64,000 nt of DNA from positions 62,001-126,000 of the forward strand of contig JAUZRQ010000038.1 in NCBI GenBank assembly GCA_030950365.1. Direction: 5' to 3'. How positions within the stretch are numbered: position 1 is the stretch's first letter; each line of letters begins with the position of its first letter. The translations under genes were made by a program, and so were the position numbers. Source of the DNA: Candidatus Zhuqueibacterota bacterium (lineage in GTDB: Bacteria > Zhuqueibacterota > Zhuqueibacteria > Zhuqueibacterales > Geothermadaptataceae). The notes below the pieces were generated by a model. That model ran no database searches and was not told the origin of the DNA. It was given only the letters and a program-made list of their open reading frames with translations. Below are positions 1 to 64,000 of this stretch, in pieces.

Positions 1-1
1 C

Positions 2-439
2 GTGCGCGGTTTTTACGGCGAGGGCACCGAGGTCATCGGCAACATCTTTCAGATTTCCAATCAGCTCACCCTGGGCCGTACCGAAACCGCCATTATCGAT
101 CGATTGGAGATCGTGGCCAATAAATTTATCGAAATGGAACAAGAAGCACGGGAAAGGCTGTTAAACCAACAGAGAGTCGATCTGGAGGATCGGATTTTCC
201 GGGCGCTCGGCATCCTGAGCCATGCGCGGATCATGAGCTCGCTGGAACTGATGAATCATCTGTCCATGGTTCGGCTGGGCGTCGATTTGGGCTTCATCGA
301 CGGGCTGACCCCGGTACTGCTGAACGAGCTGATGATTTTCACGCAGCCGGCGCATATGCAAAAGCTGGACCAAAGCCTTGAGGATTCGCATCAGCGAGAT
401 GTGGCGCGTGCGGAAATGATCCGCAAAAAAATCCATTGA
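2..439 (+). CDS. mcsB: Protein arginine kinase McsB, C-terminal part (5' end outside window)
   Basis: This is the C-terminal 145 residues of an ATP:guanido-phosphotransferase-type protein arginine kinase; the start lies upstream of the window. McsB phosphorylates arginines on misfolded or regulatory proteins and so marks them for ClpCP. The fragment begins in the conserved VRGFYGEGTE...GNIFQISNQ stretch of the catalytic domain and continues into the helical C-terminal domain. An RDVARA hexapeptide (codons near 395-412) matches the RDxxRA motif known to form the allosteric phospho-arginine pocket in Firmicute McsB. The gene lies 104 bp upstream of clpC on the same strand, the usual mcsB-clpC order. 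The identity is firm from similarity to Bacillus McsB recalled from memory. Confidence 0.93.
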   Translation: MRGFYGEGTEVIGNIFQISNQLTLGRTETAIIDRLEIVANKFIEMEQEARERLLNQQRVDLEDRIFRALGILSHARIMSSLELMNHLSMVRLGVDLGFIDGLTPVLLNELMIFTQPAHMQKLDQSLEDSHQRDVARAEMIRKKIH

Positions 440-543
440 TTCGAAAATGAAGCCTTTACTTTTAAGTAATTTTGTTTTAAATTTTGTTTTAGATATATTG
501 GGGTTTATGCCAGTTTGTACCAAAACTTTATGGAGCCATTCGT

Positions 544-3051
544 ATGAAAAATAATTTCTCCAGCCGGGTTCAAATGGTCATCCAATTTTCTCGGGAGGAG
601 GCACTGCGACTCGGACACGACTACATCGGGACGGAGCATCTGCTGCTCGGGCTGATACGGGAAGGAGAAGGGATCGCTGTCGAAATTCTGCGGAATCTTG
701 GCAATGATCTGGATGAGATCAAGCGCGCGGTGGAGGATACGGTAAAGACGACTGGCGAAACCATGACCATCGGCAACATTCCTTTCACCAAACGTGCCGA
801 AAAGATTTTGAAGATGGCCTATGTGGAAGCAGAGAAATACAAGTCGGACATTATCGGCACGGAGCATTTGCTGCTCGCGCTGGTGAAAGAAAAAGATGGC
901 GTGGCTGCTCAGGTATTGTTGAATTTCGATATCACCTATGAAGCCGTTCGTGAAGAGCTGGAAAATATATTGCGAGGAACCCCATCGACGAAAGAATCGG
1001 CGCAGCAGCGGTCGAAGACGCCGGCCCTGGATCATTTCGGTCGCGACCTCACCGAGCTGGCCCGAAAGGGTGAGCTGGATCCGGTGATCGGGCGCGATAA
1101 AGAGATCGAGCGGGTGGCGCAGATTTTGAGTCGTCGAAAAAAGAACAATCCGGTGCTCATCGGCGAGCCCGGCGTGGGCAAAACGGCGATTGCCGAAGGG
1201 CTGGCCCTACGCATCGTTGAACGCAAGGTGCCGCGGGTGCTGTTCAACAAACGCGTGGTTACACTGGACCTTGGCGCGATCGTGGCCGGCACCAAATACC
1301 GCGGCCAGTTCGAAGAGCGCATGAAGGCGATTATGAACGAGCTGTATCGCGCCAAAGATGTAATTTTGTTCATCGATGAGTTGCACACCATTGTGGGAGC
1401 CGGGGGCGCCAGCGGCTCGCTGGACGCTTCGAATATGTTCAAGCCGGCGCTGTCCCGCGGTGAGTTGCAGTGTATCGGCGCCACGACCCTGGACGAGTAT
1501 CGTCAGTACATCGAAAAAGATGGCGCGCTGGAGCGCCGATTCCAGAAGATCATGGTCGATCCGCCGTCTCCGGAGGAGGCGGTGCAAATCCTCTATGGTT
1601 TAAAAGATCGCTACGAAGCGCACCATCGCGTTCGCTATACCGATGAGGCCATCGAGGCGGCGGTGAAGCTCTCTGAGCGCTACATCACCGATCGTTACCT
1701 GCCCGACAAGGCCATTGATGTGTTGGATGAAGCCGGGGCACGAGTGCATCTGGCCAATATCGTAGTACCGAAAGAAATCACCGATCTGGAAGAAGAGATC
1801 AAGCGGGTTCGCAAAGAGAAGGATCAGGTGATCAAGAATCAGGAGTTTGAGCGTGCAGCCGTGTTGCGCGATCAAGAAAAGCGGCTGAACCGAAAACTGG
1901 AAGCAGCCAAGCGACGCTGGCGCGAACAGGAAGAGCAGATCGTAGCAACGGTGACGGAAGAAGACATTGCCGACGTCGTAGCCATGATGACCGGCATTCC
2001 GGTGAACAAGGTCGCGCAGTCCGAGAGCGAAAAAATTCTGAATATGGAAGAAGAGCTGAAAAAGCGCATCGTCGGACAGGACGAGGTGATTCATTTGCTG
2101 TCCAAGGCCATTCGGCGCACGCGTGCCGGGCTGAAAGATCCGAACCGGCCGATCGGTTCGTTCATCTTCCTTGGCCCGACAGGCGTGGGCAAAACGCAAC
2201 TGGCCAAAGAGCTGGCCCGCTACCTGTTCGAGCGCGAAGATGCGCTGATCCGGCTCGACATGTCGGAATACATGGAAAAATTCTCGGTCTCCCGTCTGAC
2301 CGGCGCGCCTCCGGGCTACGTCGGCTATGAGGAAGGCGGCCAGTTGACCGAGAAGGTGCGCCGGCATCCGTATTCGGTGGTGCTGTTCGACGAAATTGAA
2401 AAAGCGCATCCGGATGTATTCAATATCCTTTTGCAAATTCTGGATGACGGCCAGTTGACCGACGGTCTCGGTCGCCGGGTTGATTTTAAAAATACGATTC
2501 TCATCATGACGTCCAATGTGGGTGCGCGCGACATCAAGAAATCTGGTGGTTTCGGCTTCGCCTCGGAAGCGGGCAAGATCGATTATCAGAAGATGCACGA
2601 CAAAATCATGGAAGAGGTGAAGCGGCTGTTCAATCCGGAATTCATCAATCGCGTAGATGAGATCGTTGTGTTCCGTCCCCTGGCCAAAGAGCACATCGAA
2701 CAAATCATTGATATCTTGGTTTATGATATGTTGCAAAAAGTGTCCGATCGTCAAATTGAGATTCAGTTGACCAAAGGTGCTAAGAGCTACATCGCTGATC
2801 TGGGCTACGACGAGACTTACGGCGCGCGGCCGCTGAAACGGGTCATTCAGAAACACATCGAGGATCCGATTGCCGAGGAAATCCTGAAAGGCAAGTTCGG
2901 CGACGGCAGCGTCATCCAGGTCAAGCGCAAAGGTGATGGTCTGGAGTTCGTGGAGATCGAGCGCCGTCCCGTTCAGAAAAAATCCAGGAAGGATAACAAC
3001 GGCGAGGCAGCCAGTCCGCAAGCTGAAAAGCCGGAAGAAGTGCAAAGTTAA
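544..3051 (+). CDS. clpC: ATP-dependent Clp protease ATP-binding subunit ClpC
   Basis: Hexameric AAA+ unfoldase that feeds substrates, including arginine-phosphorylated proteins, into ClpP. The 835-residue protein has every expected part in order: two N-terminal Clp repeats (about residues 3-145, each with a GTEHLLL motif), a first AAA+ module with Walker A GEPGVGKT at 207-214, a UVR-type coiled middle region ([14 protein letters not shown], about 428-441) that distinguishes ClpC from ClpA and ClpB, and a second AAA+ module with Walker A GPTGVGKT at 544-551. A charged tail of about 25 residues follows. The ATG start is preceded by GGAG with an 8-nt gap. A strong terminator follows directly. 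Confidence 0.97.
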
Positions 3052-3074
3052 TCATGCATTGATTCGTAAGCAAG

Positions 3075-3103
3075 GCCCGGGCCGATTGGACCCGGGCATT
3101 TTT
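3075..3103 (+). terminator. Rho-independent terminator after clpC
   Basis: A perfect 7-bp stem GCCCGGG/CCCGGGC with a 9-nt loop is followed by ATTTTTATTT, 23 bp after the clpC stop codon. Confidence 0.85.
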
Positions 3104-3379
3104 ATTTGGCCGATTGCATCCCTATCTCCGCACCGATTGCCATTAGCCGCTAACATTTTTAAAGCATCCCTCGAGGGTGACATTTCCTGCAAAGGATTCG
3201 CAATGAACCCTTGCAAAATTGCAGCGGATTTGCGATATTTGATTTCACAAAAGCCTCTCGCAGCATCGATACCAGTCCACTCACGAACCCAAACCGACGC
3301 ATCTCGCTGATGGGAAAAAGCGAAAGATGGCCATTTCCGATTGCATGATTGAGGTCGAGGAACAATTTGAGGAAAAATC
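3104..3379. other. Intergenic stretch, no gene seen
   Basis: The short reading frames here lack ribosome-binding sites and recognisable protein content. The stretch presumably carries the promoter for the ATPase gene at 3380, but no convincing -35/-10 pair was found. Confidence 0.5.
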
Positions 3380-4531
3380 ATGGTAATCTCACGCGCATTT
3401 ATTCGAGCTTATAAATCCATTTTCGAAATGGTGTTGCCGGTCGATCCCAAAATTACCATCATGATCGGGGCCAATGAGAGCGGTAAGACCAATATTTTGA
3501 AATCCATTTTGAGCTTTTCGCCTGGCGCCCCATTCGATAACACCCTCACCTGTCAATATTCAGATTATTACTATCAGGGCAAATGCCCGGAAGTGACCCT
3601 GGAGTTTTCTGAAATTTCGAAGGAAAACCGGCAAAATCTATTAAAATTCTCGGATGCCTTCAAGGATGCCAGCAGCATCCTCATCACCAAGCGCGGTCCG
3701 CATCTCGATGACTACGAAGTGTACGTGGGTGACAAGGAAGTACCGATTTCTGACATGGCCCGGTTCCTTTCGGTGCTGCCGAAAATCCTGTTTTTTGATG
3801 ATATCCCGCTGTTGAAAAACCGCGCTTCCATGGAAGACCTGACCTCGAATAGCGATGATTTTAGAACAGAGCGGAATTTGCTGCGTATTGGTGGCATCGT
3901 GAACCCCGAAATTATTTTCGAGGATTCGACGCGCGGTCGTCGGGCCAGCGAAGAAGCCAGCCGGCTGATCACGCAGCAAATTCGACGGGTGTGGAGCCAG
4001 GAGCCGACCATCGAGGTGAAATTGAACGTCAACGGCAAAATCCTGTATATCGATATTTCCGATGGCACCACCGTGTTCGATACGCCGGAATCGCGCAGCC
4101 TCGGTTTCCGCTGGTACCTGTCGTTTTATATCAATTTCATTGCGCAGACCGTGGAAGCGCGTGCGAACGAATACGTGTTCCTCATCGATGAGCCGGGCAT
4201 CCACCTGCATCCCGCCGGGCAGAAGGACCTGACCCGGGTCATGGAAGACCTGGCGATCAAAAATCAAATTATTTATACCACCCATTCCCCATTTATGATC
4301 AACCGCGAATATCCGCAGCGCGTGCGACTGGTGACCAAAGATAAAGACGGCACGCGCGTGGACGCGGAAGCCTACCGCGAAAACTGGCGGCCCCTGCGCA
4401 GCTCGATCGGTCTCATGATCGGCGACCTGTTTTTCTTCAGCGACAGCGGACTGACCATTGAAATCCCATCGCGAAAAATTCCATTCATGAAAAAGATGCA
4501 CCGCGTGCGCCAGAACGGCAACAACACCTGA
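3380..4531 (+). CDS. OLD-family AAA ATPase, truncated before the TOPRIM domain
   Basis: An ATPase of the SMC/ABC-like OLD group, 383 residues. The N-terminus has the AAA_15/AAA_21 pattern with Walker A GANESGKT at residues 30-37. A SRSLGFRW signature-like segment follows, then Walker B VFLIDEPGIHLHP and an H-loop (YTTHSPFMI). Full-length OLD proteins continue into a TOPRIM nuclease that opens with a VEGxSD-type motif. Here the homologous place reads IEIPSRK and the protein ends about 20 residues later. The next gene starts 10 bp downstream, so no room is left for a nuclease domain. It may be a stand-alone ATPase or a decayed OLD nuclease. The start has a GAGG ribosome-binding site. Confidence 0.75.
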   Translation: MVISRAFIRAYKSIFEMVLPVDPKITIMIGANESGKTNILKSILSFSPGAPFDNTLTCQYSDYYYQGKCPEVTLEFSEISKENRQNLLKFSDAFKDASSILITKRGPHLDDYEVYVGDKEVPISDMARFLSVLPKILFFDDIPLLKNRASMEDLTSNSDDFRTERNLLRIGGIVNPEIIFEDSTRGRRASEEASRLITQQIRRVWSQEPTIEVKLNVNGKILYIDISDGTTVFDTPESRSLGFRWYLSFYINFIAQTVEARANEYVFLIDEPGIHLHPAGQKDLTRVMEDLAIKNQIIYTTHSPFMINREYPQRVRLVTKDKDGTRVDAEAYRENWRPLRSSIGLMIGDLFFFSDSGLTIEIPSRKIPFMKKMHRVRQNGNNT

Positions 4532-4541
4532 GAGGCATGTC

Positions 4542-5504
4542 ATGGCGATTCAATTCACACCGGGGCCGCTGGACGGTCTGTGCGATGTACCGGGCATCCG
4601 GGTCGGGCATACGCAAAATTTACAGGCGCGCACTGGCTGCACCGTGGTGATTCCGGAACGCGGCGCGGTGGCCGGCGTGGACGTGCGCGGTTCGGCGCCG
4701 GGCACGCGCGAAATCGAGGCGCTGTATCCGGTACGGCTGGTGCCGAACATCCACGCGGTGTTGCTCACCGGCGGCAGCGCCTTCGGTCTGGATGCGGCGG
4801 GCGGCGTGCAGCAATACCTGGAAGAAAAAGGCATCGGCTTTGATACCGGCGTGGCGAAAGTCCCTGTTGTGCCGGCGGCGGTGATTTTTGACCTGGCCTG
4901 CGGCGACGCGAAGGTGCGCCCGGACCGGGCCATGGGCTATCAGGCGGCTGAAGCGGCAAACGACCGCGATGCCTCGCTCGGGCGGGTCGGTGCCGGTACC
5001 GGAGCCACCGTAGGCAAGGTGCTCGGTCCGCAGAATGCCACGGATGGCGGTCTGGGACAGGCCTCGGAAATCATCGACGGGCGGCTGGTGGTGGCGGCGC
5101 TGACGGTGGTCAATGCGTTCGGCGATGTGATCGATCCAGACAGCGGTAAAATCCTGGCCGGCGCCCGCAACGAGGCTGGCGAATTCGTCAACACCAGTCA
5201 GTTTTTGCGGCAATATGGATTGAAATTTGCCGATCCGTGGAGCGGCAACACCACCCTGTCCATCGTGGCGACTAACGCCAGGCTAACCAAAGAGGAAGCC
5301 ACCAAACTGGCGCAGATGGCCCATGACGGTCTGGCGCGAGCGATCCGGCCGGTGCACACCATCGTCGATGGCGATATCGTGTTTGCGCTGTCGTGCGGTG
5401 AGGAGAAGGCGAACAGTCTGCTTCTGGGCACCATCGCAGCCGAAGTGGTGAGCCGGAGTGTGGTGAGGGCCGTGCAGGAGAGCGCAGAAAAACAAATGAC
5501 GTGA
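4542..5504 (+). CDS. P1-family (S58/DmpA-NylC-like) aminopeptidase/amidohydrolase
   Basis: A self-cleaving N-terminal nucleophile hydrolase. Members of the family include L-aminopeptidase D-Ala-esterase/amidase DmpA and the nylon-oligomer hydrolase NylC. The 320-residue length is normal. The N-terminus GxLDGLCDVPGIRVGH and the GGSAFGLDAAGGV loop are typical. The autocleavage site is visible as SGNTTLSIVATNA, so the predicted cut is between Asn236 and Thr237, making Thr237 the nucleophile of the beta chain. No signal peptide is present. It begins 10 bp after the truncated OLD ATPase and is probably co-transcribed with it. Family is firm; substrate is unknown. Confidence 0.9.
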   Translation: MAIQFTPGPLDGLCDVPGIRVGHTQNLQARTGCTVVIPERGAVAGVDVRGSAPGTREIEALYPVRLVPNIHAVLLTGGSAFGLDAAGGVQQYLEEKGIGFDTGVAKVPVVPAAVIFDLACGDAKVRPDRAMGYQAAEAANDRDASLGRVGAGTGATVGKVLGPQNATDGGLGQASEIIDGRLVVAALTVVNAFGDVIDPDSGKILAGARNEAGEFVNTSQFLRQYGLKFADPWSGNTTLSIVATNARLTKEEATKLAQMAHDGLARAIRPVHTIVDGDIVFALSCGEEKANSLLLGTIAAEVVSRSVVRAVQESAEKQMT

Positions 5505-5639
5505 GTCCGGACGGCAATCTAACGGCAATTCACGTTGACTCGTACGGTGCTTTTTACCTTTTCCAATTGATTACGGAAAACCGAATCGTGACCAGGGTAA
5601 TCAGACGTATCCAGCAATAACATAAGGAAAACGCATCTC

Positions 5640-6182
5640 ATGATACATGCGCATCATGGTGTGGAGCCGAAGTTTGACACCGGGGTGTTTGTGGCGCCCA
5701 ATGCAGTCATCATCGGCGATGTGCATCTCGGCAAAAATGTGTCGGTATGGTTCAATGTGACCATGCGTGGGGATGTCAACTACATTCGCATCGGCGATAT
5801 GACCAACATTCAGGATGGCACGGTGTGTCATGTGACGCTGAACAAATGGCCGCTTGTGGTGGGGAAGGGCGTGACTGTCGGCCATGGCGCCATCATCCAC
5901 GGCTGCGTGATCAAAGATTACTGCCTCATCGGCATGGGTGCCACGATTCTGGATGGCGCGGAGATTGGCCCGTTTTCGATCGTGGCAGCGGGTAGCCTGG
6001 TGCGAGAAGGGCAGAAAATCCCGCCATCAACTCTGGCGGCAGGCGTGCCGGCCGAGGTGAAGCGGGTGCTGCGTCCCGAAGAGCAGGACGCGCTGGTGGC
6101 CGCGGCAGAACGGTATATGAAATACAAAAATGAATATCTCGCCATGGGCATCCAGCATCCGGGAATCAGCACGACCTCATAA
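5640..6182 (+). CDS. Gamma-carbonic-anhydrase-like hexapeptide-repeat protein
   Basis: A left-handed beta-helix protein of the YrdA/PaaY/gamma-carbonic anhydrase group, 180 residues. Hexapeptide repeats run from about residue 18 to 125. The three zinc-ligand histidines expected of the family are visible as His64 (TVCHVT) and His82/His87 (GHGAIIHG). A C-terminal helix (EEQDALVAAAERYMKYKNEYL) closes the trimer in known relatives. AAGGA lies about 11 nt before the ATG. Whether it hydrates CO2 cannot be told from sequence; many relatives show weak or no activity. Confidence 0.88.
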   Translation: MIHAHHGVEPKFDTGVFVAPNAVIIGDVHLGKNVSVWFNVTMRGDVNYIRIGDMTNIQDGTVCHVTLNKWPLVVGKGVTVGHGAIIHGCVIKDYCLIGMGATILDGAEIGPFSIVAAGSLVREGQKIPPSTLAAGVPAEVKRVLRPEEQDALVAAAERYMKYKNEYLAMGIQHPGISTTS

Positions 6183-6496
6183 TTGACGAGGGTTGCTATT
6201 CAGCCAGCCAGAACAGAAAAACGATATCTTGCTGAGTGCACCGGGCATGCAAAGGGGATTTTGTTGGTTTCAACAAGAAAATCCCAGGGCCTCTTTATTA
6301 TTCGACCACGGATAACGCGGATTGTCACGGATTACGATCCGGTGAAAGTGGTGACCAATTGGGTGCCCCTGCAGGAAATCATCTCCGTTTGAGCAATCTG
6401 CAGCCGTGGCTAACGGGGCTACGAGGCCGCATACCTCGCGTGCTCCCCTGCTCGTTGATTGGCGGCCATTGATATCCTCCCTTATGCCACATTTTT
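6183..6496. other. Intergenic region between converging genes
   Basis: No gene is supported. It contains one copy of the CACGGATT-type repeat (6306-6335). No clear terminator was found for either flanking gene. Confidence 0.5.
6306..6335 (+). repeat. CACGGATT-family dispersed repeat, copy 1
   Basis: CCACGGATAACGCGGATT followed by GTCACGGATTACG. It shares the roughly 10-nt-spaced CACRGATT units with copies at 8611, 11956, 17676 (reverse) and 22497. Confidence 0.6.
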
Positions 6497-8446
6497 TTAC
6501 CTGCCATCCACACGCCTGCCGATAAAGCGAACAATCAACCACAGCACAACCACCGAAGCTATTAGCGAAATGGCCGGATGCACGCCGTAGCCCGCCGGAA
6601 TGTAGCCGAATACGATGGCCACCACCGCCACCACCAGCGCGTATGGCATTTGCGTGCGCACGTGGTCGATGTGATCGGCAGCCGATGCCATGGATGACAT
6701 GATGGTGGTGTCGGAAATCGGCGAGCAGTGATCGCCGAACACCGAGCCGGCCAGCACCGCACCGATGGTCGCCAGCACGATGCTGTTGGCCACCTCCGGG
6801 CCGAGGCCTTCCTGCACCGGCAGGGTGTAGGCCATGGGGATGGCAATGGGAATGAAGATCGCCATGGTGGCCCAGCTCGTGCCGGTGGAAAACGCGATGA
6901 ACGCCGACACGGTGAAAGCGATGGCCGGAATGAAGTGCACGCTCAAATAATCGCGCGTGATTTCGATGACATAATTGGCCGTGTGCAGATCGTCGCAAAT
7001 GGCGCCGATGGCCCAGGCCAGATTGAGAATGATGGCCGCCAGCACCATGGATTTGTATCCGGCCAGCAGCGCGTCGATGGCCTCGCTGAGCTTCAAAATG
7101 CGCTGCGATAGCACCAGCGCCATGGCCACGAACACGCCGGTGAACGAGGCCCACAGCAGCACCGAAAACGAGTTGGCCGAGGCGATGATATCTCGCAGAC
7201 TGGCATCGGCGGCGGCCGCACCGAGCGTTTCCAGCCCACTGAAATACAGCCCGAAGATGGTCACCAGAATCACCGCGATGATCGGCAGTAGGCCGTTGTA
7301 CCAACGCAGGGGGATATTGGCAGAAGTGTCGATTTCAAAACCGGATGTGTCCATGAGCGGCTGGGCGCCGTCGCGCAGCACCTTGCCAGACTCGGCGGCG
7401 CGTTGTTCAGCTCGCAGCATGGGGCCGAAATCGCGCAGCAAGTAGCCGACCAGAAACACGAAAACAATGGCCAGCAGACTATAGAATGTAAATGGAATGG
7501 ATTGCAAAAATTCGAAATACGCATCTTTTTCCAGCTCAATCGTTGCCAGCGCCTGGTCGATGAGGCCAATCTGGTAGCCGATCCAGGTGGAAATGAGCGC
7601 CACCGAGGCGACCGGCGCGGCCGTGGAATCAACGATGTAGCTGAGTTTTTCGCGGGAGATTTTCAGACGGTCGGTGAAGGGCCGCATGGTGTTGCCCACC
7701 AGCAGGGTATTGGCGTAATCATCGAAGAAAATCAGAATGCCCATGAGCCAGGTGGCGATTTGCCCGCCGCGGGGATGATTGGCGAACCGGCGGATGCTCT
7801 CGACGATGCCCAGCATACCGCCGCCGCGCGAAATGATGCCCACCATGCCGCCAAGGGTGGTGGAAAAAATGATGATCGCCGCATGATCCGGATCGGCGAG
7901 GGCGTTGATGAAATAGGTGTCCAGGGTGCGCAGAAAACCAGTGATTGGATTGAAGTCGAACAGGAACACAGCCCCCAGCCAGATGCCAATGAACAGGGAA
8001 AGCAGGACCTGGCGGAACAGAAAGGCCAAAAGAATCGCCACCACGGGCGGAATGATGCTGAGCACCCCGGGGATCACGCGCACACGTTCGGTGCCGATTT
8101 TGCCCGCCGCGGCCACAGCTACAGACCGGTGTCCGGTGCCGCGGATCATCACGCGTTCCACGCGCAACACCCCATCGGTGAAAGACACGGTATCCTGCGG
8201 CTGTGCCAGCAACAGACCTTCCAGGCGGGCCGGAGCGGCGAATTGGGTCAAAACGCGGCCTTTGTCATCCACGGCGCGCGCGTTGAGAGTGAAGGGAATG
8301 CCGTCCAGCGCGACTTTTGGGAGCTGGATTTCGATGGCAAATGGAACGATGTCTTCGGATTCGGTCTGCGCCAGTGCAGCCGGAAAGGTGAATGCGGAAA
8401 TGAGTAAGGCTGTGAGAATACCAGCCATCGGATGCGTGCGAAACAT
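6497..8446 (-). CDS. NhaC-type Na+/H+ antiporter with N-terminal extracytoplasmic domain
   Basis: A polytopic membrane protein of the NhaC family that would exchange Na+ for H+ across the inner membrane. The chosen ATG at 8446 has a strong GGAGGAGGG site upstream; a longer reading frame to 8509 lacks one. The protein begins with a signal peptide (cleavage likely after PAALAQ, residue 27). A segment of about 100 residues predicted to be beta-rich follows (IVPFAIEIQLPKVALDGIPFTLNARAVDD...RVMIRGTGHRSVAV) and should face the periplasm. Many hydrophobic segments then make up the antiporter, with family-typical GMLGIVESIRR, FFDDYANTLLVGNTMRP and FGDHCSPISDTTIMSS stretches. The last contains residues conserved in NhaC transport cores. 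The added N-terminal domain is unusual for NhaC. Ion specificity is not provable here. Confidence 0.88.
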   Translation of the reverse strand: MFRTHPMAGILTALLISAFTFPAALAQTESEDIVPFAIEIQLPKVALDGIPFTLNARAVDDKGRVLTQFAAPARLEGLLLAQPQDTVSFTDGVLRVERVMIRGTGHRSVAVAAAGKIGTERVRVIPGVLSIIPPVVAILLAFLFRQVLLSLFIGIWLGAVFLFDFNPITGFLRTLDTYFINALADPDHAAIIIFSTTLGGMVGIISRGGGMLGIVESIRRFANHPRGGQIATWLMGILIFFDDYANTLLVGNTMRPFTDRLKISREKLSYIVDSTAAPVASVALISTWIGYQIGLIDQALATIELEKDAYFEFLQSIPFTFYSLLAIVFVFLVGYLLRDFGPMLRAEQRAAESGKVLRDGAQPLMDTSGFEIDTSANIPLRWYNGLLPIIAVILVTIFGLYFSGLETLGAAAADASLRDIIASANSFSVLLWASFTGVFVAMALVLSQRILKLSEAIDALLAGYKSMVLAAIILNLAWAIGAICDDLHTANYVIEITRDYLSVHFIPAIAFTVSAFIAFSTGTSWATMAIFIPIAIPMAYTLPVQEGLGPEVANSIVLATIGAVLAGSVFGDHCSPISDTTIMSSMASAADHIDHVRTQMPYALVVAVVAIVFGYIPAGYGVHPAISLIASVVVLWLIVRFIGRRVDGR

Positions 8447-8610
8447 GGAATCTTTCCCTCCTCCGTTGGACGATTTCCTCAATGATAAACAAATTCTATA
8501 GAAATGCAAAGCATTTTCAACCGACCATCATAGGCACTCTGAAGGGGCTCCGCGCCTGGCCAGGGTTAAAAGAGCCAAAATAGAGAGCCTGTGAAAGGCG
8601 CTTTTGCAAA

Positions 8611-8640
8611 CCACAGATTTCACAGATTAGCACTGATTTG
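8611..8640 (+). repeat. CACAGATT-family dispersed repeat, copy 2
   Basis: CCACAGATTTCACAGATTAG then CACTGATTTG. The first 20 bases are identical to the copy at 11956. Confidence 0.65.
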
Positions 8641-8866
8641 TTTCGCCCAAAATGGCTTTTCTTCGTGCTTCAAAATTATCTCCGTTGCCAATGCCATAGA
8701 GGATCACTACAATGGCCACAGGGGGCGGGGTTCGAGCCATGCCGGTGGTCACAGCAGAGCTCATGGAAAACCCCTTCCCACCGATAAATTTCTTGATTCT
8801 CAATCGGGTTTTGCGTAATTTGCATGCTGATTCCAGACAACAGACCTTTCACAATCCGTTTGCCAC

Positions 8867-8901
8867 AAAGCTTTGGATCCGCGTGATCAAAAGCTTTTTT
8901 T
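8867..8901 (+). terminator. Terminator-like hairpin in the pyrR leader (candidate attenuator)
   Basis: AAAGCTTTGGATC pairs with GATCAAAAGCTTT (12 of 13 positions) around a 5-nt loop and runs into a T tract. The hairpin ends 24 bp before the pyrR start codon. An intrinsic terminator placed between promoter and first gene of a pyr operon is how PyrR works in Gram-positive bacteria; function here is inferred. Confidence 0.65.
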
Positions 8902-8924
8902 GTGTCAACAGGAAATAAAACTGT

Positions 8925-9482
8925 ATGAACGATCCGCAAATTATCGCTGAAGTCATCGATGGCCGGGGGCTCGAACGCACCCTGGCGCGGCTGGCGCATG
9001 AAATCATCGAGCGCAACCGCGGCGCGGAAAATCTGGTGCTCATCGGGCTACACACCCGCGGGGTGCCTATTGCCCAACGGCTGGCGGACTTGATCCGGCA
9101 GATTGAGGGCATGGATGTGCCCACCGGCGTGTTGGATGTGACTCCGTACCGCGACGATGTGGGCCGGCGCCATGAGGTGCTGAAACTGAAAACCACCCAC
9201 CTGCCGTTCGACATCGACGGCAAAGTGGTGGTGCTGGTGGACGACGTGCTGTACACCGGCCGCACCGCCCGGGCCGCCCTGGATGCGCTGATGGATTACG
9301 GCCGGCCGGCGCGCATCGAGCTGGCGGTGATCGTCGATCGCGGCCATCGTGAACTGCCCATCAAAGCCAATTACATCGGCAAGGTGCTGCCGACCTCACT
9401 GGGAGAAGAGGTCGCCGTGCGCCTGAAGGAAATCGATGGCGAGGATGGCGTATTCCTGGTTACTGCAAAACGTGAGGGATAG
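8925..9482 (+). CDS. pyrR: Bifunctional pyr operon regulator / uracil phosphoribosyltransferase PyrR
   Basis: A type I phosphoribosyltransferase of 185 residues that binds UMP/PRPP and, in characterised cases, the pyr mRNA leader. The PRPP-binding loop is clear as VVVLVDDVLYTGRTARAALD (about 103-122). The LVLIGLHTRGVPIAQRL segment near residue 40 and the ELPIKANYIGKVLPTS segment near 145 are typical of PyrR and set it apart from Upp. AGGA lies 11 nt before the ATG. It is first in the pyrRBC operon and follows the candidate attenuator hairpin, so self-regulation by attenuation is likely. Confidence 0.95.
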   Translation: MNDPQIIAEVIDGRGLERTLARLAHEIIERNRGAENLVLIGLHTRGVPIAQRLADLIRQIEGMDVPTGVLDVTPYRDDVGRRHEVLKLKTTHLPFDIDGKVVVLVDDVLYTGRTARAALDALMDYGRPARIELAVIVDRGHRELPIKANYIGKVLPTSLGEEVAVRLKEIDGEDGVFLVTAKREG

Positions 9483-9488
9483 ATTCGA

Positions 9489-10412
9489 ATGCAAAAGCAT
9501 TTGCTCGGATTGGAGGGAGTCCCGAGGGAAGAAATCGAGCTCATTTTAAAAACGGCCTTTTCCTTCAAAGAAATCCTCTCCCGTCCCATTCCGAAAGTGC
9601 CGACGCTGCGCGGCAAAACCATTGTCAATCTTTTCTTCGAACCATCGACACGCACCCGAATTTCCTTTGAACTGGCAGAAAAGCGGCTTTCCGCCGATAC
9701 GGTCAATTTTTCGGCCAGCGGTTCGTCCGTTCAAAAGGGCGAAACCCTGCGTGACACGATCCGCAACATCGAAGCCATGAAAATGGATATGGTGGTGATC
9801 CGGCACAGCGCAGCCGGGGCGCCGCACTTTCTTACCCGCTGCATCGACGCGGCGGTGATCAACGCCGGCGACGGCCGGCACGAGCACCCCACCCAGGCGC
9901 TGCTGGACATGATGACCCTGCAGGAGCGCGTGGGTAAACTCGAGGGCCTGAAGGTGGCCATCGTCGGCGATATCTTGCACAGTCGGGTGGCGCGCTCGAA
10001 CATCTACGGGCTGCAAACCATGGGCGCCGAAGTGGCAATTTGCGGCCCGAAAACTCTGATCCCGGTGGAAGCCGATCAGTGGGGCGTGGAGATTTTTTAT
10101 AACATTGACGATGCCATCCGCTGGGCCGATGCGCTGAACGTGCTGCGGATTCAGCTTGAGCGGCAGCGCACCGGGCTGTTCCCGTCGCTGCGGGAATACG
10201 CCGCGCATTTCGGCGTCACGCGCGCGCGATTGGAAGCCGCCCAAAAGGACCTGATTATCATGCACCCCGGGCCTATCAATCGCGGCATCGAGATCGAAAA
10301 CGATCTCGCCGACAGCGAGTTTTCCGTGATTTTGAATCAGGTCACCAACGGCGTGGCCGTGCGGATGGCTGTGCTGTACCTGAAAAGTGGTGTGACCGAA
10401 ACGCTGGAATAA
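9489..10412 (+). CDS. pyrB: Aspartate carbamoyltransferase catalytic subunit PyrB
   Basis: Catalyses carbamoyl phosphate + L-aspartate to N-carbamoylaspartate, the committed step of pyrimidine synthesis. The 307-residue length is usual. The carbamoyl-phosphate motif [13 protein letters not shown] (about 42-54), the [11 protein letters not shown] motif and the late MHPGPINRG motif are all present. It starts 6 bp after pyrR and is surely co-transcribed. No pyrI is present in the window. Confidence 0.97.
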
Positions 10413-10483
10413 TATCATGACGGTGCCGGCCCGGATGCGGCAGGTGTCGCGCGGCGGCCGGTGGATGGAGACAGGGAGAACCG

Positions 10484-11791
10484 ATGCAAACCATCAAATA
10501 TCAAAAACCGGAACGGCTGCTAATCAAAAACGCCAATTATCTTGACCCGGCTGAAGGCGGACCGCGGCAGGTCGATGTGTTGATCGAAAACGGTACGATC
10601 GTCCGGGTGGAGCATGCCATTGATGGCGTGGATGGCGCGGAAACCATCGACGGCACCGGCAAGCTGCTGACCCCGGGCTGGCTGGATATGCATGTGCATT
10701 TCCGCGAGCCGGGCCGCGAGGACGAGGAGACGGTCAAAAGCGGATGCGCGGCGGCCACGGCCGGCGGCTTCACCGGCGCCTGCCCCATGCCCAACACCGA
10801 GCCGGCGGCCGATACCCGTGGCATTATCGAATACATGATTGCCGAGGCCAAAGGCACACCGGTGGATGTGTATCCCATCGCCGCGGCCACGAAAGGTCGG
10901 AAGGGCCGAGAATTGAGCGAAATGGCCGACCTCATCGAAGGCGGCGCGGTGGCGTTTTCGGACGACGGCGTGGCTATCGCCACAGCAGAAATGGCGCGCC
11001 GGGCCATGGAATACGCCAGCATGTTCGACGTGCCGATCATTGAGCACTGCGAAGAGCCGAGTATGACCGAAGGCGGCGCCATGAACGAAAGCGCCGTATC
11101 CACGCGGCTTGGACTGCCCGGCATGCCAGGGGTGGCGGAAGACATCATCGTGGCGCGCGATATTTTGTTGACGGAGATCACCGGCGCGCGGCTGCACATC
11201 GCGCACATTTCCACGGCGCGCTCGGTGGAGCTGGTGCGCCAGGCCAAGCAGCGGGGCCTGCCGGTTACCTGTGAGGTCACGCCGCACCATTTCACCCTGA
11301 CCGATGAGGCCGTGGCCTCGTATGATGCCAATTTAAAAATGAATCCGCCATTGCGCACGCAAAACGATGTAGACGCCATCATCGAAGGGCTGGCGGACGG
11401 CACCATCGATGTGATTGCCACCGACCACGCGCCGCATTCGCCGGAAGAGAAAGACGTGGAGTTTCAGGCGGCGCCGTTCGGCATCATCGGCCTGGAAACG
11501 GCACTGGGGCTGATCATGACGCAACTGGTGGAACCGGGCCATCTGCGGCTGGAAGAGGCGCTGCACAAAATCACCCTGGCGCCGCGCAATATTCTGCGGC
11601 TGCCGCATCCGAAGCTGGCGGTCGGGCAGGTGGCCAACCTCACGCTGTTTGATCCAAAGCACGAATGGACCGTGGAGGCCAGCCGGTTTTACTCCAAATC
11701 GCGCAACACGCCGTTTCTCGGCTGGACCCTGCGCGGCAGGGTGCATGCGGTGATCAACAAGGGTTTTTTGTGGGTGTCGCCGGATGTGTGA
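10484..11791 (+). CDS. pyrC: Dihydroorotase PyrC (class I)
   Basis: Cyclises N-carbamoylaspartate to dihydroorotate; zinc amidohydrolase of 435 residues. Visible motifs are the metal-binding MHVHFREPG (about 70-78), GFTGACPMPNTEP, the IEHCEEPSM and LHIAHISTARSVEL histidine segments, and ATDHAPHSPEEK with the catalytic aspartate near residue 310. It is the last gene of the pyrRBC group, 71 bp after pyrB. An ACAGGGAGA ribosome-binding site precedes the ATG. Confidence 0.97.
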   Translation: MQTIKYQKPERLLIKNANYLDPAEGGPRQVDVLIENGTIVRVEHAIDGVDGAETIDGTGKLLTPGWLDMHVHFREPGREDEETVKSGCAAATAGGFTGACPMPNTEPAADTRGIIEYMIAEAKGTPVDVYPIAAATKGRKGRELSEMADLIEGGAVAFSDDGVAIATAEMARRAMEYASMFDVPIIEHCEEPSMTEGGAMNESAVSTRLGLPGMPGVAEDIIVARDILLTEITGARLHIAHISTARSVELVRQAKQRGLPVTCEVTPHHFTLTDEAVASYDANLKMNPPLRTQNDVDAIIEGLADGTIDVIATDHAPHSPEEKDVEFQAAPFGIIGLETALGLIMTQLVEPGHLRLEEALHKITLAPRNILRLPHPKLAVGQVANLTLFDPKHEWTVEASRFYSKSRNTPFLGWTLRGRVHAVINKGFLWVSPDV

Positions 11792-11955
11792 TGGAGAAAT
11801 TTAGAATGATCTCGCAGAGACGCCAAGCTTGCAGAGGAAATGGGACGCGAGTCTTATGATTGATGAATTCCTCACGTCGGAGCCAAAACATGTCATTTCC
11901 TTCACGTCTCACAGGAGACATCGTCACGCGCAGGCTTGCGGCGGGGAAAATAAAA

Positions 11956-12010
11956 CCACAGATTTCACAGATTAGCACGGATTGTTTTAAGCCACGGATT
12001 GAACGCGGAT
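11956..12010 (+). repeat. CACAGATT-family dispersed repeat, copy 3 (longest)
   Basis: CCACAGATTTCACAGATTAG, then CACGGATTG, then GCCACGGATTGAACGCGGATG. The tract therefore joins the CACAGATT and CACGGATT forms in one copy. Confidence 0.7.
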
Positions 12011-12072
12011 GCAGGCTGCATGAGATTGCGATCAATTAACAAATCCGGCAATCTTTCGGCCATGAAGCCACG

Positions 12073-12214
12073 CTTGTCATTTCGGCTTTCAGCGGCGAGC
12101 GGCAGGAAGCCGATGAAATGCCGGAATCTCATGTCCGATGCGTTCCTGTGAAAGAGATTCCGGTATTTTTCGCCAATCCGCGCTGCAGATTGACGAAAGA
12201 ACCGGAATGACAAG
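12073..12214. mobile_element. MITE-like 142-bp element with terminal inverted repeats
   Basis: The ends CTTGTCATTTCGG (12073-12085) and CCGGAATGACAAG (12202-12214) are inverted copies matching at 12 of 13 positions. Inside is a perfect 10-bp inverted repeat CCGGAATCTC (12121-12130) / GAGATTCCGG (12154-12163), plus a GGCTTTC...GAAGCC pairing. No open reading frame of note exists. The structure is that of a non-autonomous hairpin element. Confidence 0.65.
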
Positions 12215-12451
12215 ATGGATACAAAACCACAGAATACGCGGCGATCGCAAAGTGTTTTCTTTGCATCCTTTGCGATCGCCGTGGTTTCGCTCAGTATAAG
12301 CAAATAAAAACCAATGATTGATCCAAACATAAATCAGCATCTGTATTTTATCCGTGCCTAAACGTGCTCAAAAGCCGCACTCGTCCCCGTGCCCCGTGGC
12401 GCGGCGAGTGGCGGCTCTGGCAAGGCGTTCAACGATCAGCCTGGTTATGTG

Positions 12452-13342
12452 ATGATAAAAACCCTTTCGCAAAAGGACAACTTTCTCGATCTTCCCGAGG
12501 AGCTGTCTGGCTTTCAAAAATCGCAGGTGGTCATCCTGCCGATTCCGTTCGAGGAAAGTACCACCTTCATGCAGGGCACCCAAAACGGTCCGCAGGCCAT
12601 CATCACCGCATCGCGGCACCTCGAGGATTATGACGATGAGCTCGATGCTGAGCCATGCCGCGTGGGCATTGCCACGGCTGAGCCGCTGGACCTGGACGGA
12701 ATGCAGGGCCAGAATGCGCTGGATCGTATCGAGGAAGTCGCGGCGGACATCATGCAGACTGGCAAATTTCTGGTGGGGCTGGGCGGTGAGCACACAATCA
12801 CCGTGCCGCTGGTGCGGGCCGCGCATCAGACGTTTCACGATCTGACGGTGCTGCACATGGATGCGCACAGCGATTTGCGCGATGAGTATGAAGGCTCGAA
12901 ACTCAATCATGCCTGCGTGATGGCTCGCGTGAACGAAATCTGCGATTTCGTCAGCATTGGGCTGCGCAGCGGTCTGCAAGACGAGGGCAGGGACCTACGC
13001 CCCGGGGCGCGGCTGTTTTACGCCTATGACATGGTGCGCGACAGTAGTTGGCAGGATCGCGTACTGGATCACCTGTCCGACAACGTGTACCTCACCGTGG
13101 ATCTGGATTACTTCGACCCGGCGGTGATGCCGGCAGTGGGCACTCCTGAGCCGGGAGGTTTTTACTGGTATGACACTCTGGAATTCCTGCGCAAGCTCAT
13201 GCGTGAAAAAAATGTCGTGGCCTGCGACGTCGTGGAACTGTCACCGGTGCAGGATCTGGTGCACCCGGACATGTTTGCCGCGAAGCTGGTTTACAAATTG
13301 ATCGGCTATCGCTTTTTCGGCCGGCTGCGGAAATATGGATGA
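12452..13342 (+). CDS. speB: Agmatinase / arginase-family ureohydrolase (SpeB-like)
   Basis: A binuclear manganese hydrolase that in most bacterial relatives converts agmatine to putrescine and urea. Metal-binding motifs are clear: GGEHTIT, DAHSDLRDEYEG, and LDYFDPAVMPAVGTPEPGG. Early PFEESTTFMQGTQNGPQAI is typical of agmatinases. I chose ATG 12452 (MIKTLSQKDN, 296 residues) over a GTG at 12389 because the extra 21 residues are low-complexity and unlike the family; neither start has a good ribosome-binding site. No other polyamine gene adjoins it. Substrate could also be guanidinobutyrate or similar. Confidence 0.85.
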   Translation: MIKTLSQKDNFLDLPEELSGFQKSQVVILPIPFEESTTFMQGTQNGPQAIITASRHLEDYDDELDAEPCRVGIATAEPLDLDGMQGQNALDRIEEVAADIMQTGKFLVGLGGEHTITVPLVRAAHQTFHDLTVLHMDAHSDLRDEYEGSKLNHACVMARVNEICDFVSIGLRSGLQDEGRDLRPGARLFYAYDMVRDSSWQDRVLDHLSDNVYLTVDLDYFDPAVMPAVGTPEPGGFYWYDTLEFLRKLMREKNVVACDVVELSPVQDLVHPDMFAAKLVYKLIGYRFFGRLRKYG

Positions 13343-13435
13343 AAGCGGAATAGAGAATGATTTCGCCTTAAAGCACTGATACGTTGCCCCGGTTTTTGAT
13401 GCCGGTCGCTTTTTCATTGGCCTTTGAAAATAAAC

Positions 13436-13464
13436 TTGACAATTTATACAGAAATGCTTAACTT
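13436..13464 (+). promoter_or_regulatory. Promoter for rplM-rpsI
   Basis: TTGACA, a 17-bp spacer, then TAACTT, 45 bp before the rplM start. The same geometry with a nearly identical -35 and identical -10 occurs at 24464. Confidence 0.65.
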
Positions 13465-13509
13465 TCGCGTCTGAAAATTGCAGAACCCTATGGAAGGAGG
13501 CATGAAGCG

Positions 13510-13944
13510 TTGAAGACGTACATTCCAAAAGAGAGCGAAATCGAAAAGAAATGGTATGTTGTTGACGCTGAAGGCAAAACCCTCGGACGCTTAGCTAGCA
13601 GCATCGCGACGATTTTGCGCGGCAAACATAAACCCTATTTCACGCCGCACATGGACGTCGGCGATTTTGTGGTGGTCATCAACGCCGAGAAAGTGCATGT
13701 GACCGGTAAAAAGGCGCAGCAGAAGTTTTACTTCCGCCATACCGGCTATCCGGGTGGCGCCAAATTGATCCGCTACGATGATATGCTGCGCCGGCATCCG
13801 GACCGGATTATCACGCATGCGGTTCGGGGCATGTTGCCGCATAATCGGTTGGGGCGCAAGCTGCTGAAAAAGTTGAAAGTGTACGCCGGGCCGGACCATC
13901 CGCATCAGGCGCAGAAGCCGGAACCTCTTGAGATCAATACCTAA
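13510..13944 (+). CDS. rplM: 50S ribosomal protein L13
   Basis: Full-length L13 of 144 residues, assembled early into the large subunit. Conserved [17 protein letters not shown] and [29 protein letters not shown] segments are present. The start is TTG: AAGGAGG ends 9 nt before it. The only nearby ATG (13502) is one nucleotide after the Shine-Dalgarno sequence and reads Met-Lys-Arg-stop. That stop overlaps the TTG (TTGA). The gene leads a two-gene operon with rpsI. Confidence 0.97.
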
Positions 13945-13962
13945 TCGGTTGAAGGAGAGTCG

Positions 13963-14355
13963 ATGAAAGGGACAGTTTTCGCAGCCGTTGGCCGTCGAAA
14001 AGAATCGGTCGCCCGGGTACGGTTGGTGCCCGGATCGGGAAATATTATTGTTAACAAAAAGCCTGTTTTAGATTATTTTAAGCGCGAAACACTGAAGATG
14101 ATCATCGAACAGCCGCTCGAGGCCACCGAAACCATGGGCAAGTTTGATATCTACGCCAATGTGGATGGTGGCGGTCTGACCGGGCAGGCGGGCGCCATGC
14201 GATTGGGCATTGCCCGTGCCCTGCTAAAGTTCGATGAAGACTTGCGGCCGATTCTCAAGAAAAACGGCTTTTTGACGCGCGATCCAAGGATGAAAGAGCG
14301 CAAGAAATACGGTCTTGCGGGGGCGCGCAAGCGCTTTCAATTTTCCAAGCGCTAA
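13963..14355 (+). CDS. rpsI: 30S ribosomal protein S9
   Basis: S9 of 130 residues, 18 bp after rplM in the canonical L13-S9 operon. The [17 protein letters not shown] start and the basic [17 protein letters not shown] tail, which reaches the P-site tRNA in ribosomes, are both intact. GAAGGAGAG precedes the ATG. Confidence 0.98.
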
Positions 14356-14377
14356 CCGATTTCGACAATCGTATCGA

Positions 14378-14410
14378 AACCCATTCCGCATGGCTGGAAT
14401 GGGTTTTTTG
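14378..14410 (+). terminator. Rho-independent terminator after rpsI
   Basis: A 10-bp stem AACCCATTCC/GGAATGGGTT with an 8-nt loop is followed by TTTTG, 22 bp after the rpsI stop. Confidence 0.9.
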
Positions 14411-14535
14411 CAGTTAATCCAAATCATTATCACACACATCAGGCCTGGGTCGGCCCGGGTGTCCTGGAAATTCGGGATTTGGCCGGCGGTAGCGGCCTGA
14501 TGGCGGATAAACCCAAAAGCAGTAAGGAGCAAATA

Positions 14536-15348
14536 ATGCAAAACGTCACCATTAACGATTTGCTCGTTGCAGGTGCCCATTTTGGTCACCTCACCCGCCG
14601 TTGGAATCCGAAGATGAAAAAATACATCTTCATGGAACGCAACGGCATCCATATCATTGACCTGAAGAAAACCCTCGAGTTGCTCAAAGAAGCTCAGAAA
14701 GCTGTGATTGACATCGTGCGCGACGGCGATAATATTCTTTTCGTGGGCACCAAGAATCAGGCTAAAGACATCATCAAGGTGGAAGCCGAGCGTTGCGGGC
14801 AGTTTTACATCACTGAGCGCTGGCTAGGCGGCACCCTGACCAACTTCTCGACCATAAAAAAAAGCATCAAGCGCATGAAAAACCTGCAAAAAATGGCTAC
14901 CGACGGCACCTATGAAAAATTGACCAAAAAGGAAATTTTGAGCCGCGAGCGTGAACTGGCCAAGCTGACCAAAGTGCTCGGTGGTATTCAGGATATGAAT
15001 CGGTTGCCCGGTGCGCTATTTGTGGTGGATACGAAAAAAGAACAAATTGCCGTTGCAGAGGCCAACCGACTGGGCATCCCGGTCATTGGCATGGTCGATA
15101 CCAATGCCGATCCAACGCCCATCGATTTCCCGATCCCCTGCAATGACGACGCCTTCAAATCGATCGCGCTGATCGCGCGCGCGATTTCCGATGCAGTACT
15201 GGAAGCCAAAAGCGGCGTGGCCGAGGCCGATCAGGCGCAGGTCGAGGGTGGCGCGGAAGCCACGGAAACGGCGGCCGCGGCCGAAGCTCAGAAAGAAGGC
15301 GGCGCCCCTGGCGTTGAGGCAAAGGAAGAGAGCCCTGTAACGGAATAA
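14536..15348 (+). CDS. rpsB: 30S ribosomal protein S2
   Basis: S2, here 270 residues. The start at 14536 (MQNVTINDLLVAGAHFGH) is fixed by AAGGAG 6 nt upstream and by the family; an in-frame extension to 14479 is not credible. Conserved RRWNPKMKKYIFMERNGIHIIDLKKT and RWLGGTLTNF segments are present. The last 45 residues or so are an Ala/Glu/Gly-rich low-complexity tail, which is common and variable in S2. It opens the rpsB-tsf-pyrH-frr cluster. Confidence 0.97.
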   Translation: MQNVTINDLLVAGAHFGHLTRRWNPKMKKYIFMERNGIHIIDLKKTLELLKEAQKAVIDIVRDGDNILFVGTKNQAKDIIKVEAERCGQFYITERWLGGTLTNFSTIKKSIKRMKNLQKMATDGTYEKLTKKEILSRERELAKLTKVLGGIQDMNRLPGALFVVDTKKEQIAVAEANRLGIPVIGMVDTNADPTPIDFPIPCNDDAFKSIALIARAISDAVLEAKSGVAEADQAQVEGGAEATETAAAAEAQKEGGAPGVEAKEESPVTE

Positions 15349-15386
15349 CCCGAACCCGAAAATAAGTTGTATGGAGGCATAGACGC

Positions 15387-15983
15387 ATGAGCATTTCAGC
15401 AGCCGATGTGAAAGCACTGCGCGAGAGAACCGGTGCCGGAATTATGGATTGTAAAAAAGCCCTGGCCGAAACCAATGGCGATGTGGAAAAGGCCATTGAA
15501 TATTTGCGCAAAAAAGGCGCGGCGCTGGCACAGAAAAAACAGGGCCGGGCGACCAATGAAGGGCTGATCGAAGCCTACATCCATCCGGGAAGCCGTCTCG
15601 GCGTGCTGGTGGAAGTAAATTGCGAAACCGATTTCGTGGCTAAAACCGACGATTTCAGGCAGCTCGCCCGTGATATCGCCATGCAGATTGCGGCTACCAA
15701 CCCGATCGCGGTGCGGCGGGAAGATGTGCCGCAAGAAGTCATCGAGCGCGAAAAGGACATTTTCCGGGAGCAGATGAGAAATCAGAACAAGCCGGATCAT
15801 ATTATCGAAAAAATTGTCGAGGGCAAGCTGGAGAAGTTTTATCAGGAGAACGTGCTGCTGGAGCAGCATTTCGTGAAAAATCCTGATAAAACGGTGAAAG
15901 AACTCATCACCGACGCCATCGCCAAACTCGGTGAAAACATTGGCGTGCGCCGGTTTGTTCGGTTTGAATTAGGCGCTGAGTAG
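15387..15983 (+). CDS. tsf: Translation elongation factor Ts
   Basis: Guanine nucleotide exchange factor for EF-Tu. At 198 residues it is the short form, like that of Thermus, lacking part of the core domain found in the 280-residue enterobacterial protein. The N-terminal UBA-like helix bundle ([21 protein letters not shown]) and the EF-Tu-contacting [14 protein letters not shown] motif are clear. GGAGG lies 10 nt before the ATG. It lies 38 bp downstream of rpsB. Confidence 0.97.
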
Positions 15984-15999
15984 GAAGGTTTCTATTTAC

Positions 16000-16731
16000 A
16001 TGGAAAAACCGGCCTATAAGCGAATTCTGTTGAAGTTGAGTGGCGAAGCCCTTATGGGCGAACAGGGCCTCGGCATTGATCCAAAGGTGGTGGATCGCCT
16101 GGCGCGCGAGATCAAATCGGTGGTGGATCTCGGCGTGCAGGTGGGCGTGGTGATCGGTGGCGGGAACATCTTTCGCGGCCTGTCGGCCAGCGCCCGTGGC
16201 ATGGATCGGGTGCAGGCCGATTACATGGGCATGCTGGCCACGGTGATCAACGCGTTGGCGCTGCAGGATTATCTGGAGCGTTACAACGTGTACACGCGCG
16301 TGCAGTCGGCCATCAAGATGGAAGAGGTGGCCGAGCCGTTTATTCGCCGCCGCGCCATCCGGCATCTGGAAAAGGGCCGTGTGGTGATTTTCGCTGCCGG
16401 CACGGGCAACCCGTATTTCACCACCGACACGGCAGCATCGCTGCGCGCCATCGAAATCGAAGCCGATGTGATTCTCAAAGGCACCAAAGTGGATGGCGTG
16501 TACGACTCTGATCCCGCATTGAACAAAAACGCCAAACGTTACGAAACCCTGACTTACATGGATATCGTGCGACAGGGCCTGAAAGTGATGGATGCCACGG
16601 CGGCGACCCTGTGCATGGATAATTCCCTGCCTATTATCGTGTACAATATAACCGTTCCCGGAAATTTACGCCGGATCGTCCTAGGCGAGAATATTGGAAC
16701 CAAAGTCACAGGGGTTTCCCATGAAGCATGA
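16000..16731 (+). CDS. pyrH: UMP kinase PyrH
   Basis: Amino-acid-kinase-fold enzyme that phosphorylates UMP to UDP; 243 residues. [14 protein letters not shown], the [12 protein letters not shown] phosphate loop, the [11 protein letters not shown] helix and [12 protein letters not shown] are hallmarks. It starts 16 bp after tsf, with AAGGTTT upstream, and overlaps frr by 11 bp. It links the pyrimidine genes upstream with nucleic-acid synthesis, though it sits in the translation cluster as is usual. Confidence 0.97.
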
Positions 16732-17278
16732 AATCGTCAAAGATGCAGAAAAACGGATGGCGAAATCCGTTGAGGCCACGCGGGAAGAGCTGGCCAAGAT
16801 TCGTACGGGAAAGGCGTCGCCGGCCATGCTGGACCCCGTGCGGGTGGAAGCGTATGGCAGCAGCATGCCGCTGAACCAGGTCGCCACCATTTCCACGCCG
16901 GAAGCCCGCTTGATTGTCATTCAGCCGTGGGACAAAAGCCTCATTGGTGAAATCGAAAAAGCGATTTTGAAGGCCGATCTGGGCTTCAATCCGTCCAACG
17001 ATGGCCAGGTGATTCGCGTGCCCATCCCGCCGCTCAACGAGGAGCGTCGCCAGGAGTACGTTCGCATCTGCCGAAAGATCACCGAAGAAGGACGGGTCGC
17101 CGTGCGCAATATCCGCCGCGATGCCAACGACCACATTAAAAAACTGGAAAAAAACCACGAAATTTCCGAGGATGAGGCGCACCGGCTGCTCGACCAAATT
17201 CAGGAGATCACCGACCAGCACATCAAGCAACTCGATGAAATCATGAAACACAAAGAAGCGGAAATCATGGAGGTATGA
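16721..17278 (+). CDS. frr: Ribosome recycling factor
   Basis: RRF of 185 residues; splits post-termination ribosomes together with EF-G. ATG 16721 ([13 protein letters not shown]) overlaps the end of pyrH by 11 bp with AGGGG about 7 nt upstream, suggesting translational coupling. Conserved [20 protein letters not shown] and [25 protein letters not shown] segments are intact, as is the long helical [25 protein letters not shown] tail. Confidence 0.97.
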
Positions 17279-17301
17279 TTTTCGGTTTGCCGGTCTCTAT
17301 T

Positions 17302-17337
17302 AGCCTGCCATTTTCGTATTGAAAATGCAGGCTTTTT
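17302..17337 (+). terminator. Rho-independent terminator after frr
   Basis: AGCCTGC-CATTTTC pairs with GAAAATG-CAGGCT (one bulged C) around GTATT and is followed by TTTTC, 23 bp after the frr stop. Confidence 0.9.
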
Positions 17338-17550
17338 CGTTTTTGGGCTGAATTTGATTTATAGAAATTGTTCGACTCTACCTTCTTTCACGTGGGAACT
17401 CCATATTTCAATTCGATGTATGTTGGATGCCGACTGCTCATGAATGACAATCGAAAGCTTGATTTCGGACTAACTCGAAGGATTCTCTAAAAGGGATAAG
17501 CAAATAGTGCCTACCATCAGAAAAATAGGGCCTTATCGCTTCTTTTTCTT

Positions 17551-17563
17551 GTAACTATTCAGC
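17551..17563 (+). repeat. Dispersed 13-mer GTAACTATTCAGC
   Basis: Identical, in reverse orientation, to 54481-54493, and one base different from 44189-44201 and from the left end of the element at 24507. It looks like a solo end of a mobile element. Confidence 0.55.
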
Positions 17564-17675
17564 GAATGGTGAAAAACTCATAAGGCAGAAAAGCAAACCT
17601 CTCGCAGTGTCGCTGAGGTTTAATTTTGAGGATTTTGGAATAGCGAATTCATCATTTCAAGCTTTTAGGGAGTCC

Positions 17676-17741
17676 GTCCGCGTCAATCCGTGTGTATCCG
17701 TGGCTCCCCGAAAATCAGTGCCAATCTGTGAAATCTGTGGT
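17676..17741 (-). repeat. CACAGATT-family dispersed repeat, copy 4 (reverse)
   Basis: Read on the minus strand: CCACAGATTTCACAGATTGG, CACTGATTTTC, then CCACGGATACACACGGATTG and ACGCGGAC. The same unit order as copy 3. Confidence 0.7.
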
Positions 17742-18066
17742 CTTTTGGAGTCGACATCCAAATTCATTAGCAAAGCGTTTCATCGATGAAGACCTGAGCG
17801 TGGTGGTATTCTGGCCGGCAGGCGCTCCGGGGAGTCCCCGGAGTCTTTAAAACAATGGCTAGCCGAGCGAGGCAAAAACATAAAGCGCTAGTAGCATCAA
17901 ATTGTCAAGAAATATAGGTCGTCAGGGATGGCCTCTATCCGCTAAAAATGATTAGATGCGGTCCCTGCCCGCCGACCTGGCTTGCTGAACGAAACCCAAA
18001 AGGAGGGATGGTATCGCACGTTGGTACGGTTGAACGAATGACGAACGATTCAGGAAATCCGAAACC

Positions 18067-18996
18067 ATGACCATCATGAGGACCTGCCGTCTTTTCTGCC
18101 TGTGCACGCTGATCCTGTTTGTTGTCCATAGCGCCCCGGCGCAGCCGCTGACCCTGCGTCTATCCCAAACCCTCCAATTGTCTCTGCCGCAAGATCAACC
18201 CAAAAGCAAATTTGTCCGACTGTCAGTGAGCCAGCAGGGTGAAGTGTATGTGCTGGATCAGGGGCTGAACCGCATTTTGCTGTTTGATGCGACGGGCGCG
18301 CTGCAGCGCGAGGTCGGCGGCTTTGGATGGGAAACCGAGCAGTTCGATCAGCCAATGGATATCTGGGCGGAAAACTCGCTGGATGTGTTCGTGGCCGATT
18401 ACAACAACAACCGCATCCAGCGTTTCGACCGTAAGCTCAATTTCGTGGGCGTGTATGAAAACGACGACGGACTGGATCAGCGGCTGCAATTCGGGCTGCC
18501 GGTGGCGGTGACGTTCTCCCGCTTTGGGGAGCTGTTTGTGATCGATGGCGAAAACCAGCGCATCCTGCGGTTCAACGCTAACGGCGAACCCGAGCAGAGT
18601 TTCGGCGATTGGGACTGGGGCGACGGCCGGCTCGAGGAGCCGGTGGCCATTTGCCTCAACGACAGGGATGACGTGCTGGTGGCCGATACGGGGCTCCGGG
18701 GCATCATGCGGTTTGATTATTACGGCAATTTTTTGCAGCCCATCCGCCACGATTCCCTGACTTCGCCAGTGCAGGTGGTTTCCCTGCGCAACCTAACCAT
18801 TGCGCTGGATGGGGCCCGCAGCCGGCTGTTTATTTTCAATGCCGATGGCCGCTACCGGGTGGACCTGGCGCCGGTGCCGACCGAAACCGACAGGACCAGC
18901 GCCGGTCCATTCAGTCTGGCCGTCAGCCGCAACCTTCTCTACATCCTCGACGGCCGCAACAGGAATGTGTACTGCTACCAGCTCCAAACCCCATGA
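18067..18996 (+). CDS. Exported NHL-repeat beta-propeller protein
   Basis: A 309-residue secreted or periplasmic propeller. The N-terminal signal peptide ends near APAQ (about residue 26). At least four NHL-type blades follow, for example GEVYVLDQGLNRILLFDATG, LDVFVADYNNNRIQRFDRKL, GELFVIDGENQRILRFNANG and DDVLVADTGLRGIMRFDYYG, with a possible fifth and sixth further on. No catalytic motif is seen, so a binding or scaffold role is likely. Its stop codon overlaps the start of the 1149-residue protein by 4 bp (ATGA), so the two are translationally coupled and probably act together at the envelope. Exact partner unknown. Confidence 0.8.
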   Translation: MTIMRTCRLFCLCTLILFVVHSAPAQPLTLRLSQTLQLSLPQDQPKSKFVRLSVSQQGEVYVLDQGLNRILLFDATGALQREVGGFGWETEQFDQPMDIWAENSLDVFVADYNNNRIQRFDRKLNFVGVYENDDGLDQRLQFGLPVAVTFSRFGELFVIDGENQRILRFNANGEPEQSFGDWDWGDGRLEEPVAICLNDRDDVLVADTGLRGIMRFDYYGNFLQPIRHDSLTSPVQVVSLRNLTIALDGARSRLFIFNADGRYRVDLAPVPTETDRTSAGPFSLAVSRNLLYILDGRNRNVYCYQLQTP

Positions 18997-21900
18997 TCCG
19001 CTGCGTGTCAAAACATCGCTCCAGCCCCTGGCTTTTGCCAATGGTTTTGCTCCTGTTGACGGTCGATCTCCACAGCCAGGTTCGCGTTTCATCCGAGCCG
19101 CTGCCGCTGGCTCCGGCCTTGCGCCGGGCGGTCCTGGTGCCGGATTCTTCGCAAACCGTCTTTTTGCTGCCAGATAGCCTCATCATCGCCCTGAGCGACA
19201 GCCTGACGTATGGCCGCCGCCCTCTCCGGCGCCATCGCGATTACCGCCTGGATTATTCGTCCGCAACGGTGACGCTGCAGTTCCGGCCAAACGGCGTCGA
19301 TACCCTGCGCCTGTGCTATCGCGTCCTGCCGGTGTCCATCCCTAAGTGGGTGGCGAGGCGGCGCCTTCAGGCCGCGCCGCAGGACAGTCAGGCGGCATCC
19401 TCCGGCGCGCAACTGGCCACGCGCATCCAGCCGCAGGGGCGCGATCGTCAGGAGCAGGCGTTCGGCGCGCAACTCCGAAAAAGCGGCAGCCTGGTGCGGG
19501 GCGTTTCCATCGGCACCGGCCAGGGACTGAAGGTCGATTCCGGCCTGCGGTTGCAGATCTCCGGCAAAATTTCCGACGATGTCGAAGTCATCGCCGCGCT
19601 CACGGATCAAAATCTGCCCATTCAGCCCGAAGGCAACACCCAGACGTTGCAGGAAATCGACAAGGTGTTCATCCGGCTCAAGGGGCGGCAGTTCGGCGCA
19701 ACCCTCGGCGATTATGAGCTGCAATTCAGCGGCACCGAATTTGCGCGCTATCAGCGCAAATTGCAGGGCGCCATGGCCACGCTCGCGCGCGGCAACAGCC
19801 GGGTGGCCGTGTTCGGCGCGGTGAGCAAGGGCAAATTCCGCACGCAGCAATTCATGGGCGTGGAAGGCAAACAGGGGCCGTATCAGCTCACTGGCGATCG
19901 CGGCCAGATCGACATCATTGTGTTGGCCGGCACCGAGCGCGTGTGGGTGGACGGCGAGCTGATGGTGCGCGGCGAGAACAACGATTACGTGATCGAGTAC
20001 GCCAACGGGCAGATCACTTTCACCCGTCGCCGGCTGATCACCGCTGATTCGCGCATCACCGTGGATTTCCAGTATTCGGACGAGCGATTTCAGCGCAATC
20101 TGTTCGGCGCCGAGACGAGCGTGGCGGCCGCAGGGGATCGCCTGCGCATCACCACCACGCTGCTGCGCGAGAGCGACGACAAAAACAATCCGCTGTCGCT
20201 GCCGCTGAAAGCTGAATTCCTGCGCGCGCTGGAAAACGCCGGCGACAGCCTCGCCACCGTGGATGGCGCTACGTACGTCGGGCCGGGCCGTGGACGTTAC
20301 ATCAAGCAGGATTCCATTTTTGTTTATGTCGGGCCGGATTCGGGCGATTATCAGGTGCGGTTTTCGGATGTCGGCGAGGGCCGCGGCAGTTACCGGTTTT
20401 CCGGATTTGGCAATTTCACCTATGTGGGACCGGGACAGGGCCGCTACGAGCCGGTGGTGCTGCTGCCGCGGGCACAGAGCCATTCGCTGGCCGATCTGCG
20501 GCTCGAATACCAGCCGGCCGAAGGCGTGCAACTGGTGAGCGAGTTCGCCCTCAGCCGCTTCGACCGCAACACTTACAGTCCGCTGCACGATGACGACAAC
20601 CAGGGACAGGCCTATCTGGTGGAACTTCGCTTCCATCCCGAGCGCTGGCGCCTTGGTTCGCTCAACCTCGGCCGCGGTGATGTCCGCATTCGCCACCGGC
20701 TGCGCAACGCCACATTTCGCGACATCGACCGCATCAATGTGGTGGAATACGGCCGTCGCTGGGACATCGGGCAGAACCGCGCCATCGGCCGGGAGGCCGT
20801 CACTGAAGCGCAGGTGAATTACGAACCCTGGAGGCAGATGCGATTTTTCGGCGAAATCGGTTTGCTGGACCTGCAGGCGCGCGACCTGTCCTCCGCGCGC
20901 TGGCAAATCGGCACCACCTGGCAGCGGCCGGATTTACTGGAGCTGAATTACCGGCTGGAGAAAATCCGTCGAAAAACCGCGGGGACGGATGCGCCGGGCT
21001 ACTGGTTGCGGCAAAAAGGCGAGGTCTCGCGCCGTATTGGCTTCTTGCGGCCCATGTTCCGGTTCGAAAGCGAGGCTAAGCGAGAGCCGCTGGCCGATTC
21101 GTTGCAGAGCGGCTTCCGGTTCACGGACTGGTCGGCGGGCCTCGGACTCGCCGGACAGAAACGCCTGGAGATAGAAGTGCAATACGGCCCGCGCATTGAT
21201 GACGACCGCTTCGGACAGCGGTTGCGCCGCAAAAGTCTGGCGCGCACGTTCTCGGCCAGACTCGGCGTGCGCCGCTGGCACAATCTGGTGGCAAGCGCCA
21301 GTTTCATCCACCGCCGCCGTGATTACGCCGATCCGCAAAACGCCGATAGCCGCACCGACCTGGCCGAGCTGCGGCTTGGCTATACCGCCTGGAAGCGCTC
21401 GATGCAACTGGACACCGACTATCAGATTTCCAGCACGCAGGTCAACCGGCTGCAGCGGATGTTTTTCAAAGTACGCGAAGGCGAGGGCAACTATCGCTAC
21501 GATGCAGACCTCAATGAGTACATTCAGGACCCATTCGGCGATTACATTTTGCGGCTGATCCCGACCAATGAATTTTTGCCGGTGGTGGAGCTGCGAAGCC
21601 GGCTGCAATTGCGGCTGCGACCGGAATATGCGTTGCGCCGGAAAAAGCGCCTGTCGAAGTGGCAAAAGGTGCTCAAAGCGCTGTCGTCGGAAACCGTGCT
21701 GCGGATTGACGAAAAGACGCAAAATCCAGCCCTGAGCGAGATTTACCGCCTGAATCTGTCCGAATTTCAACGGCCCGAGTACACGCTGTTCGGCAACATC
21801 AGTTTGCGACAGGATGTGTATGTGTTTCAGAACCGGCGCAGTTTCTCGCTGCGGTACCGTGTCCTTTCGGCGCGCAGCCTCAACAACCAGTTTCTGGAAG

Positions 21901-22442
21901 GCGGGCAGACGCGCGATTTCTTGCAACACGCGCTGCGGATTAACGTCGCGCTGACCCAAAAGCTCAATGGTCGACTCGAAATCTCGAGGACGCGGGAAGA
22001 TAAATTGTTCGATATTCCCGGACGGCAGGATCGGCGCATCCGCGGAGTGCAGGTCGAAACTGACCTTTCCTACCGGCCGCAGTCGCGTTGGGAAATCGCC
22101 GGTCGGATCATCTTTGGCCGCGACCGCGATCTGGCCTTTTCGCCTGCGACGCAAGTGACGCAGTTTTCGTTCAAGCCGCGCACCACCTACTCGTTCCGCA
22201 GCAGAGGTCGGCTACGGGCTGAACTGGAATGGACGCATGTGACCGCATCGCCGGCCGGCAGGGTGATCCCGTATGAACTGGCGCAGGGCAACCGGCAGGG
22301 CAACACCCTGCGCTGGAATTTCCGGTTCGAGTACCGCGTGTCCAGCAACCTGAACGCTTCAGTGAGTTATCAGGGCCGTGACGAACCGGACCGGCCCAAA
22401 ACTCTGCATCTGGCCAAGGTGGAGATGCGGGCATTTTTCTGA
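18993..22442 (+). CDS. Large outer-membrane-type protein of unknown function
   Basis: 1149 residues with a signal peptide (likely cut after LHSQ, residue 29). I do not recognise a characterised family. Parts in order: a beta-rich region (about 45-115); a conserved-looking block at about 168-265 (RGVSIGTGQGLKVDSGLRLQ..., ALTDQNLPIQPEGNTQTLQE, KVFIRLKG); a segment ERVWVDGELMVRG...DYVIEYANGQITF (about 315-345) like the extension modules of some FCB surface proteins; four VGxGxGxY-type units at about 424-490; then about 650 residues of Arg- and aromatic-rich alternating strands ending in Phe-Phe, as outer-membrane barrels do. It lies between an NHL propeller (4-bp overlap) and an Omp85 protein. 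A distant link to SprA-like translocon proteins is possible but unproven. Confidence 0.7.
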   Translation: MIRCVSKHRSSPWLLPMVLLLLTVDLHSQVRVSSEPLPLAPALRRAVLVPDSSQTVFLLPDSLIIALSDSLTYGRRPLRRHRDYRLDYSSATVTLQFRPNGVDTLRLCYRVLPVSIPKWVARRRLQAAPQDSQAASSGAQLATRIQPQGRDRQEQAFGAQLRKSGSLVRGVSIGTGQGLKVDSGLRLQISGKISDDVEVIAALTDQNLPIQPEGNTQTLQEIDKVFIRLKGRQFGATLGDYELQFSGTEFARYQRKLQGAMATLARGNSRVAVFGAVSKGKFRTQQFMGVEGKQGPYQLTGDRGQIDIIVLAGTERVWVDGELMVRGENNDYVIEYANGQITFTRRRLITADSRITVDFQYSDERFQRNLFGAETSVAAAGDRLRITTTLLRESDDKNNPLSLPLKAEFLRALENAGDSLATVDGATYVGPGRGRYIKQDSIFVYVGPDSGDYQVRFSDVGEGRGSYRFSGFGNFTYVGPGQGRYEPVVLLPRAQSHSLADLRLEYQPAEGVQLVSEFALSRFDRNTYSPLHDDDNQGQAYLVELRFHPERWRLGSLNLGRGDVRIRHRLRNATFRDIDRINVVEYGRRWDIGQNRAIGREAVTEAQVNYEPWRQMRFFGEIGLLDLQARDLSSARWQIGTTWQRPDLLELNYRLEKIRRKTAGTDAPGYWLRQKGEVSRRIGFLRPMFRFESEAKREPLADSLQSGFRFTDWSAGLGLAGQKRLEIEVQYGPRIDDDRFGQRLRRKSLARTFSARLGVRRWHNLVASASFIHRRRDYADPQNADSRTDLAELRLGYTAWKRSMQLDTDYQISSTQVNRLQRMFFKVREGEGNYRYDADLNEYIQDPFGDYILRLIPTNEFLPVVELRSRLQLRLRPEYALRRKKRLSKWQKVLKALSSETVLRIDEKTQNPALSEIYRLNLSEFQRPEYTLFGNISLRQDVYVFQNRRSFSLRYRVLSARSLNNQFLEGGQTRDFLQHALRINVALTQKLNGRLEISRTREDKLFDIPGRQDRRIRGVQVETDLSYRPQSRWEIAGRIIFGRDRDLAFSPATQVTQFSFKPRTTYSFRSRGRLRAELEWTHVTASPAGRVIPYELAQGNRQGNTLRWNFRFEYRVSSNLNASVSYQGRDEPDRPKTLHLAKVEMRAFF
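20263..20465 (+). repeat. Internal VGxGxGxY coding repeat
   Basis: Within the 1149-residue protein the stretch encodes YVGPGRGRY, YVGPDSGDY, VGEGRGSY and YVGPGQGRY in about 65 residues. Each unit is separated by a short strand-like segment. Confidence 0.75.
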
Positions 22443-22496
22443 GGTTGGACATAAAGCCGATGCTTCTGCATAATCACAAGCGGATGCAAACGATAG

Positions 22497-22537
22497 AACA
22501 CGGATGACACGGATAACGAGGATTTACACGGATTACC
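22497..22537 (+). repeat. CACGGATT-family dispersed repeat, copy 5
   Basis: AACACGGATGACACGGATAA then CGAGGATTTACACGGATTA, between the large outer-membrane protein gene and the Omp85 gene. Confidence 0.65.
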
Positions 22538-22629
22538 ATTAATGGGTAATCCCCGCCCTTGTTGGCGGGTCTCCCTTGCATAAAGTCGATGATTTAATAA
22601 ACAATACACAGTGAATCGAGCCTATTCCG

Positions 22630-24378
22630 GTGAAAAAAATACTGACCAAAATCGCGGCCATTTTGCTAATCGGGCTGCTGCTCGGTTTGCCAGCGCAGGC
22701 GCAGTCGCCACCGGAAAACAGCGCGCGTCCGGCGTGGGCGGATTCCGTGGTGATCCGCACCGCTGGTGAGGTGAAACCGGAGCGCATCACAAAGGCGTTA
22801 AGCCGGCAGCGGCTGCTCTGGCGCGTAGGTATTACGCCTGAGTCGGTGACGACGGCCGTGCTGGGCTGGCTCCTGAAGCACGGATACTGGAACGCCCGCA
22901 TTGCGAAGGTGGACATCCGGCAACACCCCCGTCCGCATTTGTGGCTGGTGGTCGAGGAAGGCCGCCGGGCGCGCGGTGGTGTGCTGCGTTTCCGCAGCGA
23001 TGCCAATGTCGAAATACCAATGACGCAGGTGCGGATTCGGGACTTTGCAGCCGTTGACTCTCAGGTGGATGCGCTCCTCAAACAATTCGGCGAGGCAGGC
23101 TATCCTTTTGCCCGCGCCACGCTCGATTCCATTCTGGTTTTGCCGGCCCATGGCCGCGGGGCCTCGTACGAGTTGGTCTATCGCATCGAGCCCGGCAGCC
23201 GGGTGATCATCGATAGCATTCGCATTGTCGGCAACAGCCTCACGCGCCGCGAAGTCATTCTGCGTGAGCTGCCCGTCAAACCCGGCATGGTGTACCGCGA
23301 ATCGCTCATCGAAGCGATTCCACAGCGGCTGTGGTCGCTGCGATTTTTGCGTGTGATGAACGAACCCCGGCTGTATGTGACGCCGCAGCAAACCGGTATT
23401 CTGGAAATTACCGTGCAGGAAGGACGGAGCAATTTTTTCAACGGCGTGCTGGGATACAATCCGGGCACCGGAACACAGCCTGGTTTCCTGTCCGGGTTGA
23501 TCGATATCGAATTTGCCAACCTGCTGGGCACTGGCCGGGAGATCCGCGCGCGCTGGGAAAAACGCGGCCCTAAAACCCAGGATCTGTCGCTGTTTTTTCG
23601 CGAGCCATGGGTGTTCGGCAAGCCCTTTCATCTGGAAGGTGGCTTCCAGCAACTGATTCAGGACACCTCGTACGTGCGGCGTAGCTGGCAGTTCAAGGTC
23701 GAGTGGCCGTTCCTCGAAGGCATGCGGCTGGTGACGCAACTTTCACGCAGCGCCGTGCTGCCGGATTCGGTAGGACTGGCGCTGGGCATCCCGCCAAGCC
23801 AGGCCACCTCTGCCGGCTTCGGCATCGAATACACCTCGCTGGATGAACCGGTCAACCCCACACGCGGCGCGCGGTTCTCGACCCTGCTTGAAACCATCGC
23901 CAAGCGGCTGGATGACGCGGAACAGGGACAGGGGGATTTTCGCCAGAAGCGCTTGCTGGTGGACGCATCCTGGAATTTGTCCCTGTGGCGCTGGCAGGTG
24001 GTGCATGTGGGGCTGCACTGGCGGCACATCACCACCAGCGAGCCTTTCGTTTCGATCACCGATCAGTTCCGGTTTGGCGGTGCCACCACGCTTCGCGGCT
24101 ATCGCGAGGAGCAATTCCGCGGCTCGCGCGTGGCCTGGGCCACGGTGGAATACCGCTACCTGCTGGGACAGCGCAGCCGGGCGTTTTTATTCTACGATCT
24201 CGGCTATTTCTCGCGCCGCGACCCAAAAGCAGGACTCATTCAGAGCGTCAAACAGAGCTTCGGTTTTGGCGTGCGGCTGGAAACGCGCATCGGGCTGATA
24301 GGCATCGATTACGGCCTCGGTGAAGGCGATACCATCTTGCAGGGCAAGGTGCATCTGAGTTTGATCAATACATTTTGA
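22630..24378 (+). CDS. Omp85-superfamily outer membrane protein (BamA/TamA-like)
   Basis: A 582-residue barrel protein of the type that inserts or exports proteins at the outer membrane. It has a signal peptide (ending at PAQAQ, residue 25). About two POTRA-like modules lie in residues 30-270, one of them clear in the segment RVIIDSIRIVGNSLTRREVI...LPVKPGMVYRESLI. A surface-antigen/D15 barrel follows, with the family hallmark FRFGGATTLRGYREEQ (the FGG...RGY motif) near residue 480. It ends in Phe. It is shorter than BamA (about 800), so it is an accessory member. The start is GTG with a weak ribosome-binding site. Neighbours suggest a dedicated assembly role for the 1149-residue protein; that is inference. 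Confidence 0.88.
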   Translation: MKKILTKIAAILLIGLLLGLPAQAQSPPENSARPAWADSVVIRTAGEVKPERITKALSRQRLLWRVGITPESVTTAVLGWLLKHGYWNARIAKVDIRQHPRPHLWLVVEEGRRARGGVLRFRSDANVEIPMTQVRIRDFAAVDSQVDALLKQFGEAGYPFARATLDSILVLPAHGRGASYELVYRIEPGSRVIIDSIRIVGNSLTRREVILRELPVKPGMVYRESLIEAIPQRLWSLRFLRVMNEPRLYVTPQQTGILEITVQEGRSNFFNGVLGYNPGTGTQPGFLSGLIDIEFANLLGTGREIRARWEKRGPKTQDLSLFFREPWVFGKPFHLEGGFQQLIQDTSYVRRSWQFKVEWPFLEGMRLVTQLSRSAVLPDSVGLALGIPPSQATSAGFGIEYTSLDEPVNPTRGARFSTLLETIAKRLDDAEQGQGDFRQKRLLVDASWNLSLWRWQVVHVGLHWRHITTSEPFVSITDQFRFGGATTLRGYREEQFRGSRVAWATVEYRYLLGQRSRAFLFYDLGYFSRRDPKAGLIQSVKQSFGFGVRLETRIGLIGIDYGLGEGDTILQGKVHLSLINTF

Positions 24379-24506
24379 AATTTCAGCTCAGAATATTGGA
24401 AGGAAAAATTATAAGAAAAATTGAATAAAATCAATATCGCGTTGCCGATTTTGCCATTGAAACTTGACTTTTCTCTGAATAATCATTAACTTAACGGGCA
24501 TTAATT
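24379..24506. other. Intergenic stretch with promoter upstream of the inverted-repeat element
   Basis: AT-rich and without a gene. It contains the promoter-like 24464-24492 and no terminator for the Omp85 gene. Confidence 0.5.
24464..24492 (+). promoter_or_regulatory. Promoter-like TTGACT-N17-TAACTT
   Basis: Same spacing and same -10 as the rplM promoter (13436), with AAAC or GAAAC before the -35 in both. A transcript would start near 24499 and enter the element at 24507, then the toxin-antitoxin genes. Confidence 0.55.
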
Positions 24507-24954
24507 GTGACTATTCAGCCCTTTTAGGCAGAATGAACGGGATGTTCTGGAGGCTAATAGATAAGGCCGGTTAATCCTATTACAATTCCGGAAACTAAAT
24601 GGTGATCCAGAACATGGTTTGGTTCCCCCTGAATGATTCCACGCCAGCATATCGGGGGCAAAGTTAAACTGCTTCTGACGCACAGGGGGGACGAAGTGGT
24701 GGAGTGGAGGCCACTTTTAGCTGTAACGGATGATATCGGCTTAATATAGTACAGCCTATACCCCAGCTATGGGGATGCTCAATAGCGGGATTATCTTTCA
24801 GACGAAGGATTTGGCTAAATGATCCATTTGATCGCGGATGACCATGAATCCCTAGGGGGATCACGATAACTAACCATATAAATACGAGAAGCGCAGGAAA
24901 TCATTTCCTCGGCTACTCTGGTTCATTCTGTCTAATAAACGCTTGAATAGTGAC
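24507..24954. mobile_element. 448-bp non-coding element with about 37-bp imperfect terminal inverted repeats
   Basis: The left end reads GTGACTATTCAGC...AGGCAGAATGAACGGGA. The reverse complement of the right end reads GTCACTATTCAAGC...AGACAGAATGAACCAGA. Roughly 30 of 38 aligned positions agree, including two unbroken blocks (ACTATTCA and CAGAATGAAC). No transposase or other credible reading frame is inside. The interior has an exact 10-bp helix ATGTTCTGGA (24542-24551) / TCCAGAACAT (24606-24615) and a CCCCC (24625-24629)/GGGGG (24654-24658) pairing. No convincing target duplication is seen. The GTAA-like end recalls IS66-family termini, from memory only. Confidence 0.65.
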
Positions 24955-24981
24955 TATTTTTAATACACATAGGAGGTTTGA

Positions 24982-25206
24982 ATGCGAGTTACGGTAAATG
25001 TATCTGAAGAGCTGGAGGAAGAGATCAAGGAGTTCGCGAAAAAGGAGAACAAAACGCTGGCATCCCTTTTTGCGGAGGCGATCGTATATTACATGACCGA
25101 AGCTCAAAAGAAGAATCTGGGCAAACGTGTGTTGCAGCTTGCAGGCAAGGCCAAGATGAATCCATATGTGCTGAATGAATTAGAGAAAGGAAGGCGTGAA
25201 GCATGA
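24982..25206 (+). CDS. Ribbon-helix-helix antitoxin (VapB-like)
   Basis: A 74-residue protein whose first 45 residues have the ribbon-helix-helix pattern: strand MRVTVNVS, then helices ELEEEIKEFAKKENK and LASLFAEAIVYYMTEA. The C-terminal part should wrap the toxin. AGGAGG stands 5 nt before the ATG. It overlaps the PIN-domain gene by 4 bp, the classical antitoxin-toxin arrangement, and should repress its own promoter by binding as a dimer. Confidence 0.8.
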   Translation: MRVTVNVSEELEEEIKEFAKKENKTLASLFAEAIVYYMTEAQKKNLGKRVLQLAGKAKMNPYVLNELEKGRREA

Positions 25207-25601
25207 TTGGACTGGATTCGGGGTTTTTTATTAAGCTGCTCCAGGGTGACGAAGTAGCAGCGGAGGTTTGGGAACAGGTTCTTCGTAAAAAGGAAGAAGC
25301 TTACGTTTCCTGTCTCACTTTATTTGAGCTGGAACGCCTCGGATTAAAAGCCATGATCGACAAGGAAGCGGTCAACGTCGTCAACGCGGCGATCAAGGAA
25401 AATTGCGAACTTATCTGGATCGATGATCCGGAGATCATCGAGCAGAGCTCCCGACTGTCACATGGACTCGGGATGCCCTCGGTCAGCGCTCTAATTCTGG
25501 CCGGTTTTCTTGTCAAAGAGATCAAAAAGGTCTATACGACTGACAGGCATTTTCAGGCATATCGGAAGAAAAAATTCGAGGCCGTGGTGTTAAGCCGTTA
25601 G
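25203..25601 (+). CDS. PIN-domain toxin (VapC-like) with a substituted active-site residue
   Basis: A 132-residue PIN-fold endoribonuclease candidate. Acidic residues at the expected places are Asp5 (GLDSGFF), Glu42 (LTLFELERL) and Asp114 (YTTDRHF). The third canonical acid, normally in a DALILA-type helix, is Ser95 here (SVSALILAG). The loss could weaken metal binding, or neighbouring acids may compensate. It overlaps its antitoxin by 4 bp and is followed by a strong terminator. Confidence 0.8.
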   Translation: MIGLDSGFFIKLLQGDEVAAEVWEQVLRKKEEAYVSCLTLFELERLGLKAMIDKEAVNVVNAAIKENCELIWIDDPEIIEQSSRLSHGLGMPSVSALILAGFLVKEIKKVYTTDRHFQAYRKKKFEAVVLSR

Positions 25602-25630
25602 CATTGAGCAGGAAGGGAACCTCGTTCCAT

Positions 25631-25661
25631 AGCCGAACTCATCCCGGGTTCGGCTTTTTTA
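25631..25661 (+). terminator. Terminator after the toxin-antitoxin pair
   Basis: AGCCGAAC/GTTCGGCT, an 8-bp stem with a 9-nt loop, followed by TTTTTATT, 29 bp after the vapC-like stop. Confidence 0.9.
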
Positions 25662-25745
25662 TTGGTTGGGCGTGGCAAGCAGCAAGCCACAAGCAGAATG
25701 TGCCCAATCCGATTCAAATCATGTTTTAGGAATGTGCCTTTTATT

Positions 25746-25786
25746 TATAAAAAAGCCCCGGCCAGAAAAACAATCTGACAGGGGCG
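25746..25786 (-). terminator. Terminator of the acyl-CoA synthetase operon (minus strand)
   Basis: On the minus strand GCCCC...CAG pairs with CTG...GGGGC, followed by TTTTTTATAAATAAAA, just past the stop codon of the synthetase at 25806. Confidence 0.75.
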
Positions 25787-25805
25787 GAAGTTTCAAAATG
25801 GCTGT

Positions 25806-27602
25806 CTATGCCGCCGCTTCGGCTTCGGCATAGAGCGCCTCGATTTTGTCTTTGTACCGTTCGGTGATGACCTTGCGTTTCAGCTTCAGCGTCGGGGTGA
25901 GCTCGCCGGAATCGATGCTGAAATCTTCGGGCAGGATATAGAACTTTTTGATGGTCTCGAACGAGGCCAGTTGTTTGTTGCGCTCCTCGACCTCCTGCTC
26001 GATCAGCTCCCGCACCTTCGGATGTTGCGTCAATTGCTCCCACGAGCTGTACTCGAGGCCCTCTTTGGTAGCCCAGGCTTCTACCTGCGGTTGATCCAAT
26101 GTGATCAACGCCACCAAAAACTTCTTTTGATCGCCATAAGCCACCACCTGGCTAATATACCTCGACGTACGGATGATGCGCTCCACCCGCTGCGGCGCGA
26201 TGTTTTTGCCGCCAGCGGTGATGATCAGGTCTTTTTTGCGGTCGGTGACGCGCAGGAAGTTGTCCTCATCGATCTCGCCGATATCACCAGTGTATAGCCA
26301 ACCATCTTTATCGATTGTTTCCTGAGTGGCTTCAGGGTTTTTGTAGTAGCCTTTCATCACGTTGGGGCCGCGGAACAGAATTTCACCATCGTCGGCGATT
26401 TTCTGTTCGATTCCTGGCCCAGGTGGCCCTACCGTGCCGAATTTGTAGTGATCGAACCGGTTCACGTTGGTGAACGACGTGTTTTCGGTCATACCGAGGC
26501 CTTCCAGAATGAGAATACCGCAGGCATGGAAAAAGCGCGCGATGGTGACGTTGAGCGGCGCCGCGCCGGAAATGGTGAACACCACCCGGCCGCCAAGGGC
26601 TTCGCGGATTTTGTGAAACACCAGCCTGTCGGCCAGTTTGTACTTCATGGCCAGGCCCGCCGGCACCGGCTGCCGCTTTTCCTTGAGCTCGCTAACCCGG
26701 GTGCCAACTTCAAGCGCCCAGTTGAATAGCTTCTGCTTGACGCCGCCGGCATCGGCGACCTGCGAGGTGATGCGCTCGTACACTTTTTCATAAATGCGCG
26801 GCACGCTGGCGAAAAAGTGGGGCCGGACCTCGCGCAAATTCTCGGCCACTTTTTCGAGGCTTTCCGCAAAAGCCAGGGTGAAACCAGCCCGCATGGACGT
26901 GAACACGATGATGCGCGCGAACACGTGTGCCAGCGGCAAAAATAGTAGGGTTTCATAATGTTCCTTGATGTGCAGGCATTCTAACACCGACTGTGAGGTA
27001 AACAAGAAATTGCCATGTGTGAGCATGGCGCCTTTGGGCACGCCGGTGGTGCCAGATGTGTAAACGATCGAGGCGAGGTCGTCGCGTTCCACCGCTTCGG
27101 TGCGCTGGGCAAATTCGTCATCGGATACCCCATCGCCGCGCGAAAGAAACTCGTCCCAAGTGAGCACACCTTCCGGCAGACTGGCCGGCGCATCGTAAAT
27201 GACGATGTGTTTTAGCTTTTGCAATTGCTGCCGCACCGACAGGATTTTCTCCAGTTGCTCCTGGTTTTCCACCATGAGCAGCACCGCCTCGCTGTGGTTG
27301 ATGATGTACGCACAATCGTCCGCAAGATTAGATGGGTAAATGCCCACCGTAACCGAGCCGATATTTTCAGCGGCGAAGTCGCACTGCACCCATTCCAGCC
27401 GGGTCTGGCTCAAAATGTTGACTTTATCCCCCTTTTGAACGCCGAGAGCCATGAGGCTCTTGGAAATGCGCTTGCACGCGTCAAAATGCTCCTGCCAGGT
27501 TAATGAATGCCACTGCCCGTCCTTTTTGAATTTGTAAGCCACGCGATCGGGATGCGTATCGCACAGCTTTTTGAATAGCTGAAAAATGTTTTTTTCTTCC
27601 AT
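25806..27602 (-). CDS. Long-chain acyl-CoA synthetase (AMP-dependent synthetase), copy 2
   Basis: ANL-superfamily adenylating enzyme, 598 residues, similar to FadD15-type long-chain fatty-acid CoA ligases. The P-loop-like IVYTSGTTGVPKGAMLTHGN, the core GLGMTENTSFTNVNRF, and the hinge YTGDIGEIDEDNFLRVTDRKKDLIITAGGKNIAPQ with catalytic-lysine context are all present. ATG 27602 has GGAGGGA upstream; the GTG four codons earlier would place that site inside the gene. It is a close tandem paralogue of the next gene (much of the sequence is identical) and lies 32 bp behind it. It should activate fatty acids to acyl-CoA at the membrane. Chain-length preference is unknown. Confidence 0.92.
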   Translation of the reverse strand: MEEKNIFQLFKKLCDTHPDRVAYKFKKDGQWHSLTWQEHFDACKRISKSLMALGVQKGDKVNILSQTRLEWVQCDFAAENIGSVTVGIYPSNLADDCAYIINHSEAVLLMVENQEQLEKILSVRQQLQKLKHIVIYDAPASLPEGVLTWDEFLSRGDGVSDDEFAQRTEAVERDDLASIVYTSGTTGVPKGAMLTHGNFLFTSQSVLECLHIKEHYETLLFLPLAHVFARIIVFTSMRAGFTLAFAESLEKVAENLREVRPHFFASVPRIYEKVYERITSQVADAGGVKQKLFNWALEVGTRVSELKEKRQPVPAGLAMKYKLADRLVFHKIREALGGRVVFTISGAAPLNVTIARFFHACGILILEGLGMTENTSFTNVNRFDHYKFGTVGPPGPGIEQKIADDGEILFRGPNVMKGYYKNPEATQETIDKDGWLYTGDIGEIDEDNFLRVTDRKKDLIITAGGKNIAPQRVERIIRTSRYISQVVAYGDQKKFLVALITLDQPQVEAWATKEGLEYSSWEQLTQHPKVRELIEQEVEERNKQLASFETIKKFYILPEDFSIDSGELTPTLKLKRKVITERYKDKIEALYAEAEAAA

Positions 27603-27634
27603 ATCTCCCTCCACAGCCGTTTAGGACGCTTTTC

Positions 27635-29419
27635 TTAGTCTGCCTCGTAGAGTGCTTCCAGTTCCTTGCGGAAACGTTCAGTTACCAGCTTGCGTTTTAC
27701 TTTCAGCGTGGGGGTCAATTCACCGCCCTCAATGGAGAAGTCCCTCGACACAATAAAGAATTTCTTGATGGTTTCGAACGAGGCCAGGTGCTTGTTTTGC
27801 TCTTCGATTTCGCGGGCGATGAGCTCGCGCACTTTGGGATGCTGCGCCAGCTCTTCCCAAGAATTGTACTGGACCCCCTGCTCGGTCGCCCAGGCCTCCA
27901 CCTGCTCCTGATCCAGGGTGATCAGCGCCACCAGGTATTTCTTGCGATCGCCGTAGGCCATGCACTGGCTGATGTAGCGCGACGAGGCGATGATTTTTTC
28001 CACATGTTGCGGCGCAATGTTCTTGCCGCCGGCGGTGATGATCAGGTCCTTCTTGCGATCGGTGATGCGCAGAAAACCGTCTTCATCGATTTCGCCCACG
28101 TCGCCGGTGTACAGCCAGCCGTCCTTGTCGATGGTCTCTTTGGTGGCTTCGGGATTCTTGTAATAGCCTTTCATCACGTTTTTGCCGCGAAACAGAATCT
28201 CGCCGTCTGGCGCGATTTTCTGTTCGATCTCGGGGCCAGGTGGGCCAACAGTGCCGAATTTGTAGTTGTCGTAACGGTTCACATTGGTGAACGAGGTGTT
28301 TTCGGTCATGCCGATGCCTTCGAGGATCAGGATACCGCAGGCATGGAAGAATTTAGCCACGTCCACATTCAGCGGCGCGGCGCCGGAAACCGTCCAGACG
28401 ATCCGCCCACCCAGGGCCGCCTGGATTTTGCCAAATACCAGCCTTGTGGCCAGTTTGTATTTGAACACCAGTCCGCCGGGAATGGACTGCTTTTTCTGCT
28501 TCAATTCGCTCACCTGATAGCCCACCCCGAGCGCCCAGTTGAATAGCCTGGCTTTCAGCCCGCCGGCATCTTCCACGCCCTGGGTGATTTTTTCGTACAC
28601 TTTTTCATAAATGCGCGGTACGCTGGCAAAGAAGTGCGGCCGGGTTTCTTTGAGATTGTCCGCCACTTTTTCGATGCTTTCTGCAATGTTGATGGTGAGC
28701 GCATTGCGCATGCAGAAATGCACGATCAGTCGCGCAAACACGTGCGCCAGCGGCAGGAACAGCAATGTCTCGAATTCCGGTTTTAGATAAAGAGACTCGG
28801 CCGCCGACCACGAGGTGAACACAAAATTGCCGTGCGTCAGCATCGCCCCTTTGGGCACACCGGTGGTGCCGGAAGTGTACACGATCGCCGCCAGATCGTC
28901 GCGCTGGATGTTGTTGGCGCGTTCCTCGAATTCCTCGTCCGAAATGGCGCTGCCTTTTTGCAGGAACTCCTGCCAGCTCATCACCCCGTTGTCTGCCTTG
29001 CCGCTGCCATCAAAGATCACGATGTGTTTCAATTGTTTTAGCTTGTCACGTTCGGTGAGCACTTTTTGCAACTGCTCGTCGTTTTCCACGAAAATCAATA
29101 CGCCGTCGCTGTGGTTGATGATGTAAGCAGCCTCATCGGGCAGCAGGGTCGGATAAATGCCCACCGTGGTGGCGCCGGCGCCAATAATGCCGAAATCGCA
29201 CTGAATCCATTCCAGCCGGGTTTGGCTCAAAATATTGACCTTATCCCCCTTTTGAACGCCGAGAGCCATCAGGCTTTTCGAGATGCTTTTGCAGGTCTCC
29301 TGATGCTCCCGCCACGTCACCTCGATCCAGCGGTCGTCTTTTTTGTAGCGAAAGGCAATCTTATCCGAATTTTTCTCACAAACATCTCGAAAAAGATGGT
29401 ACACAGATTGTTCATTCAT
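27635..29419 (-). CDS. Long-chain acyl-CoA synthetase (AMP-dependent synthetase), copy 1
   Basis: 594 residues with the same motif set as copy 2: IVYTSGTTGVPKGAMLTHGNFVFTS, EGIGMTENTSFTNVNRYDNYKFGTVGPPGPEIEQKI, and YTGDVGEIDEDGFLRITDRKKDLIITAGGKNIAPQ. The two differ mainly in the N-terminal substrate-pocket half, which would fit different acyl preferences. The start overlaps the end of the upstream unknown gene by 8 bp (ATGAATGA), with GGAGAGG as ribosome-binding site, suggesting coupled translation. Confidence 0.92.
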   Translation of the reverse strand: MNEQSVYHLFRDVCEKNSDKIAFRYKKDDRWIEVTWREHQETCKSISKSLMALGVQKGDKVNILSQTRLEWIQCDFGIIGAGATTVGIYPTLLPDEAAYIINHSDGVLIFVENDEQLQKVLTERDKLKQLKHIVIFDGSGKADNGVMSWQEFLQKGSAISDEEFEERANNIQRDDLAAIVYTSGTTGVPKGAMLTHGNFVFTSWSAAESLYLKPEFETLLFLPLAHVFARLIVHFCMRNALTINIAESIEKVADNLKETRPHFFASVPRIYEKVYEKITQGVEDAGGLKARLFNWALGVGYQVSELKQKKQSIPGGLVFKYKLATRLVFGKIQAALGGRIVWTVSGAAPLNVDVAKFFHACGILILEGIGMTENTSFTNVNRYDNYKFGTVGPPGPEIEQKIAPDGEILFRGKNVMKGYYKNPEATKETIDKDGWLYTGDVGEIDEDGFLRITDRKKDLIITAGGKNIAPQHVEKIIASSRYISQCMAYGDRKKYLVALITLDQEQVEAWATEQGVQYNSWEELAQHPKVRELIAREIEEQNKHLASFETIKKFFIVSRDFSIEGGELTPTLKVKRKLVTERFRKELEALYEAD

Positions 29420-30311
29420 GTTCCTCTCCTTTCAGTAGCTTCAAACCGGCTTTTTTCTTGTCAAGGAATCTGGCATCATCCAGATGAAATTTTTGCTCGC
29501 TCAGGCATTGATGAAAGGCTTTCTGATAGGCGCTTGATTCAAAGAAGGACCGGATTTCGGGATCGAGTGGCAGAATTTGCACATCGGAGGTCCACTCAAA
29601 CGGGCCATTCGTGCTCAGGTCTATGACGCAGCCCAGTTCAATGGCCCAGGACATCTCGGCGATCGTCAGGCGGCTCAGATCGCGGGCCAAAGCATACAAA
29701 TTCGCCTCTTTCGCCGGATTGTAAAAACGGAAATAGCTGCGGTAAAAATACGCATTGTGGAAATACTCGGGAAAATTTAGAATGCCGGCCAGTCCATGCA
29801 GGCGGCACAAGGCTTTGAGGAGTTTGAGCACCTTTTTAGCCACGCCCAGCCCGGGATGCGCCTGGCCGGGAAGCGGCGGCCGGTCCGGCGTGAAATCCTG
29901 ATACGGATTCTGCATCATCAGCCAGTCGATGCAGAGCATTTTGAAGCGCTTTTTCGCCAGGCGTTCATCCACGTCTGGATCCGGGCAAAAATACGTCTCG
30001 CGCAGGCGGGCTTCGGAAAGCAGATTATCAGGCGTGGCGGCTTGATGATACACCTTTAAGGCCTGCTGAAAATCTTCCAGGGGCACAATCTCGATGATGA
30101 AATCGGAGAAGCCTTTTTTGCGCAGCTCCAGGAAAATGCCCGATTTTTCCAGTGCGCGGCGGATTTCATCAGCGGTGTATTTACCCAGATACAGGATGGA
30201 TCCCTGTTTATCGGACAGTTGTCCTAGGAGATCGTTTTCACCGATGAGGATGCCTCCATCGGCGTCGGACGAACCGCCAGCGATTTTCGGCTTCCGTTTG
30301 CGTTTTGGCAT
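29412..30311 (-). CDS. Uncharacterised protein coupled to acyl-CoA synthetases
   Basis: 299 residues, no signal peptide, no membrane segment, basic first ten residues (MPKRKRKPK). I do not recognise the family. The middle has an aromatic-rich stretch (YFHNAYFYRSYFRFYNPAKEANLYALARDLSRL, about 200-232). That is followed by IAEMSWAIELGCVIDLSTNGPFEWTSDVQ, which looks like a folded alpha/beta domain rather than low complexity. A YFCPDPDVDERLAKKRFKMLC segment lies near 105-125. It is first in a three-gene minus-strand operon and overlaps the first synthetase, so a role in fatty-acid activation or its control is plausible. That is context only. Confidence 0.7.
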   Translation of the reverse strand: MPKRKRKPKIAGGSSDADGGILIGENDLLGQLSDKQGSILYLGKYTADEIRRALEKSGIFLELRKKGFSDFIIEIVPLEDFQQALKVYHQAATPDNLLSEARLRETYFCPDPDVDERLAKKRFKMLCIDWLMMQNPYQDFTPDRPPLPGQAHPGLGVAKKVLKLLKALCRLHGLAGILNFPEYFHNAYFYRSYFRFYNPAKEANLYALARDLSRLTIAEMSWAIELGCVIDLSTNGPFEWTSDVQILPLDPEIRSFFESSAYQKAFHQCLSEQKFHLDDARFLDKKKAGLKLLKGEEHE

Positions 30312-30534
30312 GAATGGATTTGTGGTGTTTTCGATTGCGAGAGGGATTCAGCGCGATTAGCATTAGCAATTTAATATATAAAATGCAAAAAGCAACTGTA
30401 AAAGCGCTGAAAATGTGGGCTTTAGCGGATTTTTCTGCTTAGGACTTGTGCTGACAGAATAAGGAACTCCGCCAGCCAAAGAAAGAAAGTAAGCAGAGCT
30501 TGCCGGGGGGGATTGAAGCTCATACGCAAAAACT

Positions 30535-31914
<1,380 letters not shown>

Positions 31915-32267
31915 GTTTCTCAAAAACGTTTATAATGAACAGGGTTTCTGGATTAGGTGTTTCGGTGCAGTGGGGGCTGTCGCATTTTACCAACCTCGAT
32001 GTTGCAAAAATGAAACGAAGAATATATTCACACAGGTCCTGTAAAAAAGCATTAAAGCATCCTGCTGGATAAGGACAGACGTTTTCTCAAATAGGTAACC
32101 TCCAAACAATTCACTGGTTAGGTATGTAGAGTATGCAACATGCCAGTCCTGATCTCCTGCACTTGCCGGCACCATTACGAGCTGCTTGCGGGAATAGTTG
32201 TTACAAATTTAGCAATTACTATACCAGGAATTGTCTGCAAGAGTATTGAATCTCGGCCAGGGGACCA
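31915..32267. other. Intergenic stretch, nothing recognised
   Basis: About 350 bp between two minus-strand genes. Short reading frames here have no support. It presumably carries the promoter of the response regulator; no sigma-54 site was found in it. Confidence 0.45.
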
Positions 32268-33992
32268 TTAACACAGGCCTTTTAACTGGCTAATATATTC
32301 CGGATCAGCTCCCGGATCATATTGCGATTCGAGATAACGATGGACAAAGAATTGCAAAATCATGGCGGTATCCGTGGTGAGCTTCTGCTGAATCTCCCAA
32401 TCGGCGAAAGAGAGGAGGACCGAAGCTTGAAACAGATGGGCCATGGCGTCGATTTCGCGGCGAATGAAGAGCTGGGCCTGTTCTTCTTTGGCGTCCAGTA
32501 ATTGGCTGAAACGGTCGGCCGCATTGTGGATCATCTCAGACAGGCTGGCTTTTATCGGCGCCAGCGCTGGCGCGTTGACGGCCTCTACCATCCCGGCCAT
32601 GGTATCGAAATAGGCCGCATGAAAGCCGTACTTGCGGCAATCGCGCAGTACCTGCAGACACAGCACATTGTGGCTGCCCTCCCAGCTTTCGTACACCACC
32701 GAATCGCGATACAATCGCGGAATCACCGAAAAGGTTTCCACGGCGCCGTTGCCGCCGAGGATTTCCTGCGCGCGCCGCAGGGCCAGCGAAGCTGCAATGG
32801 ATGTGCTATATTTGTTGATGTTGACCAGCAGACGGTGCACAGCCTTTTCGGCATCCGTGGCCTGCCGCAAATCCATACGATCGATCAGCCTGGATAGATA
32901 CAGCGTGGAGGCCAGGCCGGCATACAGTGACGCTTTGATTTCAGCCAGAGCTTCCTGGACCAGGGGATAGCGGATAATGGGCGCGCCAAAGGCCTTGCGC
33001 CGATTGGCGAAGGCGCGTGCTTCCAGGTAGCCGCGTTGCATAAGTCCGCAAGAGCCGATGGCATTGAACCATCGCGATACGTTCAGCACCATTTCGATGA
33101 TGATTTTGAATCCCTCATCGATGGCGCCGATCTGATAGCCAATGGCGCCGTCGAAATCGATTTCTCCGGTGGCCAGGGTGCGGGTGCCGAATTTGTCTTT
33201 GAGCCGGCGGAGGCTGAAGCCGTTCAGCGAGCCATCATCCAGCTTGCGGGGCACCATGAAAGCGCCGAGACCGCGCGTGCCCTCCGGTGCGTTTTGCGGC
33301 CGGGCGCTGATCAGAAACAGGTCGGCGTTGGCCACGGAGCAAAACCACTTTTCGCCGCTGATGCGCCACACCCCGGGCTCGCCAACCACCGGCACCGCCG
33401 TGCAGGCGTTTGCGCCGACATCCGAGCCGCCCTGAATTTCGGTGATAAACTGAGCGCCAACCAGCCGGCGGTCGTAATCCGCCGATAGCAGCCCGGACAG
33501 GTAGCGGTCGCGCAACGTGTCCGGCGCTTTGGCCTGCAGCGCGCGGATCAGGCCCGACGTGCAGGCAATGGGACAGGCGTGCCCCATCTCACCGCAGTGT
33601 GACAGCAGAAAAAACAGTGCCGCCTGCTTCAGGGCATGGCCGGGTTTAGCTTGCAAGGACAGGATGCCGGATTCGATGGCGGCGCGGCCGGCCACGTGGT
33701 AAGACGGATGAAAGCGGATCTCCTCGATGCGCTCACCCAGATCGTTCCAGCGCACCAGTTGTGGGTGGTTGCCGATGCGGTCGTTTTCCTCGGCCGCCGG
33801 ATCGATGACCCGGGCGCAGGTTTCGCCGAAAGCCTCGAGTTGTGGCTGCAATTCGGCAAACGGCTCATCCCCCATAAAAAAACGCAGCATGTTTTGAAAC
33901 GCGCGGTTGCCTGTATAGAAATTTTGCGATACGTCTTCGCGCCACTCCTGAAATGCGGCGCGCGCCTCGTCGAATCGGTTGCTGGTTGACAT
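32268..33992 (-). CDS. AidB-like acyl-CoA dehydrogenase
   Basis: Flavoprotein of 574 residues, longer than ordinary acyl-CoA dehydrogenases (about 380) and near AidB/ACAD11-type proteins (about 540). Visible are the FAD-binding ITEIQGGSDVGANACTAVP, SGEKWFCSVANADLFLISAR, FGTRTLATGEIDF, and the RAQEILGGNGAVETFSVIPRLYRDSVVYESWEGSHNVLCLQVLRD stretch typical of AidB. A helical C-terminal extension of about 120 residues follows. It lies 21 bp downstream of the YdjY-like gene, in the same operon. It may oxidise acyl-CoA or, like AidB, act in alkylation stress; the sequence does not decide. Confidence 0.87.
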   Translation of the reverse strand: MSTSNRFDEARAAFQEWREDVSQNFYTGNRAFQNMLRFFMGDEPFAELQPQLEAFGETCARVIDPAAEENDRIGNHPQLVRWNDLGERIEEIRFHPSYHVAGRAAIESGILSLQAKPGHALKQAALFFLLSHCGEMGHACPIACTSGLIRALQAKAPDTLRDRYLSGLLSADYDRRLVGAQFITEIQGGSDVGANACTAVPVVGEPGVWRISGEKWFCSVANADLFLISARPQNAPEGTRGLGAFMVPRKLDDGSLNGFSLRRLKDKFGTRTLATGEIDFDGAIGYQIGAIDEGFKIIIEMVLNVSRWFNAIGSCGLMQRGYLEARAFANRRKAFGAPIIRYPLVQEALAEIKASLYAGLASTLYLSRLIDRMDLRQATDAEKAVHRLLVNINKYSTSIAASLALRRAQEILGGNGAVETFSVIPRLYRDSVVYESWEGSHNVLCLQVLRDCRKYGFHAAYFDTMAGMVEAVNAPALAPIKASLSEMIHNAADRFSQLLDAKEEQAQLFIRREIDAMAHLFQASVLLSFADWEIQQKLTTDTAMILQFFVHRYLESQYDPGADPEYISQLKGLC

Positions 33993-34013
33993 GGCAGGCT
34001 CCCGGATTTTGGG

Positions 34014-34727
34014 TTACGGCTGGTTTTTCGAATCCTCCGGCCGGAGCCGGAAGAAGATCACCGCTTTGCGCTTTTTGCCGCGCCGGAATTGGGGACGCAC
34101 TTCAAAACGGGTGGTGCCGCGGGCGTAATCGCGGATGGTGTAGGCGCGGTTGCCGACCTTGCTGCCCGGGCAACTGTACAGACAAACGATGCAGCCCGAT
34201 TTCCATTCCGGAATCAGCGCCAGATTGCCGCCGAAACGGAAGTCGAAGCCCTGGCCGCCGGGATCCACCAGCAAGCTATCGACCGGAATGGGCTTTGACA
34301 GCCCCTTCCACCATACGCGGATATCCACCGGCGTGCCCTCGATGCGCGTATCCGGCGCCGGATGGCCAGGATTGTTGCGTTCGTCCCAGGCCGCGGTGGT
34401 TAAATTGTTGCCCGGCCGCGCCCCAATGCGTTCCAGCGCGGCGTAAAAATCGCGGTCGCTGACATACGCTTTGAACAGGGCCTCCGACGCGGCTCGCCCT
34501 TTTTTCCAGACCACGAAATGATAGCGCGGGGTCCATTTGAACCGGCCGGAAAATGCACCTGGATTGAATTCCGCCAGGATGCGCACCTCGGCGGTAGTTC
34601 TATCCACCGCCAGCGGGTGCTTTTTGTCCAGGCCGAAAAAATCCTGGCCGTAAGTAGAAGTGATGAACCCCGCCAGGCAAAAGGCGATCAGGAAAAACAG
34701 ATGGTTAATCGAATATCGGAATTGCAT
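34014..34727 (-). CDS. Exported YdjY-domain-like protein
   Basis: 237 residues with an N-terminal signal sequence (MQFRYSINHLFFLIAFCLAGFITSTYGQ). The body, from VRILAEFNPGAFSGRFKWTPRYHFVVWKKGRAASEALFKAYVSDRDFYAALERIGARPGNN to VDIRVWWKGLSKPIPVDSLLVD, follows the layout of YdjY-type domains. Two cysteines lie near the end (SGCIVCLYSCPG), a CxxCxxxC cluster that could bind metal or form disulphides. A basic tail follows. Function unknown; it precedes an acyl-CoA dehydrogenase gene by 21 bp. Confidence 0.6.
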   Translation of the reverse strand: MQFRYSINHLFFLIAFCLAGFITSTYGQDFFGLDKKHPLAVDRTTAEVRILAEFNPGAFSGRFKWTPRYHFVVWKKGRAASEALFKAYVSDRDFYAALERIGARPGNNLTTAAWDERNNPGHPAPDTRIEGTPVDIRVWWKGLSKPIPVDSLLVDPGGQGFDFRFGGNLALIPEWKSGCIVCLYSCPGSKVGNRAYTIRDYARGTTRFEVRPQFRRGKKRKAVIFFRLRPEDSKNQP

Positions 34728-35103
34728 CGGCGGTCTCCTGAACGGTAGGGGAGTATTCTGCTGGATCGATGGTGCTTACTGTGATGTTATGCACAGTTGA
34801 GTTTGTTTGATTAATCTTACAGATTTTTGTTGAAAATGTAAAGGGTAAAACGCGTAGTAGAGCGACTCACTGAGTCGCTTTTGGGGTTTTGTCCGCATGT
34901 ATTGTTTCACGACTCTGGAGAGGCGTGCTACCTTTCGTCAGAAAAAATTTGCTTTTTTGAGATATGGTTGACAATTTTGTTGTCGAACCCGAAAAACAAC
35001 GACTTGTGACAATGGCCATGTGCCGGTGAATCCGTCAGAATGCAGGTGGCGTTTACCGCCCGTACGGATATCGCGGCACGAATAACTTCCGGCTGCATAC
35101 ATC
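34728..35103. other. Divergent intergenic region with a GACTC/GAGTC repeat
   Basis: 376 bp between divergent genes. It holds a repeat unit (34854-34931) related to the tandem copies at 59858. A TTGACA hexamer lies near 34968 without a good partner -10. Confidence 0.5.
34854..34931 (+). repeat. GACTC/GAGTC repeat, single copy
   Basis: GTAGTAGAGCGACTCACTGA at the left and CGACTCTGGAGAGGCGTGCTAC at the right, with GCATGTATTG between. This is the same order of blocks as in the 90-bp tandem units at 59858-60032. Confidence 0.55.
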
Positions 35104-36726
35104 ATGCTTAAACCGTTGAGCTGGACGCGCCTGTTCCTGCTTTGCCTTTTCTTTACATTGCCGCTGGCGGAGGCGGTGTGGCCGCAGAGCATTCAGGAAC
35201 TGACCGAGGCGGATTTCAAAGCCATGCGGCTGATCCTGTCCGAGCAGGATCGCAAGGCATTCGACCGGTTGAACACGCTCGATGAAAAACGCGAATGGGC
35301 GCGCATCTACTGGAAACGCCGCGATCCCACGCCGACGACGGATCAAAACGAGCGTTACGAGGAGTTCATCCAGCGGCTGAAATACGTTCGCCAGTGGTTC
35401 AGCGCCCCTAGCGAACTTGGATTTGACGACCGCGGCCGAATTTATTTACGCTACGGCGAGCCCACCGAGCGGTTTGTTCAGCCGATCGGCGAGCTGAATG
35501 TCAAGCCCAATGAATCGTGGTCGTACAGCGGCATCTATCCCGGCCTGGTGTTCGATTTCGTCAGCCGGGGCACATATTACCGGCTGGTGGATGATTTGAG
35601 TCAGGCGCTGGGTGCGCGCACCGAGCCGGCGGCCGAGATGGAAAATCTGATCAACCTGTACGACAGCCGCACGCACCTGGATCCGCGTTACGAACGTATT
35701 GCCAGCGAGCTGCGGCGGGCGCTGTCGGTGGATATGAGCGACTATGGCGCGCGATCCGATCCGCGCAACCTGCGCATCGGCAATTTGAACCTGGCCCGGC
35801 AGGAAATGGCCGACATCGTGAATGAGCTGCAGCGGATCCGCACTGAAGCCCCCAAAGTGGTGTACCGCCACGATTACAAAAAGAAGCCGCTGGCCATTGC
35901 GCATAGTCTGGCCCGTTTCCGTGCGCCGGACGGCCGGGTGCGCGTGGAGCTGTATTACGGCATCCCGTACAATCAGCTGCAATTCGAGCCACGGGGCCAG
36001 CTTTTTCAGGCGCCGCTGATCGGCAGCATCGCGGTCTTCGACTCGAGCTTCCGCCGGCTGGCCCTGGATTCCATCAATACGCGGCTTTTGGCGCGCAACG
36101 CCGTGGCCATGCAGCGCGGTGCGTTCATCAGCCAGTTCAATTTTCGGCTCGCCCCCGGGAAATATCATCTGGCCATAAGATTTGAGAATCCGGCGGGGAA
36201 CCGGCTGGGCATCCTGCGGGCGGAATTTACCTGTCCGCTATTTCCGGACGATGCCCTGGCCATGAGCGATCTGCAGCTTTCGCCGCAGATTGTCCGTCCT
36301 CACGGTATAGCCGGGCGCGACTCGGTGCAGCAGCAGCACATGCGCCGTTTCATCAAGCATGGGCTGCGAGTGATGCCTCTGCCCGGGCTCACCATCGATA
36401 AATCGCGGATGCTGTATGTGTATTTCGAAATCTACAATCTGCAAGCCGATGCCGGTGGTAAAACGCAATATGAACTGGAATACAGCCTGCGCGATCTGGC
36501 GGAGAAAAAGGGACTGATCCGCCGTTTGTTTGGCGGCAAAAAGCCGGTGCTTTCGGTGGTGGAAAGCCGCTCGGGCCGGGATCGAAATCCCATTGAGTAC
36601 ATCGGCATCGATCTGAGCCAGCAGAAGCCGGGCAAATACCGGTTGCAGATTGTGGTGCGTGACAAGGTGAGTGGCCAGAAGGTGCAGGCTTCCGTGCCGG
36701 TGAACGTGGTTCAACGGGCCGGATAA
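35104..36726 (+). CDS. Exported GWxTD-domain protein
   Basis: 540 residues with a signal peptide (about 1-28, ending WPQS). Residues 30-170 have the GWxTD-domain layout: LTEADFKAMRLILSEQDRKAFDRLNTLDEKREWARIYWKRRDPTPTTDQNERYEEFIQRLKYVRQWFS and DDRGRIYLRYGEPTERF. The remainder is predicted beta-rich, with no catalytic motif. GWxTD proteins are widespread in FCB and Acidobacteria but their function is not established. It lies alone upstream of the TonB operon on the same strand. Confidence 0.8.
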   Translation: MLKPLSWTRLFLLCLFFTLPLAEAVWPQSIQELTEADFKAMRLILSEQDRKAFDRLNTLDEKREWARIYWKRRDPTPTTDQNERYEEFIQRLKYVRQWFSAPSELGFDDRGRIYLRYGEPTERFVQPIGELNVKPNESWSYSGIYPGLVFDFVSRGTYYRLVDDLSQALGARTEPAAEMENLINLYDSRTHLDPRYERIASELRRALSVDMSDYGARSDPRNLRIGNLNLARQEMADIVNELQRIRTEAPKVVYRHDYKKKPLAIAHSLARFRAPDGRVRVELYYGIPYNQLQFEPRGQLFQAPLIGSIAVFDSSFRRLALDSINTRLLARNAVAMQRGAFISQFNFRLAPGKYHLAIRFENPAGNRLGILRAEFTCPLFPDDALAMSDLQLSPQIVRPHGIAGRDSVQQQHMRRFIKHGLRVMPLPGLTIDKSRMLYVYFEIYNLQADAGGKTQYELEYSLRDLAEKKGLIRRLFGGKKPVLSVVESRSGRDRNPIEYIGIDLSQQKPGKYRLQIVVRDKVSGQKVQASVPVNVVQRAG

Positions 36727-36862
36727 GGTGCAAAAAGTTGCAGGATGTCCGTGAAATTTGTTGCATAGCCGTGAAACAGTGAAACAGCCTAATTTTCTCA
36801 AACATTCTAAAAAAATAATAAGTTGTAGGTCGGTAAATCGGGATTTTCGGTGCTTTATGCCA

Positions 36863-36879
36863 TTGGCATGAAGGTTGCA
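36863..36879 (+). promoter_or_regulatory. Sigma-54 (-24/-12) promoter
   Basis: TTGGCATGAAGGTTGCA keeps the GG-N10-GC core and matches the consensus YTGGCACGrnnnTTGCw except for one C-to-T. Transcription should begin near 36890. It is the only site of this quality I found in the window. Confidence 0.75.
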
Positions 36880-37034
36880 AAATTGTCATAATACCAGCTA
36901 CTATCCTTTCAGCAATGAAATTCCGTTGTTAGCAAGATAAGTCGACTCCCACACTATTTGCACACTTCAACGTTGTGCCCGCCTGTCGTTGTCTTGCTAG
37001 CGCGTCCGCACCAAACGAGAGGAGGAAGAACTCA

Positions 37035-37070
37035 TTGGATCACAATTCGGGATGCCGATCGGTCTTTTGA
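37035..37070 (+). CDS. Possible 11-codon leader peptide
   Basis: GAGAGGAGG (37017-37025) is a strong ribosome-binding site with no annotated gene behind it. Nine nucleotides later a TTG opens a frame encoding MDHNSGCRSVF and stopping at TGA. It could be a regulatory leader peptide or chance. Confidence 0.3.
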   Translation: MDHNSGCRSVF

Positions 37071-37162
37071 TGCCACCTCCATGCAAGCCACCTTAACCGT
37101 TGCATCCATTGAGGACCAGTTGTCATAAACCCTACCCAATTCATAAATCAATGGAGGGATAT

Positions 37163-39949
37163 ATGTTTAAAAAAGTGCTTATCCTTTTTAGTTTCCTTGT
37201 TTTCGTCGTAACCGGAGCCTTTGCCGGCACCACAGGCAAAATCTCCGGTACGGTCGTTGATAAGGAAACCGGAGAGCCCCTGCCCGGCGTGAATATCGTC
37301 ATCGAGGGGACGACCATGGGCGCGGCAACGGATAACAACGGCGCATACTATATCCTGAATGTCCCGCCGGGAACCTATTCCGTTGTCGCATCGATGATTG
37401 GATACCAGAAGGAGAAGGTAACCGGAGTACGGGTGAGTGCGGACTTGACCACCGAGGTGAACTTCCGGCTCTCGAGCACGGTCGTGGAGTTGGGGGAAGC
37501 GGTGACGGTGGTGGCGGAGCGTCCGCTGATTCAGAAGGACATGACGGCCTCGCAGTCCCTTGTCGGTGCCGAGGAAATCGATAATACGGCTGTGAACTCG
37601 TTCGAGTCGGTGATGATCGCGATGCCGGGATTTGTGGTGGCCGGCGGCAGCGAAGGCGGAACGGTGTCGGTGGCTGAGGGCGGCGGCATCCACGTGCGCG
37701 GCGGCCGCGGCGGCCAGCTCGGTTTTATGATCGACGGTTTTTATGTGGAAGACGCTCTGTACGGCGGCATCGGCTCGGATGTGACGCGCGACGGCATCCA
37801 GGAACTGTCGGTGATCACCGGCACGTTCAACGCGGAATACGGCGAGGCGCTGTCGGGCGTGGTCAACATCGTGACCAAAGAGGGCGGCAGCAAGCTGGAA
37901 GGCAAGCTGCGGTTCGCCACCGACGAGTTGATGATCGGCAAGCTGGGAGATATTAAGGAAAACAACTGGCGTACGACCCGTATGGAAGCGTCCATTGGCG
38001 GTCCCGTGCCGGGCACCAACAACAAGGTGCGGTTCTTTTTCTCCGGCGACCGCAATTACACCAACACCTACCTGAATATCACCAAACACGTGGTGCGTCA
38101 GGATGTGGAGCATTTCACCATCCCTGATTCGATCGTCGACATTTTCGTGGATGAGAATAATTTTGTGCAAACGCCGACGCCGGACAACATCGCCTCGCTT
38201 CGCAAGCAGAAGCAGGTTGCCGGCGCAGAGCATTACCACAATAACAATACCTTCAACCGGCGCTGGCGCGGTACCGGAAAGATCACCATCACGCCCAACG
38301 CCAACATGAAGCTGATTCTGGGCTTCACCGGAACCAGGCAGGAATACAAAAACTACAGCCAGGCATTCAAACCGAATCCCGATCGGGCAGGATGGACGAA
38401 AGCGGATAACTTGATGACCAACTTCACCTGGAACCATACCCTGAGCCCGAGCACGTTTTACACCCTTCGCGGTGCAGTCTTTACCATCTGGAATCGTTTC
38501 GGCCGGTTTAAACCGCATGATCAGATCGTGCAACCATTGCGATCCGGCCCGTTTAGCAATTTCCCATTTGCCGCTTTTGGTGGGCAATCCAACTACGAAT
38601 TTCTGGGCGCCTATCCCGATCCCACCGGAGCCACGGTTGTGATTAATGGCGATACGCTGCGGGCACCGGCCTATTCAGAAGAGAACGACGATCAAAACTA
38701 TCGTTCACAGACCATTACATTCAATTTTGATGTTACTTCTCAGATATCGAGGTACCATCAAATCAAAACGGGTTTTGAATTCAAGCAATTGGATCTGCGA
38801 AACCACATTATCAATGGCATCAAAACCTCAAATGATACCACCCTTTATCGGTTCAAACCGATCCAGTTGGCAGCCTACATTCAGGATAAGATCGAATTCA
38901 AAGATATGGTCATCAATATCGGACTGCGCTGGGATTACCTGGATCCGAAATCGCCCTACGTGGCCACGACCAACGATCTGACCCGCCAATCAGGCCGGGT
39001 GGAGCAGGCGAAAAAGAAGATTCACCTAAGTCCACGTCTTGGATTCGGTTATCCAATTACGGATAGGGCGGTATTGCATTTTGCTTATGGTATGTTTACT
39101 CAGAATCCAGACTACAATTTCTTTTACCGCGGGATTTATCGCGATAGCCCGCTGTATCCGTTTCCGGACATTGCCGAGCACTTCATCGTGGGCAACGCCA
39201 ACCTGAAACCGGAGCGCACCACGGCGTATGAAATCGGCACGGAACTCCTACTGTCTGACGACATCGCCATGGATGTGACTCTGTTCTATAAGGACATTTA
39301 CGATTACGTGTCCACGAAATACTTCCCGTTTGCGCAGCCGCAGGATTACTTTACGTTCGTGAACGAAGATTACGCGAACGCCCGCGGCATTGAAATCAGC
39401 ATCGAAAAACGGTTCAGCAATTACTTTTCGGCCCGCATCAATTACACCTATTCGCGCGCCGAAGGTAACTCGCAAAGCGAGTTCACGCATTTCAACGAAT
39501 ACATCAATGCTTCGGTGCTGCAGGAAGTCCCGCCGAAGAAGACCATCACCCTGGCGTGGGATCAGCCGCACACACTCAATTTCATCATTGACGTTCGCAA
39601 ACCCAACGACTGGGGACTCAATATTTACGGTCGTTTCGGTAGCGGCTTGCCTTATACCCCCACGGATGGCCGAGGCCGTTTGACGGATGAGCGCAACAGC
39701 GCCCGCCTGCCCTGGAATGGCACCATCGATGTTCGCCTGAACAAAGACTTCAACTTTATGGGATTGCGGGAGCGCATTTTTGTGGATATCACCAACCTGT
39801 TCAATAAGCGCAACGTGTTTAGCGTGTTTTCCTCAACCGGAAGTCCGACCTTTGACCTGATCCCCGGCCGATCCGAAGAATTTATGGATCGACCACATTG
39901 GTTCGGGCCTCCACGGCATATAGAAGCAGGCATTCAGATCGTATTCTGA
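37163..39949 (+). CDS. TonB-dependent outer membrane receptor with carboxypeptidase-like N-domain
   Basis: 928 residues from ATG 37163, which has GGAGGGA upstream; an in-frame extension to 37100 is not credible. Signal peptide 1-22. Residues 23-110 form a carboxypeptidase-regulatory-like beta-sandwich (GKISGTVVDKETGEPLPGVNIVIEGT...GAYYILNVPPGTYSVVASMIGYQ). The plug follows (AMPGFVVAGGSEGGTVSVAEGGGIHVRGGR...IQELSVITGTFNAEYGEALSGVVNIVTKEGG). The 22-stranded-type barrel ends in IQIVF with the terminal Phe. This layout resembles SusC-type and FCB importers. It leads an operon with a large secreted protein and a PorV-like protein. Substrate unknown. Confidence 0.92.
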   Translation: MFKKVLILFSFLVFVVTGAFAGTTGKISGTVVDKETGEPLPGVNIVIEGTTMGAATDNNGAYYILNVPPGTYSVVASMIGYQKEKVTGVRVSADLTTEVNFRLSSTVVELGEAVTVVAERPLIQKDMTASQSLVGAEEIDNTAVNSFESVMIAMPGFVVAGGSEGGTVSVAEGGGIHVRGGRGGQLGFMIDGFYVEDALYGGIGSDVTRDGIQELSVITGTFNAEYGEALSGVVNIVTKEGGSKLEGKLRFATDELMIGKLGDIKENNWRTTRMEASIGGPVPGTNNKVRFFFSGDRNYTNTYLNITKHVVRQDVEHFTIPDSIVDIFVDENNFVQTPTPDNIASLRKQKQVAGAEHYHNNNTFNRRWRGTGKITITPNANMKLILGFTGTRQEYKNYSQAFKPNPDRAGWTKADNLMTNFTWNHTLSPSTFYTLRGAVFTIWNRFGRFKPHDQIVQPLRSGPFSNFPFAAFGGQSNYEFLGAYPDPTGATVVINGDTLRAPAYSEENDDQNYRSQTITFNFDVTSQISRYHQIKTGFEFKQLDLRNHIINGIKTSNDTTLYRFKPIQLAAYIQDKIEFKDMVINIGLRWDYLDPKSPYVATTNDLTRQSGRVEQAKKKIHLSPRLGFGYPITDRAVLHFAYGMFTQNPDYNFFYRGIYRDSPLYPFPDIAEHFIVGNANLKPERTTAYEIGTELLLSDDIAMDVTLFYKDIYDYVSTKYFPFAQPQDYFTFVNEDYANARGIEISIEKRFSNYFSARINYTYSRAEGNSQSEFTHFNEYINASVLQEVPPKKTITLAWDQPHTLNFIIDVRKPNDWGLNIYGRFGSGLPYTPTDGRGRLTDERNSARLPWNGTIDVRLNKDFNFMGLRERIFVDITNLFNKRNVFSVFSSTGSPTFDLIPGRSEEFMDRPHWFGPPRHIEAGIQIVF

Positions 39950-40036
39950 TAGGCTGAACCACCCGCTGCAAGGGTGATTCATTCCGCGTTTTCAAACTCA
40001 AGATAGAGCCGGTTCTTTTTGAAACGGAGGGTTAAA

Positions 40037-42952
40037 ATGGCAAAAAGCTGCTCTAAATTATGTCTAATCCTGACACTCACGGTGGGACTGATCCTGCCAC
40101 AGCTACTTCTGGGGCAGGGGAAATATCCCGCCAGGCCGAGTGCCCCGATGGATAAATGGGAATACTACAACACCTACGTGGCTCCGCAAAAAGGCCGAGC
40201 CGCTTTGAGCAAGCCCGGTGCATTTGCCGACCGCAAGCGTAGTGTTTTGGATGTAGGTAACCTGGTGGTCCGGTTCAACAATGCCGGTACCTGGGGCTAT
40301 GACCGCTGGGGCCTCAACCATCAGTGGCCGGCTGGTTCCAAGCTGACCTACTACTGGACCCTGGCACCGATGATCGGTGCGAAAAAGCGCATGCCGGACG
40401 GCTCCCTGAAACCCACCGTGGCCGTGGGCGCTCGCGGGACTGTGCGCGACCATGAAGAAGAATTTCAGCCGCTGCCCGGCTACGACGCGGGCTGGCAGGA
40501 TGACGGTGCGTTCTTCGGTATCGCATTCAGCGATCGGCCCGATACCTGGCCCTCGCTGTGGCCCATCGAGAAGGATCCTGAAGGCAAGTACACCGATCCG
40601 TACACCGGTCAGACGTTTGCCGGCATCGAGCGGCCACTCGACCTGAGCCACCCCGAAGGCAGCGGATTGCGCTTCCCGGGCGTGCTCAACGGCAAGGTCG
40701 TGGCCGACCGCGAAGCCTATGTGGTGATGACCGATAATGATCCGAAAGATGGAAATATCGGTGAATTCAACAACGGCGTTGGTCCGCTGGATGTGCGCGT
40801 GGATGCCTGGGCGCTGCAATGGAGCGATGTGATCAATGAAGATTTCATCATCTGGCGACACATCTTCACCAACGTCGGCAAAGATACCCTGTTCGATGTG
40901 TACGTGGGCATGCACGGCGACCCGGACACCCCCGAGCAGGGAACCTTCGAATGGACCGACGATTTCGCGCTGTTCATTCCGCAGGGCTCGGCCGATTACG
41001 ACTCGCTACTGTGGAACACCGTGCTGGTGTGGGACGGTGACGACAAGTCCGAAGGCTTCATCGCCAGCAACGTGCCGTGGATTGCCATTAAAGTACTGGA
41101 AACCCCGGTGGATGAGACCACCGGCCAGCAAAAGGGCCTGACCACAATGTACCTCTTTTTGTACAGCGAAGACGCCCAGAGCGATGAGCAGGCCTACAAT
41201 GATCAGATGGCGGCAGGTATCGAGCCGCCGGATAATGTGGATCCGCATCCGGATGATTGGACGCAGACGCCAAACAGCTATGGTCCGGATATCACGTTTG
41301 TCTTCGCCTCCGGTCCGTTCACCATGCCGCCGGGCAAAAGTTTGGTATTCACCATTGCCGATATCCTCGGCGCCAACAAGGCGGACGCGCTGAGCAACGC
41401 CGCGCTGGCGCAGGTGCTGTATAACAACGATTACAAGGCTCCCGAGCCGCCGAAAGAACCGAATGTGCGTGCCGTGGCCGGCGATGGCCAGGTGACCCTA
41501 TACTGGGATGCGTTTCCGTCGGAATTCAGCACCGACCGGTTGACCGGCAACAACCGCTTCCAGGGCTACCGCATTTACCGCAGCGATGACCGCGGCGTGA
41601 CCTGGGGCACGCCGATTACGGACGTGAACGGCACCGTGATTGGTTACGTGCCGCTGGCGCAATTTGATCTGGAAGACGGTATTACCGGTGTGGACCCGCT
41701 CGCTCCGGAGCTGTATCTCGGCGATGATACCGGTCTGCAGCACACCTTTGTGGATCGCAACGTCATCAACGGATATGAGTACTGGTATGCCGTGACGGCG
41801 TACGATTCCCGCGATGAGGCCGGTCCGCTGACCATCCGGCCGCTGGAGAATCCGCGCCGGAACAACCCGAACCTGCCCGGAGACAATACCGTGGCAGTGA
41901 TTCCACGACCGAAAGTGGCCGGTTACAAAGACCCGCAGGTGGGCGAAGTGCAGCACACCCAGGGCGTGGCTGATGGCACCGTTGAAGTGGAAATCCTCGA
42001 TCCTGGCCTGGTGACGGGTGATACCTATCGGGTGACGTTTGACGCCAGTACCTCGCCGACCACGGTGATCGTGACCAACACCAAAACCGGCAAAAGCGTG
42101 CAGGGACCGGCTGCCGGACCGAGCGATGTGACGACTGATGGCATTCCGAGCATCGACGGCTTGCGCGTAAAAGCCATCGATACCAGGCGCGGCGTCAAAT
42201 CGACCGCCGGGGCCAGCACCATTGAACTGCGGCGCACCCAATTTGCCAATCGCAGCGGCGCGGGTACGCTTCATGATTTCGAATTCCGGTTTGTCAGCGA
42301 TACCCTGATCTACACGGATTGGGATAACGGCACGCCGGTGAAAGCCACGTTTGAAATCTGGGACCTGACCACGAATACACAAGTTACCGCTGAGATTTTT
42401 GATTCACGTGATGGCGACGGTGACGGTGTCTTCGATTTTGGCGAACGTGTGGCCATCGTCATCTCGCCCTATCAGGGCACCGGCGGCTGGGAAGGCGCCT
42501 GGCCGGATGATTACGGCTTCGTGATCGATTTCACCGACGGTTCGACCGCCAATCCGGGAGACACCTTTACCATCATTTCCAACAAGGTCTTCAATAACGA
42601 TGATCAGTACGAATTCACCACGACCAAAGAAGAGATCGATACTGAGAAGCTGAAACAGGACCTGGCCAATGTGAAGGTCGTTCCCAATCCCTATGTGGTG
42701 TCCTCGGTCTTCGAAACCTCGCTGAGCACCAAGGTGCTGCAATTCCGCAAGCTCCCGCCCGAGTGCACGATCCGGATCTACAACCTGTCCGGTGAATTGA
42801 TCCGCAAGATCGAGCACAACGATGGCACCTCTATCGAAAACTGGAATCTGCGCAGCTACAACGATCAGGAGATTGCGTTCGGGGTGTATATCTATCACAT
42901 CGAAACGCCCTCCGGCGCAGAGACTTTAGGGAAGTTTGCGGTGATTAAATAA
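40037..42952 (+). CDS. Large exported protein with fibronectin-III-like and T9SS-type sorting domains
   Basis: 971 residues from ATG 40037 (GGAGGG upstream); the TTG at 40019 would put that site inside the gene. Signal peptide 1-27 (LLLGQ). An N-terminal beta-rich region of about 470 residues has no family I recognise. A fibronectin-III-like part follows at about 474-600 (PNVRAVAGDGQVTLYWDAFPSE...GYRIYRSDD). A calcium-loop-like DSRDGDGDGVFDFGERV lies near 790-806. The last 95 residues (VKVVPNPYVV...IRIYNLSGELIRKIEHN...WNLRSYNDQEIAFGVYIYHIETPSG...GKFAVIK) match type-A C-terminal sorting domains of type IX secretion. It sits in the place held by SusD-like proteins in Sus operons, but is unrelated to SusD by eye. 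Confidence 0.78.
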   Translation: MAKSCSKLCLILTLTVGLILPQLLLGQGKYPARPSAPMDKWEYYNTYVAPQKGRAALSKPGAFADRKRSVLDVGNLVVRFNNAGTWGYDRWGLNHQWPAGSKLTYYWTLAPMIGAKKRMPDGSLKPTVAVGARGTVRDHEEEFQPLPGYDAGWQDDGAFFGIAFSDRPDTWPSLWPIEKDPEGKYTDPYTGQTFAGIERPLDLSHPEGSGLRFPGVLNGKVVADREAYVVMTDNDPKDGNIGEFNNGVGPLDVRVDAWALQWSDVINEDFIIWRHIFTNVGKDTLFDVYVGMHGDPDTPEQGTFEWTDDFALFIPQGSADYDSLLWNTVLVWDGDDKSEGFIASNVPWIAIKVLETPVDETTGQQKGLTTMYLFLYSEDAQSDEQAYNDQMAAGIEPPDNVDPHPDDWTQTPNSYGPDITFVFASGPFTMPPGKSLVFTIADILGANKADALSNAALAQVLYNNDYKAPEPPKEPNVRAVAGDGQVTLYWDAFPSEFSTDRLTGNNRFQGYRIYRSDDRGVTWGTPITDVNGTVIGYVPLAQFDLEDGITGVDPLAPELYLGDDTGLQHTFVDRNVINGYEYWYAVTAYDSRDEAGPLTIRPLENPRRNNPNLPGDNTVAVIPRPKVAGYKDPQVGEVQHTQGVADGTVEVEILDPGLVTGDTYRVTFDASTSPTTVIVTNTKTGKSVQGPAAGPSDVTTDGIPSIDGLRVKAIDTRRGVKSTAGASTIELRRTQFANRSGAGTLHDFEFRFVSDTLIYTDWDNGTPVKATFEIWDLTTNTQVTAEIFDSRDGDGDGVFDFGERVAIVISPYQGTGGWEGAWPDDYGFVIDFTDGSTANPGDTFTIISNKVFNNDDQYEFTTTKEEIDTEKLKQDLANVKVVPNPYVVSSVFETSLSTKVLQFRKLPPECTIRIYNLSGELIRKIEHNDGTSIENWNLRSYNDQEIAFGVYIYHIETPSGAETLGKFAVIK

Positions 42953-42991
42953 TCTGGCTATTGGGTAGATCGAATTCTGGAGGTTCAAACG

Positions 42992-44056
42992 ATGAAAAAA
43001 CTGGCAATAATCATATGTCTTTTGGGCATGTTCAGCTACTCGGCAGGCTATGCCCAATTCGACAATGTGGGCACCTCCGCAGCAAACTTTTTAAAGATTG
43101 GTGTGGGTAGCCGCGCTGAGGCCATGGCAGGGGCCTACGTGGCGCAGGTCGCAGATGTAACTGCGCTGCACTGGAACCCAGCTGGCCTGGCGAGGATGCA
43201 GAACCGGGAGGTCGCCATTGCCCGCACTGACTGGGTGCTGGATATCAATCACGTGTTCGTGGGAGCCGCGCTGCCACTGGGCGATGTCGGCACCCTGGGC
43301 GTGAGCGTGTATTCGCTGACCATGGGTGATATGGAAATGACCACAGCCCAACAGCCCGATGGCACGGGCGTGATGTTTGGGGCCAGCAACTTCGCCATCG
43401 GCCTCGCCTACGCCCGCGCGCTGACCGACCGGTTCTCCGTGGGAATACAGGGGAAATACATACGTGAAAATATATCCTCAGCATCGGCCAATGCGTTTGC
43501 TCTGGATATTGGTTCGCAGTACCGCACCAATTTCCGCGGTCTCACCATCGGTATGTCCATCGCCAATTTCGGTACCAACATGACCCTTTCCGGGCGGGAG
43601 CAACTCGTACGTGTGGATATCGATCCGACACTTGGCGCCAACCCGGATGCCACACCAGCCCGTCTGGAAACGGAAGCATGGCCGCTGCCGCTGATTTTCC
43701 GTATTGGCGTGTCCATGGAGGTGTTTAATAGCGGCGATAATAAAATCACCGCCAATGTGGATTATACCGATCCGCGTGACGTGAATCCGTGGACGTCATT
43801 TGGCGTAGAGTACAGCCTCAAAAATATGGTGTATTTGCGGGGTGGCTGGCGTTCGCTGCTCACGGCCATGGGGCTGTTTACCAATGAAAAGCTGGAAGCC
43901 GAAGAAGCCAATCCGGAACAGAGCTTCTTTACCTTTGGCGGTGGCCTGTATCTGAAATATCCGGGTAAAGATTACAGCTTGCGCATCGATTATGCCTATT
44001 CCGATCTTGGCCGCCTGACCCAGGCCCACCGCTTTTCCGTTGCGTTCGAATTCTGA
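42992..44056 (+). CDS. PorV/PorQ-family outer membrane protein
   Basis: 354 residues, signal peptide (ending GYAQF, about 22), then the family start NVGTSAANFLKIGVGSRAEAMAGAYVAQVADVTALHWNPAGLARM. A beta-barrel follows, ending HRFSVAFEF with terminal Phe. In Bacteroidota PorV (LptO) shuttles type IX cargo from the SprA translocon to the attachment complex; close relatives in other FCB phyla are common but untested. It is third in the operon, 39 bp behind the protein carrying a sorting domain, which fits a cargo-handling role. GGAGGTT precedes the ATG. Confidence 0.88.
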   Translation: MKKLAIIICLLGMFSYSAGYAQFDNVGTSAANFLKIGVGSRAEAMAGAYVAQVADVTALHWNPAGLARMQNREVAIARTDWVLDINHVFVGAALPLGDVGTLGVSVYSLTMGDMEMTTAQQPDGTGVMFGASNFAIGLAYARALTDRFSVGIQGKYIRENISSASANAFALDIGSQYRTNFRGLTIGMSIANFGTNMTLSGREQLVRVDIDPTLGANPDATPARLETEAWPLPLIFRIGVSMEVFNSGDNKITANVDYTDPRDVNPWTSFGVEYSLKNMVYLRGGWRSLLTAMGLFTNEKLEAEEANPEQSFFTFGGGLYLKYPGKDYSLRIDYAYSDLGRLTQAHRFSVAFEF

Positions 44057-44078
44057 TCTCCATACGGTCGCATCATCG

Positions 44079-44111
44079 AGCAGGGCATGGACCTCCGTGC
44101 CCTGCTTTTTT
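44079..44111 (+). terminator. Terminator after the TonB/PorV operon
   Basis: Perfect 9-bp stem AGCAGGGCA/TGCCCTGCT with a 10-nt loop, then TTTTTTG, 22 bp after the stop codon. Confidence 0.92.
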
Positions 44112-44415
44112 GTTGGTGCAGAAGAGAACGGCCATCCGCCGGCCGGTCTTTTGCAAGCTGGAAGGACCTCGCAAACGGGATAACGCCTGTAACTGTTCAG
44201 CATGTACGGAAGATTGTTGGAATCCGGCTTTTTCGCTCCCCTCCCGGGAGGGGACGTTGAACGGCCCATGCGGGCTCTCAATGAAACAATATCCTCAATT
44301 TGTCGCCATTCGGTGAAGGTGGAATGGCGACAAAAAGCAGACAATGGACATCACGAGATTATTGGTGTGGTCGAATAATTTCAAAGCCATTCACCGTAAG
44401 TCTTCTGGGATGGTC
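44112..44415. other. Intergenic stretch with a dispersed 13-mer
   Basis: Holds GTAACTGTTCAGC (44189-44201), one base from the 17551 motif, and a CCCCTCCCGGGAGGGG palindrome near 44237. No gene supported. Confidence 0.5.
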
Positions 44416-47400
44416 ATGCAACGGCTCATTTACCTTCTGTTTTTCATCTCCGGGGCCACCGGCCTGGTGTATGAAGTTCTGTGGATGCGGCTGCTCTCGC
44501 AGGTGTTTGGTAGCACGGTCTTTGCCATCAGCTCGGTGCTGGCGGTCTTCATGGCAGGACTGGGATTGGGCGCCTATGCCTGGGGGCGCCGCCTCGATCG
44601 TGGCGGTTCGGGACTGCGCCTGTACGGCCTGCTTGAGCTCGGTATTGGTATCGTCGGGACGCTGGTGCCGGCACTCATCCACTGGCTGGATCCGCTGATC
44701 GTCCGACTGCTGGTGGCCAGCCAGGACCTTGCCGTGCTGCAGGCGGTGATCCGGATTGCTTTCGCTGCCCTACTACTCGGTCTGCCCGCGTTTCTCATGG
44801 GCGGCACGCTGCCTGCGCTGAGCAAATCCCTTACCCGCGAAACCAGGGCTGTCGGTCATGATGTCGGCATGCTGTATGCCGTCAACACCGCTGGTGCGGT
44901 GCTGGGCGCCTTTACAACCGGCTTTTTGCTTATTGCTTATTTCGGCCTCTGGATGACCGGCCTGCTCACCGCGGCGACGAATGTGGCCATCGGTCTGTAT
45001 GCGCTGCGTCTGGCCCGCAGCGTTTCACCGGATGCCCAAACCACCGATGACGCTCCGAGACCGCTCCGGAGCGGCCCCGCCGACCGCTTGAACGATCGCC
45101 GGCTATTTGTGCTGCTTTTGGCCTATGGGCTGTCCGGCTTCGTGGCTCTGGCGGCGGAAGTGGTCTGGGTGCGGGCGCTGGTGTTTTTTCTGGGCAATTC
45201 TACGTACGCGTTCAGTACGGTTTTGACCACGTTCCTGCTGGGACTGGCCACAGGCGGCTGGATCGGCAGCCAGCAGACCGACCGCCTCGCCGATCCCTGG
45301 CAGCGGTTTGCGGTGGTGGAGTGGCTGATCGCCGTTTCGCTTCTCGGCACCATCCTGATGCTGTGGCAGGGATTTTATTCTGAGCTTTTCCGTCGCAGTT
45401 TGCATTCGCCCGCGGTTCCGTGGCTTCTATTTCTGGCGATCAAATTCGGTGCGGCGTTTCTGGTTCTGTTTCTGCCCGGCGTGCTGTTCGGCTACCTGTT
45501 TCCGGTGGTTTGCAAGCTGAGCATCCGCACGCTGGCCAGCCTGGGCCGCGGCGTGGGCACAGTGTATGGCATTAATACCCTCGGCACCATTCTGGGATCG
45601 CTGGCCAGCGGATTTGTGCTTATTCCGTGGCTGGGCTTGCAGCAAAGTTTACTGCTGCTGGTCTGGCTGGCGCTGGCGGTGACTGTGCTGTTGATCTGGA
45701 GTCATCCGTCAGCTAACCGCACCACACGCTGGGCGGTGCCGGGGGCCGTGGCGTCCACGGGGATGCTGGTGATCTGGCTTTTCCCGGTGTCCTCACAGTT
45801 GACCCGGTTTTCGCCGGAGCACCGGCTCATGGTCCGCGAGCTGTTTTACGCCGAAGATCACACGGCCACGGTGCATGTGTTCGAATCGGCGGCCGGCGAT
45901 CGGTTCGTGAGCGTGGATGGCCATTTCATCGGCGCGACCGAACATGAAAGCGATAAAAAACAAAAGCTGCTGGCGCATCTGCCGCTGCTGCTGCATCCGC
46001 AGCCGACATCGGCCATCACCATCGGGCTGGGCAGCGGCATCACCCTGGCGGCCATGGCGCGGCATGCCTCCTTGCAAACCGTGGAAGCCATCGAGATCGT
46101 GCCGGGCATGTTGCGTGCGGCTACTTTTTTCGCCGAAGCCAACGATCGCATTCTGGAAAGCCCTCGCGTGCGCGTTCGAGTGGGTGACGGCCTGCATTTT
46201 CTCAAAACCACGCCACAGCGGTATGATTTGATCATTTCCGATGCCAAGCTGAATCCCGAATATGTCGGCAATGCGCGGGTGTACACGCGCGATTACTATG
46301 AATGGTGCCGCGATCGCCTCACCGATCAGGGGATTTTCTGTCAGTGGGTGCCCCTGTACCTGCCGCCATCGATTTTCCGGATGGTGCTGCGGACGTTCGC
46401 CGAGGTCTTCCCGGTGGTGGATTTGTGGTTTTTCCCGCAGCAGCATTTCATCTTGATGGGACGCAAACAGCCGTATCCATTTGATTGGCAGATGGCCGGC
46501 CGGCGAATGCAGGTGCCAGCGATACGCGAGCATTTGCAGCCGTTTTTTCTGGAGAATCCACTGGTTCTGGCGTCTTCCTGGGTGGCGGATCGTCGGGCGT
46601 TGTTGGCCCATGCCGGCCGGGGCCCGGTGAATACTCTGGCGCGGCCGCGCATCGAATTCGCGTCGGTGCGCGCCTTCCGGCAGGCGCCGCGTGGTCGCAC
46701 CGAGGCAGATCACCTGCAATGGGTGCTCAATCAGGTGCATGCGGAACCGGACCGCCACCATGGCATTTTGACCGACTCGCTGGCTGCGTATGTGCAATCG
46801 TTTCAGCGTGTGCTGCACGGCCTCATTCAGGCGCGGCAGACCGGACTGCTTGCGCGCGCTGAAACCGGTCTGGCCGCCGCTTTACGGCTTAATCCCGGCG
46901 ACGGCCGTGCACGGGATCTACTGCAACAAATTCAAAAAGAGCAGCGCACGGTGCTGCAGGCCCCGGCGAATGCGGCCACAGGGCAGGATCAATTCCGCCG
47001 GGCGCAACTGCTGTATGAACACGGCCGGCTGGCAAAGGCATTGCAAGCGGTGGAACAGGTGCTGGCCGATGCGCCTGAACATGCCGATGGCCTGAATCTG
47101 AAAGGCCTGATCCTGCTCAAACAAAACCGGCCGCAGCTTGCCGCCGAGGTGTTTCGCCAGGCCCATGCTGAGGATCAAACCAATGTGGATATTTTACTCA
47201 ATTTGGCCACGGCCACTGAAATGAGTGGCAACATGGAGCAGGCGCTGCAATTGCTGCACGACGCACAAGCGCTGGCGCCGCGCTCGGCCAAAATCACCAA
47301 CAACATCGGCGTTTTGCTGGCGCGCATGCAGCGACTGGCCGAAGCCGAAACTGCCTTACAGCAGGCCATCCGGCTGGACCCGCTGTTCGCCGAAGCATAC

Positions 47401-47745
47401 AACAATCTGGGCATCGTGTACAGTCGCGCCGGGCGTCTTGATCGTGCCGTGGAGATGTACGAAAAGGTGCTGCAGTTGCATCCCGATCATGCGGCCGCGC
47501 AGAAAAATTTGGCCATGGCGGTTCTGCAGATGGAGCGGTTCGAGCGGGCGGCGTTGTTATTTGAGGCCATTGTGCAGAAAAATCCCCGCGATGCAGATGC
47601 CTGGGTGAATTTAGGGCTGGCCAAAGTGCGCCTTGGGCAGCCGCTGGCCGCCAAATCCTGCTGGGAAAAAGCGCTGCAGATCGATCCGAAACTCACAGAA
47701 GCGCGCCGGAATCTGGAAATTTTGAAGCAAATGGGATACGATTGA
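44416..47745 (+). CDS. Fused membrane transporter-like / spermidine-synthase-like / TPR protein
   Basis: 1109 residues. ATG 44416 (MQRLIYLLFFISGATGLVYEVLW) is chosen because it aligns with the paralogue's start and has GGGA 5 nt before it; in-frame starts at 44344 and 44410 remain possible. Residues 1-470 form about 12-14 membrane segments. Residues 490-730 form a spermidine-synthase-like methyltransferase fold with the cofactor loop IGLGSGITLAA at about 536 and ISDAKLNPEYVGNARVYTRDYYEWC. True spermidine synthases have D-x-x-DP here; this one has DAKLNP. About seven TPR units fill 855-1109. It is convergent with a paralogue. Similar fusions are common in metagenome data but their function is unknown. 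Confidence 0.82.
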   Translation: MQRLIYLLFFISGATGLVYEVLWMRLLSQVFGSTVFAISSVLAVFMAGLGLGAYAWGRRLDRGGSGLRLYGLLELGIGIVGTLVPALIHWLDPLIVRLLVASQDLAVLQAVIRIAFAALLLGLPAFLMGGTLPALSKSLTRETRAVGHDVGMLYAVNTAGAVLGAFTTGFLLIAYFGLWMTGLLTAATNVAIGLYALRLARSVSPDAQTTDDAPRPLRSGPADRLNDRRLFVLLLAYGLSGFVALAAEVVWVRALVFFLGNSTYAFSTVLTTFLLGLATGGWIGSQQTDRLADPWQRFAVVEWLIAVSLLGTILMLWQGFYSELFRRSLHSPAVPWLLFLAIKFGAAFLVLFLPGVLFGYLFPVVCKLSIRTLASLGRGVGTVYGINTLGTILGSLASGFVLIPWLGLQQSLLLLVWLALAVTVLLIWSHPSANRTTRWAVPGAVASTGMLVIWLFPVSSQLTRFSPEHRLMVRELFYAEDHTATVHVFESAAGDRFVSVDGHFIGATEHESDKKQKLLAHLPLLLHPQPTSAITIGLGSGITLAAMARHASLQTVEAIEIVPGMLRAATFFAEANDRILESPRVRVRVGDGLHFLKTTPQRYDLIISDAKLNPEYVGNARVYTRDYYEWCRDRLTDQGIFCQWVPLYLPPSIFRMVLRTFAEVFPVVDLWFFPQQHFILMGRKQPYPFDWQMAGRRMQVPAIREHLQPFFLENPLVLASSWVADRRALLAHAGRGPVNTLARPRIEFASVRAFRQAPRGRTEADHLQWVLNQVHAEPDRHHGILTDSLAAYVQSFQRVLHGLIQARQTGLLARAETGLAAALRLNPGDGRARDLLQQIQKEQRTVLQAPANAATGQDQFRRAQLLYEHGRLAKALQAVEQVLADAPEHADGLNLKGLILLKQNRPQLAAEVFRQAHAEDQTNVDILLNLATATEMSGNMEQALQLLHDAQALAPRSAKITNNIGVLLARMQRLAEAETALQQAIRLDPLFAEAYNNLGIVYSRAGRLDRAVEMYEKVLQLHPDHAAAQKNLAMAVLQMERFERAALLFEAIVQKNPRDADAWVNLGLAKVRLGQPLAAKSCWEKALQIDPKLTEARRNLEILKQMGYD

Positions 47746-48020
47746 TGCGGCAGGGGAGAGGATTGCATTAATTGAATAAGCGGGCGGGCGGCAAAACCCA
47801 CCGGGGCACACCTTTTGAAGCGTCCTGCCGGATCGTTTAAAGCCATGGATGACAGCGGATACGGGAGCACAGGTGTTCGCGCGATCTAGCATAAATATCC
47901 ATTTTGTAAAGTAACACAAGCATCCCTGCTTAGGATGTATCACAATCATCCTCGCTTATGACTGTAAAAAACGATTGTATCAAGTAGGGCCGGGCTTTCG
48001 GCTTAAATGTCATCAAGCTG

Positions 48021-48056
48021 GCCGGAGGAAGCGAGTCGCTTGCTCCGGCTTTTTTA
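48021..48056 (+). terminator. Rho-independent terminator
   Basis: GCCGGAGGAAGCGA pairs with TCGCTTGCTCCGGC with a single mismatch, followed by TTTTTTAATT. Confidence 0.85.
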
Positions 48057-48070
48057 ATTGTTGAGGCCTC

Positions 48071-48117
48071 CATTTAGCCCTCCTTCCCAGGTTTAACTTG
48101 GGAAGGAGGGCTAAATG
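48071..48117. repeat. Hairpin repeat family, copy 1 (19-bp perfect inverted repeat)
   Basis: CATTTAGCCCTCCTTCCCA is exactly repeated in inverse at 48099-48117. The core CCTTCCCAGGT-TTA-ACTTGGGAAGG has the same fold as the hairpin at 63953-63977. The element could also act as a bidirectional terminator. Confidence 0.7.
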
Positions 48118-48259
48118 CGGATGAGGGCTATGCAGGCAACCCGGTAAGGAGGACAAATCGAAATGGTTTTGTCGCCCGAACGCGATTTTGGGCTCTGCTA
48201 TCCCGGCAGTCTCTGCGAAATGGGATGCCGTACAGGCGCGCGGTTGGAAACAGCGCCCC

Positions 48260-51217
48260 TCACGGCTTTTTTCGCAGTTCCGGGAACAGACTTTCCAGTC
48301 GCTGCAAATTGCGTTTGGCGATCTGGTCGTTGGGGTTCAGTTCCACCGCCTTTCGCCAGGCATCGGCGGCCTCCCGCCAGCGCCGCTGCCGGGCGTAGAT
48401 GAGCCCCATGTTGGTATGCACAATGGCCGCGCGGCTGTTATGCTGCAGGGCTTTTTCATAGGCCAGCAGGGCTTCTTTCTGCCGGTTCAGCTCCAGATAA
48501 AAGGTGCCCAGCTCAAAAAAGGTACGTGCGGAAGGGACATTGCGGGTCGCCATCCGCAAAACCGGCTCGGCTTCCATAAACTGCCGGCGCATTTTCAGAC
48601 GATACGCCAATGCAATATACGGCTCAGGAAACGCCGGCGCCAGGATCACCGTGGCGCGCAGAAAGTCTTCCGCCGCCAGGGAATCCATGGTGGTCTGCGC
48701 CAGATAATACAACTCGTCAATCAGAAATTGCTGCAGTTGCCGGTAAAGCCGCGGCAAAGGCAACGCGCGCGCTGCATCATCCGCCCGTTGTTTCACGATC
48801 ATCGCCGCTGAGCGCGGCAATTTCGCATGCAGCTTGCCGGCAGCCTGCCACAGCATGCGAACCCATCGGTTTAGCCGACGGGTCTGGCTAAGTTCCAGGG
48901 AATCGGCAGTGGTGATAGGCGGTGCGGAGCGCACCCGGCTCAGGAGGGAGAAAATCTCTCCCGCATAGCTGGCTCGGGGCAGCTCGCGGGGAAACCCCGT
49001 AACCGGCAAGTCATCGGTATTGATGCTCGCCGCCTTCACAAACGGTTCGAGCTGCGCATCCGCGGCGATGAGCAGGGTGGAAAGCGACGGCAGATCAGTC
49101 AATCCTTCCTCGCCAAGGCTTTCCTGGATAAACCGTTCTGCCAGCCGATCGCGCAGTTGCGTCGCATCGAGACGGATCGGCGTGTCTCCGGCAATGAGCA
49201 ATGTGTGGCCCAGCCGGTCCTGAATCCCGCCGAACCACAGGCTCACATGCGGAAAAACCGCCTTGCAGGTAGCGACGATGGCCTGGTAGTGCTCGGGCGA
49301 GAGGGCATGCATGGGCAGCCATTGCAAGAACACGCCGCCGGGCCGCAAATGCTCGCGGCAGGCCTGATAATATTCACGCGTGTATAGAAGCCAGCTATCG
49401 GCGCCGGTGGGATGCGTGGCATCGGCGGTGATGATATCGTATGCCTGCTTCCGGGTTTGCAAAAAGTTGCGGCCATCTTCGATCACCAGTTGCACGCCGG
49501 TCCGACTGACAACGCCAAAATTGTCTTTCTCGAAAATCCGGCCGATATCCGCCGCGTGCGGGTTGATTTCCACGCACGTCAGATTGGCCAGATCCAGTTG
49601 ACTCAGATAGCCGGTCACGATGCCAGCGCCGAATGTCACCACCAGTGCATCGTGGGGGTGCTCGTGCAGCAAATAGGGCAGCAGCGCCATCAACTTAAAT
49701 GTGCGCATGGACGTGGGATCTGTGGCCACTTCGGTGATGTTGTTGATGTCGAATACACGCAGGTCCTGCTCGGCATGTTCATAGACCGCCAGCGTGCCGA
49801 TGCTGGATTCGCGGTAATAGGTGAATTCATAACCGGCGGGGGGCTGCGTGAGCGGCGGTTTCGGAAAAAATAAAAACGCAAGAAACAGGATGCTCAGGGC
49901 CAGGGTAACCAGTGGCACGGCGTGGGATTGCGATGGCTCATCCCGGGGCGTGGCCAGCAGGGGGATTGCGGCTATGGTGGCCAGAGCAGCCAGCACCAGC
50001 AGGCTGTTTTGGATGCCGAGCCAGTGGAGCGAGGCGGTGGCCACGATGAGGGCACCTAACACCGCGCCAATGGTGTTGACGGCCAGCATGCGGCCGAATC
50101 CGTGGCCGGTTTCCTCGGCATGCGCCACCGCCAATTTCACGGACACAGGGAAGATCATGCCCGAGCACAGTGCAGCCGGCAGCATGATCACGCAGGCCAC
50201 CACGAAATGGCGCATCAGCAATACCGTGAGCGACCCCGCCATGCCCGATAGTCCGCCTTTGATCAGCCAGTGAAAGGCCAGCAGTGACAGCCCGCCGAAT
50301 ACGGCCATGGCCACCAGAAGGCCACCGACCATGGATTCCCGGATCAACCGCCGATCAACCATGGGCGCAATCAGCAAGCTGCCGAGGGCCAGGCTGATCA
50401 GGTAGGCCGCAAGGGAGGTACTGAAGGCCCACGTGCTGTTGCCGAGCACCAGCACCAGCATCTTCGTCCATACAATTTCATATCCCAGGCCGACCAGTCC
50501 GGCCACCCCAACCGCCGTCGTCAGCCACCGCACACGATGGGCTGGTTTGGTCGGGGATGTTGTCGCTGCAGTTTGGCGAACGGACTCAGCCGGCGCGGGC
50601 GCGACACCCATTTCAGCCAGGCGAAAGGCGACCATTGCGATGAAAAAGTTGAGACCGGCGGCAATTAAGCTGCTTTTCAGCATGCCGAGCGAGGGCAGCA
50701 ACAGGAATCCGGCTGCCGCCGCACCCAGTGTGGCGCCGAGGGTATTCAGGCCGTAAAGCAGAGACGCGGTGCGGCCGAGCTGTGAAAATCGGGAGCGAAA
50801 CGCCTGCGCCAACACCGGCATCGTGCCTCCCATGAGAATGGTGGGAAGCAGCAGCAAGCCAATGGCGAGCAAGAAGCGAATGCCCAGCAAAGCAGCATCG
50901 GGAAGGTGTTCGACCGGCAGCCGGGTATAAGCCCATTGGCCCAGCTTGTGCAGCCAGGGAAAGGCCAGGGCATACAGGCCAATCATCGCCTCGAGCAGGG
51001 CATAAGTCCGAATCGGGTTGGTGAGCCGGCGCGTTCGCCGTCCCCATGCGTAACTGCCAGCAGCCAGTCCGAGCATGAACGCGGCCAGCGCCGCGCTGAT
51101 GGCTAAAATGGAGACGCCAAAAATGAGCGTGAGTTGTCGCGTCCAGATGACCTCATACACTAGTGCGGCGAAGCCGGAAAGGAAAATTAACAAATAGATG
51201 ATAATGGGAAATGCCAT
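48260..51217 (-). CDS. Fused membrane transporter-like / spermidine-synthase-like / TPR protein (paralogue)
   Basis: 985 residues from ATG 51217 (MAFPIIIYLLIFLSGFAALVYEVIWTRQL); an extension to 51337 has no ribosome-binding site. About 12-14 membrane segments lie in residues 1-455. A spermidine-synthase-like domain spans about 470-740 with cofactor loop VVTFGAGIVTG and TADATHPTGADSWLLYTREYYQACREHL. The DP of true synthases is HP here, and the LYTREYY region is otherwise well kept. Three or four TPRs end the protein. It is convergent with the related gene at 44416; the two share layout but differ clearly in sequence, so the duplication is old. Not likely to be a polyamine enzyme in the simple sense, since the putrescine site is altered. 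Confidence 0.82.
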   Translation of the reverse strand: MAFPIIIYLLIFLSGFAALVYEVIWTRQLTLIFGVSILAISAALAAFMLGLAAGSYAWGRRTRRLTNPIRTYALLEAMIGLYALAFPWLHKLGQWAYTRLPVEHLPDAALLGIRFLLAIGLLLLPTILMGGTMPVLAQAFRSRFSQLGRTASLLYGLNTLGATLGAAAAGFLLLPSLGMLKSSLIAAGLNFFIAMVAFRLAEMGVAPAPAESVRQTAATTSPTKPAHRVRWLTTAVGVAGLVGLGYEIVWTKMLVLVLGNSTWAFSTSLAAYLISLALGSLLIAPMVDRRLIRESMVGGLLVAMAVFGGLSLLAFHWLIKGGLSGMAGSLTVLLMRHFVVACVIMLPAALCSGMIFPVSVKLAVAHAEETGHGFGRMLAVNTIGAVLGALIVATASLHWLGIQNSLLVLAALATIAAIPLLATPRDEPSQSHAVPLVTLALSILFLAFLFFPKPPLTQPPAGYEFTYYRESSIGTLAVYEHAEQDLRVFDINNITEVATDPTSMRTFKLMALLPYLLHEHPHDALVVTFGAGIVTGYLSQLDLANLTCVEINPHAADIGRIFEKDNFGVVSRTGVQLVIEDGRNFLQTRKQAYDIITADATHPTGADSWLLYTREYYQACREHLRPGGVFLQWLPMHALSPEHYQAIVATCKAVFPHVSLWFGGIQDRLGHTLLIAGDTPIRLDATQLRDRLAERFIQESLGEEGLTDLPSLSTLLIAADAQLEPFVKAASINTDDLPVTGFPRELPRASYAGEIFSLLSRVRSAPPITTADSLELSQTRRLNRWVRMLWQAAGKLHAKLPRSAAMIVKQRADDAARALPLPRLYRQLQQFLIDELYYLAQTTMDSLAAEDFLRATVILAPAFPEPYIALAYRLKMRRQFMEAEPVLRMATRNVPSARTFFELGTFYLELNRQKEALLAYEKALQHNSRAAIVHTNMGLIYARQRRWREAADAWRKAVELNPNDQIAKRNLQRLESLFPELRKKP

Positions 51218-51575
51218 ATTCAGGCCTTTGCGTTTGAGGAAGCGGGGTTCATACCTTTCATGCTGCAATATAGATTCGTCCGCAGTGCAATGCAACATGG
51301 ATTGGATGAATGACATGAAAACAAACGACTGGATCAATCCATGGTGATGATTCCCAGGTTGCCAATCAGCCCGTCATCCAATATTATCAAGAAAAACAAA
51401 GAAGTGGAGCCCTGCCAGCGTTAAATGATCCGATTGATCACCACCTGCATATTTTTCATGAATATGGCTTGATTTTTGTTCATTATCTGATTAAGTTTGA
51501 CTTTCGAAAAAATGAATCCATCCCAATGACGTGGACCATCCGGTCCAAATGGTGACATAAGCAAGAGCAGGCATT
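51218..51575. other. Divergent intergenic region
   Basis: 358 bp holding only small inverted repeats (ATGGATTG/CAATCCAT near 51297-51345; GGACC/GGTCC near 51532-51545, close to the rseP start). No clear promoter. Confidence 0.45.
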
Positions 51576-52880
51576 ATGACGACCTTTTTTGCGTTTCTTC
51601 TGGTCCTTGGCTTTCTGGTCTTTGTGCATGAATTCGGGCATTTCATCGCTGCGAAGCTGATCGGCGTGCGGGTGCATGTGTTTTCCATTGGTTTCGGCAC
51701 GCGGTTGTTCGGCTTCAAACGCGGCGATACCGATTACCGTATTTCGCTCATCCCTCTGGGCGGATATGTGAAAATGGCCGGTGAAAATCCCACCGAACCT
51801 CTGGCTGGTTCCCCAGAAGAGTTTGCTTCTCGTTCAGTATTAGAGCGGCTGGTGATCATTCTGGCCGGCCCATTCATGAATTTGCTCTGGGCGGTCCTGT
51901 TTTTTATGTTCATTTTCATGGTTGGTGTGGATCAGCCAGCATTCCTGAAGCACGAAGCGCGCATCGGTTGGATCGAACCCGGTACCGTGGCCGAAAAGGT
52001 TGGCTTGCGCCCCGGAGACGTGATTCTGCGGATCAACGCCGAGGATGTGCCCAACTGGGAGGCGGCACTCGCCCGGCTCAACGCCACACTCAACCAGCCG
52101 ATTGACATTACGATCCAGCGTAATGGCCAGACGCTGTCGTTTGCGCTGAACCTGTCAATGGACTCGGTGAAGGCGGCCGAGCAGGGCCTCGGGATCTATC
52201 CGCCCCTTCAACCGGTGGTTGGGGATTTGCGCAAGGGCTGGCCTGCCGAGAAAGCCGGACTTCAGAAAGGGGATCGGATTGTTGGTATCAACGGCAGCCC
52301 CGTGACACACTGGAACCAGCTCACCACCGTGATTCACAACAGTCCCGGCCAGCAAATCACCCTCGATATTGAGCGCAATGGCCAGCGGATGAGGATTACC
52401 ATCACGCCGCGTAAAGATGAGGCCGACGGCAAGGGATACATTGGCATGACGCCGCTGCAGGAGACCATCAAAGTCAAATACGGACTGCTCACCGCGGCCA
52501 AAGAAAGCGTGGTGTTCAACGTCCGCATTGCTTATTTGACGCTGAATTACGTCTGGAAAGTGATCACCGGAGAGCAATCGGGCAAGGCCATTGGCGGGCC
52601 CATTGCCATTGCTCAGTTTGCCGGCGAGGCGGCACGCAATGGTTTCATGGAATTGATCCGCCTGATGGGGCTATTGAGCTTGCAGCTCGGATTGCTCAAC
52701 CTGCTGCCGATTCCGGTGCTGGACGGCGGCCACGTGGTGCTGTTGGCGGTGGAGGGCATCTCGCGTCGGCCCATTAGCCTGCGCATGCGCGAAGTGATCC
52801 AAATTATCGGCGTAGTGGTGCTGCTGGCGATTATGACCTATGTGATTTTTAACGATATTTCACGATTGTTTTCGCAATAA
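51576..52880 (+). CDS. rseP: RIP metalloprotease RseP (site-2 protease)
   Basis: Intramembrane zinc protease of 434 residues that cleaves transmembrane anti-sigma factors or leftover signal peptides. Zinc motif HEFGH at 18-22 in the first membrane segment. Two PDZ domains follow (about 125-205 and 210-290; GLRPGDVILRINAEDVPNW and GLQKGDRIVGINGSPVTHW). The third zinc ligand lies in NLLPIPVLDGGH near residue 385, and a last membrane segment is at the C-terminus. No dxr neighbours it, unlike in many genomes. An AAGCAGG site precedes the ATG weakly. Confidence 0.95.
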   Translation: MTTFFAFLLVLGFLVFVHEFGHFIAAKLIGVRVHVFSIGFGTRLFGFKRGDTDYRISLIPLGGYVKMAGENPTEPLAGSPEEFASRSVLERLVIILAGPFMNLLWAVLFFMFIFMVGVDQPAFLKHEARIGWIEPGTVAEKVGLRPGDVILRINAEDVPNWEAALARLNATLNQPIDITIQRNGQTLSFALNLSMDSVKAAEQGLGIYPPLQPVVGDLRKGWPAEKAGLQKGDRIVGINGSPVTHWNQLTTVIHNSPGQQITLDIERNGQRMRITITPRKDEADGKGYIGMTPLQETIKVKYGLLTAAKESVVFNVRIAYLTLNYVWKVITGEQSGKAIGGPIAIAQFAGEAARNGFMELIRLMGLLSLQLGLLNLLPIPVLDGGHVVLLAVEGISRRPISLRMREVIQIIGVVVLLAIMTYVIFNDISRLFSQ

Positions 52881-52889
52881 TGTTGCCAT

Positions 52890-52923
52890 AAACACCGGGC
52901 ACCTCGAAGGTGCGCGGTGTTTT
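52890..52923 (+). terminator. Terminator-like hairpin after rseP
   Basis: AAACACC...GCACCT folds on AGGTGC...GGTGTTT, followed by a short T run. It overlaps the GTG (52910) that a longer reading of the next gene would use. Confidence 0.6.
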
Positions 52924-52951
52924 ACATTTCTCATATTCCGGAGTTCATCTC

Positions 52952-53629
52952 TTGTTCTTCAGTCCGCTCACATTTCTGTTCATTCTCCTGTTCGTCGCGC
53001 TGCTGGGGTTCCTGTTCCTCTTCGTGCATTTCGGCATCATCACCTACGCGTTCGAGCGCATTGGCATGGCGCCCGAGCATCTTTTCTCGCTGCTGTTGCT
53101 GACCATCATTGGCAGTTACATCAACATTCCGCTGTATAAGAAGCGGTCGGAGCTCGAAATGCCGGGGCAGGTGATTCGTTTTTTCGGTTACCGGTTCATC
53201 ATTCCGGCGCCGGCGCGGCAGCAGGAAACCACCGTGGCCATCAACGTCGGCGGTGCGCTGATTCCGGGCCTGATTTCGCTGTACCTGATCATCACCCATC
53301 TGCATTTGCTGATTCAGATTGTGATTGCCACGTTCGTGGTTGCCGTGGTGGCCAAGCGTATCTCCCGGCCCATTCGCGGACTGGGCATCGCCAGCCCGCC
53401 GTTTATCTCGCCGCTCATCGCTGCCATTCTCGCGCTGATTTTGAGCCCCGACCAGGCACCGGTGGTGGCCTACTGTGCCGGGACGCTGGGCGTGCTCATA
53501 GGCGCCGATTTGCTCAACGCCGATACCTTCGATAAGCTCGGCGCTCCGGTGGTGTCCATTGGCGGGGCAGGAACCTTTGATGGCGTGTTCTTTACCGGCA
53601 TTTTCGCCGTGCTGCTGGCCAGCCTGTGA
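52952..53629 (+). CDS. DUF1614-family membrane protein
   Basis: 225 residues with about six membrane segments. It has the conserved pattern of this family: a central polar loop with EMPGQVIRFFGYRFIIP, then VAINVGGALIPGLISLYL and GVLIGADLLNADTFDKLGAPVVSIGGAGTFDGVFFTGIFAVLLA. I chose TTG 52952 (GGAG 8 nt upstream) because the GTG at 52910 lies inside the rseP terminator hairpin. Function is unknown; the Gly-Ala-rich polar segments suggest an enzyme or transporter-like core. Confidence 0.8.
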   Translation: MFFSPLTFLFILLFVALLGFLFLFVHFGIITYAFERIGMAPEHLFSLLLLTIIGSYINIPLYKKRSELEMPGQVIRFFGYRFIIPAPARQQETTVAINVGGALIPGLISLYLIITHLHLLIQIVIATFVVAVVAKRISRPIRGLGIASPPFISPLIAAILALILSPDQAPVVAYCAGTLGVLIGADLLNADTFDKLGAPVVSIGGAGTFDGVFFTGIFAVLLASL

Positions 53630-53730
53630 TCGTGCCCATTTGCTCATCCTCAAGCGCGTTGATGCCGTGCGATTGGCAGACCGGCACCTCCCGCCGCATC
53701 CAGGCCTTTCCAAAACCGCCCGGTCGCGGA

Positions 53731-54186
53731 TTACTGCCCGTTCCGCAGGGCCACGTACGCGCCTTCGTGCACCCCGGCAACACGGTCCCCGACGATGATC
53801 TGGCTGCAAACATGAATTCTCGCCTTGCCCCGGCGGTTCAGCGTATTCAAAAAACGTCGCCATGCATCATCGGTCGGAATGAGAGCCAGAGTCTCAAAAT
53901 CGCGGCTCACCGGTGCCAGAAAATCCATGCGGCTTTTCTGGATGACCAGCTGGCTATCGATGTCATGCTCGCGCAGCTTCATGTGCAGCAGCGTCCATCC
54001 GGCCAGGATGCCGAACGAGGCCAGACTGCCACCGAAGGCGGTATTGTGATGATTGCTATTCTGCTGCAGCGGGGCCTGGAGCCTCAGAAACTCGCCATTG
54101 TATTCGGCCAGCCGAAGTCCGCAACTGCGCGCAAACGGAAAGGTCTGATGCAGGTATGCTTCGATCTCCCCTAATTTGACCCTCAT
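53731..54186 (-). CDS. Thioesterase of the YiiD C-terminal type
   Basis: 151 residues with a hot-dog-fold pattern. The active-site helix region NSNHHNTAFGGSLASFGILAGWTLLHMKL (about 43-71) is typical of YiiD_C thioesterases, where the Asn/His and following glycine-rich helix bind acyl-CoA. It is convergent with the DUF1614 gene. Substrate unknown; the window also encodes two acyl-CoA synthetases and an acyl-CoA dehydrogenase, but far away. Confidence 0.85.
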   Translation of the reverse strand: MRVKLGEIEAYLHQTFPFARSCGLRLAEYNGEFLRLQAPLQQNSNHHNTAFGGSLASFGILAGWTLLHMKLREHDIDSQLVIQKSRMDFLAPVSRDFETLALIPTDDAWRRFLNTLNRRGKARIHVCSQIIVGDRVAGVHEGAYVALRNGQ

Positions 54187-54737
54187 GCTGTATCCCCATT
54201 GAATCTGTGTGGCTATTTAAGAATATCCGTAGGTTCAATTGTGATATCATTCCAATTTTTCAGCCATTCCACGAATCTTGGATAGTGAAAAATATTGGAA
54301 TCTCTTTTCATGAAATGGCTCGGAGAGATAAATAACTCATGGGCTGATTGGTTACGAAAATTTTGTCTCAACTATTTGAAAAAAAGCAAATAGGCCCCTC
54401 CTCCGCCATCGCGCGCGGCGACCGCAAGGGAGACGCTGAAATGCCGGAAGGATAATTTAAATATCGAAATGGTTGATACGGCTGAATAGTTACGGTCTAA
54501 GTGCATAATCCAATTTAATTTTTAAATACATACCGGCAGACCATTCAGGTGGGGAAAAGATTTTACATAGGTCTGGTCCAATAAGGCAGCAGGTTCTGAA
54601 CCGCTGGGTTGTGTAGCGCGTGCAAGAATTTTTCCTGTGTCCGGTATCTCTGACAGTTGGTCGCGATTCGCTTGACTTCGTGCCACAAAAATGCTACGCT
54701 TTGGCAGCATCATCACCATAAATATAGAGAGGGAAAA
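54187..54737. other. Divergent gene-free region
   Basis: About 550 bp. The exact 13-mer GCTGAATAGTTAC (54481-54493) is the reverse complement of the 17551 motif. No promoter identified with confidence. Confidence 0.5.
54481..54493 (-). repeat. Dispersed 13-mer GTAACTATTCAGC (reverse)
   Basis: Exact inverse copy of 17551-17563. Without a nearby partner it looks like a solo element end. Confidence 0.55.
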
Positions 54738-56414
54738 ATGCGCAAAATGAGATGGCTATTCATGTTTTCGTTGGTATTCATGGGACTGTCACAACAAATC
54801 GCCCTGGCCCAGCAGGAAGAAAGGGAAGAACCGGTCATCAAAGCCGAGATGGTGAAACAGGCGGAAAAGCTCATCGGCCTGGAATTTACCGACGCCGAGA
54901 TCGATTCCATGCTGGACGGCCTGAATCGTAATTTGCGCAGTTATCAGGCGCTGCGCAAGGTGTCTCTGGATAACAGCGTGCCGCCCGCGCTGCTGTTCAA
55001 TCCCATCCCCAAAGGCAAAAAGCTGGAGACCCGCCAGAAGCCCATCCGGTGGTCGAAGGTCAACGCGCCTGAGGCGCCGGATGATCTCGAAAAGCTGGCC
55101 TATGCCTCCGTGGCGGAGCTGGCCGAGCTCATCCGCACGCGCAAAATCACCTCGGTGCAACTGACGCAGATGTACCTGAACCGGCTGAAGAAATACGGTC
55201 CGAAGTTGCAGTGCGTGGTGACCCTGACCGAGGAGCTGGCCATGGAGCAGGCACGGCGCGCGGATGCCGAGATCGCCGCGGGCAAATACCGCGGCCCACT
55301 GCACGGCATTCCTTACGGCGCCAAGGACCTGCTGGCGGTCAAAGGCTACAAGACCACCTGGGGGGCAATGCCGTACAAGGATCAAATCATTGACCAAACC
55401 GCCACGGTGGTGAAAAAGCTGGAAGAGGCCGGTGCGGTGCTGGTGGCCAAGCTCACCCTCGGCGCGCTGGCCTGGGGCGATGTCTGGTTCGGCGGCAAAA
55501 CGCGCAATCCGTGGAATCTGGAGCAGGGCTCCAGCGGCTCGTCGGCAGGATCGGCGGCGGCCACGGCGGCCGGGCTGGTGGCGTTTTCCATCGGCACGGA
55601 AACATGGGGCTCGATCGTCTCGCCTTCCACCCGCTGCGGCGTCACCGGTCTGCGCCCGACATTTGGCCGCGTGAGTCGCGCCGGCGCCATGGCCCTGAGC
55701 TGGTCCATGGACAAGATTGGCCCGATTGCCCGCACCGTCGAAGATTGCGCCATCGTGTTCGAGGCCATCCGCGGCCCGGACGGCATCGATCAAACCGTGG
55801 TAGAAGTGCCCTTCAATTATGATCCGAACGTGAAGTTCAGCGAACTGCGTATCGGCTACACCAAAAGCCTGTTCGAGCGCGACTATCGCGGCAAAGGAAA
55901 CGACGCCAAAACCCTCGAGACCCTGCGTAAGCTGGGCGCCAAATTGATTCCCATTGAACTGCCGGATACCTATCCGGTACGTTCGCTGTCGTTCATCCTC
56001 AGCGCCGAGGCCGCCGCGGCGTTTGACGAACTCACACGCAGCAACCGTGACGACCTGCTGGTGCGGCAGATCAAAAATGCCTGGCCCAACGTGTTCCGCA
56101 CGTCGCGGTTCATTCCCGCGGTGGAGTACATTCAGGCCAATCGCATCCGCACGCTGGTGATCGAAGAGCTGGACCGGCTATTTGAAGCCATTGATCTGTA
56201 CGTGGTTCCTTCGTTCGGCGGCAACAACTTGCTGATGACCAACCTGACGGGGCATCCCTGCGTGGTGGTACCCAACGGCTTTGACGACAAGGGCAGCCCC
56301 ACCAGCATCAGCTTTATCGGCGATTTGTTCGACGAAGCCACGGTGCTGGCCGTGGCCAAGGCGGTTCAGGATGCTACGGATTTTCATCGGAAACATCCAC
56401 CACTGTTTCCGTGA
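54738..56414 (+). CDS. Exported amidase (amidase-signature family)
   Basis: 558 residues from ATG 54738 (GAGGG upstream). Signal peptide 1-25 (cut after IALAQ), so it works in the periplasm or outside. A helical region of about 90 residues precedes the amidase-signature domain. The Ser-cisSer-Lys triad is visible: Lys196 (YGAKDLL), cis-Ser268 (GSSGSSAGSA) and nucleophile Ser292 (GTETWGSIVSP), with the same 24-residue spacing between the serines as GatA. It is not GatA itself, since it is exported and lacks gatB/gatC neighbours. First of three exported hydrolases. Confidence 0.9.
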   Translation: MRKMRWLFMFSLVFMGLSQQIALAQQEEREEPVIKAEMVKQAEKLIGLEFTDAEIDSMLDGLNRNLRSYQALRKVSLDNSVPPALLFNPIPKGKKLETRQKPIRWSKVNAPEAPDDLEKLAYASVAELAELIRTRKITSVQLTQMYLNRLKKYGPKLQCVVTLTEELAMEQARRADAEIAAGKYRGPLHGIPYGAKDLLAVKGYKTTWGAMPYKDQIIDQTATVVKKLEEAGAVLVAKLTLGALAWGDVWFGGKTRNPWNLEQGSSGSSAGSAAATAAGLVAFSIGTETWGSIVSPSTRCGVTGLRPTFGRVSRAGAMALSWSMDKIGPIARTVEDCAIVFEAIRGPDGIDQTVVEVPFNYDPNVKFSELRIGYTKSLFERDYRGKGNDAKTLETLRKLGAKLIPIELPDTYPVRSLSFILSAEAAAAFDELTRSNRDDLLVRQIKNAWPNVFRTSRFIPAVEYIQANRIRTLVIEELDRLFEAIDLYVVPSFGGNNLLMTNLTGHPCVVVPNGFDDKGSPTSISFIGDLFDEATVLAVAKAVQDATDFHRKHPPLFP

Positions 56415-56498
56415 TATGTGGTGACCCGCACGTGACCTCTTTTTGTGTCCATCGATGCTTTGTTACGGATTCATAACCATGAATATGGAGGGAGCACC

Positions 56499-58133
56499 AT
56501 GTGGAGCAAGAAATTCATACGCGGCCTGGCCATCGGAAGCACGGCGTTATGGTTAATGACGATAGCTGCCGGTTTCGCGCAGGAAGCGCCCAAATCCATT
56601 CCCAAAGCGCCGCTCCGTGCCGAAGGCGATGGCCCGTTCCAGCGGCTCATTCTTCGTGGCGGTATTCTCATCGATGGCACCGGCGCGCCGCCCATCGGGC
56701 CGGTGGATATCGTCATCGAAAAGAACCGTATCGTCAATATCAAAAGCGTTGGCTATCCCGGTCTGCCCATCGATCCCAAACGGCGTCCGAAAGCCAATCC
56801 CGGCGATAAAGAACTCGATGTCTCCGGCATGTACATTCTGCCCGGCTTTGTCGATATGCATGCGCACATTGGTGGCGTGCGGCAGGGCACACCGGCCGAA
56901 TACGTATTCAAATTGTGGATGGGGCATGGCATCACCACCATCCGGGACCCGGGCAGCGGCAACGGCCTGGGTTGGGTTCTGGAGCATAAGGAAAAGAGCG
57001 CGCGCAACGAAATCACCGCGCCGCGGATCGAAGCCTACGTGCGTTTCGGGCAGGGGCACAAGGGGCCCATCGCCACACCGGAAGAGGCTCGCCGATGGGT
57101 ACGCGAAGTGGCCAAACGCGGCGCCGACGGTCTGAAGCTGAGTTCCTACCGGCCGGACATCATGGCGGCGACCATTGACGAGGCCAAAAAGCACGGACTG
57201 CGCACCGCCTGTCACCATGCGCAGATGGGAGTGGCCTGGATGAACGTGCTACAATCTGCGCGGCTCGGGCTCACCACCATGGAGCACTGGTACGGCCTGC
57301 CGGAGGCCATGTTCACCGATCGCACCGTCCAGGATTTCCCGCTGGATTACAATTACAACAACGAGCAGGATCGCTTCGGCCAGGCGGGCCGGTTGTGGAA
57401 ACAGGCCGCGCCGCCGTACAGCGAAAAGTGGAATGCGGTGATGAATGAGCTGATTGCGCTGGATTTCACCATCGTGCCGACCATGACCATTTACGAAGCC
57501 AGCCGCGATCTCATGCGGGCGCGCCGTGCTGAATGGCATGAGGAGTACACCCTGCCTTCGCTGTGGGAATTTTACCGGCCCAATCGCGAATCGCATGGTT
57601 CGTACTGGTTCTACTGGACCACCGAGGATGAAGTGGAGTGGAAACGCAATTACCAGCTCTGGATGACGTTTCTGAACGAGTACAAAAATCGCGGCGGCCG
57701 CGTGTGTGTTGGCTCAGATGCCGGTTTCATTTACAAGCTATACGGGTTTGCCTACATTCGCGAAATGGAGCTACTACGCGAGGCCGGCTTTCATCCGCTG
57801 GAAGTCATCCGTTCGGCGACGCTTTGGGGCGCCGAGGCGCTCGGCCTGGCCGATCAGATCGGCACGGTGGAGGTCGGCAAGCTGGCTGATCTGGTGGTGG
57901 TCGAAGAAAATCCGTTGCAAAACCTCAAAGTGCTGTACGGCACCGGCGCGATCAAGCTGAACGAAAACAACGAGCCGGTCCGCGTGGGCGGAGTGAAGTA
58001 CACCATCAAAGACGGTATCATTTACGATGCCAAGAAACTGCTGGCGGATGTGCGCCGGATGGTGCGCCAGGCCAAGGAAAAAGATGGCTATGAAATCGTA
58101 CAACCCGGAATGAAGCCGGGGGCCGCGCCGTGA
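56499..58133 (+). CDS. Exported amidohydrolase (imidazolonepropionase-like)
   Basis: 544 residues from ATG 56499 with GGAGGGA upstream. Signal peptide 1-28 (cut near AGFAQ). Metal-dependent amidohydrolase: His121/His123 (VDMHAHIGG), a candidate bridging Lys in DGLKLSSY, further ligands in ACHHAQM and TTMEHWYG, and the catalytic Asp in CVGSDAGF. The C-terminal GTVEVGKLADLVVVEENPLQNL is standard for the family. Relatives include prolidase-like and xenobiotic hydrolases; substrate cannot be read from sequence. It lies 84 bp downstream of the amidase. Confidence 0.88.
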   Translation: MWSKKFIRGLAIGSTALWLMTIAAGFAQEAPKSIPKAPLRAEGDGPFQRLILRGGILIDGTGAPPIGPVDIVIEKNRIVNIKSVGYPGLPIDPKRRPKANPGDKELDVSGMYILPGFVDMHAHIGGVRQGTPAEYVFKLWMGHGITTIRDPGSGNGLGWVLEHKEKSARNEITAPRIEAYVRFGQGHKGPIATPEEARRWVREVAKRGADGLKLSSYRPDIMAATIDEAKKHGLRTACHHAQMGVAWMNVLQSARLGLTTMEHWYGLPEAMFTDRTVQDFPLDYNYNNEQDRFGQAGRLWKQAAPPYSEKWNAVMNELIALDFTIVPTMTIYEASRDLMRARRAEWHEEYTLPSLWEFYRPNRESHGSYWFYWTTEDEVEWKRNYQLWMTFLNEYKNRGGRVCVGSDAGFIYKLYGFAYIREMELLREAGFHPLEVIRSATLWGAEALGLADQIGTVEVGKLADLVVVEENPLQNLKVLYGTGAIKLNENNEPVRVGGVKYTIKDGIIYDAKKLLADVRRMVRQAKEKDGYEIVQPGMKPGAAP

Positions 58134-58252
58134 CCCGGAAAAATGATGAATAAATCCGGGCGATCATTGAGAGCGGAGCGAAAGCACGGATCGTCGGCGG
58201 TCTGCGGCTTTCGCTCATTGGTTTGAACGGTTGCAAGCAGGGAGGAGAGGAA

Positions 58253-59197
58253 ATGCGCAAAGCGGTTGTGATGCTGTTGCTGGCCGGATGCTTTGCCAGC
58301 AGTCTGTGGGCGCAGGAGAAACTGCCGGATTCATTGTTGCAGAAAAAAACGCTGCAAAAAATCAAAGCCTTTTCAGAGAACTGGGATGGTGTGCTCGGCA
58401 TGGCGGCCATGGATTTGAAGGATGGGGAAGTGGTGTTTCAGATCAATGCCGATTATGTGTTCCCGCAGGCCAGCTCCATCAAAATCCCGATCATGATCGA
58501 GGTCTTTCGCCAGATCGAAAAAGGCATGCTTTCTCTGGATTCCACCATTACGATCACCAGCGAGGATGTAGTTGGCGGGAGCGGACGGTTGAAGAACGAA
58601 TTTAAAAAGGGCGCTCCACAATTGCAGCGCACCATTCAAGAGCTGCTCAAGGCAATGATTATCTGGAGCGACAACATCGCCACCAATGTGCTGATTCGGG
58701 TGTTGGGCCAGAACGATCACGAGGCCGGAATGCGCAACGTCAATACCATGCTGGACGAGTTCGGATTCAAAACCACCCGATTGCGGCGCAAAATGATGGA
58801 TGCGAAAGCCGTACGCGAAGACCGCGAGAACATTTCCACGCCGCTTGAAATGGTTCGGTTGATACAGAAAATTTACAAGCATGAAATGGCAAGTGCATCC
58901 AGTTGCAGCGCCATGGTCGCGATCCTTTCGCGCGTGAAAGCCGGCATGCGAGCCGCCGTTTCGGATACCAGTATACAGGTAGCGGCCAAGCCGGGCGGTG
59001 TGCCGGGAGTGAGCTGCGAAACCGGCATTATTTATTTAGATCAGCGACCGTTTGCGCTGAGTGTCATGTCCACCTTCAACAATCCCGAGCTGCGTGAACG
59101 GCCCGCCAAACGGATAACGGAAATCGTGTATGATTATTTCGAGCGGCTGGCGCATTCCAATCAATACGGCCATCGTTTTCAGAGACGCATTGATTAG
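58253..59197 (+). CDS. Class-A beta-lactamase-like serine hydrolase
   Basis: 314 residues from ATG 58253 (GGAGGAGAGG upstream). The first 21 residues are a signal sequence that either is cut after WAQ or, given LLLAGC (Cys13), acts as a short lipobox. Catalytic motifs: SSIK at 74-77 (SxxK), SDN at 139-141, and KPGG (about 245) in place of KTG. A Glu lies in the REDRENISTP loop near the omega position. The beta-lactamase2 fold is clear; whether it hydrolyses beta-lactams or peptides/amides is open. It is third in the exported hydrolase group, 119 bp after the amidohydrolase. Confidence 0.85.
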   Translation: MRKAVVMLLLAGCFASSLWAQEKLPDSLLQKKTLQKIKAFSENWDGVLGMAAMDLKDGEVVFQINADYVFPQASSIKIPIMIEVFRQIEKGMLSLDSTITITSEDVVGGSGRLKNEFKKGAPQLQRTIQELLKAMIIWSDNIATNVLIRVLGQNDHEAGMRNVNTMLDEFGFKTTRLRRKMMDAKAVREDRENISTPLEMVRLIQKIYKHEMASASSCSAMVAILSRVKAGMRAAVSDTSIQVAAKPGGVPGVSCETGIIYLDQRPFALSVMSTFNNPELRERPAKRITEIVYDYFERLAHSNQYGHRFQRRID

Positions 59198-59305
59198 GTG
59201 CGGCAGGAAAAAGAGAGAATGACACGCATTCGGTAAGTTTTTGCTCTGAAATGCTGTGTCAATCGTTCATCCATCGCCGCGGCCATTTTTTACACTTTCC
59301 GGCCA

Positions 59306-59674
59306 TTATCCTTTCCACACTTTCAGCAGCAGCCACAGCCAGCCGGCGATAAACGCCACGCCGCCAAAGGGCGTGATCATGCCAAGGACGGTTGCGCCCG
59401 TAAGCGCCAGAATATACAAACTGCCGGAAAACAGAACAATACCCGCCGTAAATAGCCAGCCACTCGGATTCACATTGAGCGGTGGCTGCCATTGTTGCAG
59501 CAGCCCGACCGCTAGCAGGGCCAGCGCATGCCACATCTGATAAAGTACGGCTTTATTGTAAATCTCCAGCGCATAGGCATTCAGACTATTTTTTAAAGCG
59601 TGCGCGCCGAACGCCCCCAGCGCTACCGCCAGTCCGCCAAACAATGCGCCAAGCATGAGCCAGGTTTTTGCCAT
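59306..59674 (-). CDS. DUF423-family small membrane protein
   Basis: 122 residues with four membrane segments, from ATG 59674 (GGAGGG upstream); the longer frame to 59737 lacks a site. Typical pattern LGALFGGLAVALGAFGAHALKN, IYNKAVLYQMWHALALLAVGLL, GWLFTAGIVLFSGSLYILALTG and LGMITPFGGVAFIAGWLWLLL. The family (YgdD in E. coli) has no settled function. Confidence 0.9.
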   Translation of the reverse strand: MAKTWLMLGALFGGLAVALGAFGAHALKNSLNAYALEIYNKAVLYQMWHALALLAVGLLQQWQPPLNVNPSGWLFTAGIVLFSGSLYILALTGATVLGMITPFGGVAFIAGWLWLLLKVWKG

Positions 59675-60171
59675 TGCTCCCTCCAACTGGTTGATGATTT
59701 TGGGCCTTTCTGCGAAAACGGGACTCAACGCATGCAATTTTAGGGGATTTAGAAATGTATGATTACTTACTTTTGTTGTGATTTTACACTATCGAAGCCA
59801 GAGAAACAAATCATTTAAGCCCGAACGGCTGAAAATTGCCTTTATTGTTGACGGATTTGTAGCTCGCCTCTTCGAGTCGAGTTATTTGCGAAATGCCTTG
59901 CTTGTATTCTGGTTCGCGCCTCAGGCGAGTCGCGCTACGGGAATTATGTGTGGCTCGGCTCTCCGAGTCGAGTTTTTTCGATATGCCCGGCTTGTATTCT
60001 AGTTCGCGACTCAGGAGAGTCGCGCTACGGGAGTCGCGCGGCGGTGATAATTAAAACCTGGCCAAATTGATGTTTCGTTGTATCTAATTAATGAACAATG
60101 AACCGTGTGTCCAGATTGTGATGATTGGCAAAATTAAATGAAAGTATGATTTTCAAATAAAGGAGGTCGCT
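59675..60171. other. Divergent intergenic region with tandem repeat
   Basis: Nearly 500 bp. Two 90-bp units (59858-60032) fill the middle. The rest is AT-rich without a gene. Confidence 0.6.
59858..60032 (+). repeat. Two tandem 90-bp GACTC/GAGTC units
   Basis: Each unit begins TGTRGCTCGSCTCTYCGAGTC and ends CTCAGGMGAGTCGCGCTACGG, with CTTGTATTCTRGTTCGCG between. Identical blocks recur 90-91 bp apart. Each unit can fold on itself. A diverged third copy is at 34854. Confidence 0.75.
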
Positions 60172-60831
60172 ATGAGCGAAGAAATCACCCAGCCGCAGTC
60201 CTCGATTCCCAAAATCGGTGAAAAGGCTCCCGATTTTACCGCTATTACAACCCATGGTGAACTGACCCTCAGCGAGTGGCAGGGCGATTCCTGGGTGGTG
60301 CTGTTTTCGCATCCGGCGGATTTTACCCCGGTTTGCACCACGGAATTTTTGGCATTCGCCGAACGCTATGAAGAATTCCAGAAACGCAACGTCAAGCTCA
60401 TCGGGCTGAGCATCGACAGCATTCATTCGCATATGGCCTGGATGAACAATATCCGCGAGAAAACCGGCGTGACCATTCCTTTCCCGGTTATCGCTGATTT
60501 AGATATGAATGTATCGAAAAAATACGGCATGTTGCACGAGGCGGAGAGCACCACGGCCACGGTGCGTGCGGTATTTCTTATCGATCCTGAGCGAGTGGTG
60601 CGTGCGCTGGTGTACTATCCGCTCAACGCCGGCCGCAATATGGATGAAATCCTGCGGCTGATCGATGCGCTGCAGACGGTGGATAAATACGGCGTGGCCT
60701 GTCCGGCCAACTGGAAACCGGGCGACATGGTTATCGTACCGCCGCCGAAAACGGTGGATGAGCTGGAAGAACGGCTCACCGGCGAATATGACGAAAAGAT
60801 CGATTTCTATTTGATCAAAAAGAAGCTGTAG
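60172..60831 (+). CDS. Peroxiredoxin (Prx6/archaeal-type AhpC-TSA family)
   Basis: Thiol peroxidase of 219 residues that reduces H2O2 and organic peroxides. Peroxidatic Cys55 in [12 protein letters not shown] with Thr52 of the active site. A second cysteine is in [14 protein letters not shown] (about 186), as in the Prx6-type enzymes of archaea and thermophiles where it can resolve the sulphenic acid. The C-terminal arm [12 protein letters not shown] is typical. AAGGAGG stands 6 nt before the ATG. It is followed by a bidirectional terminator. Confidence 0.95.
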
Positions 60832-60845
60832 TCGCGGATACGGCA

Positions 60846-60888
60846 TAAAAAAGCGCCCGGGGAATGATTCCCAGGGCGCTTTTTTTAT
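60846..60888. terminator. Bidirectional terminator between peroxiredoxin and dipeptidase genes
   Basis: AAAAAAGCGCCC and GGGCGCTTTTTTT flank an inner GGGGAATGATTCCC hairpin. A-tract on the left and T-tract on the right serve both strands of convergent genes. Confidence 0.92.
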
Positions 60889-60969
60889 TTATGAATGGCA
60901 AAAGAATTCAAATCCAAAATTTTAGGGTTGCATGGCTTCCGCGTCCTCCGGTCGCCGTTGCTTCCATTC

Positions 60970-62160
60970 TCACTGTCCCAGTTCGGCTGCAATGCGTTCC
61001 ACCTCCGACATCACGCGCAGCAGGTTCCCACCCAGGATTTTCCGGATATCCTCTTCCTTGTAACCGCGCTTCAGCAGCTCATACGTGATGGCAGGCAGCT
61101 TGCTCACATCTTCCATCCCTACCGGCAGGTTGGAAACGCCATCGAAGTCGGAGCCGAGGCCGACGTGATCCGGGCCGACGAGCTGCACCACATGATCGAT
61201 GTGATCGATCAGATCCTTCAGCGTGGCCGGTGGTAGCGGATCCTTTTTGTTCATTTCATCCCACATTTTGCCCCACATGCCGAAATCGCCGCGGTATTTG
61301 TCGCGAATTTGCTGTAAAATATAATTCGTGCGCTTCCCCCACTCCGGATTCAGGAAGGACGAGCCGAAATTGATCATGATCACGCCGCCCTTTTCGGCCA
61401 TTGCTTTGATCATGTCATCGCTCATGTTGCGCTGCATGTCGGCGATGGCGCGGCAGGAGCTGTGGGAGGCGATCACCGGAGCCTTGCTCACCCGGATCAC
61501 GTCCCAGAAGGCTTCATCGGAAATGTGGGAAACATCGACCATCACCCCGAGCCGATTCATCTCGGCAATGATTTTCTCGCCGAGCTCATTGAGCCCGCCC
61601 CAGCGCGGTTTGTCGGTGGAGGAATCACACCAGTCGTTGGTATTGGAATGGGTGAGGGTGATGTAGCGAATGCCCATGCGGTAAAACATGCGCAGAATGT
61701 GCGGAGAATTTTCAAGGGCGTGCCCACCTTCCAGTCCCATCAGCGCGGCGATTTTGCCACGGCCGACGATGCGGTAGATGTCGGAAACGCTGCTGGCCAT
61801 CTCCATGCGGTCCGGGAATTTCTCCACCATTCGGTACACCGCGTCCATCATTTCCATGGCACGTTTGGGGCCGCCTTTTTGGGCGTATTTGGCCGCCACA
61901 TAGACGGAGAAGAATTGCACATCCAGTCCGCCTTCCTGCATGCGCGGAAGGTCCTGATGGCCGTCGGGCAGCCGTTTACTGATATCGACGTTTTCATCCA
62001 CCAGTCGGGATGTCAGATCCGAGTGCGTATCCACCACAATCGCCCTCCGGTGGATCTCGAGCGCTTTTTGCCAAAGCGGGCCCTTTTTCGATTGGCTGGT
62101 CGCCAAAAGCGGTAGCCCAAGCAGGGCGGTTGTACAAATCAAAAACAGATTTGTTAACAT
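60970..62160 (-). CDS. Exported membrane dipeptidase (peptidase M19)
   Basis: Binuclear zinc dipeptidase, 396 residues from ATG 62160 (AGGAGG upstream); the frame to 62283 is not supported. Signal peptide about 1-23 (LLATSQ). Metal ligands by comparison with renal dipeptidase: THSD, LEGGHAL, the His of VSHISDEAFWDV and of ASHSSCRAI, and GLGSDFDGV. It would cleave dipeptides, including D-amino-acid ones, in the periplasm. Confidence 0.93.
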   Translation of the reverse strand: MLTNLFLICTTALLGLPLLATSQSKKGPLWQKALEIHRRAIVVDTHSDLTSRLVDENVDISKRLPDGHQDLPRMQEGGLDVQFFSVYVAAKYAQKGGPKRAMEMMDAVYRMVEKFPDRMEMASSVSDIYRIVGRGKIAALMGLEGGHALENSPHILRMFYRMGIRYITLTHSNTNDWCDSSTDKPRWGGLNELGEKIIAEMNRLGVMVDVSHISDEAFWDVIRVSKAPVIASHSSCRAIADMQRNMSDDMIKAMAEKGGVIMINFGSSFLNPEWGKRTNYILQQIRDKYRGDFGMWGKMWDEMNKKDPLPPATLKDLIDHIDHVVQLVGPDHVGLGSDFDGVSNLPVGMEDVSKLPAITYELLKRGYKEEDIRKILGGNLLRVMSEVERIAAELGQ

Positions 62161-62669
62161 GAATTGCCTCCTATTTCTATTGAAAATCCGGGGTCGATTC
62201 TTCTCTGTTAGTAAGACCGAATGGGCTGAATGTAAGAATAATCTGGACATCGGCTCTTGACAGGTCCGAATTGTTGGATACACGAAAGTCCAGGTTTTAA
62301 CAAACGATGCATGGCTTGGTGATGGATGTTGACTGGCGTATGGTTAGAAATTCGTTTCTTGGCCGTAACGTTCCATTCAGCATTTTTTAGAGTCCGGTAA
62401 TTGCTAGAATAAGCTATGACGTCCCGGGAATCAACGTCTTCCTGACGAATAAAGATAGTAAAAAAGTACGTAATTTTCCCGCCAATGCAGCGGCAAAGTG
62501 TTCGTATTGACGAACGGTTGCAAATCGATGGACCGAGTGTAAAAATTCAAAGGGCTTTTCAATTTTTCCTTGCAATTCAAAAAAATAGCTGCCAAAGCTG
62601 TAGCAGCTTTCTGTAAGCCAGCAGGGCGTTTCAGCAAAATAAAGTCAAACGGTGATCCATTGAGCTCTC
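62161..62669. other. Intergenic stretch, nothing recognised
   Basis: About 510 bp between two minus-strand genes. One 80-codon frame (62431-62673) was considered and rejected. No repeat family seen. Confidence 0.45.
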
Positions 62670-63830
62670 TCAAAGCCCTTCCAGCGCCTGCGCAAAATCG
62701 TCGATCAGCTCATTGGTATCTTCAATGCCCACCGAAACGCGGATCAGGCTGTCGGTGATGCCCAGTTTCTGCCGATCCTCCGGGGACATGCCGGAGTGCG
62801 AAGTGGTGGCCGGGCGGGTGACCAGGGTTTCCACGCCGCCGAGGCTGGGGGCTTCGATGGGCAATTGCAATTTGGCAATGAACGTTTTCGCCGCTTCCAG
62901 GCTGCCGTTGAGCTCAAAACTCAGCATGCCGCTGAAGCCGTCGAACAGTTTCTGCGCGCGCTCGTGGCGGGGATGGCTTTTCAATCCGGGATAATTGACA
63001 TGATCCACCGCCGGATGCATCTCGAGAAACTGCGCCAGTTTCTGCGCGGTGTGGTTCTGCTGGCGCACGCGCACAGCGAGCGTCTTCATGCCACGGTGCA
63101 GCAGAAAACAGGCGTGCGGATCGAGAGAGCCACCCAGATGATTGAGCCGGTGCATGATGCGGTCGATCCACTCGCGCCGGCCGATGACCGCGCCCGCCAC
63201 CAGATCGGAGTGGCCGTTGAGATATTTCGTGCAACTGTGAACGGAAAGGTCGAAGCCCCACTCGGCCGGACGGAAGTTGACCGGACTGGCGAAGGTGTTG
63301 TCGATGATGGCAACCAGGTTGTGTTCGCGGGCGAATTGCACCGCCGCTTCCAGATCGGCCACCTGCAGCAGGGGGTTGGTCATGGCTTCCACATACATCG
63401 CGCGTGTGTTGGGGCGTAGTTTGGCCTGCCAGTCGGCTGGATCATCGCCATCGATGAAATCGTAGCTCAATCCGAAATCCGCGAAGTCCTGGGTCAAAAA
63501 ACTGTGCGTTCCGCCGTAAAGCGTGCTTTGGGCCAGCAGGTGATCGCCGGCCTTCAGTACGGTCAGAAGGGTGGTAGTGATGGCGGCCATACCGCTGGAG
63601 GTCACCAGCGCCGCTTCGGCGTTTTCCAGCGCGGCCAGCTTTTCGTGCAGGGCCACGTGGTTGGGGGTGTTGTTCAGGCGGATGTATTTGATGTCGTCGT
63701 ATCGGGTTTCGCCGGCGTACTCGTACATGGCCGATTGAAAAATCGGAATGGCCACCGCGCCGTAAATGAGCGGCTCCGGCTCGCCGGCATGCACGAGTTT
63801 GGTGTCGATGGTTTTATAGTTTCGAGCCAT
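62670..63830 (-). CDS. Cys/Met-metabolism PLP-dependent enzyme (cystathionine gamma-synthase/lyase or methionine gamma-lyase)
   Basis: 386 residues. Fold-type I PLP enzyme with phosphate-binding SSGMAAITTTLL, cofactor-stacking YGGTHSFL, Asp in IIDNTFASP, and the Schiff-base lysine in HSCTKYLNGHSDLVAGAV. The C-terminal SLGGVETLVTRPATTSHSGMSPEDRQKLGITDSLIRVSVGIED is classical. The residues that part cystathionine synthase, cystathionine lyase and methionine lyase cannot be judged with certainty by eye. GGAGG stands just before the ATG. No other methionine gene is in the window. Confidence 0.9.
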   Translation of the reverse strand: MARNYKTIDTKLVHAGEPEPLIYGAVAIPIFQSAMYEYAGETRYDDIKYIRLNNTPNHVALHEKLAALENAEAALVTSSGMAAITTTLLTVLKAGDHLLAQSTLYGGTHSFLTQDFADFGLSYDFIDGDDPADWQAKLRPNTRAMYVEAMTNPLLQVADLEAAVQFAREHNLVAIIDNTFASPVNFRPAEWGFDLSVHSCTKYLNGHSDLVAGAVIGRREWIDRIMHRLNHLGGSLDPHACFLLHRGMKTLAVRVRQQNHTAQKLAQFLEMHPAVDHVNYPGLKSHPRHERAQKLFDGFSGMLSFELNGSLEAAKTFIAKLQLPIEAPSLGGVETLVTRPATTSHSGMSPEDRQKLGITDSLIRVSVGIEDTNELIDDFAQALEGL

Positions 63831-63952
63831 GAGTGGGGTTCCTCCGGTTGTGATTCTATAGACGGAATCATGCTACGAAAAAATGCCGCCGCATGCAACG
63901 GAAATGGACCGAAAGGAGAAGAGAGGGGGGAAGCGGAGCTTCTTTGTTATTC

Positions 63953-63977
63953 CCGTCCCAGGTGCAACCTGGGACGG
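63953..63977. repeat. Hairpin repeat family, copy 2
   Basis: CCGTCCCAGGT-GCA-ACCTGGGACGG, a perfect 11-bp stem with 3-nt loop. Compared with the copy at 48082-48106 a T-A pair has become G-C and a G-T wobble has become G-C, while the pairing is kept. Confidence 0.65.
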
Positions 63978-64000
63978 AGGCGAAAGCAGAGCTTATCACA

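Follow-up and report, generated by a model that had tools for sequence, protein, structure and literature searches.

The window analysed here is the whole stretch of 64,000 nucleotides from a KSB1-type genome, and the genes under study follow one another on its forward strand (Table 1). They encode, in this order, an NHL-type beta-propeller protein, a large protein that we name BIG, and a TamA-like Omp85 protein. A sequence-only reading had proposed that the propeller gene overlaps the large gene by 4 bp and that an Omp85 gene follows on the same strand, and the open reading frames bear this out (overlap at 18993-18996). Upstream of this cassette in the window are rplM, rpsI, rpsB, tsf, pyrH and frr (names read off the sequences), and the rplM-to-frr run before the cassette is retained in about 10 relatives. 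Two similar long-chain acyl-CoA synthetase-like genes, recognised by sequence inspection, stand in tandem on the reverse strand (25806-27614 and 27635-29419). At 37100-44056, three consecutive genes encode a TonB-type receptor that bears a carboxypeptidase-regulatory domain, a protein whose T9SS-type sorting tail is weak, and a PorV-like protein; the sorting-domain gene (at 40019) and the PorV-like gene (at 42992) are both real and lie some 16-19 kb from the cassette. Two convergent genes (44344-47745 on the forward strand, 48260-51337 on the reverse strand) code for very large proteins in which a major-facilitator-like membrane part is fused to a spermidine-synthase-like domain and to TPR repeats.

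Table 1. Features of the three-gene cassette (window coordinates) and of an additional gene found between BIG and Omp85 in four other genomes (coordinates of their own records).
Feature	Position	Strand	Remarks
NHL-type beta-propeller protein	18067..18996	+	309 aa; leading gene of the cassette; N-terminus signal peptide I-like
BIG	18993..22442	+	1149 aa; candidate giant outer-membrane barrel
Barrel-forming region of BIG	19470..22436	+	residues 160-1148; AlphaFold2 secondary structure; conserved terminal Phe
SprA-like domain of BIG	19914..20168	+	residues 308-392
Glycine-tyrosine block of BIG	20253..20465	+	residues 421-491; YVGxGxGxY units; motif listing across the family
TamA-like Omp85 protein	22630..24378	+	582 aa; GTG start; signal peptide I-like
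Three POTRA domains of Omp85 protein	22747..23424	+	residues 40-265; AlphaFold2 secondary structure
16-strand barrel of Omp85 protein	23434..24372	+	conserved GGAxxLRGYRE motif; invariant columns
Ig-repeat protein	L205:11317-14844; L206:7110-10637; L207:10287-13808; L208:7032-10562

BIG has no Pfam match at a useful E-value, no Pfam or NCBIfam family covers the protein, and searches against PDB sequences, with the single sequence or with a profile, returned no match. The features first attributed to the large protein were borne out, namely the signal peptide (here a hydrophobic helix at the N-terminus), the ALTDQNLPIQPEGNTQ block, which falls inside residues 201-350, where conservation within the family is highest, the glycine-tyrosine units, a barrel-like region, and a C-terminal phenylalanine that is conserved across the family. 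The AlphaFold2 model (72 homologues; mean pLDDT 85.2, pTM 0.72) contains about 36-38 long antiparallel strands over residues 160-1148, with two small domains inserted in the barrel (about residues 300-360 and 421-491), the second of which is modelled as short strands. The initial description of BIG as a surface protein was thus understated, as predicted membrane barrel makes up about 85% of it. The number of strands puts BIG in the size class of SprA, and BIG is very probably a large membrane barrel. Foldseek comparison with viral models gave generic barrel or fibre matches only.

A relation to the SprA translocon had been thought conceivable. It proves real but distant, and BIG is not SprA itself, because the true SprA is encoded on another contig of the same genome. 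Profile-profile comparison (hhalign) aligns BIG residues 308-392 to SprA 636-719 (probability 89.9, E 1.7e-6), and a search of NCBIfam matches residues 310-394 weakly to positions 604-687 of TIGR04189 (E 5.3e-4); both BIG (17.3 bits) and a Bacteroidota BIG (27.4 bits) score below the curated equivalog cut-off of 200 bits. In addition, the N-terminal segment of BIG is weakly collinear with the N-terminus of SprA, scoring 28.8 where the highest of 60 column permutations scored 21.9; this score also exceeds those of all other SprA windows and of Omp85 windows. From the domain match and the collinear N-terminal match we conclude that the two proteins are distantly related, and we are fairly confident that BIG is a remote homologue of SprA. 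The secure part spans about 85 residues, the remainder of the barrel showing no detectable sequence homology to SprA, so that a relationship across the whole barrel is our inference. When the model was searched against the PDB with Foldseek, SprA structures ranked 1, 2, 4 and 5 (E 1.8e-10 to 1.5e-8); their TM-scores were low (0.24-0.28), and many other barrels matched as well, LptD among them. Pfam shows no OstA/LptD domain in BIG. The BIG family also has weak matches, below cut-offs, to the phage distal tail protein TIGR02217/DUF2460 at residues ~310-390, and a small beta domain common to the latter and the SprA-like region is possible.

SprA has been described as a pore of 36 strands that is capped on the outside and has a lateral opening for PorV (PMC10994853). 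BIG resembles this T9SS translocon (SprA/Sov; TIGR04189; PDB 6h3i, 6h3j, 8gl6, 8gl8) in its predicted giant single-chain, many-stranded barrel, in the domain and N-terminal segment described above and in its top fold matches. It differs in length, its 1149 residues being about half of the ~2060-2400 or more of SprA, and in being a separate gene, linked to Omp85 and propeller genes and lost independently of SprA. We found no paper naming or describing a SprA paralogue.

In the Omp85 protein, Pfam recognises PF01103 (1.8e-19) and one POTRA domain, and the AlphaFold2 model (pLDDT 89.6) has three POTRA domains and sixteen strands; positions 30-274 of the Omp85 profile align to the POTRA domains of BamA. 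The best PDB fold match is Pseudomonas aeruginosa TamA (8.3e-27). The resemblance to proteobacterial TamA extends to a length of ~580 aa, to three POTRA domains with a 16-strand barrel and to an N-terminus of signal peptidase I type by motif, but the gene has no adjacent tamB and its inheritance tracks BIG. TamB, a 1426-aa open reading frame, is found on contig C37, where it adjoins a 776-aa BamA-type gene, and there is no TamB neighbour at the cassette locus. TamL of Bacteroidota carries a lipoprotein signal, whereas a lipobox is missing here: among 40 named and 30 Bacteroidota orthologues of the Omp85 protein none has a real lipobox motif, the one match, inside a hydrophobic stretch, being spurious.

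A closer counterpart is Fjoh_0402 of Flavobacterium johnsoniae, described by Giovannercole et al. (PMC12045153) as a protein of signal peptidase I type with three POTRA domains and 16 strands, encoded without a TamB neighbour and deletable without growth defect. According to the same description, depletion of TamL was needed for the protein to be seen in membranes, and 11 of the 30 Bacteroidota species surveyed have a homologue, whereas all have TamB. TamB therefore does not depend on TamA. Compared by description, the two proteins share architecture, absence of a TamB neighbour and a patchy distribution in Bacteroidota, from which orthology can be inferred; the Omp85 protein is thus probably of the same family as this orphan TamA homologue. 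The part of the paper available to us mentions no link to BIG. The system had been put forward as undescribed, which seems right for BIG and for the set as a whole, but the Omp85 component has probably already been listed, as Fjoh_0402.

Of 79 relatives within the phylum, 69 have BIG, as do 47 of the 49 that are near-complete, normally as one full-length copy each. A neighbourhood survey in relatives had been set beforehand as a test of the gene set, and the three genes do adjoin: the propeller lies immediately upstream of BIG at 38 of 40 loci and the Omp85 gene immediately downstream at 32 of 40 (some loci without an adjacent gene end too early to show one), usually with less than 100 bases between genes. 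This arrangement is far beyond chance. The other outcome named in advance as counting against the set was a match of the large protein to a characterised unrelated family, and it has none. In one genome (G049; L050:6648-10051), BIG is split over two reading frames next to intact Omp85 and propeller genes, through either an assembly error or a pseudogene.

By the records that carry names, the window falls within candidate division KSB1 (L100 is 81% identical), and the best 80 of 424 BIG matches include records named Calditrichota, LCP-89, Zixibacteria, Ignavibacteria, Chlorobi and Chloroherpetonaceae/Thermochlorobacter, among others. No BIG homologue was found on plasmids. At many loci outside the phylum the Omp85 gene is not adjacent to BIG. 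Linked or not, an Omp85 orthologue was recovered from all 12 genomes tested outside the phylum (458-614 bits, against at most 142 bits for the next-best Omp85 paralogue in the same genomes). Other genes are found beside BIG in some lineages. The loci of four genomes (L205-L208) have, between BIG and Omp85, a gene for a secreted Ig-repeat protein of about 1175 aa, whose start is divergent from that of the Omp85 gene; the protein carries He_PIG, Big_9 and cadherin-like repeats (domains from L205), is 54-80% identical among the four genomes, and may possibly be a cargo of the system. An amino-acid-kinase gene adjoins BIG at L217:6862-8115 (417 aa; domain from L217), genes of 417-419 aa hold the same position in flavobacteria-like genomes (L216 and L218-L220), and this neighbour yielded no functional clue in the flavobacteria-like genomes.

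A sample of 296 genomes was spread evenly over the phylum to which the Thermochlorobacter record belongs (Bacteroidota, broadly taken). BIG matches were obtained in 182 of them, or 174 (~59%) after exclusion of eight weak ones (E ~8e-4 to 5e-5), which are probable SprA-domain matches. With the Omp85 profile at E 1e-60, 129 genomes were positive, every one of them with BIG (129/129) and none BIG-negative; 122 genomes have neither protein and 45 have BIG without Omp85 at this threshold. A wider Omp85 profile (A6) was run on 40 of these 45 genomes and on 40 BIG-negative, SprA-positive ones. It recovered an Omp85 protein of 537-656 aa in 36 of the 40 BIG-only genomes, plus a partial copy (G354) and a small fragment (G365) that lie at contig edges (in total ~38 of 40), and gave BamA-sized matches, and no such Omp85, in BIG-positive G108 and G163. 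No such Omp85 was found with this profile in the 40 BIG-negative, SprA-positive genomes, where the best matches reach at most 153 bits and are all BamA-sized proteins. In most of these Bacteroidota genomes BIG and Omp85 are unlinked, the exceptions being G091, G096, G101 and G106, where both lie within about 10 kb. Their co-occurrence is therefore not a by-product of linkage.

We also mapped BIG on a SprA tree of 60 SprA-positive genomes (30 with and 30 without BIG), which includes some long branches (that of G120 foremost). Nine changes of BIG state are required, all forced by well supported branches. In the nine corresponding independent pairs, Omp85 tracks BIG in 9/9 cases (sign test, p 0.0039), in a test that omits seven rows lacking an Omp85 result and on rows that were picked by BIG state and do not include the known exceptions G108 and G163. 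SprA is retained in all 60 rows, so BIG and Omp85 come and go as a unit, apart from T9SS.

The propeller, in which Pfam detects NHL repeats (PF01436, 4.1e-14), has a more restricted distribution. Orthologues (84-260 bits, open reading frames of ~275-360 aa) were found in 23 of 40 BIG-positive Bacteroidota genomes, and no NHL match exceeded 73 bits in 40 BIG-negative ones. In G098, a weaker match (62 bits) lies directly beside BIG and upstream of it, as in KSB1. This adjacency and the confinement of orthologues to BIG-positive genomes among those tested indicate that the propeller belongs to the set. It is lost or unrecognisable in flavobacteria-like lineages and, since 17 of the 40 BIG-positive genomes give no match of at least 84 bits, may be dispensable. 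The conserved unit of three genes that had been proposed has thus held up, with gene order kept in relatives and with BIG and Omp85 inherited together even when unlinked, over nine independent contrasts, and we have very little doubt that the set is real and co-inherited.

On balance, we slightly favour the reading of this cassette as a three-part outer-membrane machine comprising a SprA-type BIG pore, a dedicated TamA-like partner and a propeller partner. BIG would be a second SprA-type giant barrel that may close into a very wide, 36-strand pore and from which most of SprA's extracellular cap insertions would be missing. The TamA-like Omp85 has no TamB paired with it here and would serve BIG specifically, presumably by acting on it; the likeliest role is that of a dedicated insertase, a standing partner being a further possibility. 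The one-to-one inheritance of the two proteins is compatible with an insertase dedicated to its client as well as with a standing complex, and it is reasonably likely that Omp85 acts specifically on or with BIG. On the simplest reading of its signal peptide I-like N-terminus, the propeller would be an exported soluble partner, putatively a gate, or an adaptor for cargo, at one of the mouths of the pore. The cargo moved may be protein, as opposed to lipid or glycan; that BIG is a protein translocon is a serious possibility, which we hold tentatively.

The kinship with SprA suggests another reading, in which BIG would be an accessory T9SS translocon that might, for instance, take the place of SprA for some substrates, and Omp85 would serve solely to insert it. 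The two proteins share the SprA domain, PorV-like and sorting-domain genes lie 16-19 kb from the cassette, and SprA accompanies BIG in 173 of 174 BIG-positive Bacteroidota genomes and in 40/40 tested relatives. Yet 54 of the 227 Bacteroidota genomes with SprA lack BIG, which is therefore not a T9SS component present wherever T9SS is, and one genome (G358) has BIG without SprA. As BIG and Omp85 also change jointly in nine independent contrasts against a constant SprA, and as no T9SS gene recurs as a neighbour among the loci inspected, we consider this reading unlikely. Equally unlikely, in our estimate, is a machine moving lipids, LPS or surface glycan, or maintaining outer-membrane homeostasis, instead of exporting protein. 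TamA-class proteins are tied to lipid homeostasis, the F. johnsoniae homologue is reported in membranes only upon TamL depletion (PMC12045153), and LptD barrels also match the BIG model; against this, both the nearest fold and the sole sequence homology of BIG are with a protein translocon, SprA, and TamB is encoded elsewhere, next to a BamA-type gene. TamB is a known periplasmic bridge.

Its presence in the genome, the TamA-like architecture and the TamA fold match would also suit an ordinary TamA working with TamB, for which BIG would be one of many clients or a mere neighbour. We regard this as distinctly improbable, since the coupling observed is to BIG (129/129 genomes and 9/9 contrasts) and since TamB, in the published survey, is universal among Bacteroidota that mostly lack TamA (11/30; PMC12045153). 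The encoding of a large protein beside an Omp85-class transporter gene further recalls two-partner secretion of the FhaC/FhaB type, with BIG as the exported substrate. Such systems pair a TpsB transporter bearing two POTRA domains with a beta-helical TpsA bearing a TPS domain. The Omp85 protein has three POTRA domains, and BIG is itself a predicted barrel with a terminal Phe and matches neither haemagglutination nor TPS domains, so that this last reading is very improbable indeed.

At its most far-reaching, the cassette may represent an unrecognised outer-membrane translocation system of the Bacteroidota-KSB1-Calditrichota assemblage, with a second giant pore of SprA type, a TamA-type insertase, a propeller adaptor and its own cargo independent of T9SS, a proposal that we make still more tentatively than that of protein translocation by BIG. 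Should BIG be a distant and widespread relative of SprA, giant pores would constitute a class. The pairing with Omp85 bears on how barrels this large are inserted, and the orphan TamA of Bacteroidota, whose deletion had no effect on growth and which was then set aside (PMC12045153), gains in BIG a partner that can be tested. Finally, BIG is widespread, occurring in more than half of the sampled Bacteroidota and in nearly all KSB1-type genomes, yet it has so far stood outside the Pfam and NCBIfam families.
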